From NCBI GenBank assembly GCA_000310025.1, contig FN648485.1, forward strand, positions 32,892 through 87,550: a stretch of 54,659 bases of DNA, written 5' to 3'. Made by a program: the position numbers and the translations under genes. Below the pieces are notes generated by a model, which saw only the letters and a program-made list of their open reading frames with translations, was not told the origin of the DNA and made no database searches. This DNA is from Ectocarpus siliculosus (Eukaryota > Sar > Phaeophyceae > Ectocarpales > Ectocarpaceae). Position 1 is the stretch's first letter. Each line of letters begins with the position of its first letter. Below are positions 1-54,659 of the stretch, one piece after another.

Positions 1-40
1 CCCCCCCCCCTCCCCCCTCCCCTCCCCTCCCCGTTGCTAC
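1..40. repeat. C-rich low-complexity tract at window start
   Basis: Almost pure C with scattered T, ending just before the open frame of the first element. The other end of the window also runs into poly-C, which suggests that the window is a contig bounded by homopolymer tracts. No function is implied. Confidence 0.8.
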
Positions 41-45
41 TGTAG

Positions 46-815
46 TTCCAGCAGTACGTCCTCACGGCCCTGCGCACCTGCCGTAACACTGACGGCCTCT
101 ACTCTTGGCCTCATTTTCATCACGCGCTGTTTCAAGCCGCAAACCATGCAGCCACGGAAGGGCTCCTCGTCGACCAAGGCATCCTCGTGAAGACCATGTG
201 GAGGGGGATATGTATTGCCCGGCGGTTCGGAGACATTGTCGCGTTAGCGATATTCACGGATAAGCTCCCCAACTCGCGTGGGGTGTCGAAGTCCACGCTA
301 GACGACGACCAGAAGACATCTCGTACCATCCAGAAGGCCTTGGGTCTCTCCGGGGGTCCTCAGCTGAAGCCCGCCGCGGCGGCCGGCGGCGGTTCCTCTC
401 TCCAGGTCGGTGGGGGGTATCTTCCCCTCCCAGCGTTGGAGCCGCTGCGGGTCTCGCGCCGCAGGGTTTTTCCAGCGGCGTAGCACAGAGTGTTGCTGCT
501 CTGCAGTACCCATCTGTTACCCTTCCGCTTGGCGGCGGCGTCGCCAGGAAGTCCAAGGCCAAGGCAGTGGGATCACGGGGGGGCGGGGGCGCGCGCGCAT
601 CGCTTCCGAGTAACCGTGGTCTGTCCAAGATCAACGTGTTTAACGGCGCTCTCCAGGACGCCCAGCAGCATCTCCAGCCCGTGGCGGGCGGCCCCACTTG
701 CGAAAAATGCAAGGCCGTGGGCAGGAACGCCAACCACAATCACAAGACTTGTGCGTTCTCCATATGCTCCAAATGTCGGCGTGCCGGACACCGGTCCAAC
801 GGCTGCCCTTACTAG
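46..815 (+). pseudogene. Gag-like ORF1 of a DIRS/Ngaro-type retroelement, frameshifted
   Basis: An open frame begins after a TAG at 43-45 and runs to about 413. Coding sense then continues one frame over to a TAG at 813-815, so a frameshift lies at or near the G-run 412-417. The 3' part ends in two Cys/His clusters. The second, CSKCRRAGHRSNGC, is a canonical CX2CX4HX4C zinc knuckle; the first is CX2C followed by His and Cys. Zinc knuckles at the end of a short ORF upstream of a reverse transcriptase fit a nucleocapsid-like Gag that binds element RNA. The N-terminal half is not a family I can name. It may belong with the RT-RNase H ORF downstream, but 1.2 kb of non-coding DNA separates them, so the pairing is inferred. 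Confidence 0.5.
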
Positions 816-2054
816 TTGCGTAGGCTCTGCATTCCGTCTTCCCGCCCCGAAGAAAGTGTGTGCAGTGAGGGGCCGGGCGCCGTTTGTTCGCTCGTTGCTG
901 GGTTCCCTCAGGCTTTGCGGATCTTTCCTTTGTCGACACCTGGCCTCCTACCTCTTTTTTCCCTCAGAATTATTCTGAGGTTGTCGTTCGTTTTAGCGTT
1001 GCACTTATCACAATACCGGCTGGAGTCTGCCCTTGGCATACACATTGCTCCATTAGCTTGCCGGTGGGTGTTTCGTCTCTTCGGGACCTTCTAATTACCT
1101 ACTGCCTGATGCCCTTACGTTTTGGGTTCCATGCCCTTCCGTTCTTTGGGCCGGTATTCTGGCCTCGTACCTGGTGTTATTCGCTAATGCTATAACTCGC
1201 GGTACATAACACCTCACCTCACCCACATCGCCGGCAGCCGCGTGGGAGGTATCCCTCCCACCTAGGGAATGTCTTGATTCATGTAGCTTGTGCTTCATAT
1301 AAATATTATACTACTATCGGCCGTTCGGCCTAATCCTTTTCCTTTTGGGTTTGCGTGGCCAATGTGCACACCACAAAAATATATACCGTTCCTCGGTGCC
1401 TTTTCCCTTGGGGGTTGGCTGTCCAACGCGCACACCACACACCCACCTAATAATAAGTAGTGATCGTTCGGGTTGTTTACGATCACATCACACGGTCACA
1501 TGCCGTCTTAGTTCATGTGCCTCTCGCGTACTGACGTACCTCGTGGTGCACGCCCAACTAACACCAACACATATGCACACCAATATCGCCGTAGCTAGCA
1601 ATCCCGTCTGTGAGTAGGTAGACTTACACTTGGATAAGCCCGGCGAGACGTTGTGTTAGTTGGTCTGTGCGCTGTCATGTTTTCTCGACGGTACGCCTGG
1701 ATACACAGCATCGAGTCGACGTTCGCTTTGTAACGTAATTTCGCACGCGGCCATACAAATTGGGCCCCGAAAAGAAATATATACACCATGCTGTGTGCCT
1801 TTTATATGTTGACGGGAACCCGTGCGGTCCCTTCTCCGCGCCCAGGTTTCCTCTTCACAAAAAAAAAAAAAAAGAGTAGGGGACGGGGGGGGGGGGGATC
1901 TTGATCTCTGTATTCCCGACGCCCCGCCACCGCCCCTTTGTCTTGTCGCATGCCCAATGCTCTCATAGACCCTTCCTGTTTTGGTTCGAAATTCGAAATT
2001 GTTGTCTGTGTCGCCCCACTCCGAACTGTTCTTTACACTTGACTCACGGGTAGG
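816..2054. other. Non-coding spacer with poly-A and poly-G tracts
   Basis: No convincing coding sequence in about 1.2 kb. It contains an A-run at 1859-1874 followed closely by a G-run at 1886-1897. The A-run could be the 3' end of a retroposed sequence, in which case the upstream zinc-knuckle ORF and the downstream RT would be separate insertions. No target-site duplication was found. Confidence 0.5.
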
Positions 2055-4337
2055 TTGCTGCAGAGAACTGGCTGCGGACGCTTGACCTCCGCCACAAAAG
2101 TGTGGAGTGGATCATGCTCCCGGCCCCCCTGTTGCCGCCAGATGAGTCCAAGTGGGCGCAAGTGGGCGCCTTTGGCCTCTCGCGGGTTTCCTACTTTGGA
2201 CGAGGTCACCCGGGACCCGATGGAAGGCGAATTACGTCTCTTGCCATGGCAGGCTCCCGTGTGGGATCCCAAGGGTTTCGTCCCAGGATTCGTGCGAGCC
2301 CATGCTGGGTTCTGGGAGGACTGCATTCTCCGTGATCATCCCTTACGAGATACGTTGACTTCGTACATCCGGGATGGCGTTGACCTCTATGACCTTTTGC
2401 TTCCCAAATTCAGAGGCGAGTCGCCGTCTCTCCCCTACAATGTTGATCATTTCCCGCAGCGCATTTTCTCCAACCACCGTTGGCCGCTGGACTTTGACAA
2501 CTTCGTCGAAGCGGAAATGCAATCCTTGCTCGACCGAGGTTGCGTTTCTCGGTGGGCTGACGTCAAGAGCTCCACCGATCCGGTGCGTCCTCGCATGATC
2601 ATGGCTTTGTCGGTGGAGACGTCCAAACCGCGTCATATTTATGACGCTCGACCGCTTAACAGCTGCACACGAAAAATACCTTTTGCCATGGACACGGTAG
2701 CGCGCGTGGCTAGCATTGCGTCGTCGGCATGCTACATGACGTCACTCGACGACTCCTCAGCGTTTCATCATGTTCTTCTGCGGCCATCGTCATGGCCTCT
2801 CTTCGGCTTATCCTACAAGGGCGTCGACTACTGCTGGTGCGTCCTCCCGTTCGGATTTAGCCTCAGCCCGTACGTCTACCATACTCTCAGCGAAGCGAAG
2901 GCGGCCTTTCAGCGTTCCAAAGGCGCCCCTTCTCTTGCATACCTCGATGATTCTTGGCGTATCAACTTTCTGGCCACGTATGGTCGGCCGGCGCGGGATC
3001 AGTGGTTGGCAGCCGGGGAAGCGACTCACGTCGCCATGCTGACTTCGCTCTTCTGCGGACAGTTCCTGTCACTCAAGAAGTGCGAGCTTCGACCCGTCAC
3101 AGCTCTACAATACCTCGGCATCATCTGCGATTCGGAGACGATGACCTTCCGGATCCCGCAAGAGAAGCTGGACAAGCTGCATGGCTTACTGCGGACAGCT
3201 CTGGCCGATGGGGGCGTGTCCTACCGAACGCTGCAGCGCGTTGCGGGTAAGTGCATGAGCATGACAGTGGCGATTCGGCCGGCGTCGCTTTGGACGCATG
3301 CCATGTTTGCCGTCCTTTCCGCGATGGACAAAACCAACCAGCGCCAGATCGATCTGACACGTGATGCTTACGCGGATCTACGGCAAGAGTTCCAGAAGTG
3401 GCTGTCGCTGACGGCTTCTTCACACGAAGGGCCGTGGCAGCGAGCGAGCCACCTCATCGTCAAAATCGACGGATCATCAGACGCGTCTTCCCTTGGCTGG
3501 GGTGGTGCTATCAACATTAAGGGAGCTCAATACCGCGCAGGTGGCGTGTTCCCCGACGATTGGCTACACAAACATATTAACAAGAAAGAGATGTTTGCGT
3601 TGTGCCACTTGTTGCGCCTATTCTGTGCGCGCTTTCCGGCTTCCTTGCAGCGGGCTCACGTGCTCATCGACGTTGACAACACCGCGGTGTGTGGATCTTT
3701 CAACAGGGGGCGGGCGCGCGACCCGGAAACGCACGCGCTTCTTGTTCGTTTGTTCGAGCTACAAGTCGAGTATGAGTTTATGCTGTCCCTCAAATGGGTC
3801 CCGTCGGCTGCCAATGTCGTCGCTGATGATATCTCTCGCCGTTCGCGTGAGGGCATCATCAGGCTCAACCCGGCGGCCTTTCAGGCTCTCTGGGAGGACA
3901 TGGGGCCGTTTACTATCGACCTCATTGCCTCCGACGCTTCGGCTCAACGTATCCCGGAGTCGGACGTTGTTCTGCCGTTTTTCTCGCGCTATGGTTGCGA
4001 GGGTTCATTGGGTGTAGATGTTTTCGCCCAAGACGTGTCGTTGCGCCCAGGTACTCTGGATCGAGCATTCGGTTATTGTTTCCCGCCGCCGGTGATGGCG
4101 GGCCACGTAGTGCAACACCTTGCGGAGTGCCACGCGCATGCGGTTATTGTTGTACCGGGTTCTAGGTCTTACTGGTTCCCTCGAGTGCAGCAGGCGGCAG
4201 TGCGGTCGTTGCTGATTTCCCCGCCTAATGCGGGGGGATATTTTCAGTGGCCCTGCCCAGAAGGGTCCCTGAAAGAGTGGAAGTACCCGAGGTGGTCCAC
4301 GGTAGCTTACGAGGTTGATTTTGCTTCTTGTTCTTAG
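2055..4337 (+). CDS. Reverse transcriptase-RNase H ORF, DIRS/Ngaro-like retroelement
   Basis: A 760-codon open frame. It is counted here from a TTG at 2055; the first ATG is at 2220, and the true start is not certain. RT signatures in order (residues from 2055): RPLN near 200, SLDDSSAF with the first catalytic Asp near 229, LPFGFSLSP near 270 and YLDD near 296. RNase H follows: IDGSSDASSLGWGG near 470, the KKEMFAL Glu, IDVDNTA Asp and ADDISRR Asp near 589. The C-terminal segment has a DLIAS motif and an FPPP motif followed by VIVVP, the arrangement seen after RNase H in DIRS and Ngaro elements (family knowledge). There is no DDE integrase. The tyrosine recombinase expected downstream is not visible, so the element looks 3'-incomplete. 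The reading frame itself is intact. Confidence 0.8.
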   Translation: MLQRTGCGRLTSATKVWSGSCSRPPCCRQMSPSGRKWAPLASRGFPTLDEVTRDPMEGELRLLPWQAPVWDPKGFVPGFVRAHAGFWEDCILRDHPLRDTLTSYIRDGVDLYDLLLPKFRGESPSLPYNVDHFPQRIFSNHRWPLDFDNFVEAEMQSLLDRGCVSRWADVKSSTDPVRPRMIMALSVETSKPRHIYDARPLNSCTRKIPFAMDTVARVASIASSACYMTSLDDSSAFHHVLLRPSSWPLFGLSYKGVDYCWCVLPFGFSLSPYVYHTLSEAKAAFQRSKGAPSLAYLDDSWRINFLATYGRPARDQWLAAGEATHVAMLTSLFCGQFLSLKKCELRPVTALQYLGIICDSETMTFRIPQEKLDKLHGLLRTALADGGVSYRTLQRVAGKCMSMTVAIRPASLWTHAMFAVLSAMDKTNQRQIDLTRDAYADLRQEFQKWLSLTASSHEGPWQRASHLIVKIDGSSDASSLGWGGAINIKGAQYRAGGVFPDDWLHKHINKKEMFALCHLLRLFCARFPASLQRAHVLIDVDNTAVCGSFNRGRARDPETHALLVRLFELQVEYEFMLSLKWVPSAANVVADDISRRSREGIIRLNPAAFQALWEDMGPFTIDLIASDASAQRIPESDVVLPFFSRYGCEGSLGVDVFAQDVSLRPGTLDRAFGYCFPPPVMAGHVVQHLAECHAHAVIVVPGSRSYWFPRVQQAAVRSLLISPPNAGGYFQWPCPEGSLKEWKYPRWSTVAYEVDFASCS

Positions 4338-5606
4338 GTGGCTGCCGCTCTTCAACACAAACAATCTCTTTGATTTACACCGGGAACGGCACATTTCTCG
4401 AATACAACGCGAGCATCTTCACACCGTTCATTCGGTCACCCTGCGGCTTCATGCCCTTGGTATGCTGTGCACAGCCTTCACACCTTCCCTTTAAGCCTAC
4501 TACTGAGGACGAGGGCGCCTCTGCGCCCGAAGTCCGGAGTCCATATATATATAGCATGATGACACCCGGCTCAATGTGATCGGGGCGAATATGTTGCGTT
4601 CAGAAGGAAAGCGTTCACCCGTGTTGCAAGTCCCCACAAAAAACGATTTTGTGTTTTTTATTGCGACAAGGCATCGATCACGCGGAGCCCCCACAGCGGC
4701 CAGATTCCTATGGGACCGCCCGTTCTTCGTCAACAACTCCGGCTGTAGTGGCGATCCAAAATATGGCCAACCCTTGAACGAAACCTTCGACACGCCTCTA
4801 CAGCGTGGTACCATCTTAAGTCTGGGACGAATCGTTTTTTGGAGGTGTATAAAGCGCTGAAGTTCGCTTGGGGGGTGTTATCTTCCGTAGAGGCGAGCTC
4901 GTCTGCTCGGCATCTTGCTGCAAGGGAGAGAGAGAAAGGGCTGCCAACAGAGCCAGCTGAGGCACAACGGAGTCAGCCTTCATCGGTTTACTGCCCTGCC
5001 GCAATGTGAGCTGTAAGCAGGAGGACAACAAGGCGGAAACCAGCAGATTTCAGATTTCGGATGCACAAGAGGATAGTCGACAGCAGCAGCAGCAGCAACC
5101 GTTACCCCGCGGAAGCGCACCCGCGCTTGTTCGCGCCTTCTACCAGCACAGCGTCACCGTATGTTTGCGTGCGCTGTAAGGCAATTGTATTCACTCCACT
5201 CCCGCGTGATGGTGTAGCGACAAGATCCTTCTGCCGCGGCCGACAAGATCCTTTGACTCGGTCCCCAAACCTTTTGAAAATTTGAAATTTGGACGCTTGG
5301 TGCTTCTTGTGACGACACATTCCCGGGCTACTGCTGTAGGACCCAGGTACGTCAGCTGGTACACGTTCATCAATTGGTTACAGCAGGACGTATAATTGCA
5401 GTCGTAATGTTTTAATGCGACCCTCCTTGTTTTTGCAAAGAATGACACAGCCGCAGCGACCCGTTTACAAAAAGAGTTGGCGCACTGGACATGAAAAAAA
5501 CAAAAAACACACACCAATAGGCAAGCGGAGCAAAACCAAAAACAAACACAGGAGCGATTGTATTGAAGCGTATACTGAACGTGTGTGCCGTGTGTCACTG
5601 ACGCAG
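4338..5606. other. Gene-poor stretch with dispersed-repeat pieces
   Basis: No supported gene. It holds two short repeat pieces shared with other parts of the window (about 4559-4616 and 4755-4774) and a CAG run near 5080-5098. No tyrosine recombinase remnant was recognised. Confidence 0.5.
4559..4616 (+). repeat. Dispersed repeat R2, left piece
   Basis: About 58 bases are nearly identical to 54461-54518 near the window end (shared core GCGTTCAGAAGGAAAGCG). In that other copy the sequence is followed directly by a segment matching 10859-10965. The two halves therefore occur apart in one place and joined in another. Confidence 0.6.
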
Positions 5607-5817
5607 GAGGGGAGGAAATTGTGGGAAGAAGAACGCCAAACAAGGCTGTTCGGTGGAAGGTCGTCGTAAGTCCACTGGTGATAGCGTATCCGAGAAGGCC
5701 GCAGACAAACGCAACACGGAGATGTTGGCCAGGATCAAAGACGCCATCGATGATTTATTTGCGAGGAGAAGCGGTGAACGCACGTGGGAAAAAGGCGTGA
5801 CTGAGGCAGAGGTCTGA
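5607..5817 (+). CDS. Possible terminal exon of an unknown gene
   Basis: An open stretch follows a plausible acceptor (GACGCAG, ending 5606) and ends at TGA 5815-5817. The predicted product is basic at its start and then helical and charged, with a segment MLARIKDAIDDLFARRSG and a short acidic end. That composition is more protein-like than the other frames. There is no start codon in frame, hence the exon interpretation. It lies shortly upstream of the transposon polyprotein remnant at 6.26-8.57 kb and could be part of it. No family was recognised. Confidence 0.25.
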
Positions 5818-6257
5818 CACCTAGTTTCTACGGCTGCCGGTTTGCGCGGTCCCTTTGCCGGATTCAAGATACACCCCATCCGACAGGTGAGCCCCGCCAG
5901 GGAAAATAATGTTGGATGCAGTTTTTTATGGGGAAGGGCGCGATACTTCATGTATTACCACGAAAGCAGGAACCGACGTGGCACGTCCCCTCCCATTGGC
6001 AAAAAAAACAATCCCTTGTACGCCCGTACGAAGCGTCATTGCAGTGTGTTGTGCTCAGCAACGGAAAGGGGGGTTGTTCTCTGCAGCATTTTTTCAGTGG
6101 TGAGGTAGGAATGCCAGTCGAAAAACATGAAACCACAGCCAGTCGTGTGCTCCTGGCATAATTGTTTTCCGCCACGAAACCACCCCCGATGATTATGTAG
6201 GGGGATACGGGATGTTTCAGCCTTCCTGAGGACACCGACGAACTTACCAGTCGGTGT

Positions 6258-8571
6258 TTGGAAGGGGCCGCGGCATCCGATGGTGGGCGGGTGGGGGTTC
6301 CCGTTGCAAACGACGGGTTGGGTGCTTGTGTTTGGATCGGCCTTGCTTCCGGGGAGCTCAACGAACGGTGTTCCACCGGGGGTGCTGCGCTTGCCCTCCG
6401 TACAGCAGCCACGCGGATGGCGCTGCTGAAGATCCCCGAGTTCCTGAGCCGTGACGGGTACCTTGCCGAGTACCGTTCTCCCATGCTCTTCGATTTAAAG
6501 GAACACGACATGGTGCTTAAGCTTGCAGGTCGTGAGTGCAGAGGGGAAAAGTACCACCGGTCAAAGCTGTTGCTCACGCCGCAAGGGGTACAAAAAACGA
6601 AGCCACCACGGGGCCCACGCCTGCTGCCCCTGGCATCATCGCGACCGAGGGGGTGTCGGCAGTTCAGTCGGCCGTGTTTCACAAGTATCTCGGCACAATA
6701 AAAAAAAAACAAAGACCAACGCCGATCCTTTATGGGATTCGCCGAAGGTAGGCTTCAAGTTCGACGACCCTACCCCTCGGCCGGAGAAGTGGCAAGAGTT
6801 CCTGTCGAATACGCAAAATCGGGACAACATATTCCGTGATTTGCCGATATCTGCGGGAGACCCTGGCCCGTGCCTGCGATAAAGCTAAACGGTCCCAAGG
6901 CATGAGCTCTGCCGAGGATCACGTGAGTAGGATGCAGCTCCGAATCGATGGCGAACCATTCGTCAGCGCAGACTTCAACAACACGTTAGGGTTAGTCTGC
7001 CCCCGTCATGGGGTCGTAGTACGGCTTATAATTCGTAGGGCAGCAGAACATGCAGCTTCCAAATGTGTGGAGTTGTGCTTTCCATTTGAAACCGACTTGC
7101 ATCTTGAGGGGGAAGCACCGTCAAACCTCATCCTGGAATATCAATCCATATCCCACCTCAGGTATCAATCGTGGCACACCAACCAAGATGCCAGCATCTC
7201 CGAGGATAAGGAGAACGACATTGGGGAAGGGGAACTTCAGGCGTTGCACCATGCCTGGCAAGCTTCACGCCGACTGCGCTCTGAACCCGAGGAAAACAGG
7301 GGAGCCTACACGGTGGAGATCATGTCGGTAGACACCGACGTGTGCGTGGCGGTGCTCCTGGTGTATGCCGTGCATGAATGGACACGCAACGTTCGCATCA
7401 TCGTGCGGCAGCAGCGGGGGGTTGGGCGCCCGGGTGAGTCTGTTCCTCACATTGATACGCTGGACCTTTTCAACGGCATTTCGGGATTGGACTGGCCGGC
7501 TAGTTGCACACCGGCCCAACGGTGTTTACCGGTGATTGCCGCCGACGGCGTGGGTGGTACCGACTTTTCGCCCACTCTGCACTCGTTGACGTCACATTCG
7601 ATGTTCAACAGCAGCTATTATTGCACGTTGCAGAACCCACAGGGTTCACAACTTTGTCAAACCGCTTGGTAGCGTATCTGTAGAGGGGGGCGAAGGTTGC
7701 GATTTGCAGTGGGATGAGGGCGAGTGCATAAAGGCTATTTGGGTGAGCATATTTCGTAAAGAACAAGAGGCTGTTCGACCCCGCACTTCCGGGTCGGCAG
7801 GTAAACGATCCGAAGCGGGATGGGCACCCTAACGAGTTGGAGCCATGGATAGACCACTTTGTTCAGTGGACCCACGTTTCGCATTTTAAGAGAGCTCAGT
7901 GGCAAAATCAAGCGCCCGAGTACGATGTGATGGATCTCCAAGTAAAACGAATGGTGTGGACGACGAGATACTGGTTGTCAACGCAGATGGACGAGAGGAA
8001 ATATCCTATACCTGTCCCAGATTGGGATGGGAAGGGGTATATCAAGGACAAGGTAGATGGACGCGCCTTGATGCACCTACGCCGTTCGCCGTGGGTCACT
8101 GTGAAACCGGGCCAGGGTATTGCTGTTGTCAAGTGTAAGCGTTCTCCGAATAAACCCTTAATGCCATCGTTGTGTCTGCACTAAGGTGGGGTTAGGTCTT
8201 TGCTCGCCAATGTGCAATTGCGGTTTCTCCGGTGGAAAAGGCGGGCCAAAAAAAGTTATAGCAAGTGGGGGAGATGATGCGCCTGATGGCCACGGGGCGG
8301 AGAATCCGGAAGATGACACGTCAGGTCTAGTGGAGAGCGTATACGCGAAATGTCCGGACAAGGCACGTTGAGAGATGGTATGGATGACGTGTCGGAGCAG
8401 GGGGATGGTGACGCTGCGCATGGTGGCGACGATGATAGTCTTGAAGCCATGGAGGAGGAAAGCGTTGATATGTTGACGAGATTCGAGTCTAGCGAAGACG
8501 TGTTGACGGCCTGCGGGCGCACGCAAGAAGATTTTGATTTGTATTATTTCCTTGAGGAGCAGGATGGCTGA
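6258..8571 (+). pseudogene. Transposon polyprotein remnant with DTDV nuclease-like domain and Cys-rich tail
   Basis: Coding sense is spread over several frames, consistent with decay or missed introns. First, 6258 to about 6580 is an N-terminal segment. Next, a segment around 6750-6840 leads into a 278-codon frame (6836-7672). That frame carries SVDTDVCVAVLLVY near residue 166 and GTDFSPTLHSLTSHSMF further on. The third segment (about 7740-8180) has a Trp/Tyr-rich region, VWTTRYWLSTQ, followed by LCSPMCNCGF near 8200. A Ser/Asp/Glu-rich tail ends at 8569-8571. The order DTDV, then a G-D-F/S-P...THxxF motif, then a WxxQYW-like stretch, then a Cys cluster matches a recurrent uncharacterised protein family of multi-copy elements with a PIN/XPG-like nuclease fold (recalled family knowledge). 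The element class is not known to me. Stops near 7671 and 8183 interrupt it. Confidence 0.5.
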
Positions 8572-8627
8572 TTGTTTTCCAATGCGATGCCGATGTCGGA
8601 CACCCTTTCTTGCGTGACCAGGCGTTA

Positions 8628-8641
8628 GGGGGGGGGGGGGG
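8628..8641. repeat. Poly-G tract (14 bases)
   Basis: An uninterrupted G-run shortly after the end of the transposon polyprotein remnant. The region up to about 9060 shows no other supported feature. Confidence 0.9.
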
Positions 8642-9062
8642 TCCAATCGACCATCGTTCAGGTTTGGGCACAAGCGCTTTTTTGCTTTTTGTGTTATGTA
8701 CGACATGCTGCGTGGTGTATGTCGTGTTTTTTAGATCAAAAAGTGGAGGTTCCGGTGTTTACACATTTTTTTGCTAACCAACAACCCCAACACAATGTCT
8801 CAAAACAGAGGCTGGCAACATATATCCAACACCTGGAAAAAAAAAACACTGACAGGCGGTACACCCGTATGAATAGTCAAGCTAGGACATGCATATACAA
8901 CGTCCCTAGAAGGGCGGCCTGGAATATTGCGCGGGAAACCTTCTCAAACTTACCGCCACTCCAACCAATAACTCTACACCCACTCAAATGAAAGCCGCTC
9001 GCATGGAGTGACGCGGGCAACTCTCAGGGGCGAAAGACAAGCCTCGTCGGAACATCATGCGA

Positions 9063-9906
9063 TTCATTCTTACGCCACACTCCCCAAAATTACCCCCATC
9101 ATGATGTGTGCCGGCGTGTGCGTTGCCCTCCTCAACAAAATGCACGCGGAGGGTGGGTTTTGTTGAAGTCACACACCCCGATCCCCACAAGGCTCCATGA
9201 AAGCTCCATGAAAGACAACGGCAACTTCAGGGCCACGCCTTCTTCAGCTACCGCCATCGCCGCCTTGACATATTTGATTGCTCCTTTGTAAGGGGGCTGG
9301 TGACAACCCAGTCTGGGCGCTGAACGCCACTGGAGAGGTAATCCATGTCGAACGTCGGGGCACTGGCATCCAGGTTGGTGTCTGCCGCGGAACTTGGGTG
9401 GTAAAATCGAGGTGGCAAACGGGGCGATACATCGCGTTTCAGAAATAGCTGTCCTTGATGGACGTGCGCTCAGGATTATTTTCGCTTAACCGATTCGTCA
9501 AGAACGTGGAAAACACATGGAAGAGGGAAACAATGCAATTTTAACTCCGTGCATATTATTGAGGAGGGTCGGGAAGAGATAAAAACAGCAAGCAGCCAAG
9601 GGGATTTACCGCTCCTCACCTATTCCGGATGTCGTTAGTCACGACAAAGCATGTAGAGTTCAGGATGGTGGCGACCGCATCAGCAGGGCCGCCGCACATG
9701 TCTAGCACCAGCCCTTTGATTTCTACCTCCGCAAGCAACGCCGTAACCGCCTCGGGCGACGTGCAATAGCGGTCAAGAGGCCGCCGTTTCAAATGCTTGG
9801 TTGGCCGGTTCAGGAACGTGGGAAGCGACTTTCCGTTTGCTATTAGATGAAGAGGACCGTCGCCTGGTCGACGATCTGACGGCGGCTCTTTCGGCTTCTT
9901 CTTGTT
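9063..9906 (-). pseudogene. Spliced DNA-methyltransferase-like gene remnant
   Basis: On the minus strand, exon 1 (9906 down to 9620) encodes [20 protein letters not shown], then [11 protein letters not shown] and VVTNDI. This resembles motif I of Rossmann methyltransferases followed by an acidic-residue strand. A donor GTGAGG follows. Joining to an acceptor CCCAAG (exon 2 begins 9392) keeps the frame and gives ADTNLDAS, then DWVVTSPPYKGA, an S-P-P-Y catalytic motif IV typical of amino-methyltransferases (adenine-N6 or cytosine-N4). The implied intron is about 227 bases. Exon 2 is damaged by a tandem 11-bp duplication (9192-9202 and 9203-9213), which shifts frame. Beyond it the likely original frame has a TGA (plus-strand 9169-9171) where a Trp is expected. 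Methyltransferase-like domains of this type occur in transposons of protists (family knowledge); whether this was a host or mobile gene is open. Confidence 0.55.
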
Positions 9907-10354
9907 TCACGAAGACATCCAGCAAGCAACCCGAACGCTTGCAAAGGAGAAATGGATGGTCGGTCGACAAAGCTAACTTAGGGAACTTGTCAGAGAGACA
10001 GCCTTCGTTGGTAAAGTCTTCGATTCTGTCCGTAACCCTGCTTCTTGGCTGGCGGAGGCCCGAACCATCATCCTCACGCTGGCACGCGCTGCAGATGTCG
10101 GCCACACCAACGGAAACATCAGGCCGATTGCGAAATTTCCTGACGGTACGGGTAAAACAGGAGGTCGCAGTTGATGCGTCGTAGATGAGCTATACCGTTG
10201 TAGCCAGCACCGAAAACTTTGCTACACATTGAACACACCGCCGAACTCGCTGTTGTCGTCGGAACCAAAGAGCTTTAGCGCTCAAACCCTCAGCACTCCG
10301 CCAGCAGTGGGAGAGGCATGCTATTATGCAGCTGCGTGATGCGGCGGAATTTAC

Positions 10355-10720
10355 CTATGATTCGCGACATGAGAAGGCACCCAATTCTTGCTTGACCACG
10401 GCATCAATAGTGGCCATCCAAAATATGGCCAACCCCATGTGCCTTCTTTGGTTGTATACCTCCACGTATCCGCAAGCACCAGCTGATTTCGTGAGGTCTT
10501 TAACAGGTGTACAGGCGTCTGAAGATGACGCTCTTGCCCGGCAGTGCTGCCGCAATTTGGCCAGGGTGAAAAAAGGCTCCGACCCACAGAAATAAATACT
10601 TCTCAAACTACGAGCAAAATTTAGACACAACAAGCGCTCACCGTGGTTTTGTATGACCTTCTCCCTTTCCTCCGTAGATTTGGCGTTGGTCCAGGGCGTC
10701 AGTGCAGAGAACGCTGGCAC
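10355..10720 (-). CDS. Hypothetical 121-codon frame, possible element fragment
   Basis: An open minus-strand frame, upstream of the methyltransferase-like remnant and on the same strand. Composition is moderately protein-like (for example YVEVYNQRRHMGLAIFWMAT). The plus strand here carries the sequence CCAAAATATGGCCAACCC, also present at about 4757-4774, so part of the frame lies in a dispersed repeat. No domain was recognised. It may be an N-terminal exon of the methyltransferase-like unit or a chance frame. Confidence 0.2.
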   Translation of the reverse strand: MPAFSALTPWTNAKSTEEREKVIQNHGERLLCLNFARSLRSIYFCGSEPFFTLAKLRQHCRARASSSDACTPVKDLTKSAGACGYVEVYNQRRHMGLAIFWMATIDAVVKQELGAFSCRES

Positions 10721-10858
10721 CGAAAGTGGTGATCTCTGTGCTGGGTGTGGCGAGATTCTTCGGGACAGAGAATAGGGTACCAGTCTTGCAATGGTACAAT
10801 TTGCGTAGCCCCTTTGTCATATTTGTTTTTGCCTTTGTGGGACTTGCAACACGGGTGG

Positions 10859-10965
10859 TTGTTTGTGTCGTGGATTGGAATTTGATAAACATAGACCGGA
10901 GGGGGGGTGTAATGAGCTGTGCTCCGTGCCCCCCCCACCCCCCCGGAACAACCACGGATCAGGCC
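10859..10965 (+). repeat. Dispersed repeat R2, right piece
   Basis: About 105 bases match 54515-54620 closely, including a TAGACCRGAGGGGGGG block, GAGCTGTGCTCCGTG and a C-rich tract followed by an AA-rich stretch and AGGCC. One copy has an extra A inside the C tract. It is a non-coding dispersed element. Confidence 0.65.
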
Positions 10966-10975
10966 CGCCTGCAAT

Positions 10976-12100
10976 TCATCCTCGACGCGCACCGCTCGAC
11001 AATGGGGAGCCCGTGGTACCAAGAGAGAGACAATAGAGAAGAGAGTGAAGGAGTGGATATAGGATTGATCGACTTTCCCACCCGCCCGCCCTCGTCGCTC
11101 AGTAGAGGGGGGGGGGGGGGAGATCAGGTTGCACAAAATCGGTCGGTCACAATAAGCGCCCAAAAACAATTATGAATCGTTTGTAAATTTGGTTTGTCGA
11201 GAACATTCATATGTTGTATATTGGGGTGAGGAGTGAGGGGTCAGGTAGCCCCACACGGGTGGAGGCTATACGGGTTGGCTGAGTATTAAACTTGGGGGCA
11301 TGGAACGGAGACATAAAAGGGTAAACAACACGAGGGTTGAGGGTATCGTTTTTCTTTCGTCTGTCGGTGTTCCACACGGTGTCCCGAATGTTTCATTCAG
11401 TATAGGTGTACGTCGAAAACAATGCCAGAATTCTTGAGCTTATCAAACATAACCGTGTCTGCATCATGTACTTCCTGTCCCACTGCTATGAACGGCCCCG
11501 GCATGACTTCGGTTTCCTTCCCACCCCCCTACCCCCCACTCGTGCATCATCGACTTTCTTTTGCTTGGAAAGATGTACCCCACGTCCTGCATTACGCTCT
11601 TTAGCATTATTTGGTCGAGATGGGAACGCATGTATTGTTTCCCTCCCAGCTGTATGTTTTGCTCAACACGAGCCGAACGAGAGAGAGGGAGAGAAACCAG
11701 GCACGCCTTGTTGTCCCCGAAGGCCCCCTGTTCACTTTGCCCCGTATACCTTCCGTTATTTCACCTCAAAGGAGGTGTAGGCAGGAAGGGAGCCAAGGTA
11801 TTTGCCTCCAAACCTGGCAAAACCCTAATATATTAACCCTCTTTCCTCTTTTCTATCTAGCGTGCTTTCCATGTACGTGAACTCTCGAGAAAACGATTGT
11901 ACCCCCACAGATGGTCCAGCGAGTCGATGGTTCAGTAAACAGTGGTTTGTGCTGACAAGCGGGACGCTCCGTCGACTGTGATCACCCGGCTACACAATCC
12001 TCACCTATCGCCTTGTTTCTGCTTGCTCTGATAACAATCACGTCTTCGGCCGACGCGCGACTTCCCTTCCTTTCAAGTGATGACTCACATCATGTGCCAG
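10976..12100. other. Gene-poor stretch
   Basis: No supported coding region. It includes a 14-base G-run at 11107-11120 and a short AG/GA-rich stretch near 11690. The 3' end supplies the acceptor (GTGCCAG, ending 12100) of the next exon. Confidence 0.5.
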
Positions 12101-12378
12101 GTGGTTCGTTGGCTCGTTGAAGTCTTCAGCGAGGACCGCCTGCAGTACAACAAAGAGAACCCCGACGAGAGCCAGGGGTCCGAGGGACAGCTGAGGCCTG
12201 ATCAGCTGTATGTTTACGAGGCTCCGGGGTTCAGCGCCATGCTCCGAGCAGCTGACTGGGCGGACAAATTCCACACTCCGGCGTCCGGAGGAGGAAGGAG
12301 CGGCGGCGCGCCTCCGAGCAAGAAGAAGATCAAGCGGAAGTACCTGGATACGAGCAACGACCAGGTCTTCAACCAGAC
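12101..12378 (+). CDS. Gene A, exon (unknown protein)
   Basis: The exon is bounded by an AG acceptor ending at 12100 and a strong GTGAGT donor at 12379. It is 278 nt, ending with two bases of a split codon. It encodes a hydrophilic segment beginning VVRWLVEVFSEDRLQYNKEN, then an acidic stretch, an aromatic patch (YVYEAPGF), a Gly/Ser linker and a lysine-rich basic run (SKKKIKRKYLD) that could act as a nuclear targeting signal. The downstream partner is probably at 13629. No family was recognised. The exit phase (codon AC+N) is the same as that of an exon in gene B (ends 28167), which is one of two hints that A and B are related. Confidence 0.4.
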
Positions 12379-12863
12379 GTGAGTGTTGTAGTGTTCTCTC
12401 CTCAAGGACAACCACCGGAGAATCTCCGACGACGTGCTCTCCCGGCCTTACCCGGTTGATCTATGCATACTTTATTGTCGCTCACAAGGCTTTCACGCAT
12501 CCGACAGATCCTGAGCTAGCTCACGTTGTGTTCTTCAGGTCACCACCGAACCAACATTCCACGATCACCTATGTCCTTCAGCTCACCTCTGGCAAACATA
12601 CCCTGATCGCCTATGTCCGGCTCGCCTCCCATTCGTAGGGGTCCGACGAAATATAATGAAGCGAGCGCAAAAAAGGAGGAGGGGAGAGAGAGAGAGGCAA
12701 ACAGGTGTACATGTAGTTAGATAAGGATGTAGCCTATGTAAGCCACCAAACAGAGGCCACCGCTGCCACTGCACACACACACACCTCACCCGCCACCACC
12801 AGCCAGACGTGAACGCGGGACATAATTTGATGGTGTAAACCAGAAGCTCTCAAACCTATTGCT

Positions 12864-12889
12864 TGCTGCTGCTGCTGCTGCTGCTGCTG
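12864..12889. repeat. CTG trinucleotide microsatellite
   Basis: About eight CTG units in the presumed intron of gene A. A related pair of about 45-base direct repeats lies nearby (12911-12955 and 13095-13139, sharing TTCCCTCGCT and CAGCAGCAGGCRACAGG). Confidence 0.85.
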
Positions 12890-13628
12890 ATGTATGGATG
12901 TGCACTACTTAGTTCCCTCGCTAACTCTGCTAGCAGCAGGCAACAGGCTCTAAAAAAATCGCCCCGATGGCCCCTAAGTGTGTACGCGTCATTGTCTCGC
13001 TGTTTCGGGGTGCATCTGTTGTGGATCAAAGATTGGCCTGTCGGCAGTCGACGGAGAAAGACCACAGATTGACTGACTTGTGTGCACTCGCTTTTCCCTC
13101 GCTTTTACGCTGCCAGCAGCAGGCGACAGGGTCTGACAGTCTCACACCCGAAGCCTCCTATGATGTGTACCTTTGGCTGGCCTTGGTCTACAGCAGTCTC
13201 GTGTGCTGCTGTGCTTGTTGTCTCGTGTGTTGTCTACGTGTGTGTGTCATCATGTATGTGCTGCTGCTGCCGCTTCTGCTGCTGTGCTACAGTACGTATT
13301 TCAGGGGATTCCCGCTCGGCGGCGTGAAACGACCAGTCAGTCTTCCACACATATCTCTGTCCTACATTATCGACATGTGATTGGTGGGAGCGCGGGTAAC
13401 AACCCGCCTCCACCCCTCTCAAACATCGATGATTTGTATTTGTGTCTTTCTGTCCAACATAAAAATGCCGTACGTATGGACCCGGTTCCCTATGTGCCAC
13501 AGACGACCTCGGGGAAACTTACACCGAACACCTACTCGGAGTATGCCCTAACGATCAACAGGGACTTATCATGCCCCTCGAAAGAGCTAGCTCGATCTGC
13601 GTGGATCTGATCTATCCTATGTGTGAAG

Positions 13629-13975
13629 GCCTTGGACCATGAATTTTCTACCGCTGGGGGTGTCTGATGACTGTGGACGTTTTGGGGGCTTTGCAATCGC
13701 CCTCGGGACACAGGCTGAGCGTCGCCTCCTGTCCTCTCTCGGCTCGCGCCCATTATTTTTGGGCAAGCGCGTGTCCAAGATCGCCAAAGACAAGAAGCTG
13801 ACCCCGGACAACATTACGTCCAAAGCCGACGCGGACATTTTCTTCAAGCCGTACCTGACGGTTTCGAGTCCGGCGTCGGCCGCGGCTGGATCAGCTGCTG
13901 AAGGGGCGGCGAGGGAGCAGCTGCTGGAGAGGCAGGAGCAGCAGGAGAGGCTTCTGGATAGAAGCTGTGCCCTCT
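13629..13975 (+). CDS. Gene A, downstream exon (unknown protein)
   Basis: The frame is open from a possible acceptor (GTGTGAAG, ending 13628; weak polypyrimidine tract) whose phase fits the 12101-12378 exon. It encodes a hydrophobic-leaning start, then a basic segment KRVSKIAKDKKLTPDNITSK followed by ADADIFFKPYL, an Ala/Ser linker and a Glu/Gln-rich coiled-coil-like run (REQLLERQEQQERLLD). The KR...DNITS..DA...FKPYL portion resembles KRLDKNVSDITEQDAVNAFI followed by PYL in gene B. The frame stays open to 14211, but the sequence after about 13975 looks random, so the true 3' end is uncertain. An ATG at 13639 could also start an independent ORF. Confidence 0.4.
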
Positions 13976-14169
13976 GGGCCTCTACCACAGCCTGCTCAGA
14001 CCCCCCCGTGCGCGGCGAAAGTGAACGCAGGTGGGAGGCCGCAAGGTGGCACCATCGACCGACCATGTCTCTTCGGAGGCGAGTCCCTGTGATTTGGTTT
14101 TGCGTCTGTCTAGCTTTCTGTTGCGCGCACAGCAAACAGACGGCATTTTGGTTTCGTTTTTTTCCCGCG

Positions 14170-14700
14170 ATGGGAGAGGGTGACGACTCTTGCTGCATTT
14201 TTTCGTTTTAGTCGTTGGGGCACGGACTTTTGTAAGCTTGCAGATGATCATGTAAATTTTGAGATAACCTCTTCGTGTTCGTATCCTCATGTGTACAATA
14301 TTGTGAGGTCGTCGACGCTGCAGGGCGGACGGTGCACTAGTCGAATGGAAGGGTACTTTGCGCGTAGAAAACGACGGTCTTGTTCCGTTGTTGTAGTCGA
14401 CGTGTGTGTCTTTAAATTCTGTTTTCGTATTTTTGCCTGTGACTGCAGACGGTGCTGTGCTTTTTTTTTAGTTGCGCGGGCGGGGGTTCTGTAAAATTAC
14501 GGGTGATCATGTGTTTGTCGAGAAAGGCTCAAGGGATGCGTGTGCATCTTGTTCATTTGTAAAGTAATGCGAGGTCGTCGACGTTGCACGGCGGACGGTG
14601 CCCGTCGAATGGCACAGGGTGTGGTACCGTTGTGGTAAATTGTCTTAGTTTTTACATCTAGACTGTGGTAGAGAGGGTGGTGACTCCTGCTGTGGTGTTT
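14170..14700. repeat. Degenerate direct repeats
   Basis: A block GAGGTCGTCGACG, then a YTGCA/ACGGCGGACGGTGC-like core and GTCGAATGG, occurs at about 14305-14348 and again at about 14571-14612. Each is preceded by a GATCATGT block (14246, 14503). A GAGAGGGTGRYGACTC block occurs at about 14175 and 14672. Together these suggest an old tandem duplication of a unit of about 260-480 bases. No coding content was recognised. Confidence 0.45.
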
Positions 14701-15585
14701 TAGTCGTGGCTGACGGAGGTGGTGCGCGAAGCCGCGGACTTTCCTCTCGCCAAGGACTTTGTATGTTTTTTTGCGAGTACGACTTATCCACGTGTTTGTT
14801 GCTTTCTGGTGGTCTAACCCTTGCCGGGTTCAACCAAGAAAGCTCGCGGGGTGTTGTTCGAGTATCCGAATCATGTATATGCACGTGAAAAAAATGTGGA
14901 GTTCCTCGAGGACGCTACAAAGGCTGCGCGTAGAAGTAGAGAGGGGTGTCTCTTCTGGCGCCCTTGCGTGCCGGGGCGTTTCTAGTGTTGTGGTCTGCGG
15001 GTGTTCGATTGTGTCGGTTGTTTTTGCTTGTCTTGTGATGGAGAAAGTGAGAAGGTGGGTTATGGTGATATCTCGGTGGTGCGTTTTGTGGCATATGCTG
15101 TGTCTCTTGTGTAGCTTCCTGACGTGCGCACCGCCTCTACAATTCGACCATTCTCTTGGTTTTATGGTGCTTACTCTTGTGAGTTACATGCGGTGGCGCT
15201 TCGTGTTGTAGCGTGTCATCTTGAGAGGGTGGTGATGATGACTCATGTGTCGCGTTTTTGTTTGTTGTTTTGCCATGGGAGGAGTTGTGCCCGTATTTCC
15301 GCAACGGACTCCAGTGTGCTTGCTGGTATGTTTTTTTTACTGCATGAGTTTGTTACCTTTGGGCCGACATACCTTCGCGCTGTGTGTTGGTCTACTGTAG
15401 AGAGGAACATATTTCATCTACAAGAGTCGCTGACGCTTTTTTTGTTGCAACTTACAAGCATGTGTAGATTCACGGGATAAGGAAGAACTCTATATCCATC
15501 TCTTACTGTCCTCGACCACGACGGCTGTGAGGTGCCGGGGGGGAGGGGGGGGGGCGGGCGGACGGGTACGACCTTCGGGTTGTCG
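14701..15585. other. Gene-poor stretch
   Basis: T/G-rich sequence with several open but unconvincing frames of repetitive low-complexity composition. It ends in a G-rich tract around 15538-15565. No feature is supported. Confidence 0.4.
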
Positions 15586-15589
15586 GCCT

Positions 15590-16050
15590 TAGCGAACGTG
15601 ACTGCCTAACTATCTCGTACGTTCCCCGACCGTGCCAGTCGGGAGTGTTTGTAGCGCCTTGGCGAGCCCATGCTCGCGAACGAGCCTGCCAGTTGAAGTG
15701 CTCAGTAGCACCTTGGCGACCTCACGCTCGCGAACTATGTAGCCTTGCCAAGCACATCGTAGGCAATGAACCTTACCAATCCCACGTTCGCGAACGAGTC
15801 TTACCAATCTCCGGGTCGCGAACGAGCTTGCCAATCTCACGTTCGCGAACGAGCTTGGCAAGCACATCGTAGGCAATGAGCCTTGCAAATCTCACGTTCC
15901 CGCTTCTAGCCTTGCCAATCTCAAGTTCGCGAACGAGCTTGCCAATCGCCAATGGCACGCTCGCGAACTAGCCTTGCCAGTCCCTCATTCACGATCGAGC
16001 CTGGCAAACAAATCGGAGAGAACGAGTTTGCCAGACCTTTTTTCTGTCAG
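15590..16050. repeat. Minisatellite built on TTCGCGAA palindromes
   Basis: Roughly a dozen irregular copies of a module of about 30 bases: an 8-base palindrome TTCGCGAA (or CTCGCGAA), then CGAGC, then TTGCCAATCTCACG and variants. An 18-base segment AGCACATCGTAGGCAATG recurs at about 15749 and 15861. Unit length and sequence vary, so this is a decayed array. The apparent open frames across it are translations of the repeat and not genes. Confidence 0.8.
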
Positions 16051-16379
16051 GGCTTGCCAAGGTTGGTAACAGAACATAGGTTGGACAACCCCACGGACTC
16101 TTCAGGGGCTCGACCTTGCCGATGACCCCCCCCCCCCCTGCAGGAGCGTTCCCAAGGGGGGTCGACCTCCACCTGAGTAGCTTCAGAAAGACAGGCCAGT
16201 CAGCGTTACTGCCCACCGAGAGTAGACGGTGTAGAAACGTGGAGCTTAGATAAAGTAAGGCTAGGTTCGTTTGACGGGGAAGGTTGGCAGAGGGGAGATG
16301 AGTTCAGGGAACCTGTTGACAATGGACCTGAGCCTGATCGTGATCCTGTGCTGTCCACGGGAAGGATGCACCCAACCTG

Positions 16380-16652
16380 ATGGAGGTCTGCTTAAGGTGT
16401 GTGCGCATGTACACTGAAAACATGGACAGGGACACCCGCTCGCATGAGGCGAGTATGTTCAGTAGAATGGAAGAGGAAGTGAAAGCGTTTGCTCGCAGTC
16501 GTAGCGGTGTTGATGATGTCGAGCCTCGGACAGGACTTCAAGACTCACCGCTTCGTCTCTCGAAGAGTAAAAGGCAGACTAGGGTGAGGACTTTCGACGA
16601 GCCGGTTAGGGGGGGCAAGAGGGTGCAGACAGAAGCTCCTAAGGAGATCTAA
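16380..16652 (+). CDS. Hypothetical 90-aa protein
   Basis: ATG-initiated frame to a TAA at 16650-16652. The product is hydrophilic and charged, with a helical Met/Glu-rich part (EASMFSRMEEEVKAFARSRS) and a basic C-terminal half rich in Lys and Arg. No family was recognised. It sits alone between a minisatellite and a gene-poor region, so it may be a small gene, a terminal exon or chance. Confidence 0.25.
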   Translation: MEVCLRCVRMYTENMDRDTRSHEASMFSRMEEEVKAFARSRSGVDDVEPRTGLQDSPLRLSKSKRQTRVRTFDEPVRGGKRVQTEAPKEI

Positions 16653-19010
16653 ATGGGTCGTGTGTCTCGATGGATCTGGGTCATGGGTCTACCTGGTGGA
16701 TGTAGAGCGCTCTTCAATCGCAGGCAGCACCTTTGCTGATGGAATCAAGGGTGTCGACGGCATTGCGGCGCCTGTATATGGCTTGGTTGTTCGTGTCTGG
16801 GTTTACGGTAGTGTTGCAAACACCATGTTATCCGGAGTGTCGCGTTGTTTTCTGTTGTGCAACAGGCATCCTTTTATATGTAAAGGTACAAGGCACGTTG
16901 CTTTTGTCGTTATCTTGTCATGTCGAATATTCGGCGTATTTAGCTTGGGGAGTTACACCAAAGATACCTAGTTTATTATACTCCGATTGTATGCTTGCGT
17001 ATTCATTGTCTCCTGCGTGCTCTGGTGTAGCGCACAATATGTGGCAGACAGACTTTGTAGGGTGGTCAGTAGTAGGCACAACCTACAGTAGGATAGGATA
17101 GTGCGTCCGAATTGATGACACGTAATATTTATTTCAACAGCTCTAGTTCAACTGCAACCGCAGTAGTGATTGGTTTATGTTGCCGAGGCTTGGGGTAGAG
17201 GAAAACAAGCACCGAGAGAATCATTGTCTATACATGGATACACAAGCTAATCACCTGACGGTTGTAGACGATTGGCAAACGCCATCACAAAACCCCATCA
17301 AAGCCAATCACTCATGACATGCTCATGAGTGCTTATGATATAGTCACCACACGAATACCAAATACTGTTGAACCCGCCCTTGAAGAGCTGACTCGAGTCA
17401 AGACGAAAAACCCAAACTAAAACCTGTTCGATGTCAATCATTGCAGATGATGGGGGACAGTGGAGAGATATAAAATGAGGGAGAATCCAGCGCCCTACGT
17501 GCCGCAGGCAGGCCTCGGCCCTGACCCCCGCTCTACAATATCTCTCTCTCTCTCAGCTCACAAAAAAGCATCGCAGAGGTTCTCTGACTACCGCCCCTGC
17601 AGCACTCAGAGGCGCGGAATGACTTGAGGAAAAAACAAATTCACGCACAGAAAGACTACCCATTCGAGATATACCCACAGTCGAACGGGATGTGGTGGAG
17701 TCTTTTGAGTGAGTGGAGGAAACCGGCTGGGTACTTGACTTACTTCGAGTGTTTGTAAGTCTAAACACTGGTGATTTATATCAGTGATGCCAGCTGGTGC
17801 TACATGGAAGTACAAAAAACATCTGTAGAGGTAAACCTACATTCTACAATGACATAGTCACTAAGGGATGCTCGACTTCGCCCTGGTCGAGGTTCACTCC
17901 AGCCCATTACCGCGGTCAACCCTCCGATAACCATGTCATTTCTCACGACCGGTTCGTTTGCAACTTATTCCGTTCATCAGGTATTCACACTTTCAGACTC
18001 ATCGGAAGCCCTCTACCCTGATAGAGGTATACGGTATATCGGTGTACGATGACAACTTTATCTCCCTCGAAATTTCGCGCTCGGGGATGTTTCCCCGATG
18101 CCAAACCCGTAGCCGGGGGTTTAGACAGACTCAACGACGACGTCTCGGAACGCATTAGCCGCTTTTCTTCTGTGCGCCATGAGTCGTACCCCGAAAAAGA
18201 AACGTGGAATGAAGACCGTGGTGAGGAATCGGGAAACGTCGAATAACGACACATTTTTCAGAGACAAGGCTAGACTACGATATTCCAGGCAAAGACACTC
18301 TCACCTGCGCAGATCCTAGCTAGTCTCTGCGAGTTCGATCGTAGACATTGGCCAAGCGTTCCATGCAACACAAGGGAGCAAGCAGTAGTACTCCAAGCAA
18401 GCAGACGATACTTCATGATCCAGTCAGGCAGGCGGGGTCATCACTCACAGTTGCGATAGCAGATCAGTTGCGCTCATATCAGGTTCGTTCACAAAGGGTT
18501 TTGTGCTCAGTTTCCGGACTCAAAGGTCACTAACAGCTTGGGGGGCGAGATCGCTGCAAGCTGTCATGCTTAGGAACCGTTTCATCATCGCGCGGGGAAT
18601 GGTAACCAATCGGACTTCTTCCATTGGTTTCCATTATTAGCCCGAGCGACGGTTACATCTTCTCGGGAACCCCACTCCGAGCACTTATGCAGTGCGCATC
18701 ACAGGGACGAGCGCTCCGGATACTTGTGCCTTGCGTCACAAGTGTCCATCATCGCACTATTTAGAACCGGTGTACGCGGCCATCCGGAACACCCCCCCAG
18801 CATCGACCGTGGTACACGGCTATGCTAACGGGGCGGCCGCACGGTGCCCATACATGGTTCATACTTACCTGCCCAGCTAAAATCTGGGTGTCCCCCGCTG
18901 CGTAGACGACGTGGTACTCCTGCACATTCTTCCACTGCCGGTACACCCCCCCAGGCCGCCAGACGGCAGTCGGCGGGCTCTCGGCAGTGGTAGTAGGCCG
19001 TAGTCCAGAG
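16653..19010. other. Gene-poor stretch
   Basis: No coding region could be supported. It contains a short CT run near 17541-17556 and several AT-rich segments. The right end approaches the C-terminus of the minus-strand integrase remnant; no LTR was recognised there. Confidence 0.4.
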
Positions 19011-20930
19011 TTAAGCGGGGAGGGATGGTCGGGCGGCAACGCCGGCGCCTGTATCCATTTCGCGCTTCGTGAGCTCCTCCCAATCTCCGTCCGGGTACTC
19101 CACACGCCAGTAGGGGGCGCAGTAGTCGAAGACGGTGGCCTTGAAAACCTTGAGCTGTCCGTCGGTGTCGGCAAGTTCTCGACCAACTGGCGTCCCCATA
19201 GGAAAGAGCTGCAACGCTTGCTCCCTGCACGCTACTTCGCGTTCGCCCCGGGTAGGCGGTCCGGCGGGTCGTGGGGTGGCGTCCTCGCCGTGGTAGTCCT
19301 CGTATAGCGCGTGGAAGACGTCCAGCTGGAATGTCGAGAAGCTGTCGCCGGCCTCATCCTCAGTCATCCAAGGCGAGAGGGCACCATCTTGGGGACGGCC
19401 GTGGTACTCCCGTGTCCACGTCGTCGCGTTACCGGTACCGTATACCACCCGTCGGTCCACGAGCGTGTACAGCGGCATTGCGACGACGGAGGTGTCGGCC
19501 AGGCCAAGGTCGGACGACCACATGAGATGCGCAACCTCGTCCCCGAACGGCAGCCGGAGGTCCTGCGGTCGCACGTGGTAGGGCTTGAGACCGGGCGCTG
19601 CCACTTTGCGTCGGCGGATCCGGCGGCCGTTGAGTTGAACCGCGAAGCTTAGGCGGTTATGGATGACGTTGGTGACCTTCCACGGACCGGTGTAGTGGTC
19701 GTGCGTGAGCTTCGGGTGGTGACTGTCTCGGTGTAGCGTGTTGGCCGGTTCCTTAACGAGGACGGCGTCTCCAATGGCTGCTTTGGCTCCTGGTGACTCC
19801 CGCGCCACTCGGGCATTGTGGCGTTCCCGCCGACGGTTCTGGGCCTCGTGGCGGTAGGTGAGGATCTCCTGCGTCATGCGTTGCTGATCTGCGACAGTCC
19901 GCTCGAGTCCGAGGCCGAAGGAGCTGTCGTCCAGGGCTTGGGAGACGACGTCGATGTGGCTCCGTGGTTCCCGACCGAATAGGACTCGGTAAGGGGGCGC
20001 TCCGCCGGGCAAGGCCGCGTTGGGTGTCACCCGGTGGATCCGGGTAGCTACAGGCACCAACTCGTCCCACCGCTTGGGCCACGCGGTGCACAGATGGGAC
20101 AAGGCCTCGTGCAGCCACCCTCCTAACCTCTCGACCGCTCCTTGTGCGCGGGGGTGGTTGGTGGGGCCGTAGTTCGGCGGTACTTCCAGCCATCGGCAGA
20201 GGTGCCGCATCACCTCCGCGGTGAACTCGCCCCCCGGGTAGCAGCGGATCGAGAGAGGCAGGCCGAATACGAGCAAGAGCCCCAGGAGCTTGCGGCTCAC
20301 CCCAATAGCTTCCTTGGACTAGAGCGGGAAGGCCGTCAGGAATTTGGAGGCCCGGTCGACCACCGCGAGTAGGTAGCGATTACACTTGTCGAACGTGACC
20401 TTGAGGTCTTGGATACCCATCTCCAGCACCTCCCACGGTTGGAGGAGCCGTGCCGGCATCATGAGCAGCTGCTTGCTCCAGGCCCGCTACCGCCGGCGGC
20501 ACTTGCACGACAGGACATAAGCTCGGACGTCCTTCTTGAGAGTCGGCCAGTGGTAATTGCGATCAATAAAGAGGGTAGTGTGCGCTGCTCCAGGGTGGCC
20601 GTACGTGCCGTGGACCAGCGCCAGCACCGCGGGAACCAGCTGCTTGGGTACGGCGATCGCATAAGCCGCACGGGGCGTGCCACAGCAGATAATCGTCGGC
20701 CAGGACGCAATTGTTTTCCTCGCCACGTCCCGCTTCTAAATTGACCCGGAGGCATCGAAGTGTTGGGTCTCGCCGCTGCGCGTCCACGAGCTTGGCGGTG
20801 TCGCGCACGGTGTCCTCCATTTGCGCTAGCTTGGCGGACAGACCCCGTCGTAGGTCCGGCGTGTCCAGCGGGATGTTGCCGTCCTGGGGTTCTCCCGCGG
20901 CGTCGCCGGTGTAGGGGGTGGCGTCGACGG
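19011..20930 (-). pseudogene. Ty3/gypsy integrase remnant with C-terminal DGD-EEL module
   Basis: On the minus strand the order is as follows. A pre-integrase stretch has QRRDPTLRCL and LADDYLLWH. An HHCC zinc-binding region has VHGTYGHPGA and HWPTLKKDVRAYVLSCKC. A DDE core follows: the first Asp is in VLEMGIQDLK, and HPRAQGAVER supplies the Glu, but the usual SDNG motif reads CYPGGEF, so the second catalytic Asp is lost. There are in-frame stops at plus 20487-20489 and 20319-20321, and a frameshift near 20680. Downstream are a GPY/F-like module (DHYTGPWKVTNV, LKPYHV) and, at the C-terminus, YWRVEYPDGDWEELTKRE, which resembles small Tudor/SH3-like barrels at the end of some retrotransposon integrases. 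No RT, RNase H or LTR was seen. A Pro-rich open frame extends to about 21445. It is a different lineage from the 34.7-49 kb element. Confidence 0.75.
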
Positions 20931-21720
20931 CGGTGGCGGCGCGGTCGTTGGCGTGGGGCCAGCCACAGCGTCAGTGGGTGGCACCCGCGGCACCGGGGGC
21001 GGTGCCGGGTCTTGTACGGGTGCGGCGCCTGTTCCGGGGTGCGCGGGTTCCTTTGTGGTTGGCTCTGCGGCGGGCGGGGAGGCCTACATGAGAAAACGAC
21101 ACAGACAGATATTTCGGTATGGAAGTCGACAGCGCGTTCGAGAGACGTGGGTGCAATGTTCAGTCTCACCATGCACTCGCAGCTCTTTCCCCGGACGCCA
21201 CCAGAAGGTTCGACGATTTTTGTGTAGCAACCTTTCTCGAGCTCGCGAAGAACACCTGCCGTAAACGCCATGGCTCCGTCATAACACGCACCAGGTTCTG
21301 CCGTCGTTGTCGCATGAAGCCAGCGCTTACGCCGAAGCAATCGCCAATCTAGCGTCAGCAACTGCCAGTACCCGGCCCCCTCCGAATACTGCAATGGGTA
21401 TCGTGTACATTTCGCGAGCGGAGGGACGGAGAGAAAGATAACCATGAGCCCGACGGCGGCGAAAGGATCACTAACGCAGCGTGTGGTTTATTACGCGATT
21501 GCCAAACACTACGATCTAAGCCATAACCACCCGACAAAAAGGCACCGCATCAGAGATAGATACATTCTCGCAACGGTTCCCTTAGGCTGCACAGATAGGG
21601 GGTGGTGCAATTTCCACCTTTTTGACACGGGCACGGCGCGGACACGGCGGCGAGAAGCATTCGAGAGTATGAGCAAGCGGCGGCCGCAGCGGCGGAGGGG
21701 GGGGTGGGGGGGGCGGTGGA

Positions 21721-22080
21721 GGGGTACTCGTAGTCGTGCATGCCGTAGTCGTTTGACCTCGCATCCCTACAAAGCCGGGACGGAGCACGCTGGGTTCTCA
21801 CCGGACCAGTCTCTCACACCACCAAGCGCGAAGTGCCGTGAGGTATTCGGCGTGTCGCATGAAGGGTGCGCTGCATCCTACTCAGGGTGTTCGGCATCTT
21901 GTGCTTACTTCATTGCGTACGGATGAAAGCTGCGTATGACTTAACTTTATTTCTGGTGCTTTCACTTTCAGAGACAGTTGTAAGCACTGTGTAACTGCCT
22001 CGAGGGTGCTTGACCATTTTAACACAACGTGGTGCGACTATCCCCTTTTCGAGGAGTGAGGGCTTTCGACCCCGCACAAC
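21721..22080 (-). repeat. Dispersed repeat R1, inverted copy
   Basis: Read on the minus strand, this starts with TGTGCGGGGTCGAAA and ends with GTCCGGTGAGAACCC, CCGTCCCGG, GGGATGCGAGG and CGACTACGAGTACCCC, followed by a C-rich tract. It aligns along most of its length with 29013-29349. The conserved ends and lack of coding capacity suggest a non-autonomous element or solo-LTR-like sequence. Confidence 0.7.
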
Positions 22081-22317
22081 ATAATGTACTCAGCCACCAT
22101 TCATGGTTACAGCAACAAAGAACCCCGGAAACCTGGTTGCCGAGATCTCGAAGTGATTGGTTTGTTTATACAACATCGCAGGCCATCCTTTCGAGAACCC
22201 AACCCCGATGACACACACCGGGGGGGCGGCGGTGGGCGAACTAATGGCGGCAAAACCAACTACTGTAGTCTGTACAAAATACCTTTACACACAAACTACA
22301 AAACCTCGTTGACTCAC

Positions 22318-24414
22318 CGGGGTCGCCATTCCGAAAGCGTTAAGTCATCCGCCGAGTAGCCGATAGGCAAGTTGATGAACTTGAGGTTCAAATCGTTGTG
22401 GATGACGTCAGCGCTCCTCATGTCTGGGTAATTCTCTTCTTCGCTGCCCGCTCGACGCCATCCGCCCTCCTTGAACGGATCCCGTCTTTTCACGAAGCGG
22501 TGTCCACGACGCGTGACAAACCCCTCCCCCACAAACGACCATCCCTCCCGCCGTCAACCCGCCCCTATCCACGGGCGAAGGTGTGAACCATCCCGCAACT
22601 CCGCTCGGGTAAAAACTTCTACCCGGTCAAGCACCTGCGTGATTTCGCGAAGATCCGTCTCAGATGCATCTCCCACCTCTTCCCGAACTCGAACCACCCC
22701 ATCCTGCACAAAAGCAGCGTCGTCGGGGGCCACTCCGAGCACTTCATGAGCATCCTGGAAACGTCGAACGGTGACCACCAGTCGCCTACTCTCTTCAACG
22801 AAGAACGTCGCTGTTATTCGGCAGGGCGTCTGAAGCGGTTCCGGCGAGCCTTCCGATCGCAAGTCACACATGACGATATCTCCTATGTACACCTTTGTGC
22901 GAGCCTGAGCGAGGAAACAATCGAAGTTGTGCTGTGGCATGCGCTGTACCAAGGTGCCGTGCATGTTGTTGCGCCTAGCGTTACGGGCAGGACGTGTCGG
23001 GAGTGGGAAAAGATGCTCGCCCGCTAACCCAGGGTTCAGTCCCTTTTCTTTTGCCACCACCGCGCCGCCGGGGTTGGCAAACATCTCCTCCATGTTAGAT
23101 CTCGACTTAAGCATGAAATCGAGGACCCGTGTAAAGGGGATGTCATACACCTTCGCTGTGGTTCGAGCACCACTTGTTTTCTTGGCGGGTTTGGCCACGA
23201 CATCGCGCACCCACACTTCAAAGAGAGGGAGGGGCTCGCGCATCCGAGAAACGAACTTTTGGCCGTTCTCGGAGACGTCAGCGGTGTCAAACCCTCTCCC
23301 TTCCCCGGCCCCGTCGCCCGGCTGCCCATCGACGAACGTCAAGATGTCGAACAAATCCGTCATTCCCGTCCCCGATAGTTGATGCTTGACGCCGAACACG
23401 AACAGCAAAATTTCTGCCAGAGATTTGAACGGGCGCCACTCCTGAGTCCGTGTGCCTAACTGACGTAGCTTGGTTTTGGTAGGCCCACCTTCCATCACAG
23501 TGGCGTTAAGGCGTTTACCAACGGTGCCGGCAATGTTGGACATCCATCTCGGGTCATCCAGAGGCGGCGGTTGGCCGTCCTCAGCTCCCGAGGACGATCC
23601 GCCAGCAGAAGAACGCTCCGAAATATTTGCCTGCTTATGGGGGGCGGCGGGATCCATGCTGTGTCCTGCGCCGACATGGTCCTTTCCATCACGTCCCGCT
23701 CCGTCATCATCGTCGTCGTCACTGCGCGCCCAATGAGCCCCTGTCTTCGTCATCGTCGGTATCTACCCCCGCCCCGACATCCTCTCGTGCGCCGGCCCAA
23801 GACTCAAAGCTCTCGTAACCAGCGTCGTTTCCCTCAACCTCGACACCCTCCAGGGATGGTGCGCCGTCGCCGGCGGAGGACATGTCATCCTCTTGATGGT
23901 GGGCAGGTCCTCCCTGGTCGAAACTCTCGCCGTCGCCCCCCGCTAGGCCAGATCCTGCGCCAATGCGGCTTTCACCAACACTTCCACCAGCGTCGACTTG
24001 TCCATCAATCCCGCCGCTGTTACCATCCGCATCATCTCCACCAACATCACCGCCGCCGTCAATCATGATGTCGTCGTCTTCGCCGCCGCGGCCTGCCGAC
24101 CATGCAATATCCCCACCACCCCCCCCATTGGCATCAGCGCCAGCAATGCCAGTAGCGGGGGTACCACCGACATCCGGTCTCACACGGAAGCATGCACGAG
24201 CGGCCCAAGCCGTGAAGACCATAAGGTCTGTCTTTGTGCCGTCCCTTGCGTCCCGCGCATCTGTACTACAGTACCGTCCATCCTTGGCTTGCCATTTCAC
24301 AAGATGATGCCAATGGTGTGCAAGATCACGATGGCGCGGGAAATTCTGCCAGCAGTACGGGCAATAGCCTCCATGTCCGCCTTCGCGCGCCCGCTTGCTA
24401 CTTCGTCGTTCCAT
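22318..24414 (-). CDS. Unknown protein with N-terminal zinc-finger-like motif and acidic region (possible transposase relative)
   Basis: A minus-strand frame begins at ATG 24414 with a basic start and YCPYCWQNFPRHRDLAHHWHH, a CX2C...HX3H-type zinc finger candidate. A Gly/Asp-rich acidic linker of about 150 residues follows. Coding sense then moves to an overlapping frame (399 codons, ending 22554) with no gap, around 23720-23753. That implies a frameshift or a very short missed intron. The second part has a conserved-looking block RPFKSLAEILLFVFGVKHQL, then YDIPFTRVLDFML and a C-terminal half of mixed alpha/beta character. A further exon-like segment (about 22532-22318) ends at a GTGAGT donor. 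The zinc finger plus acidic linker plus a PF..L..IL block recalls N-termini of Plavaka/KDZ-like transposases, but I see no catalytic residues, so that is speculative. Confidence 0.45.
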
Positions 24415-24491
24415 CTAGCGATCATCACCGCGGTGTGTGTGATGACGTATGTGCGGAGTGCGGACTGTTTATAATACGATAGTGCCGTCGA

Positions 24492-24509
24492 CCCCCCCCC
24501 CCCCCCCCC
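24492..24509. repeat. Poly-C tract (18 bases)
   Basis: An uninterrupted C-run just upstream (minus-strand sense) of the zinc-finger-like gene start at 24414. It is the longest homopolymer noted in the interior of the window. Confidence 0.9.
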
Positions 24510-24715
24510 TCCCTTCAGATTTATTTTTGAGCTCAATTCCTGCTTCGGGCCCCCCTCTATTTTGAAAATTAGCCGGTGCGTTGCGTTGACCCAAGTAGCT
24601 CTCGTGCGCAAAACACACTCCTATCGTCCCCTTCACGCCAGACCGCCCCGATCGTGAAGCCCGCACGAAAACCATGCCTACTAACGAGTCGCACGTCTAA
24701 CCAGCCAGGGCTACC

Positions 24716-25099
24716 ATGTCGTCGAGGACTGCTGTGGAACGTGAGGGCCCGGCCCAGGAACTGGCCCACAGAGACAAACGGACGAGGGTGGGCGACCGTC
24801 ATGGCGGACAACCCAAATCGACAAGGAAGGGGGCTAGGGGAACGCGCTCTGCATGCGAACAGAACGCATCAAATACCCGGTGTACGCTGTGCTTTTGTCG
24901 TTTTCTGCAAGTACTGATTGATGTGTTTGGCGTTTTTTTATCACATATGGATCACCTCCACGCTCCCACGCTGCTGGGCACACCTACCTGCTGTGCGGTG
25001 CTCCGCGCTCCGTATCTCCATCAGTCAAATATGTACCCTGACTTTCTTTCGAGCACGAGACGGCTAGTCGTACGTCTTCATCGCAGACTGCTGTGTTAG
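24716..25099 (+). CDS. Hypothetical 127-codon ORF, divergent to the minus-strand gene
   Basis: An ATG in good context (ACCATGTCG) opens a frame with a very hydrophilic, Arg/Gly-rich N-terminal half and a Cys pair (TRCTLCF). The second half is hydrophobic and may already be intron, since GT donors are available near 24890-24910. It faces away from the gene starting at 24414, so the 300-bp interval could be a shared promoter region. No family was recognised. Confidence 0.25.
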   Translation: MSSRTAVEREGPAQELAHRDKRTRVGDRHGGQPKSTRKGARGTRSACEQNASNTRCTLCFCRFLQVLIDVFGVFLSHMDHLHAPTLLGTPTCCAVLRAPYLHQSNMYPDFLSSTRRLVVRLHRRLLC

Positions 25100-26672
25100 C
25101 GATAGGAGGGGGGAGGATAGGTCTATCGTGGTATCGTCAACGCCGATGAACCGCGTGTTTCTTTTCTGCAGTCTCACATTCGAAACACATGACGGTCGTG
25201 CATGCATATACACCCGCGACATGATCGTAGTATGTAAAGAGGACTGACTGCTTGTACGTCACTCACACCCTTCGCGGGTGTAATTGTGTATGTGTCTCGT
25301 GTCTTCGACTTTGTTACCTCATCATAGATTCCCTTCGTGAGTGCGTGAGGTGAAACCGAGCGTCCAAAAGGACCCAAACAAATTCACCATAGTATCTCGC
25401 CCTCAGGTCTACTCTGGTTCAGAGACATACCTACAGTAGTGTCAGCTACTCCTAACTTACATCGTGCTGGAAGCCATAGCGCAAGAAAACACACCTCCAC
25501 GACTAAGCCTGCCAAACGTGAACCTGTAATCTTCGCGGCACCTCGTACGGTAGGCCAAACAAGGACATCATTGTATAGGTGTGTTTTCTTAGTTGCCCTC
25601 CCAACAAATAATACTCCCACTTGCATACATTATAGACTGCTATAGATTTCCCTCCGAAATTTGAATTTCCCAAATTTTGAACTTCGAGCTTGCTTTGCTT
25701 CCATAGACTTGCATGGGTATGGCTAAATATTGTACACGGGGAGAAACAGAAACACAACCACCACTTACGCTGGTGTCCGTCGCCATACACCCTCTCCTTA
25801 CCCGCCGACTTGTTGAGCTCAAGACCAGTAGAGTGTTTTTGTTTTCCCTGCTGTGCTGGAGCACCAGGCGTTCTGGGACTTACAGAGCACGAACTGCGTC
25901 TCCCTCCCCAACCTTGTGTGTTCAATACCGTACATGAGCAATGTCGCTTCCAGCATGTCGTACCCACACTCACATGTCCGTGGTGGCAGCCGTAACAGCG
26001 TGCAAGTGCCTAGTGAGGCCGCTCGTTGCTTCTGTGTTTCATATTTTTATTGTTAGTGGGGGAGAGCGCAAAAAAAGATACACATATGGCTCCCCGCCAC
26101 ACTACACGTCTAGTGGAACACATCGGGCGATGATATTTTTTCGGGGAGAATTTTTTATTGTTTATTGATCGGAAGATATTTTAGATATTATTTGCCCTGG
26201 CATGTTGCAGGATACGGGTATATGTATCGCACCACATGACGAACGAATACGCCCCCCTTGCCACCTACCCCATCACCCCCACCCGAGCAGCGGCATGATG
26301 ATATGTAGTGACACGCCCCCCACTGAATCTCCTCCAATCTACACAACCCACGCCGCCCCACGCGAGGACCTGAGAAACCGGTCTGTCTGCAGGTCTTCCG
26401 TTCACTTACCCCGTACCTCCGCTATATCCCTTGAAGCGCAAGGCCTTTTGCGCTATCCTCGCCGTGCTTTCCTGCGACAACCTGCGTATATTTTGGTATT
26501 GGTTTTTCCTGGAAGGATCGCATCACAGTTCGGTTCTGCCAGTGTGCTGTCGGTGTCGATAGGTGAATCCCCGACACCATATTGCCGACCTCAACCCTAT
26601 CGCACATGCCTGAGACCCAACCGATACATCACTCACCCCGCCCCCCTACACCCCATGTTACGCCTTTAATAG
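25100..26672. other. Gene-poor stretch
   Basis: No supported gene. There is a small AT-rich inverted motif around 25650-25685 (AAATTTGAATTTCCCAAATTTT). The right end supplies the acceptor (TTTAATAG, ending 26672) used by the next exon. Confidence 0.4.
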
Positions 26673-27722
26673 GCGCCAGGAGCCTCGTACTCGCACGGGG
26701 TCGTTTTCAACCCGCGGCCCTCGTCGCCATCTTCTGGCGCGCAGGAAGACGGAGACGACGACAGCGACGACGGCGACTTCGTCACGACTGCAGAGTTCGA
26801 GAGGGTGATGGGTTCCAAGAAAGGGAAGGACACCGTGCAAATGGTCGCCGCGACTGCTGCGAAGAAGGCCACCAAGACAGCTACGCGGCAGGCCTTGGGC
26901 CGTGCGGCAGCAGTTGGCACTGGTGCCGAAGCAGCAGGTAAGCGGAGCAGAGGGCCGTTCCGGGGGACCCGTACCCAACAAGTGATTGCTTTGTGTGAGA
27001 AGGGGAAGGGAAGCTGCAGCGTTTGCGCGTAGTTAGCGATGAGTGCAAGCACTGGCCGTGACATGTCCGTTTTTTTTTTTTCTTGTCGTGTTGTAGAGAA
27101 GTGTTTGAGCCATCCTTTCTTTCCCACCCAGAGGTGCCGTGCGTTGACATGTGGCTATTTCGGGGGGAGGGTTGTTTCGCCTGCTCTCGTGCTTCCGTGG
27201 TGCCTCTCCCCATGCATGGGTATCCCTCGTTTTCCTCACGGCTCCCTCCCTCCTCCCCGTTGCTGCGAATGGCCCGCCCCCCTCTGGCGTCTAGGCCGCG
27301 AAAACGCAGAAAAGTGGCAAGGGGTCAGAGCGCGGCCCACGTATGAGATGCGCCATCCTCGCCACTGGCGCATTCGTGAAGTCGAACAAGTGGACGAAGG
27401 ACAACGGGGAGCTCGTCCCCTATACTCCAGCCACCACCAACTGCCACGCCAAGAAGGCAGTTTACGCGTTGATGCGCTATCTATGTGGGCAGCGTGGCCA
27501 TTCCTGAGAAAGACGTACAGAGTGAGCGAACATGGTAGTCCTGGGAGCAACATTGTTTTTCCTTGTGCCTTTCAACATGTCACGAGCCTGCCAGCCGATG
27601 TCAGGTGTACCCGCTCGACTGCAAGTCCCTGCGCGTTCGTATGTTGACTCGTCTGCATTTCATAGAGCAACAAAGTGTTCAGGACGTTGCGCTAGAGTTC
27701 AATCATTGGTTTTCAACGCGAG
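26673..27722 (+). CDS. Gene B, upstream exons (unknown protein)
   Basis: Exon-like blocks: 26673-26937 (AG acceptor, GTAAGC donor) encodes an acidic run (QEDGDDDSDDGDFVTTAEFE) followed by a Lys/Ala-rich basic helix. A second block from about 27329 (acceptor GGGGTCAG, phase compatible with the first) encodes MRCAILATGAFVKSNKWTKD and continues to about 27484-27500. A third, 27605-27722 (acceptor TGTCAG, donor GTGAGC), encodes VYPLDCKSLRVRM and then a helical segment. The junctions on either side of the third block do not match phase, so exon borders there are uncertain or a lesion exists. No domain was recognised. Confidence 0.35.
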
Positions 27723-27988
27723 GTGAGCACCCGCGGTTCGCGTTTTGAAAGAATCTCCCAAGAAAGTGACCATAGAACCTTTGTCGTCCCTCACCAGCCG
27801 CGTGTATGGCGAACGACATATTGTGCAGCTTCGCTTCAGATATTTCCCTTTCGTGGCACGTGCCCGCCTGTTGCGCTAACCCTGTTATCTACGTGCTGTG
27901 CCGGAGTGGTGGGTGTGGCGCTCGGTCATGACCTCCTTGTAATTTTGCCATATCCGTCCCCCCCGCCGGCGCTTTCGCTCTACCCTAG

Positions 27989-30043
27989 ATCATGAAGCCC
28001 ATCGTGCAGACGGCGATCATGACGGTTCGTCATGAGCCTGTTGCCGATGGCGAGACTGACGAAGGCTTCGATGACATGCTTAAGACAGTCGAGTGGCAGG
28101 TGAACTGCGTGCTGGGGGAGAAGGGCAAGAGCGTCTACGAGCACGCCCAGAGGTTTTTCGTTGCCACGTGAGTTAAGGTTTCGTGAATGATTGTGCCGCG
28201 TGCGACAAGCCCTTCATCTGGGCAGGGAAATTCTGCTGCTTGGCTCTGTTTGTTCTCATCTGTCGTTCGTGCGGGGGTATGTATGCATTAAGAGTGGCAA
28301 TGAGAGACCAACTACAATCTTCCGTCCTACACCGTATCTTTGTTGTCTCTTGTCGGTGTTTGCGCCCTCGCACAAAAACGAGAAGGATCTGGGAGACCGG
28401 GTATCGGTTCCAGTTCGGCCCCTGAAGGATTGCCAGCAAACGTCTGGACAAGAACGTCTCCGACATCACGGAGCAAGACGCCGTCAACGCCTTCATCCCA
28501 TACCTGGACAGTGAGTATGCCTTAGGGTTCCCTTCAGCATGGTTGATTACATAAGTGTTTCAGCTCTTTTTCTACTTTTTTGCCCAAGGTATTTCCGTCT
28601 CGGCCATCTCCCGTCTTTTGCCCCCAGGTTCCGGGGGAATGCGGGAACGTGTCAATTTTTTTGCCACACCGCGTTGCAGTTTCCCTTGACTACCTTCCCG
28701 CCCCTCCCTCCCGCTTGTGCATTGTGGTGTTTGTGCGTTTTATATCCCCCCCTTCTAAAATTGATCTAAAATTGACCTCCAATTGATCACCCCCCCCCCC
28801 CGGAGACCCTGGTCCGGTGAGAACCCGGCGTGCTCCGTCCCGGCTTTGTAGGAATGCGAGGTGAATGGTCGAACGACTATGGCATGCACGACTATGAGTA
28901 CCCCCCCCCCCCCCCGACAGCCACTTGGAATTTGTCAAACTAGCCCATCACTTCGTCCCAAGATACCCTGTTTTTTTTTGGCGGTCATCATGATGGTGGT
29001 CGAGTAGATTTTGGTGTGCGGGGTCGAAAACCTCACTTCGAGCAAGGACCTGATCACATTGCGCGTGTTTAGTTGGTCACGCACCTTCGAGGCACTTTTA
29101 CGCAGTGCTTACGACTGTCTCTGGAATAGGAAACGGCAACACATATATTAAGTCATTCGTAGCTGTCACCCGAATGCAAGGAAGTAAGCACAAGATGCCG
29201 AACACCCTTCGTGGGATGCAGCGCACCTTCCATGCGACTCGGTATCTCACGGCTCTTCCCGCTTGGTGATTGCGAGCCCGGTCCGGTGAGAACCCGGCGT
29301 GCTCCGTCCCGGCATTGTAGGGATGCGAGGCAAATGGTCTAACGACTACAATTAGGGTTTGGGTCAGAGATACTCCAGGCTAGTGGTAACGAAACGCCAG
29401 CTGTCCTGCGAGTTTTTAATCAGTAACAATAGTTCCTCCCCGACCGGAAATCATATGTCACTAGGCTACGGTAGATTCACACCGAGACGTGTGTGGTGGT
29501 GATTTTTGAACTATATTCCTCCTGCCTATGAGAGAGCAGCTCAAGTTTTTGAATGTCGAATGCATCCATTAACCGCACCAAGCCGGTAGTTCTTGTCCCA
29601 GCATGTTTGCGTGCGATCGCAAGCAGCGAAGTCAATATGGTGCTAGCAAAGTGCCCAATCCCCCCACACCACTCCATCAAAACATATCTTCCTCTTGGTG
29701 ACCGTTTTGTTCCGCGCTGGTTCCCGTTCGTCTACTCCCCTTCCCCATTTCTTCGGTACACACAGACCCCACCAACGGTCCGGGATTCGACGACGACGGC
29801 AACGAAATTGACGACGAAGAAGCCGGCAATGGCTTGGGCGGCGATGGCTCGGACCGCGATGGCTCGGCCGGCGATGGCTCCGGCGGCGATGTCTCGGGCG
29901 GCGACCGCGGCACCAACCGTGGTAACGTCGACGTGGGCGAGCAGCGTGGTGCCGGCGAGGTTGCAGACCTTTCCGAGCGCACCAATTTACGAAACACGGA
30001 TGAAGGAGGGGCATCCGGTAGTGGTGTTAGTAAGACTGCCTAA
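27989..30043 (+). CDS. Gene B, three phase-consistent 3' exons (unknown acidic-tailed protein)
   Basis: The segments 27989-28167, 28437-28510 and 29766-30043 are bounded by AG acceptors (CCCTAG, GCCAG, ACACAG) and GTGAGT donors, and join without breaking frame. An internal ATG at 27992 could start a 175-aa product on its own; otherwise these are the last exons of the gene begun at 26673. Exon 1 has an acidic patch and a mixed helix. Exon 2 encodes KRLDKNVSDITEQDAVNAFI followed by PYLD. Exon 3 is an Asp/Gly/Ser-rich low-complexity tail ending in SKTA and TAA (30041-30043). The exon 2 block resembles part of gene A (13.8 kb). The final intron (28511-29765) contains two R1 repeat copies. Function unknown. 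Confidence 0.5.
28808..28915 (+). repeat. Dispersed repeat R1, tail fragment with poly-C
   Basis: Carries only the terminal part of R1 (GTCCGGTGAGAACCCGGCG through CACGACTATGAGTA) followed by a 15-base C-run. It lies about 470 bases upstream of the same end in the fuller copy at 29013-29349, so the two form direct repeats within an intron of gene B. Confidence 0.75.
29013..29349 (+). repeat. Dispersed repeat R1, plus-strand copy
   Basis: Aligns with the reverse complement of 21721-22080 from the GTGCGGGGTCGAAA end to the GTCCGGTGAGAACCC...CGACTAC end. Divergence is substantial but collinear. It lacks the poly-C tail, which the other two copies have. Confidence 0.7.
29477..29680 (-). CDS. Hypothetical 67-codon fragment inside gene B intron
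   Basis: A minus-strand frame with protein-like composition (GHFASTILTSLLAIARKHAG, then a charged helix), antisense within the last intron of gene B. No start in strong context and no recognisable family. It may be a fragment of a mobile-element gene or chance. Confidence 0.18.
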   Translation of the reverse strand: MMEWCGGIGHFASTILTSLLAIARKHAGTRTTGLVRLMDAFDIQKLELLSHRQEEYSSKITTTHVSV

Positions 30044-31290
30044 GCATGCGGGAAAACTTCGCACAAGTATTTTTTGGATTCGTCTTCCGTATCACAGCGC
30101 GAGGCATAGTGACCAAAAAAAGGTTGGGTTCGTCCAGCACATGAGCCCACATGGATGGTGTTTTTTCTTTAGGCGCAGCTTCTCGGGCACAGCATTATGC
30201 CTGTACGTGTATAGTGATGTTTTCAGCAACGCCATGTACTAATAACATTAATCCCATGCCCTGGTGCGTAGTGCCTGATGCTGGTACGGTACCCTTTCTT
30301 TTTTTCAGGCGCGGGTGTGCGAAGCGCTCCTTTTTCCCTTTTGTTTTTGCCTTTATTTTTGGTTTGTTTTATTGTGATCGGTTTCCTAGGGCTCCTTTTC
30401 TAGACTGGTCAGTGTGGTAGCTGTTCTTTTCTTTCTGTCATTTTGTTTTTTTTTTCCGAGTGGTTTGTACTCTATTCTTGTTTTGTTTCCCCGCGGCGTC
30501 GTATGTGCCGGGTTTTGCGACCACGGGCTCCCCATTTTTGTGGACTATAGAGCTAATGTGAGGGAAACAACAAACAACAAACAAAACAACCATGCATACA
30601 CAGTTGCGGCTCGTTTTTTACAGTTGGCGGGGGTCGTCTTGCAACGTGGCGATGTCAGGAATGCTGGCAGAGCAAATAGCAGCAAAGTAGCATTCTCTCA
30701 GTCCTTTTTCTTCGTCGTCCTCGCTCTTTTCGGTACTTTTCCGTTGCGGGAAAACTTTGCGACACAATATTCGGCGGTGTGAGCGCAGCCAAGTATAGTG
30801 CTCCGTACCCTCTGGTGTAGACTTTTTTCGTTTTTGTTGATGGGTTCTATTAAGCACGTTCGTATATACAGGTAGCCCTTTTCCTTCGTCGTTTTCGTGA
30901 ATTTCGTTTTGTTTTTCGTTGCGGGGATGCACATTCCGTGGTGAGTCGTAAGGTGTTTCGTGATTTGGGAAATAAGAGAAAATAAAGCTCATAGACCTGT
31001 TTCAATATCAACGGCTGTGGTACTTCCTTTTTACGCTATATATTATTGCTTTTTTTCTGTTCTCACCTACCTGGTGCGTGTTGCTTCTAAGTGATGAACT
31101 ATATGCAACGCGCGTAGTGTACGACCCTTACGAGGGCATTTTTAGGGAGGGGCAACACGTTGACGTGAACAACATCACGTACGTTGTTCCCAGCAGCCTC
31201 CCGTGGAAGAGACGCATCACCACGTCCTCCTGGACGCCAATTATCCCTCACTTCCTCTCGGGGAAGTTCTCTGGCCGTCCCTCTCGAGGT
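30044..31290. other. Gene-poor, T-rich stretch
   Basis: Mostly T-rich and low in protein-like frames. It probably includes the 3' untranslated region of gene B at its left edge. No other feature is supported. Confidence 0.4.
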
Positions 31291-31300
31291 TGTCCTTTGT

Positions 31301-31431
31301 AATAATCCACGGTGGGGAAAACATTACTCAACCCCCCAGACGATTTTCACCTCCCCTTCCTCTCAGAGTTTTTCTACCACCCCTCTAGAATTATCCACGG
31401 CGAGGAAAACATTACCTAATCCCCCAGAGGA
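31301..31431. repeat. Two direct repeats flanking the palindrome
   Basis: AATWATCCACGGYGRGGAAAACATTAC, followed by a CCCCCAGA-G block, occurs at about 31301-31342 and again at about 31389-31431, 88 bases apart. Both share the CCCCCAGAGG-type motif that also occurs within the palindrome to the right. Confidence 0.6.
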
Positions 31432-31750
31432 TAGATAGGTGAAACCAAATCCTCTACAGGATTGTCCAAAAAAGTAGAAGCTCTGATTTGGTAAAAATGT
31501 TATCCCCCCAGAGGAAACCCCTCCTACGGAAAGCTCTGGAGGATCACTGTCCGAAATCCTGTGGAGGAAGTTGTAATGTATTCCTCGTGGAGTACTTATT
31601 CCAACGATCCTCCAGAGGATTTCGGGCGGTGTTCCTCCAGAGCTTTCGGTGGGAGTGGTTTCCTCTGGGGGGATAACCTTTTTACCAAATCAGAGCTTTT
31701 GCTTTTTTGGGCAATCCTCTGAGAGTTTCGGTTTCACGTATCCTCTGGAG
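31423..31750. repeat. Large imperfect palindrome (foldback element candidate)
   Basis: Two arms of about 155 bases mirror each other around a centre near 31587. Matching blocks include AGCTCTGATTTGGTAAAAA, GTTATCCCCCCAGAGGAAA, GAAAGCTCTGGAGGA and GAAATCCTSTGGAGGA on the left, with their reverse complements on the right. The outer ends pair through CCAGAGGAT and GTGAAACC. There is almost no unpaired loop (CTCGTGGAG). A few mismatches and small indels are present. It is non-coding. It could be a foldback transposon or MITE, or a structured region; no clear target duplication was found. Confidence 0.8.
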
Positions 31751-31857
31751 GATTTTGACCCTAGCCATTTGTCTACCTGTGTTGCCAGAGGGGTCAACCC
31801 TGTAGGCACCCTGTAGGGGGGCTGTAGAGGGTGGCTACTGTAGTGGTTACAAGGTCT

Positions 31858-32295
31858 GGGAGAGGACCCTGATAAGGTGCTCTTTTCCTTGGGGGGGTCG
31901 AAGGTCATGACCTTATGCAGGCCGACACCCTGAACTGTGTTGTCAGCGTTGCCAGGGTCATGGTGTAAACAAAGTGAAAACGCGGGCCCTGGCAAGGTGC
32001 TAGGGTTAGGGTTAGGTCACCCCATACCAACTTGTTGCACATAGCCCACCCTGTACGGTGTAGAGGACGCGGCCTTGTCAGGGAAGAACCTGGCAAAGGT
32101 GTTGCTTCTGGGGGAGGTCGAAGGTTATGACCTTGTGCAGGCCGACAACCTGATCAGTGTTGTCGGACATGCCCTGCCAGGGTCATGGCGTAAACAAGGT
32201 GAAAAAGTGGGCCCCGGCAAGGTGCTAGACCTTGCAGGGGTTACCCCATGCGAACATGCCCTGTGTGGTGTATAGGGCGGGGCCTTGTCAGATGA
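31858..32295. repeat. Two tandem ~220-bp units with telomere-like insert
   Basis: Two collinear copies are offset by 220 bases. Shared blocks include GGTCGAAGGTYATGACCTT, GCAGGCCGACA, GCCAGGGTCATGGYGTAAACAA and GCAAGGTGCTAG. The first copy carries TAGGGTTAGGGTTAGG at 32001-32016, where the second has an unrelated short stretch. A third, more diverged unit may follow to about 32360. Confidence 0.7.
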
Positions 32296-32299
32296 AGAC

Positions 32300-33031
32300 T
32301 ACCCACAAAGTGTATGTTGGAACCCTGGGAGGATAGCAGGCCTTGCAAGGGGCCAAGAGGTAGCAGGTCAGCTTAGCTTGACCCGTTTGCTTCAAGGAGA
32401 GAGGTCAGTGTGGTGCTTGTTGGCATTACGTTTGAGTCGCCGCATGGACTGTGTGACACCAGAAACGTCACGAACCGTCATTTTCATCCGCAGAACCGGG
32501 TCAACATAAATGAACCGTCGGCAAAGGCCCCCGTCATCATGTTCCCGTGTCCTCCGTCTCGTTTTCTAGTACCATATTGTGTTGCTAACGATAATAACAA
32601 TGAAAGAGGACGAGACGGATCTCTCTAATATCGGGTTTCCCGAAATGTGCTCATAAAGCTCGCCACGATTCAATTTTTGTGTTTCATACGGAGTTACTAC
32701 CTAGAGTCGTGCACACCGACGAAGCAGAGCTCACATCTACGAAATAACTCCTACTCTATGAGAGGTGCTCCGGGATTGTGCATATCCACCCCGTCAAACA
32801 CGCGTCGCATGCATGTAGACAAGAAGCGAGACTCCTGCCCCCCCTTATCGATGTACTTCGCTGTCATTTAGTAGCTCTCTCGCTCACGCACGACACCCTG
32901 CCACGACTTGGTTGTGTTGTCCTCATCTCCAAACAACGATATCCGTCCAGCACGCGCGAATGTCTCTGTTGTCAATGAGACGACCGAGAGAGAGAGGCAG
33001 CGACGGCGGGAAGCGGCAGGAGAGACAGCGG
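32300..33031. other. Gene-poor stretch
   Basis: No supported coding or RNA gene. It lies between the 220-bp tandem repeat and the MITE. Confidence 0.4.
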
Positions 33032-33040
33032 CAGAGGACT

Positions 33041-33281
33041 CATGCAACGGTAGGGGTGCACGAATCCCTTCTGAGTCTCAAACGTGGGAAGCTCCATATC
33101 TCAGCCTGAAATTGATATTGACACAATATGAAAATATGACGTGACAGGTAATCCGATGGGCTAGATGAAACACGATTGAAATTTGAAATCGGAGTTGATA
33201 TTCAAAGAATATTGGTTGGTTATTCATCTGAATAACCGAAGGTTCTGGGCCATAATGTGCTATCCCTACCGTTGCATGACT
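33041..33281. mobile_element. MITE candidate with 9-bp target-site duplication
   Basis: A 241-base AT-rich element with terminal inverted repeats CATGCAACGGTAGGG / CCCTACCGTTGCATG, flanked by the direct repeat CAGAGGACT at 33032-33040 and 33282-33290. Three extra bases (ACT) at the right end make the termini slightly asymmetric. No coding capacity. A 9-bp duplication suggests a Mutator-like transposase acting in trans (family knowledge); 8-bp hAT-like duplication is the alternative. Confidence 0.65.
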
Positions 33282-33290
33282 CAGAGGACT

Positions 33291-34655
33291 GAGCTTGTTT
33301 CTTTCCCGTGAAAACTTCGGGGGGTAATCATATCCCGGGGGGGGAAAGAGCAATATATTGACACACATTCACACGCTGCCGTGTTCCCCCTATGGACGAG
33401 ATATATGCGAGTAAGCATTGAGGAGGGAAGGAAGGAGGGTAGCACGTGCGGAGCCCTGGCCCCTTCCGGTTACAAGCACACAACCGTCTTCTAGAGAGTA
33501 CCCCCCGACGCCGTTCGAGTTGAGAGTGGTGTCTGCAACCGCAAAGCATAGCTGCTATTTACGAGAACTGGTGAACGCTTGAGGTTGTGCGCTTCACCTG
33601 ACTACAGCAATACAGTACAACGATGAGACGTAGCGGGAGTGCGTGGGGCAGCGACCATACTCAACAACAGGGCCTAGCTCATCAGGGACTAGCGCAGGAA
33701 GGAGAGCGAGCCAGACGACGAAAGCGACATCTCCAGCAACAACGATTCGTCGGTGTTGCGTTCAGTTAACGTCGTTTCCAAACACGGTAAAATGCAATAC
33801 TTACTCTGGGCGCGTCAGCTCTGACACGTTGTGATCTGGTAAGTATAGTAAGTATTTGTGGCGAAAAACCACCGGAAAACAAATCCCCGAGGGGCTGTCA
33901 CAAAAAAAGGCTGATAATGTTTACTTTGCCCCGGCAGTACATTAAACAGGGCGGGACAACTTTGTTTTTGAAAAACAATTACCCCGGGCCGGGGGATACG
34001 AAAAACAGTTGACGGCAGTTTTTCGCCGAAATTGGGAAGGACATTATTGCGGGGGGAGGGGCGGATATGGGCACCACCGTCGATCTGTACTCCGATGTAT
34101 CTATGCTACAATATACAAGTTGCCAACAGACCAGAATGTAGAACACAAGAGCTCGACGTCAGGGCAAGGTTGGGCGATGAACGTTTTGAGGTTCAATGGT
34201 CCACATTGCTATACGTCGAGCGTGAGAACCGGAAGCATTATAGACCTTCCCCACCTTCCGACACTGCAGGTGGATGAACGTATGTCTTGGAAAACGCTGT
34301 GACGGTGCCCTCCAGTTTGTGTCACGAGGAATCAAGAGCGCAGACGCAGTGTGGAAGCTTTGGATGCTTGCAGTAAAGCATGACGGCCCGTTGTGGCTAC
34401 ATCCCGCCTCGGACAACCTACCACCAGCTGGTGACCGAAACACAGACAAAAATCCTTCTGGACTGCGCAATGTCTAATGTTAAATAGTCACTTGGTGCTT
34501 TGTGACAATTTGCGGTGGTGGAAAACGCGATGTGGACCAAAATGCCATACCCCAAAGTAAAGACACAGGTGGAGGTCGAACCCCCTTGTGGAGAAAATAC
34601 CCCTCCCCCCTCCACCTTGCCAAGGTGGATGTGCCTCATTTTCCTGAATTTTGTA
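33291..34655. other. Gene-poor stretch
   Basis: No convincing gene. It includes a short perfect palindrome CCACCTTG-C-CAAGGTGG at 34612-34628, immediately before the 91-bp repeat unit, and GC-rich low-complexity patches. Confidence 0.4.
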
Positions 34656-34747
34656 CCTTGAAAATCTCGGCCGTGCGGCAACCTTGGGAGTCACCTCGCC
34701 AAGGGGTAAATAACCTCGAGGTCATCGCAATGCCGGCAACACGATAC
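34656..34747. repeat. 91-bp tandem repeat unit, left of the retrotransposon
   Basis: One unit, beginning CCTTGAAAATCTCGG and containing GTGCGGCAACCTTGGGAGTC, CGCCAAGG and GCAATGCCGGCAACACGATAC. It ends exactly at the 5' LTR and is in phase with the four units resuming at 48972. The LTR retrotransposon therefore inserted within this array. Confidence 0.9.
34744..34747. other. Target-site duplication ATAC (left)
   Basis: ATAC directly precedes the 5' LTR and is repeated directly after the 3' LTR at 48969-48972. Both copies belong to the CGATACCTTGG junction of the 91-bp repeat. Deleting the element and one ATAC restores a normal junction. Confidence 0.85.
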
Positions 34748-34833
34748 TGTTATAGGATTCAGATGTGTAGACGGAACATAGAAGAGCTTGGTTCCTTCTA
34801 GAAGGCGCGGAGAGATGTAACTCTCCGCGGAAG

Positions 34834-34843
34834 GATAAAAAGC
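34834..34843 (+). promoter_or_regulatory. TATA-like element in LTR
   Basis: GGATAAAAAG lies a few bases after a perfect hairpin (CGCGGAGAG / CTCTCCGCG) and upstream of structured sequence and the gag leader. Position within the LTR fits a U3/R promoter core. Inferred only from sequence. Confidence 0.4.
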
Positions 34844-34892
34844 AGGGGACAGGATCTAGTAGCCCCTGCTTGTGCAGAGGATCCTGTGCCCC
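34841..34892 (+). promoter_or_regulatory. Two mutually exclusive hairpins in the LTR RNA
   Basis: Stem 1 pairs AGCAGGGG (34841-34848) with CCCCTGCT (34863-34870). Stem 2 pairs GGGGACAGGATC (34845-34856) with GATCCTGTGCCCC (34880-34892, one bulged G). Both use the same GGGG, so only one can form. The 3' LTR carries the same sequence. A role in polyadenylation control, dimerisation or translation is possible but not shown. Confidence 0.5.
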
Positions 34893-35017
34893 TTGGTGTC
34901 ATTCCTACCGATACCCAAGGCAACAGCTACTGCTGCTGCTGTTCTACAAGAGAAACAACAAGTGAGTTCTTCTTCACGGGTCAACCAGACTTCATCACGC
35001 GTGCATACCACTACACT

Positions 35018-35030
35018 TGGCGTTGTCGGC
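35018..35030 (+). promoter_or_regulatory. Candidate primer-binding site
   Basis: TGGCGTTGTCGGC begins two bases after the 5' LTR. TGG is the complement of a tRNA CCA end, and distance to the LTR is normal for minus-strand priming. I cannot assign the tRNA without a host tRNA set. Confidence 0.5.
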
Positions 35031-35149
35031 TTATTCGTACGGTGTTGTCTGGCTTGGTTGTGTTTTGGCGCGGTTTGGTGCTTTAGGCTGCTGCTGCAGT
35101 TTTTGCGCTTTCGTCCCAACCACAGCTTAGCTTTGCCTCGCTTATCGGT

Positions 35150-38100
35150 ATGTCTCAATCTAGCGTCGGCTCATCGGACTCTGCTTCGGCGAGTCCTGAG
35201 CATTTGGAACGTTCGCGTTCGCCAGTGCCATCGCCTCGCGTAGCGACCTTCGGGTCCCCGGCAGCTGGCCGTCAGGCCACACAGCTGCTGCTGTCTTCGG
35301 ACGGTGCTCGTGCCGCTGACCCTGTTGCCGATGCCGCTCGTTTGTCAGAGCTTCGCGCTCAACGCATTCAGGAGAGGTTCGCCTCGTCGGTTTCGGTCGA
35401 CGCTAACCCCGTGGGTGCTGTCCTCAAACCGCCAGCACCCACACCTGGAACTTCGGTTCCTGCCTCTGTGTCTTTGGGTGTACAACAGCAGTCCGTCTCG
35501 ACGGCTGCTGGTGATGAGCTTTCTGAATTCCCGCGTGAACCACATGTCGACTCGAATTTTCCTCTCGCACCATCCACCGTTGAGCACCCTGCTCTTGGGA
35601 CCGACATCGGTTTCGACCATGTTGCTGGCCCTGTAGTACCACGCTTGTCCAGTCGCTCGGCTTCTCGCAGCACGTTGCAGTTCGACTATACAGTGCCGGC
35701 GATTCCCCCTTTTCCTTCTCGTAGCGATCGTGTACAAGCAGCGGCTCGCGCTCAACGGCTTCGTGACCGTCGTGTATCTGCTTCAGTGACATCACCGCTT
35801 GCAGATTCCGCTGCATCACCAACCACTGTTCCAGTAGTTTCGACTACACGGGCGATTTCGATTGCCTCTGGTACACTCCCCACAGTAGCCTCGTCTACCC
35901 CAGCTCTTTCGGTTGATTCTACTGCATCTGATCCCGTGATTTCGCCCACACAGGCCATTTCGTTTGCCTCCGATGCTTTAGCTTCAGTAGTTTCGACTAC
36001 ACGTGCAGTTTCGACTGCTAATGTGCCTGTCCCTGCGGTCTCGACTGCTGTAGGTGTGTTTGCCCCCATCCCTTTAGCTCCGCCGCTACCCACAGTTTCG
36101 ACTGTTCGCGGTGCTGCTGCCTTAGCCGCCCCACCTTTGCGTACCGTTTCGACGCTGCGTACTGCTGTGACGTCTGCCCCCCCACATGCCTATCATGTTC
36201 CCACTACTGGTGCACCTGTCTCTGCGGTTTCGACTGCTGCACGTGTACTTTTGCCCATTCCATTAGCTCCGCCCCTGCTCACAGTTTCGACTGCTGGCGA
36301 TGCTAATATTCCTGCAGCTCCGCCTCTTCGCACCGTTTCGACCCTGCGTACAGTGTCGTCTGCCCCTTTCCCCGCCCACACTACTTCCACACAGAACCCT
36401 GCGTCAGCGGCTTCGGCTGCTGTAAACACCGCTGTTTCTATGCCAGTAGATACGCCTCTGCTCGCATTTTCCACAGATTCACGTGTTCACACGGCGGGTT
36501 TGGATCCTACCGTTTCGACCGACTCTGCCATGCTAGCTCCTGCTTCGGCGCCCCTAGCTGCGACCTCGGTTGTTTCAGCAGTACCCTTTGCCCCTACCCT
36601 TTCCCCTTACCCTTACGCCGTGCCCCCACCCCCCCCCATGCTTTCTTCTTCGCATGAACGTGCTGCTACGGCTGAAGCTTTGCATCGTCTCGAAATCACA
36701 GAGCGCTACAATCGCCATCTCCACGGCCTTCTTAGCACCATGGTGACCACGACTCCGGCCCCCAAGCACGAGCCGACATCTTCAGTTCGGCTTTCGACTC
36801 CCGAGCTTCGGGATTCCGCCACCGGCGGCGGAACAAGGTCTGCAATCACCGGCCGGCCGGCCGAGCCTGTCCAGATGGTTCTACCCCCCGCGGCGTCGGC
36901 GACTTCGGCCACCATCGCTGCTTCGGCGGCACCCTCGGCTTCGGCCACCATCGCTGCTTCGGCGGCACCCTCGGCTTCGGCCACCATCGCTGCTTCGGCG
37001 GCACCCTCGGCTTCGGCCACCACCGCTGCTTCGGCGGCGCCCTCGGCTTCGGCCGCCACCCCTGCTTCGGCAGTACCCCCGGCTTCGGCCACGGCTTCGG
37101 CCCCGGCTTCGGCCACGGCTTCGGCCACGGCTTCGGCCACGGCTTCGGCCACGGCTTCGGCCACGGCTTCGGCCACGGCTCCGGCCACGGCTGCACCTCT
37201 CTCCTGCCCGCGGTCGATCCCCGCCGCCCTGTGGGACGTCATGTCCGCGGGTGCGCGCTCGACCGCATGGACGGACGCCGTTCGCATGGCGAGCGGCGCC
37301 GCCGTCGATGCTGACCGGGCGGCCGCTCGACAGGCCCAGGACGATCTCGCAGACGAAGAATTCCACCAGGAAGTTTCTGCCAGAGAGGAGGAGCTCAGGC
37401 TCCTGCGAGCGACACGCGCTTCGAATGCGAAGCAAATCATCGACCTAGAGGCGCTTCAAAAGAAGTGCGAACAACAAAGGAGTCAACTGGCCGCCACCCT
37501 GACGGCAGATCGGCGCCAGGAGGATGCCCTTGTTGAAGCGGGCCGCAAGGCCGGCAAACGACGGGAGCAGGACCTCCGCGAACGCGAGGAGCGGTCGTCC
37601 CGTGTCTCGGGAGTCGGCGGGCGAGCTGCTTCGGCACCGAACACCTCTGCCGCTTCGTCTCGAACGTATGCGGCTTTAGCTTCGACCAGCCCGGTCACCC
37701 GCTCCTCGTCGTCGCGACGTGGCCCCATTGCGTTCGAGCCAGGTGATTTCAGGTTCACCCCGGCTAAGCTAGCCGATGTTGCACAATATCAGCAGTTCAA
37801 CTTCCTTCCTGGGGATAGCCAATTGGTCAGGGACTTGGCCACGGAAATGGCCATCGCGTTGCCGGCGGCCGTCACCATACAGGAGGCGGTGGATGTGGCT
37901 AACGCCTCCCGTCCGGATCTTCGGGATCTGGCCGGCCGTTTCCTCGCTGGGATGCGGACGGCCAACGCCCGTGCCACTGCTCCGGTGGTGTACCCTGGCT
38001 GCAGCGGTCCGCCTTTAGAGGCTTCCTATGGGTTCCAGCAGCCGGCGCCGGGTCGTGTCAAGCAGGCGCAACCGAGTCGGGAGACTGGTCCTGGTAGCTC

Positions 38101-40453
38101 GGGCGAGGAGTCTGGCTGGAGCTCGGCTGGAGCATCGCGTCGACCCCCGGCGCCTTCGTCCTCTTCGGTGGGTGGTAGCCGGGAAAGAAAGGTGGCCAAG
38201 CGTGGCGGGGATGGCGCTCGTGGCTCCAAGAACAAGAGCAAGACCGGGTCAGGCTCGGACACCAGCTTGCCCCGCAAGCCAGGTCGTCAAAGGCAAGTAG
38301 TTCCGTCCCTCATGGACGCGGCTTCGGATGCTCGTTTCCTTTTGCGTGATGATTTTGTCCCTCCGGCTTCGGCCCCCCCCGTTTCTTCGGAAACTCGTGT
38401 TGCGTTTTCGAACCTTCCGGCTTCGGCCCCCCCCGTTTCTTCGGAAACTCGTGTTGCGTTTTCGAACCTTCCGGCTTCGGCCCCCCCCGTTTCTTCGGAA
38501 ACTCGTGTTGCGTTTTCGAACCTTCCGGCTTCGCCCCCCCCCGTTTCTTCGGAAACTCGTGTTGCGTTTTCGAACCTTCCGGCTTCGCCCCCCCCCGTTT
38601 CTTCGGAAACTCGTGCTGCGTTTTCGAACATGCCACAGGCTTCGGCCCCCCCCGTTTCTTCGGAAACTGTTGCACCTCCTGTTTTTTCTACCGCTGATTG
38701 TGCTGTAGGCTCAGGAATCGCACACAACCCCGGGTTCTCAAACCCCACCCCCCTTTCGACTTTTGTGCCCGTACAAGATGTTCATCATGTTGTACCGTCT
38801 TGGGATCGTGTTCCGCCTGCTGCTCCTTCGGTTGCAGCTGCTGCACCCCCTGTCGTTTCGGATGATAGTGTCTTGCCACTTTCTTCCAACATTGCACATG
38901 CTCGTCAAGCCACCGTAGATGCGGCTGCTTCGGCAGTTCGCAAGGCTCACGTAGTTACTGTCCAACGGGCGTACATCACTCTGAACTTGAAAAAAGTTGG
39001 AAATGTCGCTACCATGCCCTTCCCTTCAACTTTGTTGCCTGGGGACGGCTACCAACAGCTTATCCGCACAACACGAACGGCCTTGTCCGACATATTGTTG
39101 CTGTGTGATGACCAAAGCGAAGGGTTGGACAGTACTGATTACGTGCCTGGATGGGAACGGCCTCTCGAAAAGAAACTTTCGGGTGCGATCACCCCTGACA
39201 AGCCCTCTACTGCCGATCTTGTCCTCTCCATCGCTGATTACTTTCAGCAGGTGAAGAGAAGCTTGGACGGCGGCGCCACCGGACCAGAAGCTTTTCAGTT
39301 GCTGTTGCGTCATCTTGCGGAGCAATTTGATGTCGGCGACCGTCAAGAGTCGTTTTTGAGGCTTCAACAATTTGGAGTAGCAGATGGTACTTCTTTCGCG
39401 GATTACCTTCGTGCTTTTCGTTTGCTGGTTTCGTCTGTGACTGGTTCTGAGCGTACTTTGGCCCCTAGCGTATCCATGGTCCTAGAAATAGTGCGGCATT
39501 CGGTCTGCAAGCAATTTCCGAGTTTGTCTCCGATTTTGTACCCGGGTGCTCTGGCCACGGCCGTCACCCCCTTTGCGTCGATTGCGGATATGTGGGAGGC
39601 GTTCGCGCCTCTAGCGACAAATAAAACCCCGGCTATCGGCGGTTCATCTTATTTTTCGTTGTCTTCGATGCGTGGCTCTTCGCAGCCTCGGCGGTCCCAA
39701 CACCGCGCCCCCGCGCCTTCGGGCCAGTGGGCACCAGGTTCTGCTCAGAACCCTGTAGTTTTGCCGGTACAATCGCACGATGCTGACCCTTTCACACGCA
39801 AATATAATTCTTGGCCTGCTTCGCAAGCCGATTGGTCTGATGTATACGCTCTCACTTCTAGTTTTCGTAACACGGAGGATCCTTTTTTGTGGACTCCTTT
39901 GTTGACACAAGAGGCTCGTTCGCAAGCCTTCCGCGAAAACAGGAATCGCTGTCTGAACTGCTCGGGTGAAGACCATTCCATGAAGCAATGCGTTGCACCA
40001 TTCACGAATTCTAGTGGGTTATTGAACCCTGAGTTGGGTCTCCTCAATGACGATTCTGCTGCTTTTAGACGTTGGCAAGGCCGTATGCGGTCTTTTCGAC
40101 GAAAAAGTGCGGACAACCGCCAAAACAATCAGGGTAGACGCCACCAGCGCTCTTCCTCTTCGTCCTCTCAGCGTCGAAACCACGCTGGGAATCGCCGTTC
40201 CGACGGCGGTAGTTCCCCTCACACTCATCGGACACAATCGCACAACGGTGGGTATGCCCCAGGAAATTCTGCGGGTAACTCTCACCCTCAGCAACACCCT
40301 TCGATCAACACCAACCACACTGGTGTTCTGTCCCTCTATCAACCACCAACACATGCACACACCGGTCCTTCGTCTGGCATCATGGTTTCGACCAATCACA
40401 ATGCCCGTCAACCTGGCAACTTCCAAAATGGTGGTCGTTCTCGCAGCGGATGA
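35150..40453 (+). CDS. gag: Gag polyprotein, oversized (1767 aa)
   Basis: ATG at 35150 is the first good start after the leader. The first two thirds are Ser/Ala/Thr/Pro/Val-rich low complexity dominated by VSTA, ASA and similar repeats. They include 12-residue units SASATIAASAAP (36-bp repeats, about 36895-37075), a run of SATA units (12-bp repeats, about 37080-37190) and five copies of an 18-residue unit PASAPPVSSETRVAFSNL (54-bp repeats, 38362-38660). A charged coiled-coil-like segment lies at about 37290-37600. A helical capsid-like region with LLRHLAEQF and FADYLRAFRLLV is at about 39190-39640. A canonical zinc knuckle, CLNCSGEDHSMKQC, is at 39950-39991, before a basic Arg/Ser/His-rich tail. 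Typical Ty3/gypsy Gags are a few hundred residues, so the N-terminal extension is exceptional. Expected role: particle assembly and RNA packaging. The frame is intact and ends at UGA 40451-40453. Confidence 0.9.
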   Translation: MSQSSVGSSDSASASPEHLERSRSPVPSPRVATFGSPAAGRQATQLLLSSDGARAADPVADAARLSELRAQRIQERFASSVSVDANPVGAVLKPPAPTPGTSVPASVSLGVQQQSVSTAAGDELSEFPREPHVDSNFPLAPSTVEHPALGTDIGFDHVAGPVVPRLSSRSASRSTLQFDYTVPAIPPFPSRSDRVQAAARAQRLRDRRVSASVTSPLADSAASPTTVPVVSTTRAISIASGTLPTVASSTPALSVDSTASDPVISPTQAISFASDALASVVSTTRAVSTANVPVPAVSTAVGVFAPIPLAPPLPTVSTVRGAAALAAPPLRTVSTLRTAVTSAPPHAYHVPTTGAPVSAVSTAARVLLPIPLAPPLLTVSTAGDANIPAAPPLRTVSTLRTVSSAPFPAHTTSTQNPASAASAAVNTAVSMPVDTPLLAFSTDSRVHTAGLDPTVSTDSAMLAPASAPLAATSVVSAVPFAPTLSPYPYAVPPPPPMLSSSHERAATAEALHRLEITERYNRHLHGLLSTMVTTTPAPKHEPTSSVRLSTPELRDSATGGGTRSAITGRPAEPVQMVLPPAASATSATIAASAAPSASATIAASAAPSASATIAASAAPSASATTAASAAPSASAATPASAVPPASATASAPASATASATASATASATASATASATAPATAAPLSCPRSIPAALWDVMSAGARSTAWTDAVRMASGAAVDADRAAARQAQDDLADEEFHQEVSAREEELRLLRATRASNAKQIIDLEALQKKCEQQRSQLAATLTADRRQEDALVEAGRKAGKRREQDLREREERSSRVSGVGGRAASAPNTSAASSRTYAALASTSPVTRSSSSRRGPIAFEPGDFRFTPAKLADVAQYQQFNFLPGDSQLVRDLATEMAIALPAAVTIQEAVDVANASRPDLRDLAGRFLAGMRTANARATAPVVYPGCSGPPLEASYGFQQPAPGRVKQAQPSRETGPGSSGEESGWSSAGASRRPPAPSSSSVGGSRERKVAKRGGDGARGSKNKSKTGSGSDTSLPRKPGRQRQVVPSLMDAASDARFLLRDDFVPPASAPPVSSETRVAFSNLPASAPPVSSETRVAFSNLPASAPPVSSETRVAFSNLPASPPPVSSETRVAFSNLPASPPPVSSETRAAFSNMPQASAPPVSSETVAPPVFSTADCAVGSGIAHNPGFSNPTPLSTFVPVQDVHHVVPSWDRVPPAAPSVAAAAPPVVSDDSVLPLSSNIAHARQATVDAAASAVRKAHVVTVQRAYITLNLKKVGNVATMPFPSTLLPGDGYQQLIRTTRTALSDILLLCDDQSEGLDSTDYVPGWERPLEKKLSGAITPDKPSTADLVLSIADYFQQVKRSLDGGATGPEAFQLLLRHLAEQFDVGDRQESFLRLQQFGVADGTSFADYLRAFRLLVSSVTGSERTLAPSVSMVLEIVRHSVCKQFPSLSPILYPGALATAVTPFASIADMWEAFAPLATNKTPAIGGSSYFSLSSMRGSSQPRRSQHRAPAPSGQWAPGSAQNPVVLPVQSHDADPFTRKYNSWPASQADWSDVYALTSSFRNTEDPFLWTPLLTQEARSQAFRENRNRCLNCSGEDHSMKQCVAPFTNSSGLLNPELGLLNDDSAAFRRWQGRMRSFRRKSADNRQNNQGRRHQRSSSSSSQRRNHAGNRRSDGGSSPHTHRTQSHNGGYAPGNSAGNSHPQQHPSINTNHTGVLSLYQPPTHAHTGPSSGIMVSTNHNARQPGNFQNGGRSRSG
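40451..40453 (+). promoter_or_regulatory. In-frame UGA between Gag and Pol (possible readthrough stop)
   Basis: The codons read GGA UGA CUC. Pol continues in the same frame with no stop until 44063. UGA followed by C is a leaky context in many eukaryotes, so stop readthrough could make Gag-Pol. The alternative is a nonsense mutation in a single Gag-Pol frame. Confidence 0.5.
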
Positions 40454-41774
40454 CTCATCGGTGGTGGTTCGCCTACTTCCCCCGGACCGCCTTCAGCATC
40501 TTCGGGGACCTCATCTCGTTCATCACAAGACGCTCGTGTGTCACGCTCTGTTGCCTCTAATACTTCGGTTTTATGCAACAACGACAATACTTCGGTATCT
40601 GTCGCGCCGTCACACACTGTTGCCTCTAGCACTTCGGTCCTACGCAACGATAACCACACTTCGGTGAATGTTATCCCTTCTGGTACTTCGGTGCCGCACA
40701 ATAACAACCATACTTCGGTACCCGTTGTTTCCCCCAGTGTCGATCAGGTCGGTATCCAGACAAATGCTCTCGTCCCACCTTCTACATCGCACTTATCATC
40801 TGCCACCTCTGCGTCTCTGCCTCTTCGGGCTGGCTCTCCGTCAGAAATTAACCAGTCTGGCGCGAGTGCTGTCTTGAGGTGCGCGAACACAACCGTAGGA
40901 CCTTCGGGGCCATCGAGTACCGCTCGTTTGTCGGGCACCGCTCGTTCGCTCCCCCCGTCGTCTGCAGATCAGACCGGCCGTAGCCATGCGCTTTGGACGA
41001 TTGAAGAGGAATCGCCTGAATTGGTTACCTCGGGTGAATCTTCGGATACGCTCAACTCGTCTGTGCTCGCTTCCGTTGAGGGTTCGCCCTCGATTGTTGC
41101 ACCGGTAGCTAACTTGACTGGTTCCGACCGGCAAGTTACAGGGTCAAATTCGCCTGGCTTCGAATCGCGTTGTTCTCTTGGTCCTGACCGCCGAACATCA
41201 TCAGATTCCGCCACGAGATATTTCGACCATGGATCGTCTTCGGACGCTCCATCCCTTCCGACGCACGCTCGCCCCACGGCGCCCGATACCAGGCCGCCGC
41301 GACCGACGTCGACAGTGTTGACACCACGGCTTCGGGAGGACCCTCCCGGAGTGACCTCCGAACAGCCGGCGGTCTCGCGTACCTTGTTACGGAGGAATGG
41401 CCAGGAGCACCACGCCCGGTGTGGTTCTTTAACCGACCCGGCCTTGGCGGCCGTTCCTAGCGAAAGCAATCTGTTGAATGACACCTTACGAGGCGTTTCT
41501 TCAGGTTTAGAAATGGGGCGCACCCAGCGTGATGTCGCTGGCCCAATTATTGCGAACAATTCGGCTACCGTCGATTCTTCGCCGGTCTCTGACATACCCG
41601 AGACCGTCCCCATGGACGTTCACGTCGTAAATTACAATGCGGGCGTTTCGGCTGCCTCCGTTTCGGCTACACCAGCTTCGGCTGCCACCTCAGCTTCGGC
41701 TGATCGCACTCCAGGTGTTTCGACTCCTGCAGTTCCCGCTGTCTTCGACCCGTCTCACGAGTATTGCACTCCTG

Positions 41775-42240
41775 ACATGGTCTTCTTTTGGCAGCCCCCC
41801 TCTCCCTTTTCCCAATGGACCCCGTCGACTTTTGTGGTCGATGGAGTGGTGTACTCGTGTGCTGAGCAGTTTTTCGCTGCGGAAAAAGCTCGTCTTTTCG
41901 AAGACCATTGCGCTTTACAAAACATCATGCGCGTGTCCGATCCTGCCTTACACAAGAAGTTTGGCCGTGGTGTCCGTGGTTTCGACCCATCACTTTGGGA
42001 ACAGGAGCGCGAAAATATTGTGCTCACTGGCTCTTACGCAAAATTTAGTCAAAACTCCGAGTTGCGCGAGCATCTTCTCGGATCTGGCGACAAAATCCTT
42101 GCCGAAGCTAGTCCCTACGACCGTATTTGGGGCATTGGCCTTCAAGCCGATGATCCTGACGCTCTATCCACCTCTCGATGGCGTGGCCTCAATTTGTTGG
42201 GCAACGCCCTTCAACGAGTACGCAGTCTTTTGCGATGCAA
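41775..42240 (+). CDS. NADAR (YbiA/DUF1768-like) domain within Pol
   Basis: About 155 residues match the NADAR superfamily end to end. They start with FFWQPPSPFSQW. Next come YSCAEQFFAAEKARLF, carrying the family's conserved Glu-Gln helix; KKFGRGVRGFDPSLWEQER; and YAKFSQNSELREHLL. The domain ends with EASPYDRIWGIGL and WRGLNLLGNALQRVR. These are the expected landmarks in the expected order, with no stop or frameshift, so the domain looks functional. Known NADAR proteins act on ADP-ribose-linked or glycosidic substrates: YbiA is an N-glycosidase in riboflavin metabolism, and some NADARs remove ADP-ribose from nucleobases (family knowledge). In this polyprotein it sits between the Gag/Pol junction and the protease, so it could be packaged in the particle. 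A role in NAD-metabolite handling or countering ADP-ribosylation-based defence is inference. Confidence 0.9.
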
Positions 42241-44065
42241 TGCCCCGCCGCCCGAGCGCAGCTCTCGTTTGCTGCCCCCCAACGACCACGTTTCGACGTC
42301 GTCTCAACATAACGCGGTCAATGAAGTTAGCCCTTCTACATACCAGCGTCTTCGGATGGCCTCAACCCCTCCGTCGACTGAACGATTCGCGTCGTTTTCA
42401 CAATACGCTGCGAATGTTCCATCGGATCATGACACCGCTGTTTGGGCCGTGTCTTCCGGGTGCCCTCAGCCATCCTCTTCCTCTTCTTTGCTTCCTGAGC
42501 AAGGTCCGGATTTGGTTGATGGTGTTGTTACCATCGATGATGACTCTTTCACCACCCAAATCCTCACTCACAGTGGTTCAGCTTCTGTTCAGTTTGGATG
42601 TGTTGCTCTTTTAGACACGGGTTCCCCGCAGTCTTTTATTAGTGCATCTGCGTGGGAATCCATGAAAGCCGCTTCGGCCGCTTCGTCGTTGTCTGAGAAA
42701 CAAACCCAACCTCGCTGTTGGGGAGGTTTCGGCGAATCTGCTCCACTTCAAACTTCGACTATTGCCCGTTTGAGCGTGCAGTTTCTTCGCATGCGCCTTC
42801 CTACTTCCTCTCTCGCTGTTTGGGCGTACGTTGTTCCCGATGGTGTTATGCATCATGACGTGCTCCTTGGGGGAGACAGTTGGATGCGGTTTAGCGACCG
42901 CTCTTACCGCACTTTGCGTGCCAAACGCCCTGGTGACCGTGTTTTTGGTGAGCTTACCCTGGCTCAGCATAGCAGTTGCGGTGCCACCGCATTTGCTCAC
43001 GATTTGTCTTCCACAGATGGTAACTACCAGCTTCGCTATGCTGGAAAACATTCCGTCCAACTTCACCCTGAACATAGCCTTGTTCCGGTTAATTTGGTAC
43101 GCAGCGATGGCTCTCCAGCCCTCGTGGGTAACTATCTCGTGGATATGCTTCCACAATGTGCTATGTTTTCTTCCGAGGAACCAGGCGACGTTCTGGGTAC
43201 AGCTTCGGCTCCCCTTCTTCGCGTGCCTCTCAGTGCTGTGTCTCGCCACAGTTTGAGCGATGGTCTTCAATCTGCGGCTCAAGATCACACCACTGCTTCG
43301 GGCAGCTGGGTTCCGGGTCCTGTTTCGACAGATGGCATTGATTCGTCTGCCACGCATCGCATTGATGACCCCTTCGTGTATAATTTGCATGAGCGACCCA
43401 CGCCGTCGCAAAGCGGCAAAAAGGACCCTGGTTCTGCCAGTGCTTCTCTTTCGTCGCCTCCGCCTGCTCTTCTCGAGCGGTTGACGTCTGAACAACTTCA
43501 GAGTTTTTCCCACGTATGGGATAAGCTCCCCTGCCATCTCCGGGAGATTTCTTTTGATCTCCATGGTCCGGGTTGGACTCCGGATGTCATCACTCAGCTT
43601 GGTAACGTCCTGTGCGACTATCATGATGTCTTCTCGAGTTCCCCCACCGACTTTGGATCTTGTTCGCTTTTTCCTTTCAAGCTTACAGTTCCTCCGGGCA
43701 GTGCACCCGTCACGTCTCGTCCATACCGCGTTAACCCCCCGGTGGCGAAACAAGTTGACGCGATCCTTGATCAATATCTTGCGGCTGGTCTGATCAAACA
43801 TTCGACCTCGCCCTACTCGAGTCCTTTGGTAGTCATACCGAAGAAAGCTGGTGGTGTTCGCATCACTGTCAACTATCGCAAGCTCAACAAGCTTTGTGCT
43901 TTGAGCCAGCTTCCGATTCCTCGAGTTGATGATACTTTGGACAAGTTGTTGAAAGGGCGAATTTATTCCCTTTTCGACATGAAGTCTTCATTCCACCAAA
44001 TCACGGTTCACCGTGATACAATCCCTTTGACGGCATTCGTGACGTCTTCCGGGCTTTTTGAGTAG

Positions 44066-44953
44066 TTGAAGATGCCTCAGGGCAGTTCTGCTGCCCCTGG
44101 GTGGTTTTGCAAGGTGGTCAACGAAGTCATCAAAAATCTCCACGGTGTTGCATCGTACTTGGATGATTTGATCGCTTTCGACGACAACCCTGCTTCTCAT
44201 GTTGATACCATGCGCGCTCTGTTTGAACGCTTGCGCACACACAACTTGAAACTCACCCCACCGAAGGCCACCATTGGCGCTACCGAAGCGGATTTCCTCG
44301 GCCACACCATCTCCCCTGACGGTGTTCGGCCTAACGGGGCCAAGGTTGCGGCCCTCACCCAAATGCCCATGCCAAAGGATGTTAAACAACTTCGCTCTCT
44401 TCTCGGCGGCCTCAGCTACTACCGCAAGTTCCTTCCCCGCATGGCTACGCGAGTTCGACCTCTGACCACTCTTCTCAAGAAGCAGGCGACGTTTGCCTTC
44501 ACCCCTGCCATGGAGCAAGCTGTTCGCGTCCTGCTGTCTGAGTTGGCCAATCCTCCTGTCTTGGTTTATCCAGACTGGGATGCCGTTACGGACGGCTCGC
44601 GACCTTTTCGCCTCTACTGTGATGCTAGTCGCGATGGGTTCGGCGGGACTCTCGAACAAGAACAGCCGGATGGCTCCATCCGGCCCATCGTTTTCATCAG
44701 CCGAGCTACTTTGGACTCCGAACGTCATTGGACTCCCCTCGACCTCGAGGCGGGTAGCATCGTATGGTGCATCAAACGACTTCGCGGTTATTTGTGGGGC
44801 ACGAAATATATCGCATTTTTACCGACCACAAATCTCTTGAGCATTTTGCCAAGGTGGGGGAGAACAATGCCCGCGTTCAGCGTTGGCTTGAATTCTTATC
44901 GCCTACAATTACACTCTCGAGTACCGCAAGGGTTCAGCAAATGGCAACGCTGA
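44066..44953 (+). CDS. Pol segment after the RT nonsense codon (RT palm/thumb, start of RNase H)
   Basis: This 295-codon stretch is the continuation of Pol in the same frame as the upstream part, starting at the codon after TAG 44063-44065. It holds the RT YLDD box, the GHTIS-type motif, and the RNase H start YCDASRDGFGG with DLEAGSIVW. After about 44815 the true RNase H sequence moves to another frame, so the last 40 or so residues of this frame are spurious. Confidence 0.85.
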   Translation: MKMPQGSSAAPGWFCKVVNEVIKNLHGVASYLDDLIAFDDNPASHVDTMRALFERLRTHNLKLTPPKATIGATEADFLGHTISPDGVRPNGAKVAALTQMPMPKDVKQLRSLLGGLSYYRKFLPRMATRVRPLTTLLKKQATFAFTPAMEQAVRVLLSELANPPVLVYPDWDAVTDGSRPFRLYCDASRDGFGGTLEQEQPDGSIRPIVFISRATLDSERHWTPLDLEAGSIVWCIKRLRGYLWGTKYIAFLPTTNLLSILPRWGRTMPAFSVGLNSYRLQLHSRVPQGFSKWQR

Positions 44954-45011
44954 TTTCCTCTCTCGCCTTCCGATCGATGCGGCAGAATGTGACCGATCTG
45001 GTCGCAGTCGC

Positions 45012-48000
45012 TTGACACCGGATGACGATGAGGAGAGCGTATTCTTCATCCGTTCTTGTGGCCTTACGCCTTCTGGCCATCGCGCCGTGGGTGTTGGCTT
45101 GGGTGGGCTCGTCCCGACTTCCCCGACTTCGGTCTTGGGTGGGCTGGCCCCCTCTACAGATGATTTTGTCGACTTCCGTCGGCATGGTCCACGTCTCTCG
45201 CCGTCAGGCCTTTCGTCTCCGTCTGGCATCTGGAACATCGCACCCTGGCCGTCCATCAACTCCCGCGGGTTGTCTCCTTCACTACGACGCCTGGGTGATA
45301 GGACCCTCGATTGGTCTGGCTCCTTACGTTCTTCGGTGGAGGACATTTTGGCTCTCGAGCCGGAGTCTTCGCCGGCCGTCTCGCCGACTGCAGCATCACG
45401 ACGGACTCTCGACCCTACTCAACTGATTTCCACGCGAACTCGCCGTCGCACGGCGGTTGTGGCAGGCACGCCCCTCCCGCCCGTGGACTATGGTTTCTGC
45501 GAGGACCCGCCTGCTCCTACTCGGATTTCCGCTTCGCCCCGATCGTTTCGACGTTCCCCGCCTGCACAATCAGCATCGACGGCGCCCCCCGTTTTTACCA
45601 GGTTGGTTTCGACTCCTGGTGCTGACCCTTCGATCTCGGACCTTCCTACGGCTCTGGCTCGTGGAAGGGATCTTGCGTTATCGACGCATCCTGCAACTTC
45701 GGTTGCTCCTGCCCAGCAGTCTTCTGCTGCTCCCGATTCTTCGGAATCTTCGACGCGTTTGGTTTCGACCACTTGTACGCCTTCGTCTTCGGTTTCCGCT
45801 GCTACTCTGCCTTCGGGTGGATTGCAGCCGGAGCCTCAGGAATCGGCCCCCTCTTCTATCGAGGCGGCTTTACATTCTTCGGCAGATTTAGCCTTCCGGG
45901 CGTCTGTCGAACGTTTCTCGCATGCTGATTGGGCTCGCGAGCAACGTAACGAACCTGTTTGTGATACAGCTATTCGTTTCATCCTTCTAGGTCGGCCTTC
46001 GGCTCTCCCTCCGGATTTCCTGGATCATCTTCCGTCCGCTCGTCGACCTCCTCTGTCGGAGATTCGTGACCTGTCTAACAAAGGCCGGTTACATGTTGGC
46101 GATGATGGTTTGGTCTTGCTTGTTCGCAAGCAAACAGCGCCCCCGTCGTCTACGACCACACGTCCTGGCGGGCGTGCTGCTCGCCTTCTCAACGACGAAC
46201 CCATTCGGATTTATGTTCCCATGCTCAGGCGTCCGTGGATCATGCAAGCCTGTCACGCTGATGCATCCTGCCACCTCGGTGCCGCTCGCACGCTTAGCAT
46301 ACTGGAACGTTTTTATTGGTGGGTTGGCATGAGTGTTTGCACGAAGTGGTGGGTACGGCATTGTTTGCGATGCCAAGCTCGCAAGTCATCTCGTCAAACG
46401 CCTCGATGGCCTACTTTGTGCCTTCCGCTGCCTTCGGGCCCCGGTGTATCGGTGAGCGTCGATTATTTCGGTCCCCTCCCGTTGACACCGCGCGGAAACG
46501 CATATAGTCTGCTTTTCACTGACCGTTTCAGCCGCCGTGCTGACATGTACGCGGTTACGGCTGCAGAATTCACCGCCGAAGGCACCGCTGACGTACTTGT
46601 CAATCGGTATATCCCTTTATGGGGTTGCCCTTTGAGTCTCCAGTCTGATAATGGCTCTCAGTTTTGTTCTAAACTGTCGCAGGCTGTATACGCCCGTCTG
46701 GCTATACGCAAAGTGGCTACCAGCTCTTACCATCCCAACGGCAATGGGGGTGTGGAGCGCGTAAATCACACTATGGCTCAGATGTTGGCTATGGTCGTCA
46801 ATGAGAGGCAAGATGATTGGGACATTCATCTGCCGCACGTTGAGTTTGCCTACAACAATTCGGTTAGTGCCGCTACTGGTTTGGCGCCCAACGAGGTGCA
46901 TATGAACCGACTGCCACGCATGCCGATGACTGTTTTTGAGCATCCATATGCTCGAGGCCACCAAAGCTTGCATCGCGATCAACTTGAGTATTGCGATCTT
47001 GCTGCTGATCGCCAACGTCGTTCTTACGATTTAGTTCGCGAACAGCACAACCTGTCCGTTTCGAGGATTGAGCGGCGTAACTCCGCTCTATCGGATGCGT
47101 TGCGCAAGGTCCCCTCATACACCGTCGGTGGATGGGTTTGGGTGTACAACACCGAATCTACCATTCGCCAAGGTGTTCGTTCAGGCACGGATGACAAGGT
47201 CCTCAAGGCTAAGTTGTCTTTCCTGTGGACTGGTCCGTTCAAGATCTTGGCCGTGGGTCCGTGTCCTGACGCTCCCGACGGTTGTCCTCTGGCTTCCAAG
47301 TTACTGTATTTGGATCTTCCATCGGATCTGCCGGGTCCGGACTCGAAAAACCGTGTGTCAGTTGCGCGTTGCAAGCCTTGCGCTAATCTGCATGACACTG
47401 AAGACTTGCCTCGGTTCCTGCCTGCCGGCCTTTCACCGTATGTGCTAAACTCCTATGCGAATAAATCTCCTCCCTACCATGTTACGGAAGACGACGTGTC
47501 GACTCCGGTCGAACGTCTCGAGGTTGACCGCATTAGTGGCCATCAGTCTGTTCGGGGCCGTGGTGGCACCATCGCTGTTTTATACCAAACGCATTGGAAA
47601 GGTCTTCTTCGTCCTTCTTGGGAACGTGAGATGGACCTCCAGCATTCCAAGCCCCACATTCTCCGGTACTGGACGGGTTCGCCTGATCAACATCGACAAA
47701 CGAATCGTCGCTATCGGGCGATGCGTATTGGTGCGGCCACCCGCGAGATGGCGCGCGCTAAAGGGGAGCGAGCTTTGCCTTCGGGTTATTCGCTCGTCTC
47801 TCGTTCAACTTGGGACCGTCGCTTCGCCAACACTCCGCTACCTGCAGGCGCCTTCTTCTGGTACAAAGCTCGCGATGGATTCTGGTGGTTGGGCAAGATT
47901 ACTGGACCGCCTCTACCGTCCGACTTCTACGTCGTCCGCTTCTTGGACGATCCTGGCCCTGTCAAGTTCGCCCTTCCTGATGTTCGCTACTCCACCGCTG

Positions 48001-48140
48001 AAACCGCCGTCTCCGGATCCTGGTGCCTCCAAGTTCACAGCGGCAGTGCCCTTTTTAAGGGGATCCTTCGCAACGTCGACATGTCGCGTGGTGACCCCGG
48101 GACTGATTCGTTGCCTGATAACGTTGCGCGCCCCCATTAA
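45012..48140 (+). CDS. Pol segment after the frameshifts (spacer, integrase, chromodomain, C-terminal module)
   Basis: A 1042-codon frame that resumes Pol after the second frameshift; sense in this frame actually begins near 44905 with the end of RNase H. The first 290 or so residues are Ser/Pro/Arg-rich low complexity. Integrase has an intact HHCC and D-D-E triad. The chromodomain has VERLEVDRISG, THWKGL and RPSWEREMDLQ, the usual Y/W-K-G and W-E landmarks. Such domains guide insertion to marked chromatin in chromoviruses (family knowledge). The terminal module, FFWYKARDGFWWLGKITG and YVVRFLDDPG, resembles a Tudor/SH3-like barrel. The integrase half of this copy therefore looks undamaged. 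Confidence 0.88.
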   Translation: MTPDDDEESVFFIRSCGLTPSGHRAVGVGLGGLVPTSPTSVLGGLAPSTDDFVDFRRHGPRLSPSGLSSPSGIWNIAPWPSINSRGLSPSLRRLGDRTLDWSGSLRSSVEDILALEPESSPAVSPTAASRRTLDPTQLISTRTRRRTAVVAGTPLPPVDYGFCEDPPAPTRISASPRSFRRSPPAQSASTAPPVFTRLVSTPGADPSISDLPTALARGRDLALSTHPATSVAPAQQSSAAPDSSESSTRLVSTTCTPSSSVSAATLPSGGLQPEPQESAPSSIEAALHSSADLAFRASVERFSHADWAREQRNEPVCDTAIRFILLGRPSALPPDFLDHLPSARRPPLSEIRDLSNKGRLHVGDDGLVLLVRKQTAPPSSTTTRPGGRAARLLNDEPIRIYVPMLRRPWIMQACHADASCHLGAARTLSILERFYWWVGMSVCTKWWVRHCLRCQARKSSRQTPRWPTLCLPLPSGPGVSVSVDYFGPLPLTPRGNAYSLLFTDRFSRRADMYAVTAAEFTAEGTADVLVNRYIPLWGCPLSLQSDNGSQFCSKLSQAVYARLAIRKVATSSYHPNGNGGVERVNHTMAQMLAMVVNERQDDWDIHLPHVEFAYNNSVSAATGLAPNEVHMNRLPRMPMTVFEHPYARGHQSLHRDQLEYCDLAADRQRRSYDLVREQHNLSVSRIERRNSALSDALRKVPSYTVGGWVWVYNTESTIRQGVRSGTDDKVLKAKLSFLWTGPFKILAVGPCPDAPDGCPLASKLLYLDLPSDLPGPDSKNRVSVARCKPCANLHDTEDLPRFLPAGLSPYVLNSYANKSPPYHVTEDDVSTPVERLEVDRISGHQSVRGRGGTIAVLYQTHWKGLLRPSWEREMDLQHSKPHILRYWTGSPDQHRQTNRRYRAMRIGAATREMARAKGERALPSGYSLVSRSTWDRRFANTPLPAGAFFWYKARDGFWWLGKITGPPLPSDFYVVRFLDDPGPVKFALPDVRYSTAETAVSGSWCLQVHSGSALFKGILRNVDMSRGDPGTDSLPDNVARPH

Positions 48141-48700
48141 GACGACATGCTAGTTGTCTTGGCTTTCTGCTGTTTTCAGCGTTTTTTGGGTTGCTTTTTA
48201 GCCTTGGTTGGTTTTCGCTTTCTCCTCGCTTTATTTTGTGCCTTTAGCATTTGGTCACGACCTGTAGGTGTTTCGCGCCCATTGTTGCCCCTTCTACACT
48301 GCCGTGGCGACTGCGTGAATGGCGTATCTGATCGTTTTCTTACGATACCGGTCTTGTTGTGGTTCCTACAGTGATCCTTTCTTTTTTGTCGTTTTGACGA
48401 CCTTTGTTTTTCTTTTCTGTTTTTCTTCCTTCTTTGTGTTTTCCTTTCTTTGGTTCCGACCTTCTTCCGGTCGTCGTAGGCTTTTCTTGGCCCCGTCAGT
48501 TCCTTCCTGTCTGTGTCTTTTTGTCGTTTTAGAAGTCAAACGATGGTCTTGCGACTCATCGAGTGAGAGGTGTGGGAGGGTGAATTGTGCTGTTGTGGAG
48601 CTCCACATCCTCGATACTTTCATTTAGAGACTCGACAATTGCTTGTCAAGACTCCGAGGTTTTATAGTATCTGCGTATGAGAACCTCCAGGGTGGGCTAG
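48141..48700 (+). other. 3' untranslated region of the retrotransposon
   Basis: T-rich 560-base stretch between the pol stop and the 3' LTR. A short G/A-rich sequence (CCAGGGTGGGC, about 48688-48698) immediately before the LTR is the best candidate for a polypurine tract, but it is weak. No extra ORF (for example env) is supported here. Confidence 0.6.
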
Positions 48701-48968
48701 TGTTATAGGATTCAGATGTGTAGACGGAACATAGAAGAGCTTGGTTCCTTCTAGAAGGCGCGGAGAGATGTAACTCTCCGCGGAAGGATAAAAAGCAGGG
48801 GACAGGATCTAGTAGCCCCTGCTTGTGCAGAGGATCCTGTGCCCCTTGGTGTCATTCCTACCGATACCCAAGGCAACAGCTACTGCTGCTGCTGTTCTAC
48901 AAGAGTAACAACAAGTGAGTTCTTCTTCACGGGTCAACCAGACTTCATCACGCGTGCATACCACTACA
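48701..48968 (+). repeat. 3' LTR (268 bp)
   Basis: Same length as the 5' LTR with one substitution (T at 48906). It is followed by ATAC at 48969-48972, which completes the target duplication and re-enters the 91-bp array. Confidence 0.95.
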
Positions 48969-48971
48969 ATA

Positions 48972-49335
48972 CCTTGGCAATCGCGGCCGTGCGGCAATCT
49001 TGGGAGTCACCACGCCAAGGGGTAACACATCCAAAGGTCATCACAATGCCGGCAACACGCAACCTTGGCAATCTCGGCGGTGCGGCATCTTTGGGAGTCA
49101 CATCGCCAAGGGGTAAAAAATACGAAGGTCATCGCAATGCCGGCAACACGATACCTTGGCAATCTCGGCCGTGCGGCAACCTTGGGAGTCACCTCGCCAA
49201 GGGATAAAGAATCCAAAGGTCATCGCAATACGGGCAACACGCAACCTTGGCAATCTCGGCGGTGCGGCAACCTTGGGAGGCATCTCGCCAAGGGGAAAAA
49301 AATCTCGAGGTCATCGCAATGCCGGCAAGAACACG
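48972..49335. repeat. Four 91-bp tandem repeat units, right of the retrotransposon
   Basis: Units start at 48972, 49063, 49154 and 49245, each with CCTTGGCAATC, a GTGCGGCA block, GGGAGTCAC/GGGAGGCAT, CGCCAAGG and a GGTCATC...GCAACAC end. Alternating units resemble each other more (GATACC versus GCAACC ends), suggesting a 182-bp higher-order unit. The CCTTGGC and GCCAAGG blocks within each unit are complementary and could fold. ORFs drawn here are repeat translations. Confidence 0.95.
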
Positions 49336-49803
49336 CGATTGTAGTTATTCATGTGTGTGTGCGGAGGAACAAGGGAGGAACAAATCGGGGGCGCGCAGAT
49401 TGGAGTGCGGAGGGGGCCCACGGAAGGTGCATAATTTCCATAGGGAAGGGGGGCTCTCGAGAAAAAAATGGTTGGAGCTGACGTGGACACGCACGACAGA
49501 GCCAGTGTGTCCCTCCCTTCCCGCGCTCCCGTCCCCCTTTCGTGCAAAGAGCATATACACCATCAGCGCTATGAGCAGCACGGGCACTACTGCTGACCCC
49601 CAGCATGCTGCAGCAGCACAGTCGCAGTCTAACTGCAGAAGAAGGAGGAAAATATGCAGAAGCACGTCGCGAAGATCAGGACCAAAGTACGAAGGTTGCG
49701 TGACAACCTCACGGATGAGGTGAGGGGGGCACACCCACCCGATTTAGTATGAACCTTTTGCCCCGTCCCTTTGGATTTGCACCCAATTAAAAACCCGCCA
49801 CGA
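49336..49803. other. Gene-poor stretch
   Basis: No supported gene. Sequence is purine-rich in places and includes CAGCAGCA near 49610. It leads into the CT microsatellite. Confidence 0.4.
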
Positions 49804-49868
49804 CCTCTATATTCTCTCTCCCTCTCTTTATTTCTATGTCTCTCTCTCTGTCTCTATCCGTCTCTCTC

Positions 49869-49902
<34 letters not shown>

Positions 49903-49907
49903 CCTCG

Positions 49908-49938
<31 letters not shown>

Positions 49939-49955
49939 TCTCTCTCTCTTGCTGG
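49804..49955. repeat. CT-rich microsatellite
   Basis: About 150 bases of (CT)n interrupted by CCCT, TTTC and CTGT. It looks like an extended polypyrimidine tract. Open frames across it are Ser/Leu low complexity and not genes. Confidence 0.9.
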
Positions 49956-50154
49956 CTCGCTCTCCCATTCGTTCCCAGGGACCTCTCCGAATATGTCAGT
50001 ACTGCTGTAGGCTACGACCCAACTTAATTTCGTGACTTGGTTGATTTGAACTTTTCTGTCTTTTCCCCCACAACTGGCTCTCTGCGGTCAAAGATCTTCC
50101 AAGCATGCGTGTACACCCATAAGTCACGGTGGCAAGGATAGTGCAGCAGTGGGT

Positions 50155-50184
50155 CCCTGTGAGCCCCCACATGGGCTCACAGGG
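50155..50184. other. Perfect 12-bp-stem hairpin
   Basis: CCCTGTGAGCCC and GGGCTCACAGGG flank a 6-base loop CCACAT. It is isolated in a gene-poor region. A palindrome ACAGTAGTACTACTGT lies at 50227-50242. Confidence 0.75.
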
Positions 50185-50260
50185 ATAGGGACGCGGTGTA
50201 TGTAAGGGTGACGAACAGGAGTGAGTACAGTAGTACTACTGTTGTACAGCAGTAGCAGCT

Positions 50261-50539
50261 ATGCGGAGAGAAATAGACTGTACAGCAGGAGTTGTTTCTG
50301 AGCAGGTGTGCATGCCGTCTCCGACAGCAACCGTCCGCACAGAGGGTGTACCTGTGCAAGCAATACCTGTTGGCACATCTTCTCCACCTCATATTTGGAC
50401 AGGGCATACACTGACGGGAAACCGCCTCACAGAAGCGCCAGATCGACGAAAAAAACGGCCCGCGCATCAGAGAATCGAGACTATCATCCACTATCATCGC
50501 ACAAAATGCATAACAATCGTGATAAATTTTACTAAATAA
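50261..50539 (+). CDS. Hypothetical 92-codon ORF
   Basis: ATG-initiated frame, hydrophilic, with no recognised domain and no sign of splicing. Neighbouring sequence is repetitive (GATCGGAGCTG motifs at about 50553-50570 and 51010-51035). Probably chance or a decayed fragment. Confidence 0.15.
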   Translation: MRREIDCTAGVVSEQVCMPSPTATVRTEGVPVQAIPVGTSSPPHIWTGHTLTGNRLTEAPDRRKKRPAHQRIETIIHYHRTKCITIVINFTK

Positions 50540-51410
50540 TCTGTAGAGCTGTGATCGGAGCTGTGATCAGAGCTGTAGTCCCGAAAACCCTTGCCTTTGA
50601 GCGAAATTTTGCACACAGCAGACGAACCACCCTCCACTCCCAATTCTGGGAACCACACGCACCGCAATCACAACAACATCAAGCACCGAGGCAGTACGTT
50701 AGCATCGGCTCCGGTGTACGCTTGCTCTGCTCTCCCCCGCGGATGCGGCACCGGGTTGATCACATGTTCAGGGTGATGTATGCACCCTCCGGTGGTATTT
50801 TGCGTTTGAATCTTGCAGTACCGGTAGGCAGTAGATTGGATCTGGAAAGGATATCGGCCCCACGTCAGAGAGGTTAGGCATGGGTGAGTAGTGTACTATG
50901 TGAGTCCTGTGCGCATTGCTGATAAGCGTGCTTTAGGGGTGGGCTGCCTGTGTCTCCCTGCTGGTCTCTATGTGTGTTTTTTGTTCTTAGCCGGGGCACA
51001 ACGCAAAGTGATCGGAGCTGAGAACGGAGCTGAATCGGCCTGTAGTCACGTAAGGGTTAAGACTACCATCTCTATCGAAGAATCCTCACACTACACTACA
51101 AGTGCAAGGGGCTACGGGGGCTTCCGCCGTCACGCTTAAGGAAGCGATTCCAAGATACATGTTTTTTTATCGCGCAATAGATGCGGTTGGTGAGTTTTAA
51201 ACGATGTTGACTGGCTGAAAGATACTGCGCCTTTCCGACATCTGTGCATACGAAACAGAAGAGTAGAAAAGAGACTCACGAAGGCTGGGCAAGATTGGGA
51301 TGCGGGAGAGCGCTGAGGAGCTGAGGAGTGAGGAGGATGTGCAACCGAACGAGTGCGGGCGTCGAGAAGCAGCGTCACCCTGGTTGTCATATTCATATCT
51401 TTCGCTGTTG

Positions 51411-51432
51411 TTGTTGTTGTTGTTGTTGTTCT
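51411..51432. repeat. GTT trinucleotide microsatellite
   Basis: About seven GTT units upstream of gene C. The region 50540-51780 has no other supported gene. Confidence 0.85.
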
Positions 51433-51780
51433 TTTCTTCACATTAAACAAGTGTCAGTTGCTATTCCTAAAATCTAGCGAAGACTCGGTCGGTGGTCACA
51501 AAAATGCTAGAGCCATCAGAAGATACAGTATAAAGAACACTCACACTTTGCAAGGAAAGGGCCGGCGTCAAGAAGAAGTGCACCTACAATCCCTGCAGTA
51601 CGTATACGTGCCCAAAATAAATTAAGTACCTGTCCGCACACTACATTCATTCGACGACAGCGCGCAGAGAAGAGAGAATCAAACACTAATCCCTCGTGTC
51701 GCGGCCTTGACTTTAATGTTACCATTGTTTGATCTCCGTGCTGCTCGTCCCTGTCCCTGCTTGTATCTATTGCTGTGCAG

Positions 51781-53434
51781 ACCAGGTGGATCGACGTGGA
51801 CGACTACAAGGACGGGAAGCGTCTCGTTTCATTCCTGGCGAAGCACATGTCCCACGTTCTGACGGGCAGCGAAGCGGCGGTGAAGGGCGCGCTGCTCGCC
51901 AATAACAACATCAATTTAGTGGTAAGGTTCGAAAGCTCTCAACAGCCAGGCTCAGCTACACAGCCTCGACCCCAGTGCTGTGCAAGATTGGACATGAAAA
52001 TTGTCGTGGCGTATTGTAGCCCCTGATGAGGACGTCGGCCTGAGCCGCTCTGGACACCTCAACGTAGGTGCTCGCCGAGAAGCAAAGGATTTGCAACGTC
52101 ATCATTACGGAAGACGACAATGAAAGAGAGAGACACGCCGGCCAGCTCTCGATCCCCTTGGGAATGGGTTCCAGCCCCCAATGCGAAAACGCGCCACCAC
52201 TCTTCTTTGGGTATCGTCGAAGAAAACGTCTTGCGTGTTTTCACTAACCCCCCCCCCTCGCCCCTCCCCCCATCCTGTCGCACGCATTTGTCGCCGTAAT
52301 GCCCGCTGCCGCACGCTTTTCAGCAAAATTTGTCGCGGCATTGACGACCAGGTCCTGCGAAATGTACAAGGCCATACGGCTTGGCATCTTCGACAGCCTC
52401 GCGGCAACCCTCGACCGCGTAACCAAGAGGAACATCGAGACCGCCGACGAGGAGGAGTCCGAGGATGATAGTTTCAGGGAGAACGAGGTTCCCGCGCGTC
52501 GGCAATCATGCCTCATCGCCCTCGCCCAGCTCAAAAAGACGTAGCTCAAGAAATGGAAGGATGTGAGTGGCTGATTCGTCTTCTGTTTGGTGATTGCCTC
52601 TCGGGGGCGACGCAACTTGTGTGCTGTTGGGCGTTGTTCATTTTGTTTTCTCCACAATGTCTTGGTGAGTGTGTGCCCTTGGGAAGGCGATGGCGGGTTC
52701 TTCGTCGTAGATTGGTCCGTATTGACTTGTGCCGCGTTGCTTTGTGCTCATATTGTGCGTGTGCGTGTTGCGGAAGTTTTTTTGTTCGCTCATTGAATTA
52801 CAGCCAGTGAATCGGAGAGAGCTATTGCAGCGTGCCGCAGAACACAATCTTGTTGCCTTAGGCGCCAAATGGAGCAAAAATGGTGGTCGATCTGTGCTTC
52901 AACAGGGACGCGCATGTTTCTCTCTTGTACTATGATAAGCTCAAGCACATGCTCTCCAAAGAATATGTTTTTGGTCACGTGTCGTGGGCTACTTGGTTGT
53001 ACCAAAAGACATATTTGCGTGCATACTGGCGAATGGCGTACTATTCGGCAATACATACCCGCGGCGTGTTGCGTGATTCCTGAAGCTTACTTCATGAAGC
53101 GGTTGTGGTCGTAGGCTACGACCCGCTGCTTTTGCGCTCTCCCTCTTTGTTTTCCTCATTCAATAGCTCGCGGATACATGTCGTCGCCCGGCTCGAACAC
53201 AATTTTCTTGGCGCGTGTTTTGATTTGTCGGCAACTGCTGCAAGGTTCAAAGTAGCTTTCTCGCAAAACCCGAAATTCGAACTGTTACTTGTGTTGGACT
53301 GCCGTTTCGACAAACACGCAGCATGCATCGGCCGGAGAGTTTGCGGGGCGAGCGTTCCAAACCGTTCGCGACCAGCACACAAATCGGCCCCTGAGGGAGA
53401 TCTTCGCGCTCAGTCGGGACAAGGATTTCGACGC
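51781..53434 (+). pseudogene. Gene C, decaying multi-exon gene of unknown function
   Basis: Phase-consistent blocks: 51781-51921 (acceptor TGTGCAG, donor GTAAGG) encodes RWIDVDDYKDGKRLVSFLAK and more. The next, from 52068 (acceptor AACGTAG), encodes VLAEKQRICNVIITEDDNER. A block from 52324 (acceptor TTTTCAG) encodes AKFVAALTTRSCEMYKAIRL, then an acidic ETADEEESEDD stretch, and ends at a GTGAGT donor (52564). It is interrupted by a TAG a few codons before that donor. The block from 52804 (acceptor TTACAG) starts PVNRRELLQRAAEHNLVALG, then changes frame at the A-run near 52873-52878, after which a coherent frame continues with LLYYDKLKHMLSKEYVFG. A last block ends at a GTGAGA donor (53435). The nonsense codon and frameshift argue for a pseudogene, unless the A-run is a sequencing error. 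No known domain was recognised. Confidence 0.4.
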
Positions 53435-53435
53435 T

Positions 53436-54425
53436 CGGGTGAGACATTCTAACCTGTTTTTAGATTTTGCTCGAGCGAAGCGAGATTTCTAATCTGGCCT
53501 GGGGTCTCGCCGCAATATAGGGCCCCATCATGACCAAAACGTTTGTACAGCCTATTCGGTTTTAGAGTACATGACTTGATTTTAGAATACAGGGGTCAGC
53601 GGATGCACTTTTTTCTCGGAACGCACAGAGGATTGCAGCAGAGAACATACGCACTGCGGGCGACACCACACAGCAGACAACACACGCACAGCGGGCAATA
53701 GCATCTGGGCTCGATTGGGCTGGACTCTCTGTGGTGTGATGACGGTATGCATTGTGCTGTCTGTCGTGCATGATTTTTTGTTACCGCCGCGTTCATCAAC
53801 TGCCAGCAATGTGAGCACAGCACCACGTTAGTTCTCGACACCTAGGACGCCGATCGCCATCGCACCACTTCGAGCGTGTGATCCATTGTGGTGTCTCTGG
53901 GCAAGATAGTTGTGTTGGGCATTGGGTGCTGTGTGGGGCGAGAGCATCGTGGCGATGTGAAATCCGGTTTGGCGTTTTCGCCTTGCGATGTGGCCCGATT
54001 GCCCGGGCCAAAAAAAACGATTTGGACTCCACGCCGCCACGAAGGTCTTCCCACACACAGCACCCATGCCTAACACAACTGTCACGGCCCTAGATATCGC
54101 AATGGAGCACACGCTCGAAGTGGTACCAAGACGATTGGTGCGCTAGGTGACGAGAACTGACTTGTGTCCTGCTGTTTCGCTATTTAGCAGTTGGACAATA
54201 CCTAACAAAAAAGAGTGAACAGGAGCTTCAGCAATAGTATGCGGGGGGTATGTATGACCACGAAAGCGGGATGTGGACGGGGGGGGGAGTTAACCGGTAG
54301 GTGAAAGGTAACGTTACCACAGCTCTCACACCAGCGCACAGCAGGTAGGTGAAGTATCAAGTGTGTGGTGTATGCACTCTGTTTCCACCCGTGGACGCAC
54401 ACGTCTGACGACAGTTACATTTATC
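53436..54425. other. Gene-poor stretch
   Basis: No supported gene. It contains the tail of gene C at most. Confidence 0.4.
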
Positions 54426-54451
54426 AGCTGTCGCTCGTTGTAGCGACAGCT
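54426..54451. other. 10-bp-stem hairpin at edge of terminal repeat
   Basis: AGCTGTCGCT and AGCGACAGCT flank the loop CGTTGT. It lies ten bases upstream of the R2 copy that closes the window. Confidence 0.7.
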
Positions 54452-54460
54452 AGTATGTCT

Positions 54461-54659
54461 TATGACACGCGGCTCAACGTGATCAGGGTGAATATGTAGC
54501 GTTCAGAAGGAAAGCGTTGTTTGTGTCGTGGATCGGAATTTGAAAACATAGACCAGAGGGGGGGTGTAGTGAGCTGTGCTCCGTGCCCCCCCCCCCCCCC
54601 GAAGAAACCCCGAATAAGGCCCCCCGGCGTTTTTCCCTTAAACCCCCCCCTTCAAAAAC
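54461..54659 (+). repeat. Dispersed repeat R2, joined copy, ending in poly-C at the contig edge
   Basis: 54461-54518 matches 4559-4616, and 54515-54620 matches 10859-10965. The last 60 bases are C-rich with AAA interruptions and look like low-quality contig end. Confidence 0.65.

Follow-up and report, generated by a model that had tools for sequence, protein, structure and literature searches.

Element structure and the position of the NADAR domain

The window analysed here, a stretch of 54,659 nucleotides from the brown alga Ectocarpus siliculosus (contig FN648485.1, positions 32,892 to 87,550 of the forward strand), harbours a Ty3/gypsy retrotransposon that carries a NADAR domain in its Pol frame; Table 1 compiles the features of the element. 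The two long terminal repeats (LTRs) differ by one mismatch in 268 (two in 271 positions compared, one of these lying outside the LTR), and ATAC flanks the element on both sides as a short target duplication. The insertion is situated within an array of 91-bp tandem repeats (34655-34747 and 48971-49336). The motif TGGCG, located two bases past the 5' LTR, may belong to a tRNA primer-binding site. For the protease, we take LLDTGSPQSF to be a typical aspartic protease motif. The LTRs and the domain order protease, reverse transcriptase (RT), RNase H, integrase, with the protease placed by its motif only, agree with the element type named in an earlier note, which had been made from the sequence alone. 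The mapped order also places NADAR between the Gag/Pol junction and the protease, as that note had claimed. It had further described NADAR as intact and in frame while RT and RNase H are broken. This holds for the window copy, in which RT contains a stop and RNase H a change of frame close to its end; in some other copies, both domains can be read without interruption. The locus is best explained as one copy from a brown-algal Ty3/gypsy lineage that bears NADAR, a copy that is young but meanwhile damaged.

Table 1. Features of the retrotransposon, given in positions of the window
Feature	Position	Strand	Remarks
5' LTR	34748..35015	+	268 bp, TG...CA; target-site copy ATAC at 34744-34747 upstream
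gag open frame, stop to stop	35087..40450	+	first Met codon 35150; long Ala/Ser/Pro-rich repeats
gag zinc knuckle	39950-39991	+	
In-frame TGA (next base C), gag/pol boundary	40451..40453	+	candidate readthrough stop
pol N-terminal linker	40454..41755	+	poorly conserved between subfamilies
Stem-loop	40463..40491	+	begins 9 nt past TGA; arms 40463-40471 / 40483-40491 (9 bp), loop 11 nt
Possible pseudoknot	40478..40508	+	loop 40478-40482 with 40504-40508, 5 bp
NADAR (YbiA-type) domain	41783..42235	+	Pfam, structural and alignment comparison
Aspartic protease motif LLDTGSPQSF	42608..42637	+	motif alone; no Pfam match
Reverse transcriptase	43835..44311	+	PF00078 in both pieces; interrupted by stop codon at 44063-44065
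RNase H	44498..44848	+	PF17919, PF17917; frame change near domain end
Integrase zinc-binding and core domains	46218..46736	+	PF17921 E=3.9e-12; PF00665 E=7.3e-9
Weak chromodomain 3' of integrase	47520..47672	+	PF00385 E=0.005, 17.1 bits vs cut-off 25.1
3' LTR	48701..48968	+	followed by ATAC

No Pfam match was found in the gag frame, including a separate run of its last 483 codons, and no Pfam domain in the linker preceding NADAR (window and representatives of three subfamilies); an Rfam scan of the window gave no match. The gag frame contains repeat arrays of short period (12/36 bp) and of 54 bp, which code for Ala/Ser/Pro-rich stretches (36890-37190 and 38305-38690). Past the weak chromodomain, a Trp-rich stretch (47853-47900) appears Tudor-like by eye; the Pfam search of 47700-48137, which includes it, gave no match. 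Elsewhere in the window, an ORF on the forward strand (2043-4337) is by eye retroelement-like, with RT/RNase H of DIRS or Ngaro type, and a frame on the reverse strand (19011-20318), likewise judged by eye, is integrase-like.

The domain recurs and is under purifying selection

The identification as NADAR, which the earlier note had proposed, was confirmed by a match to the profile PF08719 with 155.8 bits (curated cut-off 35.1) over profile positions 1-163 of 163 and by a structure comparison, in which the segment showed the YbiA fold. In the structural alignment, identity was 32% to the NADAR of Phytophthora nicotianae (8BAU) and 28% to E. coli YbiA (2B3W); lower-ranked structural matches were treated as noise.

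In order to define the occurrence of the domain, the contigs of the source genome (189.46 Mb, 492 contigs) were searched with the profile, which gave at least 150 NADAR matches, all above the cut-off (150 of 230 candidates were scored). We fetched 60 loci, all of them selected for matching NADAR: the 40 best-scoring ones besides the window with 5-kb surroundings (one truncated at the edge of its contig) and 20 with lower scores as the domain alone. Together with the window, the resulting 61 rows fall into 10 clusters at 90% amino-acid identity. Two clusters are single frame-damaged copies (L049, L050); therefore at least eight subfamilies exist, with 15, 14, 11, 9, 4, 3, 2, and 1 rows. Among the 41 long stretches, NADAR is followed by the protease region in all cases and by RT and RNase H in 39 each. 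The earlier note had named two refuting outcomes, the lack of a significant profile or structural match and the absence of the domain from every other copy, which would speak for a singular event; neither was observed. Two of the copies (G000:C3:3913787-3914242 and G000:C489:435177-435536) lie in open frames listed at 10887 and 6365 amino acids, far exceeding pol.

A database search with the NADAR alignment gave 5647 proteins at E<=1e-10 (7999 candidates scored). Among the longer proteins, 24 have such a NADAR, and nine of these also carry RT according to precomputed Pfam assignments. Six of the nine belong to Ectocarpus sp. CCAP 1310/34 (P0121, P0122, P0123, P0124, P0128, P0129); the others are P0131 and P0133 from ENA contigs and P0136 from an NCBI contig. 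For P0131, a Pfam run confirmed NADAR, RT, RNase H, and integrase. The combination of NADAR and RT in nine database proteins, as well as the open frame that both domains share in the window copy, led us to reject the reading that a NADAR gene just happens to neighbour the element. A one-off insertion or passenger in a single copy, for which we found no supporting point, was likewise rejected as practically negligible, given the number of genomic matches and subfamilies, these nine proteins, and dN/dS values far below 1 (see below).

The conservation of the active site was determined by counting residues in the 56 NADAR copies that are free of stops and reach at least 90% of the length, using the numbering of the 168-residue segment at 41756-42259. 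E37, K44, and E117 correspond to residues of the ADP-ribose site of 8BAU and are kept in 55, 52, and 56 of the 56 copies, respectively; W125 is found in 56 and D122 in 55. These five positions (E37, K44, E117, W125, D122) align with E43, K50, E125, W133, and D130 of 8BAU. Here, 8BAU numbers are chain numbers less two, an offset deduced from the fact that all named residues then agree, and residues were placed by hand on the alignment. Eleven side chains have been named as ADP-ribose contacts in 8BAU (PMC11543638). Ten of these are kept in the window if an exchange of Tyr to Phe is counted (nine are identical, and Y84 is replaced by Phe); the remaining one, D86, corresponds to Pro. K75 of 8BAU makes no direct ligand contact (PMC11543638). 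The glutamate that the YbiA subfamily has in the last strand (E125 of 8BAU) is present as E117 in all 56 copies. The type of NADAR associated with DarT1 (BC4488) was rejected, as the position of that subfamily's aspartate holds glutamate in 56 of 56 copies. Judged by the residues kept, an ADP-ribose hydrolase or N-glycosidase activity is predicted. The conservation of the fold would also be expected if NADAR served Pol for binding or folding without being used as an enzyme. We regard this as very improbable, because nearly every intact copy retains the active-site residues, across subfamilies of which the seven others are 52-85% identical to that of the window.

The earlier note had cautioned that intactness in a young element does not by itself prove selection. 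For an answer, codon models were fitted to 22 copies that are intact in all four domains and represent five subfamilies (7, 2, 4, 8, and 1 rows). The dN/dS values were 0.093 for NADAR, 0.114 for the protease region, 0.064 for RT, and 0.076 for RNase H, and omega=1 was rejected for NADAR (2dlnL=346). When every intact row was used, the values were 0.228 for NADAR (56 rows), 0.175 for the protease region (30), 0.105 for RT (34), and 0.123 for RNase H (31); note that the choice of intact copies pulls all dN/dS values down. NADAR has the highest value in this larger set and is thus the least constrained of the four domains, though still far below 1. A comparison of three subfamilies gave identities of 54-67% for NADAR, 20-25% for the linker, and 19-34% for the 77 residues past NADAR. 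With dN/dS well below 1 across five subfamilies, the NADAR domain is under purifying selection.

A candidate readthrough signal at the gag-pol junction

In the window, gag and pol lie in one frame and are separated by a single TGA-C; the first Met of the pol frame follows at 41513, about 1 kb into it. The TGA occurs at the family position in 26 of the 41 long stretches (subfamilies F0-F4), and the next base is C in 25 of these and G in one. In the remaining 15, the upstream part is out of frame, the contig ends (L044), or the TGA is missing. Altogether, TGA was seen in seven of the eight subfamilies, in F5 and F8 in a single copy each and there followed by C. TGA together with a stem is found in one of three copies of F5 (L062), in the one copy of F8, and in neither of the two copies of F6.

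One representative of each of the seven subfamilies was inspected for a downstream structure. The stem begins 8 nt past the stop (9 nt in F5 and in F2, the subfamily of the window) and comprises 6, 7, 9, 6, 10, 5, and 6 bp in F0, F1, F2, F3, F4, F5, and F8, respectively. Between 0 and 1422 of 4000 shuffled sequences equalled the stem, and only F2 and F4 pass the level of 1 in 100. A joint p of 1.8e-5 presupposes independent subfamilies, which they are not. The pairing of the loop with downstream bases, i.e. the pseudoknot, did not go beyond shuffles, 213 to 2594 of 4000 of which matched it. For covariation, six junctions of four subfamilies were aligned. Stem and loop-downstream helix together gave 88.9% paired cells, in comparison to 31-52% when slid, and the putative pseudoknot helix gave 86.7% over the six sequences. 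The covariation signal is modest, its score being reached by 32 of 500 shuffles; three pairs change on both sides, a number reached by 240 of 500. When four junctions were folded singly, none exceeded its shuffles (z -1.3 to +1.0); it is only the comparison across subfamilies that speaks for the stem. The recurrent UGA-C with its stem is a candidate readthrough signal.

The junctions of MuLV and of the Candida element Tca2, which the candidate signal resembles, combine an in-frame stop (UAG or UGA) with a short spacer (8 nt in Tca2) and an RNA structure (PMC2194720). In contrast to these, the spacers found here, of 8 or 9 nt, are not purine-rich, and the pseudoknot is putative. According to the same source, the Tca2 arrangement of UGA, 8-nt spacer, and pseudoknot gave no readthrough in yeast (PMC2194720).

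Origin, possible function and related systems

Among the best 120 of the 5647 database matches, the named eukaryotes are Ectocarpus, Pylaiella, Scytosiphon, and Chrysoparadoxa. NADAR genes of host type were found in the first three genera, and the source genome itself contains an exon-split one (L073:406-2266, G000:C24). Piecewise, its identity to P0004 of Ectocarpus sp. 13 AM-2016 is 83%, 62%, 90%, and 95%, where the 62% piece is a short exon with the alignment running past the exon edge. An Ectocarpus host protein with a NADAR domain, Esi0017_0056, has been described as stress-induced (PMC7922944).

In a tree of 62 NADAR sequences, unrooted and built from high-scoring matches only, a branch with support 99/92 sets 18 Pol-type rows, 10 ENA rows, and six host-type genes apart from the rest. 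The Pol-type rows comprise eight from the genome and 10 database proteins (four with RT in the Pfam column); among the ENA rows, RT was shown for P0131 only and the rest were joined by similarity; the host-type genes are those of four named brown algae, L073, and P0008. The other side holds 26 bacterial-named or nameless rows and two eukaryotes (P0018, P0110). This grouping, the host-type genes of three algal genera, and the exon-split gene in the source genome suggest an algal host gene as a more likely source of NADAR than direct acquisition from bacteria. A bacterial origin has been proposed for the Ectocarpus elements, as blastp matches outside Ectocarpus were almost exclusively bacterial (PMC12477816); our tree, in contrast, joins host genes. 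Several features of the tree are compatible with direct horizontal transfer from bacteria: apart from being unrooted and limited to high-scoring matches, it does not reject a clade of Pol-type NADARs without host genes (p-AU 0.27), the fork between Pol-type and host NADARs was not settled by a quick 74-row tree, and the stramenopile or eukaryote proteins P0018 and P0110 fall among the bacterial rows. We consider such a transfer, which could be combined with any role of the domain, somewhat unlikely.

A loose EY motif preceding the domain was considered as a mark shared by Pol and algal host NADARs. It occurs in eight of the best 120 matches, three of the Pol-type clade (P0001, P0002, P0085) and five of host type (P0004, P0008, P0009, P0011, P0015), and was dismissed as weak, because two limpet proteins have EY and P0131 lacks it.

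Within the element, RT and NADAR identities correlate (Pearson 0.84, Spearman 0.48, for 28 non-independent pairs of 8 sequences), and the trees of both domains agree in the main groups, F1 with F3 and P0121 with F2. The NADAR tree is weak in its deeper branches; F4 joins F0 by RT and is outside F0+F2 by NADAR. Comparisons of this kind point to a shared history of Pol NADAR and RT.

NADARs, including the oomycete one of YbiA type, hydrolyse guanine-linked ADP-ribose (PMC11543638). For those not encoded in DarT1 operons, activity on guanine-ADP-ribose was seen in vitro, but reportedly no efficient action in the DarT1 toxicity setting, so that the physiological substrate may differ; the roles of eukaryotic NADARs are largely unknown (PMC11125620). 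The earlier note had proposed a role in counter-defence or as an aid to replication, which is still an inference. The explanation that we favour as a whole, a host-derived NADAR which is made by readthrough and removes guanine-linked ADP-ribose in the particle, is tentative, and we would not call it probable. An ancestor of the lineage would have taken up a YbiA-type NADAR and kept it as an enzyme. As a rule, ribosomes would terminate at the UGA that closes gag, and the stem-loop, possibly a pseudoknot, 8-9 nt past it would allow some of them to read through. NADAR would then be made at low dose within a Gag-NADAR-PR-RT-RNaseH-IN product, packaged inside the particle, and possibly released by the protease. 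There, it would most likely hydrolyse N-glycosidically joined ADP-ribose, chiefly on guanine of element RNA or cDNA, and this removal would benefit the element by unblocking reverse transcription. That the domain is an eraser from a host gene which, expressed via readthrough, strips host-placed ADP-ribose from these guanines is clearly unlikely; if true, it would be a retroelement counter-measure against nucleic-acid ADP-ribosylation and would imply that brown algae modify transposons in this way.

A conserved active site is also consistent with an enzyme acting on soluble ADP-ribose derivatives or on NAD-derived signals of host defence, a role that has been proposed for phage NADARs (PMC9503650). 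We regard this as fairly unlikely for the Pol domain, as a minor Gag-Pol product, to which the junction points, would probably suit a task inside the particle better than the clearing of a diffusible signal. Alternatively, NADAR might process element RNA in another way, for example in the repair of cleaved RNA or at RNA ends. Processing of RNA intermediates has been suggested for the Ectocarpus element (PMC12477816); the element pieces given to Pfam gave no match to a ligase, a KptA-like, or a 2H domain, and this reading appears quite improbable.

The earlier note had suggested a domain not previously reported in LTR retrotransposons. This is incorrect: the presence of NADAR in Pol is in essence already published for Ectocarpus. 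According to a paper of 2025, one of four gypsy lineages in Ectocarpus bears the domain N-terminally in Pol throughout its families; an example is Gypsy-12_Ec32, which has a C-terminal chromodomain (PMC12477816). The main text of that paper mentions neither readthrough nor a stop codon nor a frameshift, and its accessible passages contain no dN/dS. As far as these passages go, the selection estimate, the link to a host gene, and the candidate recoding signal are new, and none of the three needs the counter-defence reading to be true. A literature search that covered the best-ranked PMC articles and the main text of PMC12477816 found no published report of the readthrough signal or the grouping with host genes. 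In a retroelement that keeps NADAR under selection, transposition could serve as a readout of what the domain contributes. An eraser that proves important would point to nucleic-acid ADP-ribosylation as an obstacle to retrotransposition that has gone unnoticed. Kinship with a host gene allows one to test in which direction the domain was captured, and a simple reporter for recoding, of stramenopile origin, could be built from the recurrent UGA signal.

Compared with known systems, the lineage of Gypsy-12_Ec32 is likewise a brown-algal gypsy lineage with NADAR in Pol, likened here by description and not by sequence. NADAR also occurs in ORF1 of Tx1 LINEs of the Pacific oyster, which are retrotransposons as well, but non-LTR and, by the account of PMC12477816, with a divergent NADAR. 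The NADARs of 8BAU and 2B3W are free-standing proteins, unlike the domain embedded in Pol. In nido-like and yellow head viruses, which are RNA viruses, the NADAR fold also lies inside a replication polyprotein; such viral cases have been discussed (PMC9503650), and Foldseek gave E values of about 1e-5 to 1e-4 at 15-27% identity for them. The Pol proteins of Ectocarpus sp. CCAP 1310/34 contain NADAR, RT, and RNase H according to the Pfam column, P0121 and P0122 also integrase. Their gene models of 732-1398 amino acids are shorter than the Pol frames found here and are perhaps fragmentary; P0121 is 98% identical in RT and 92% identical in NADAR to the subfamily of the window.
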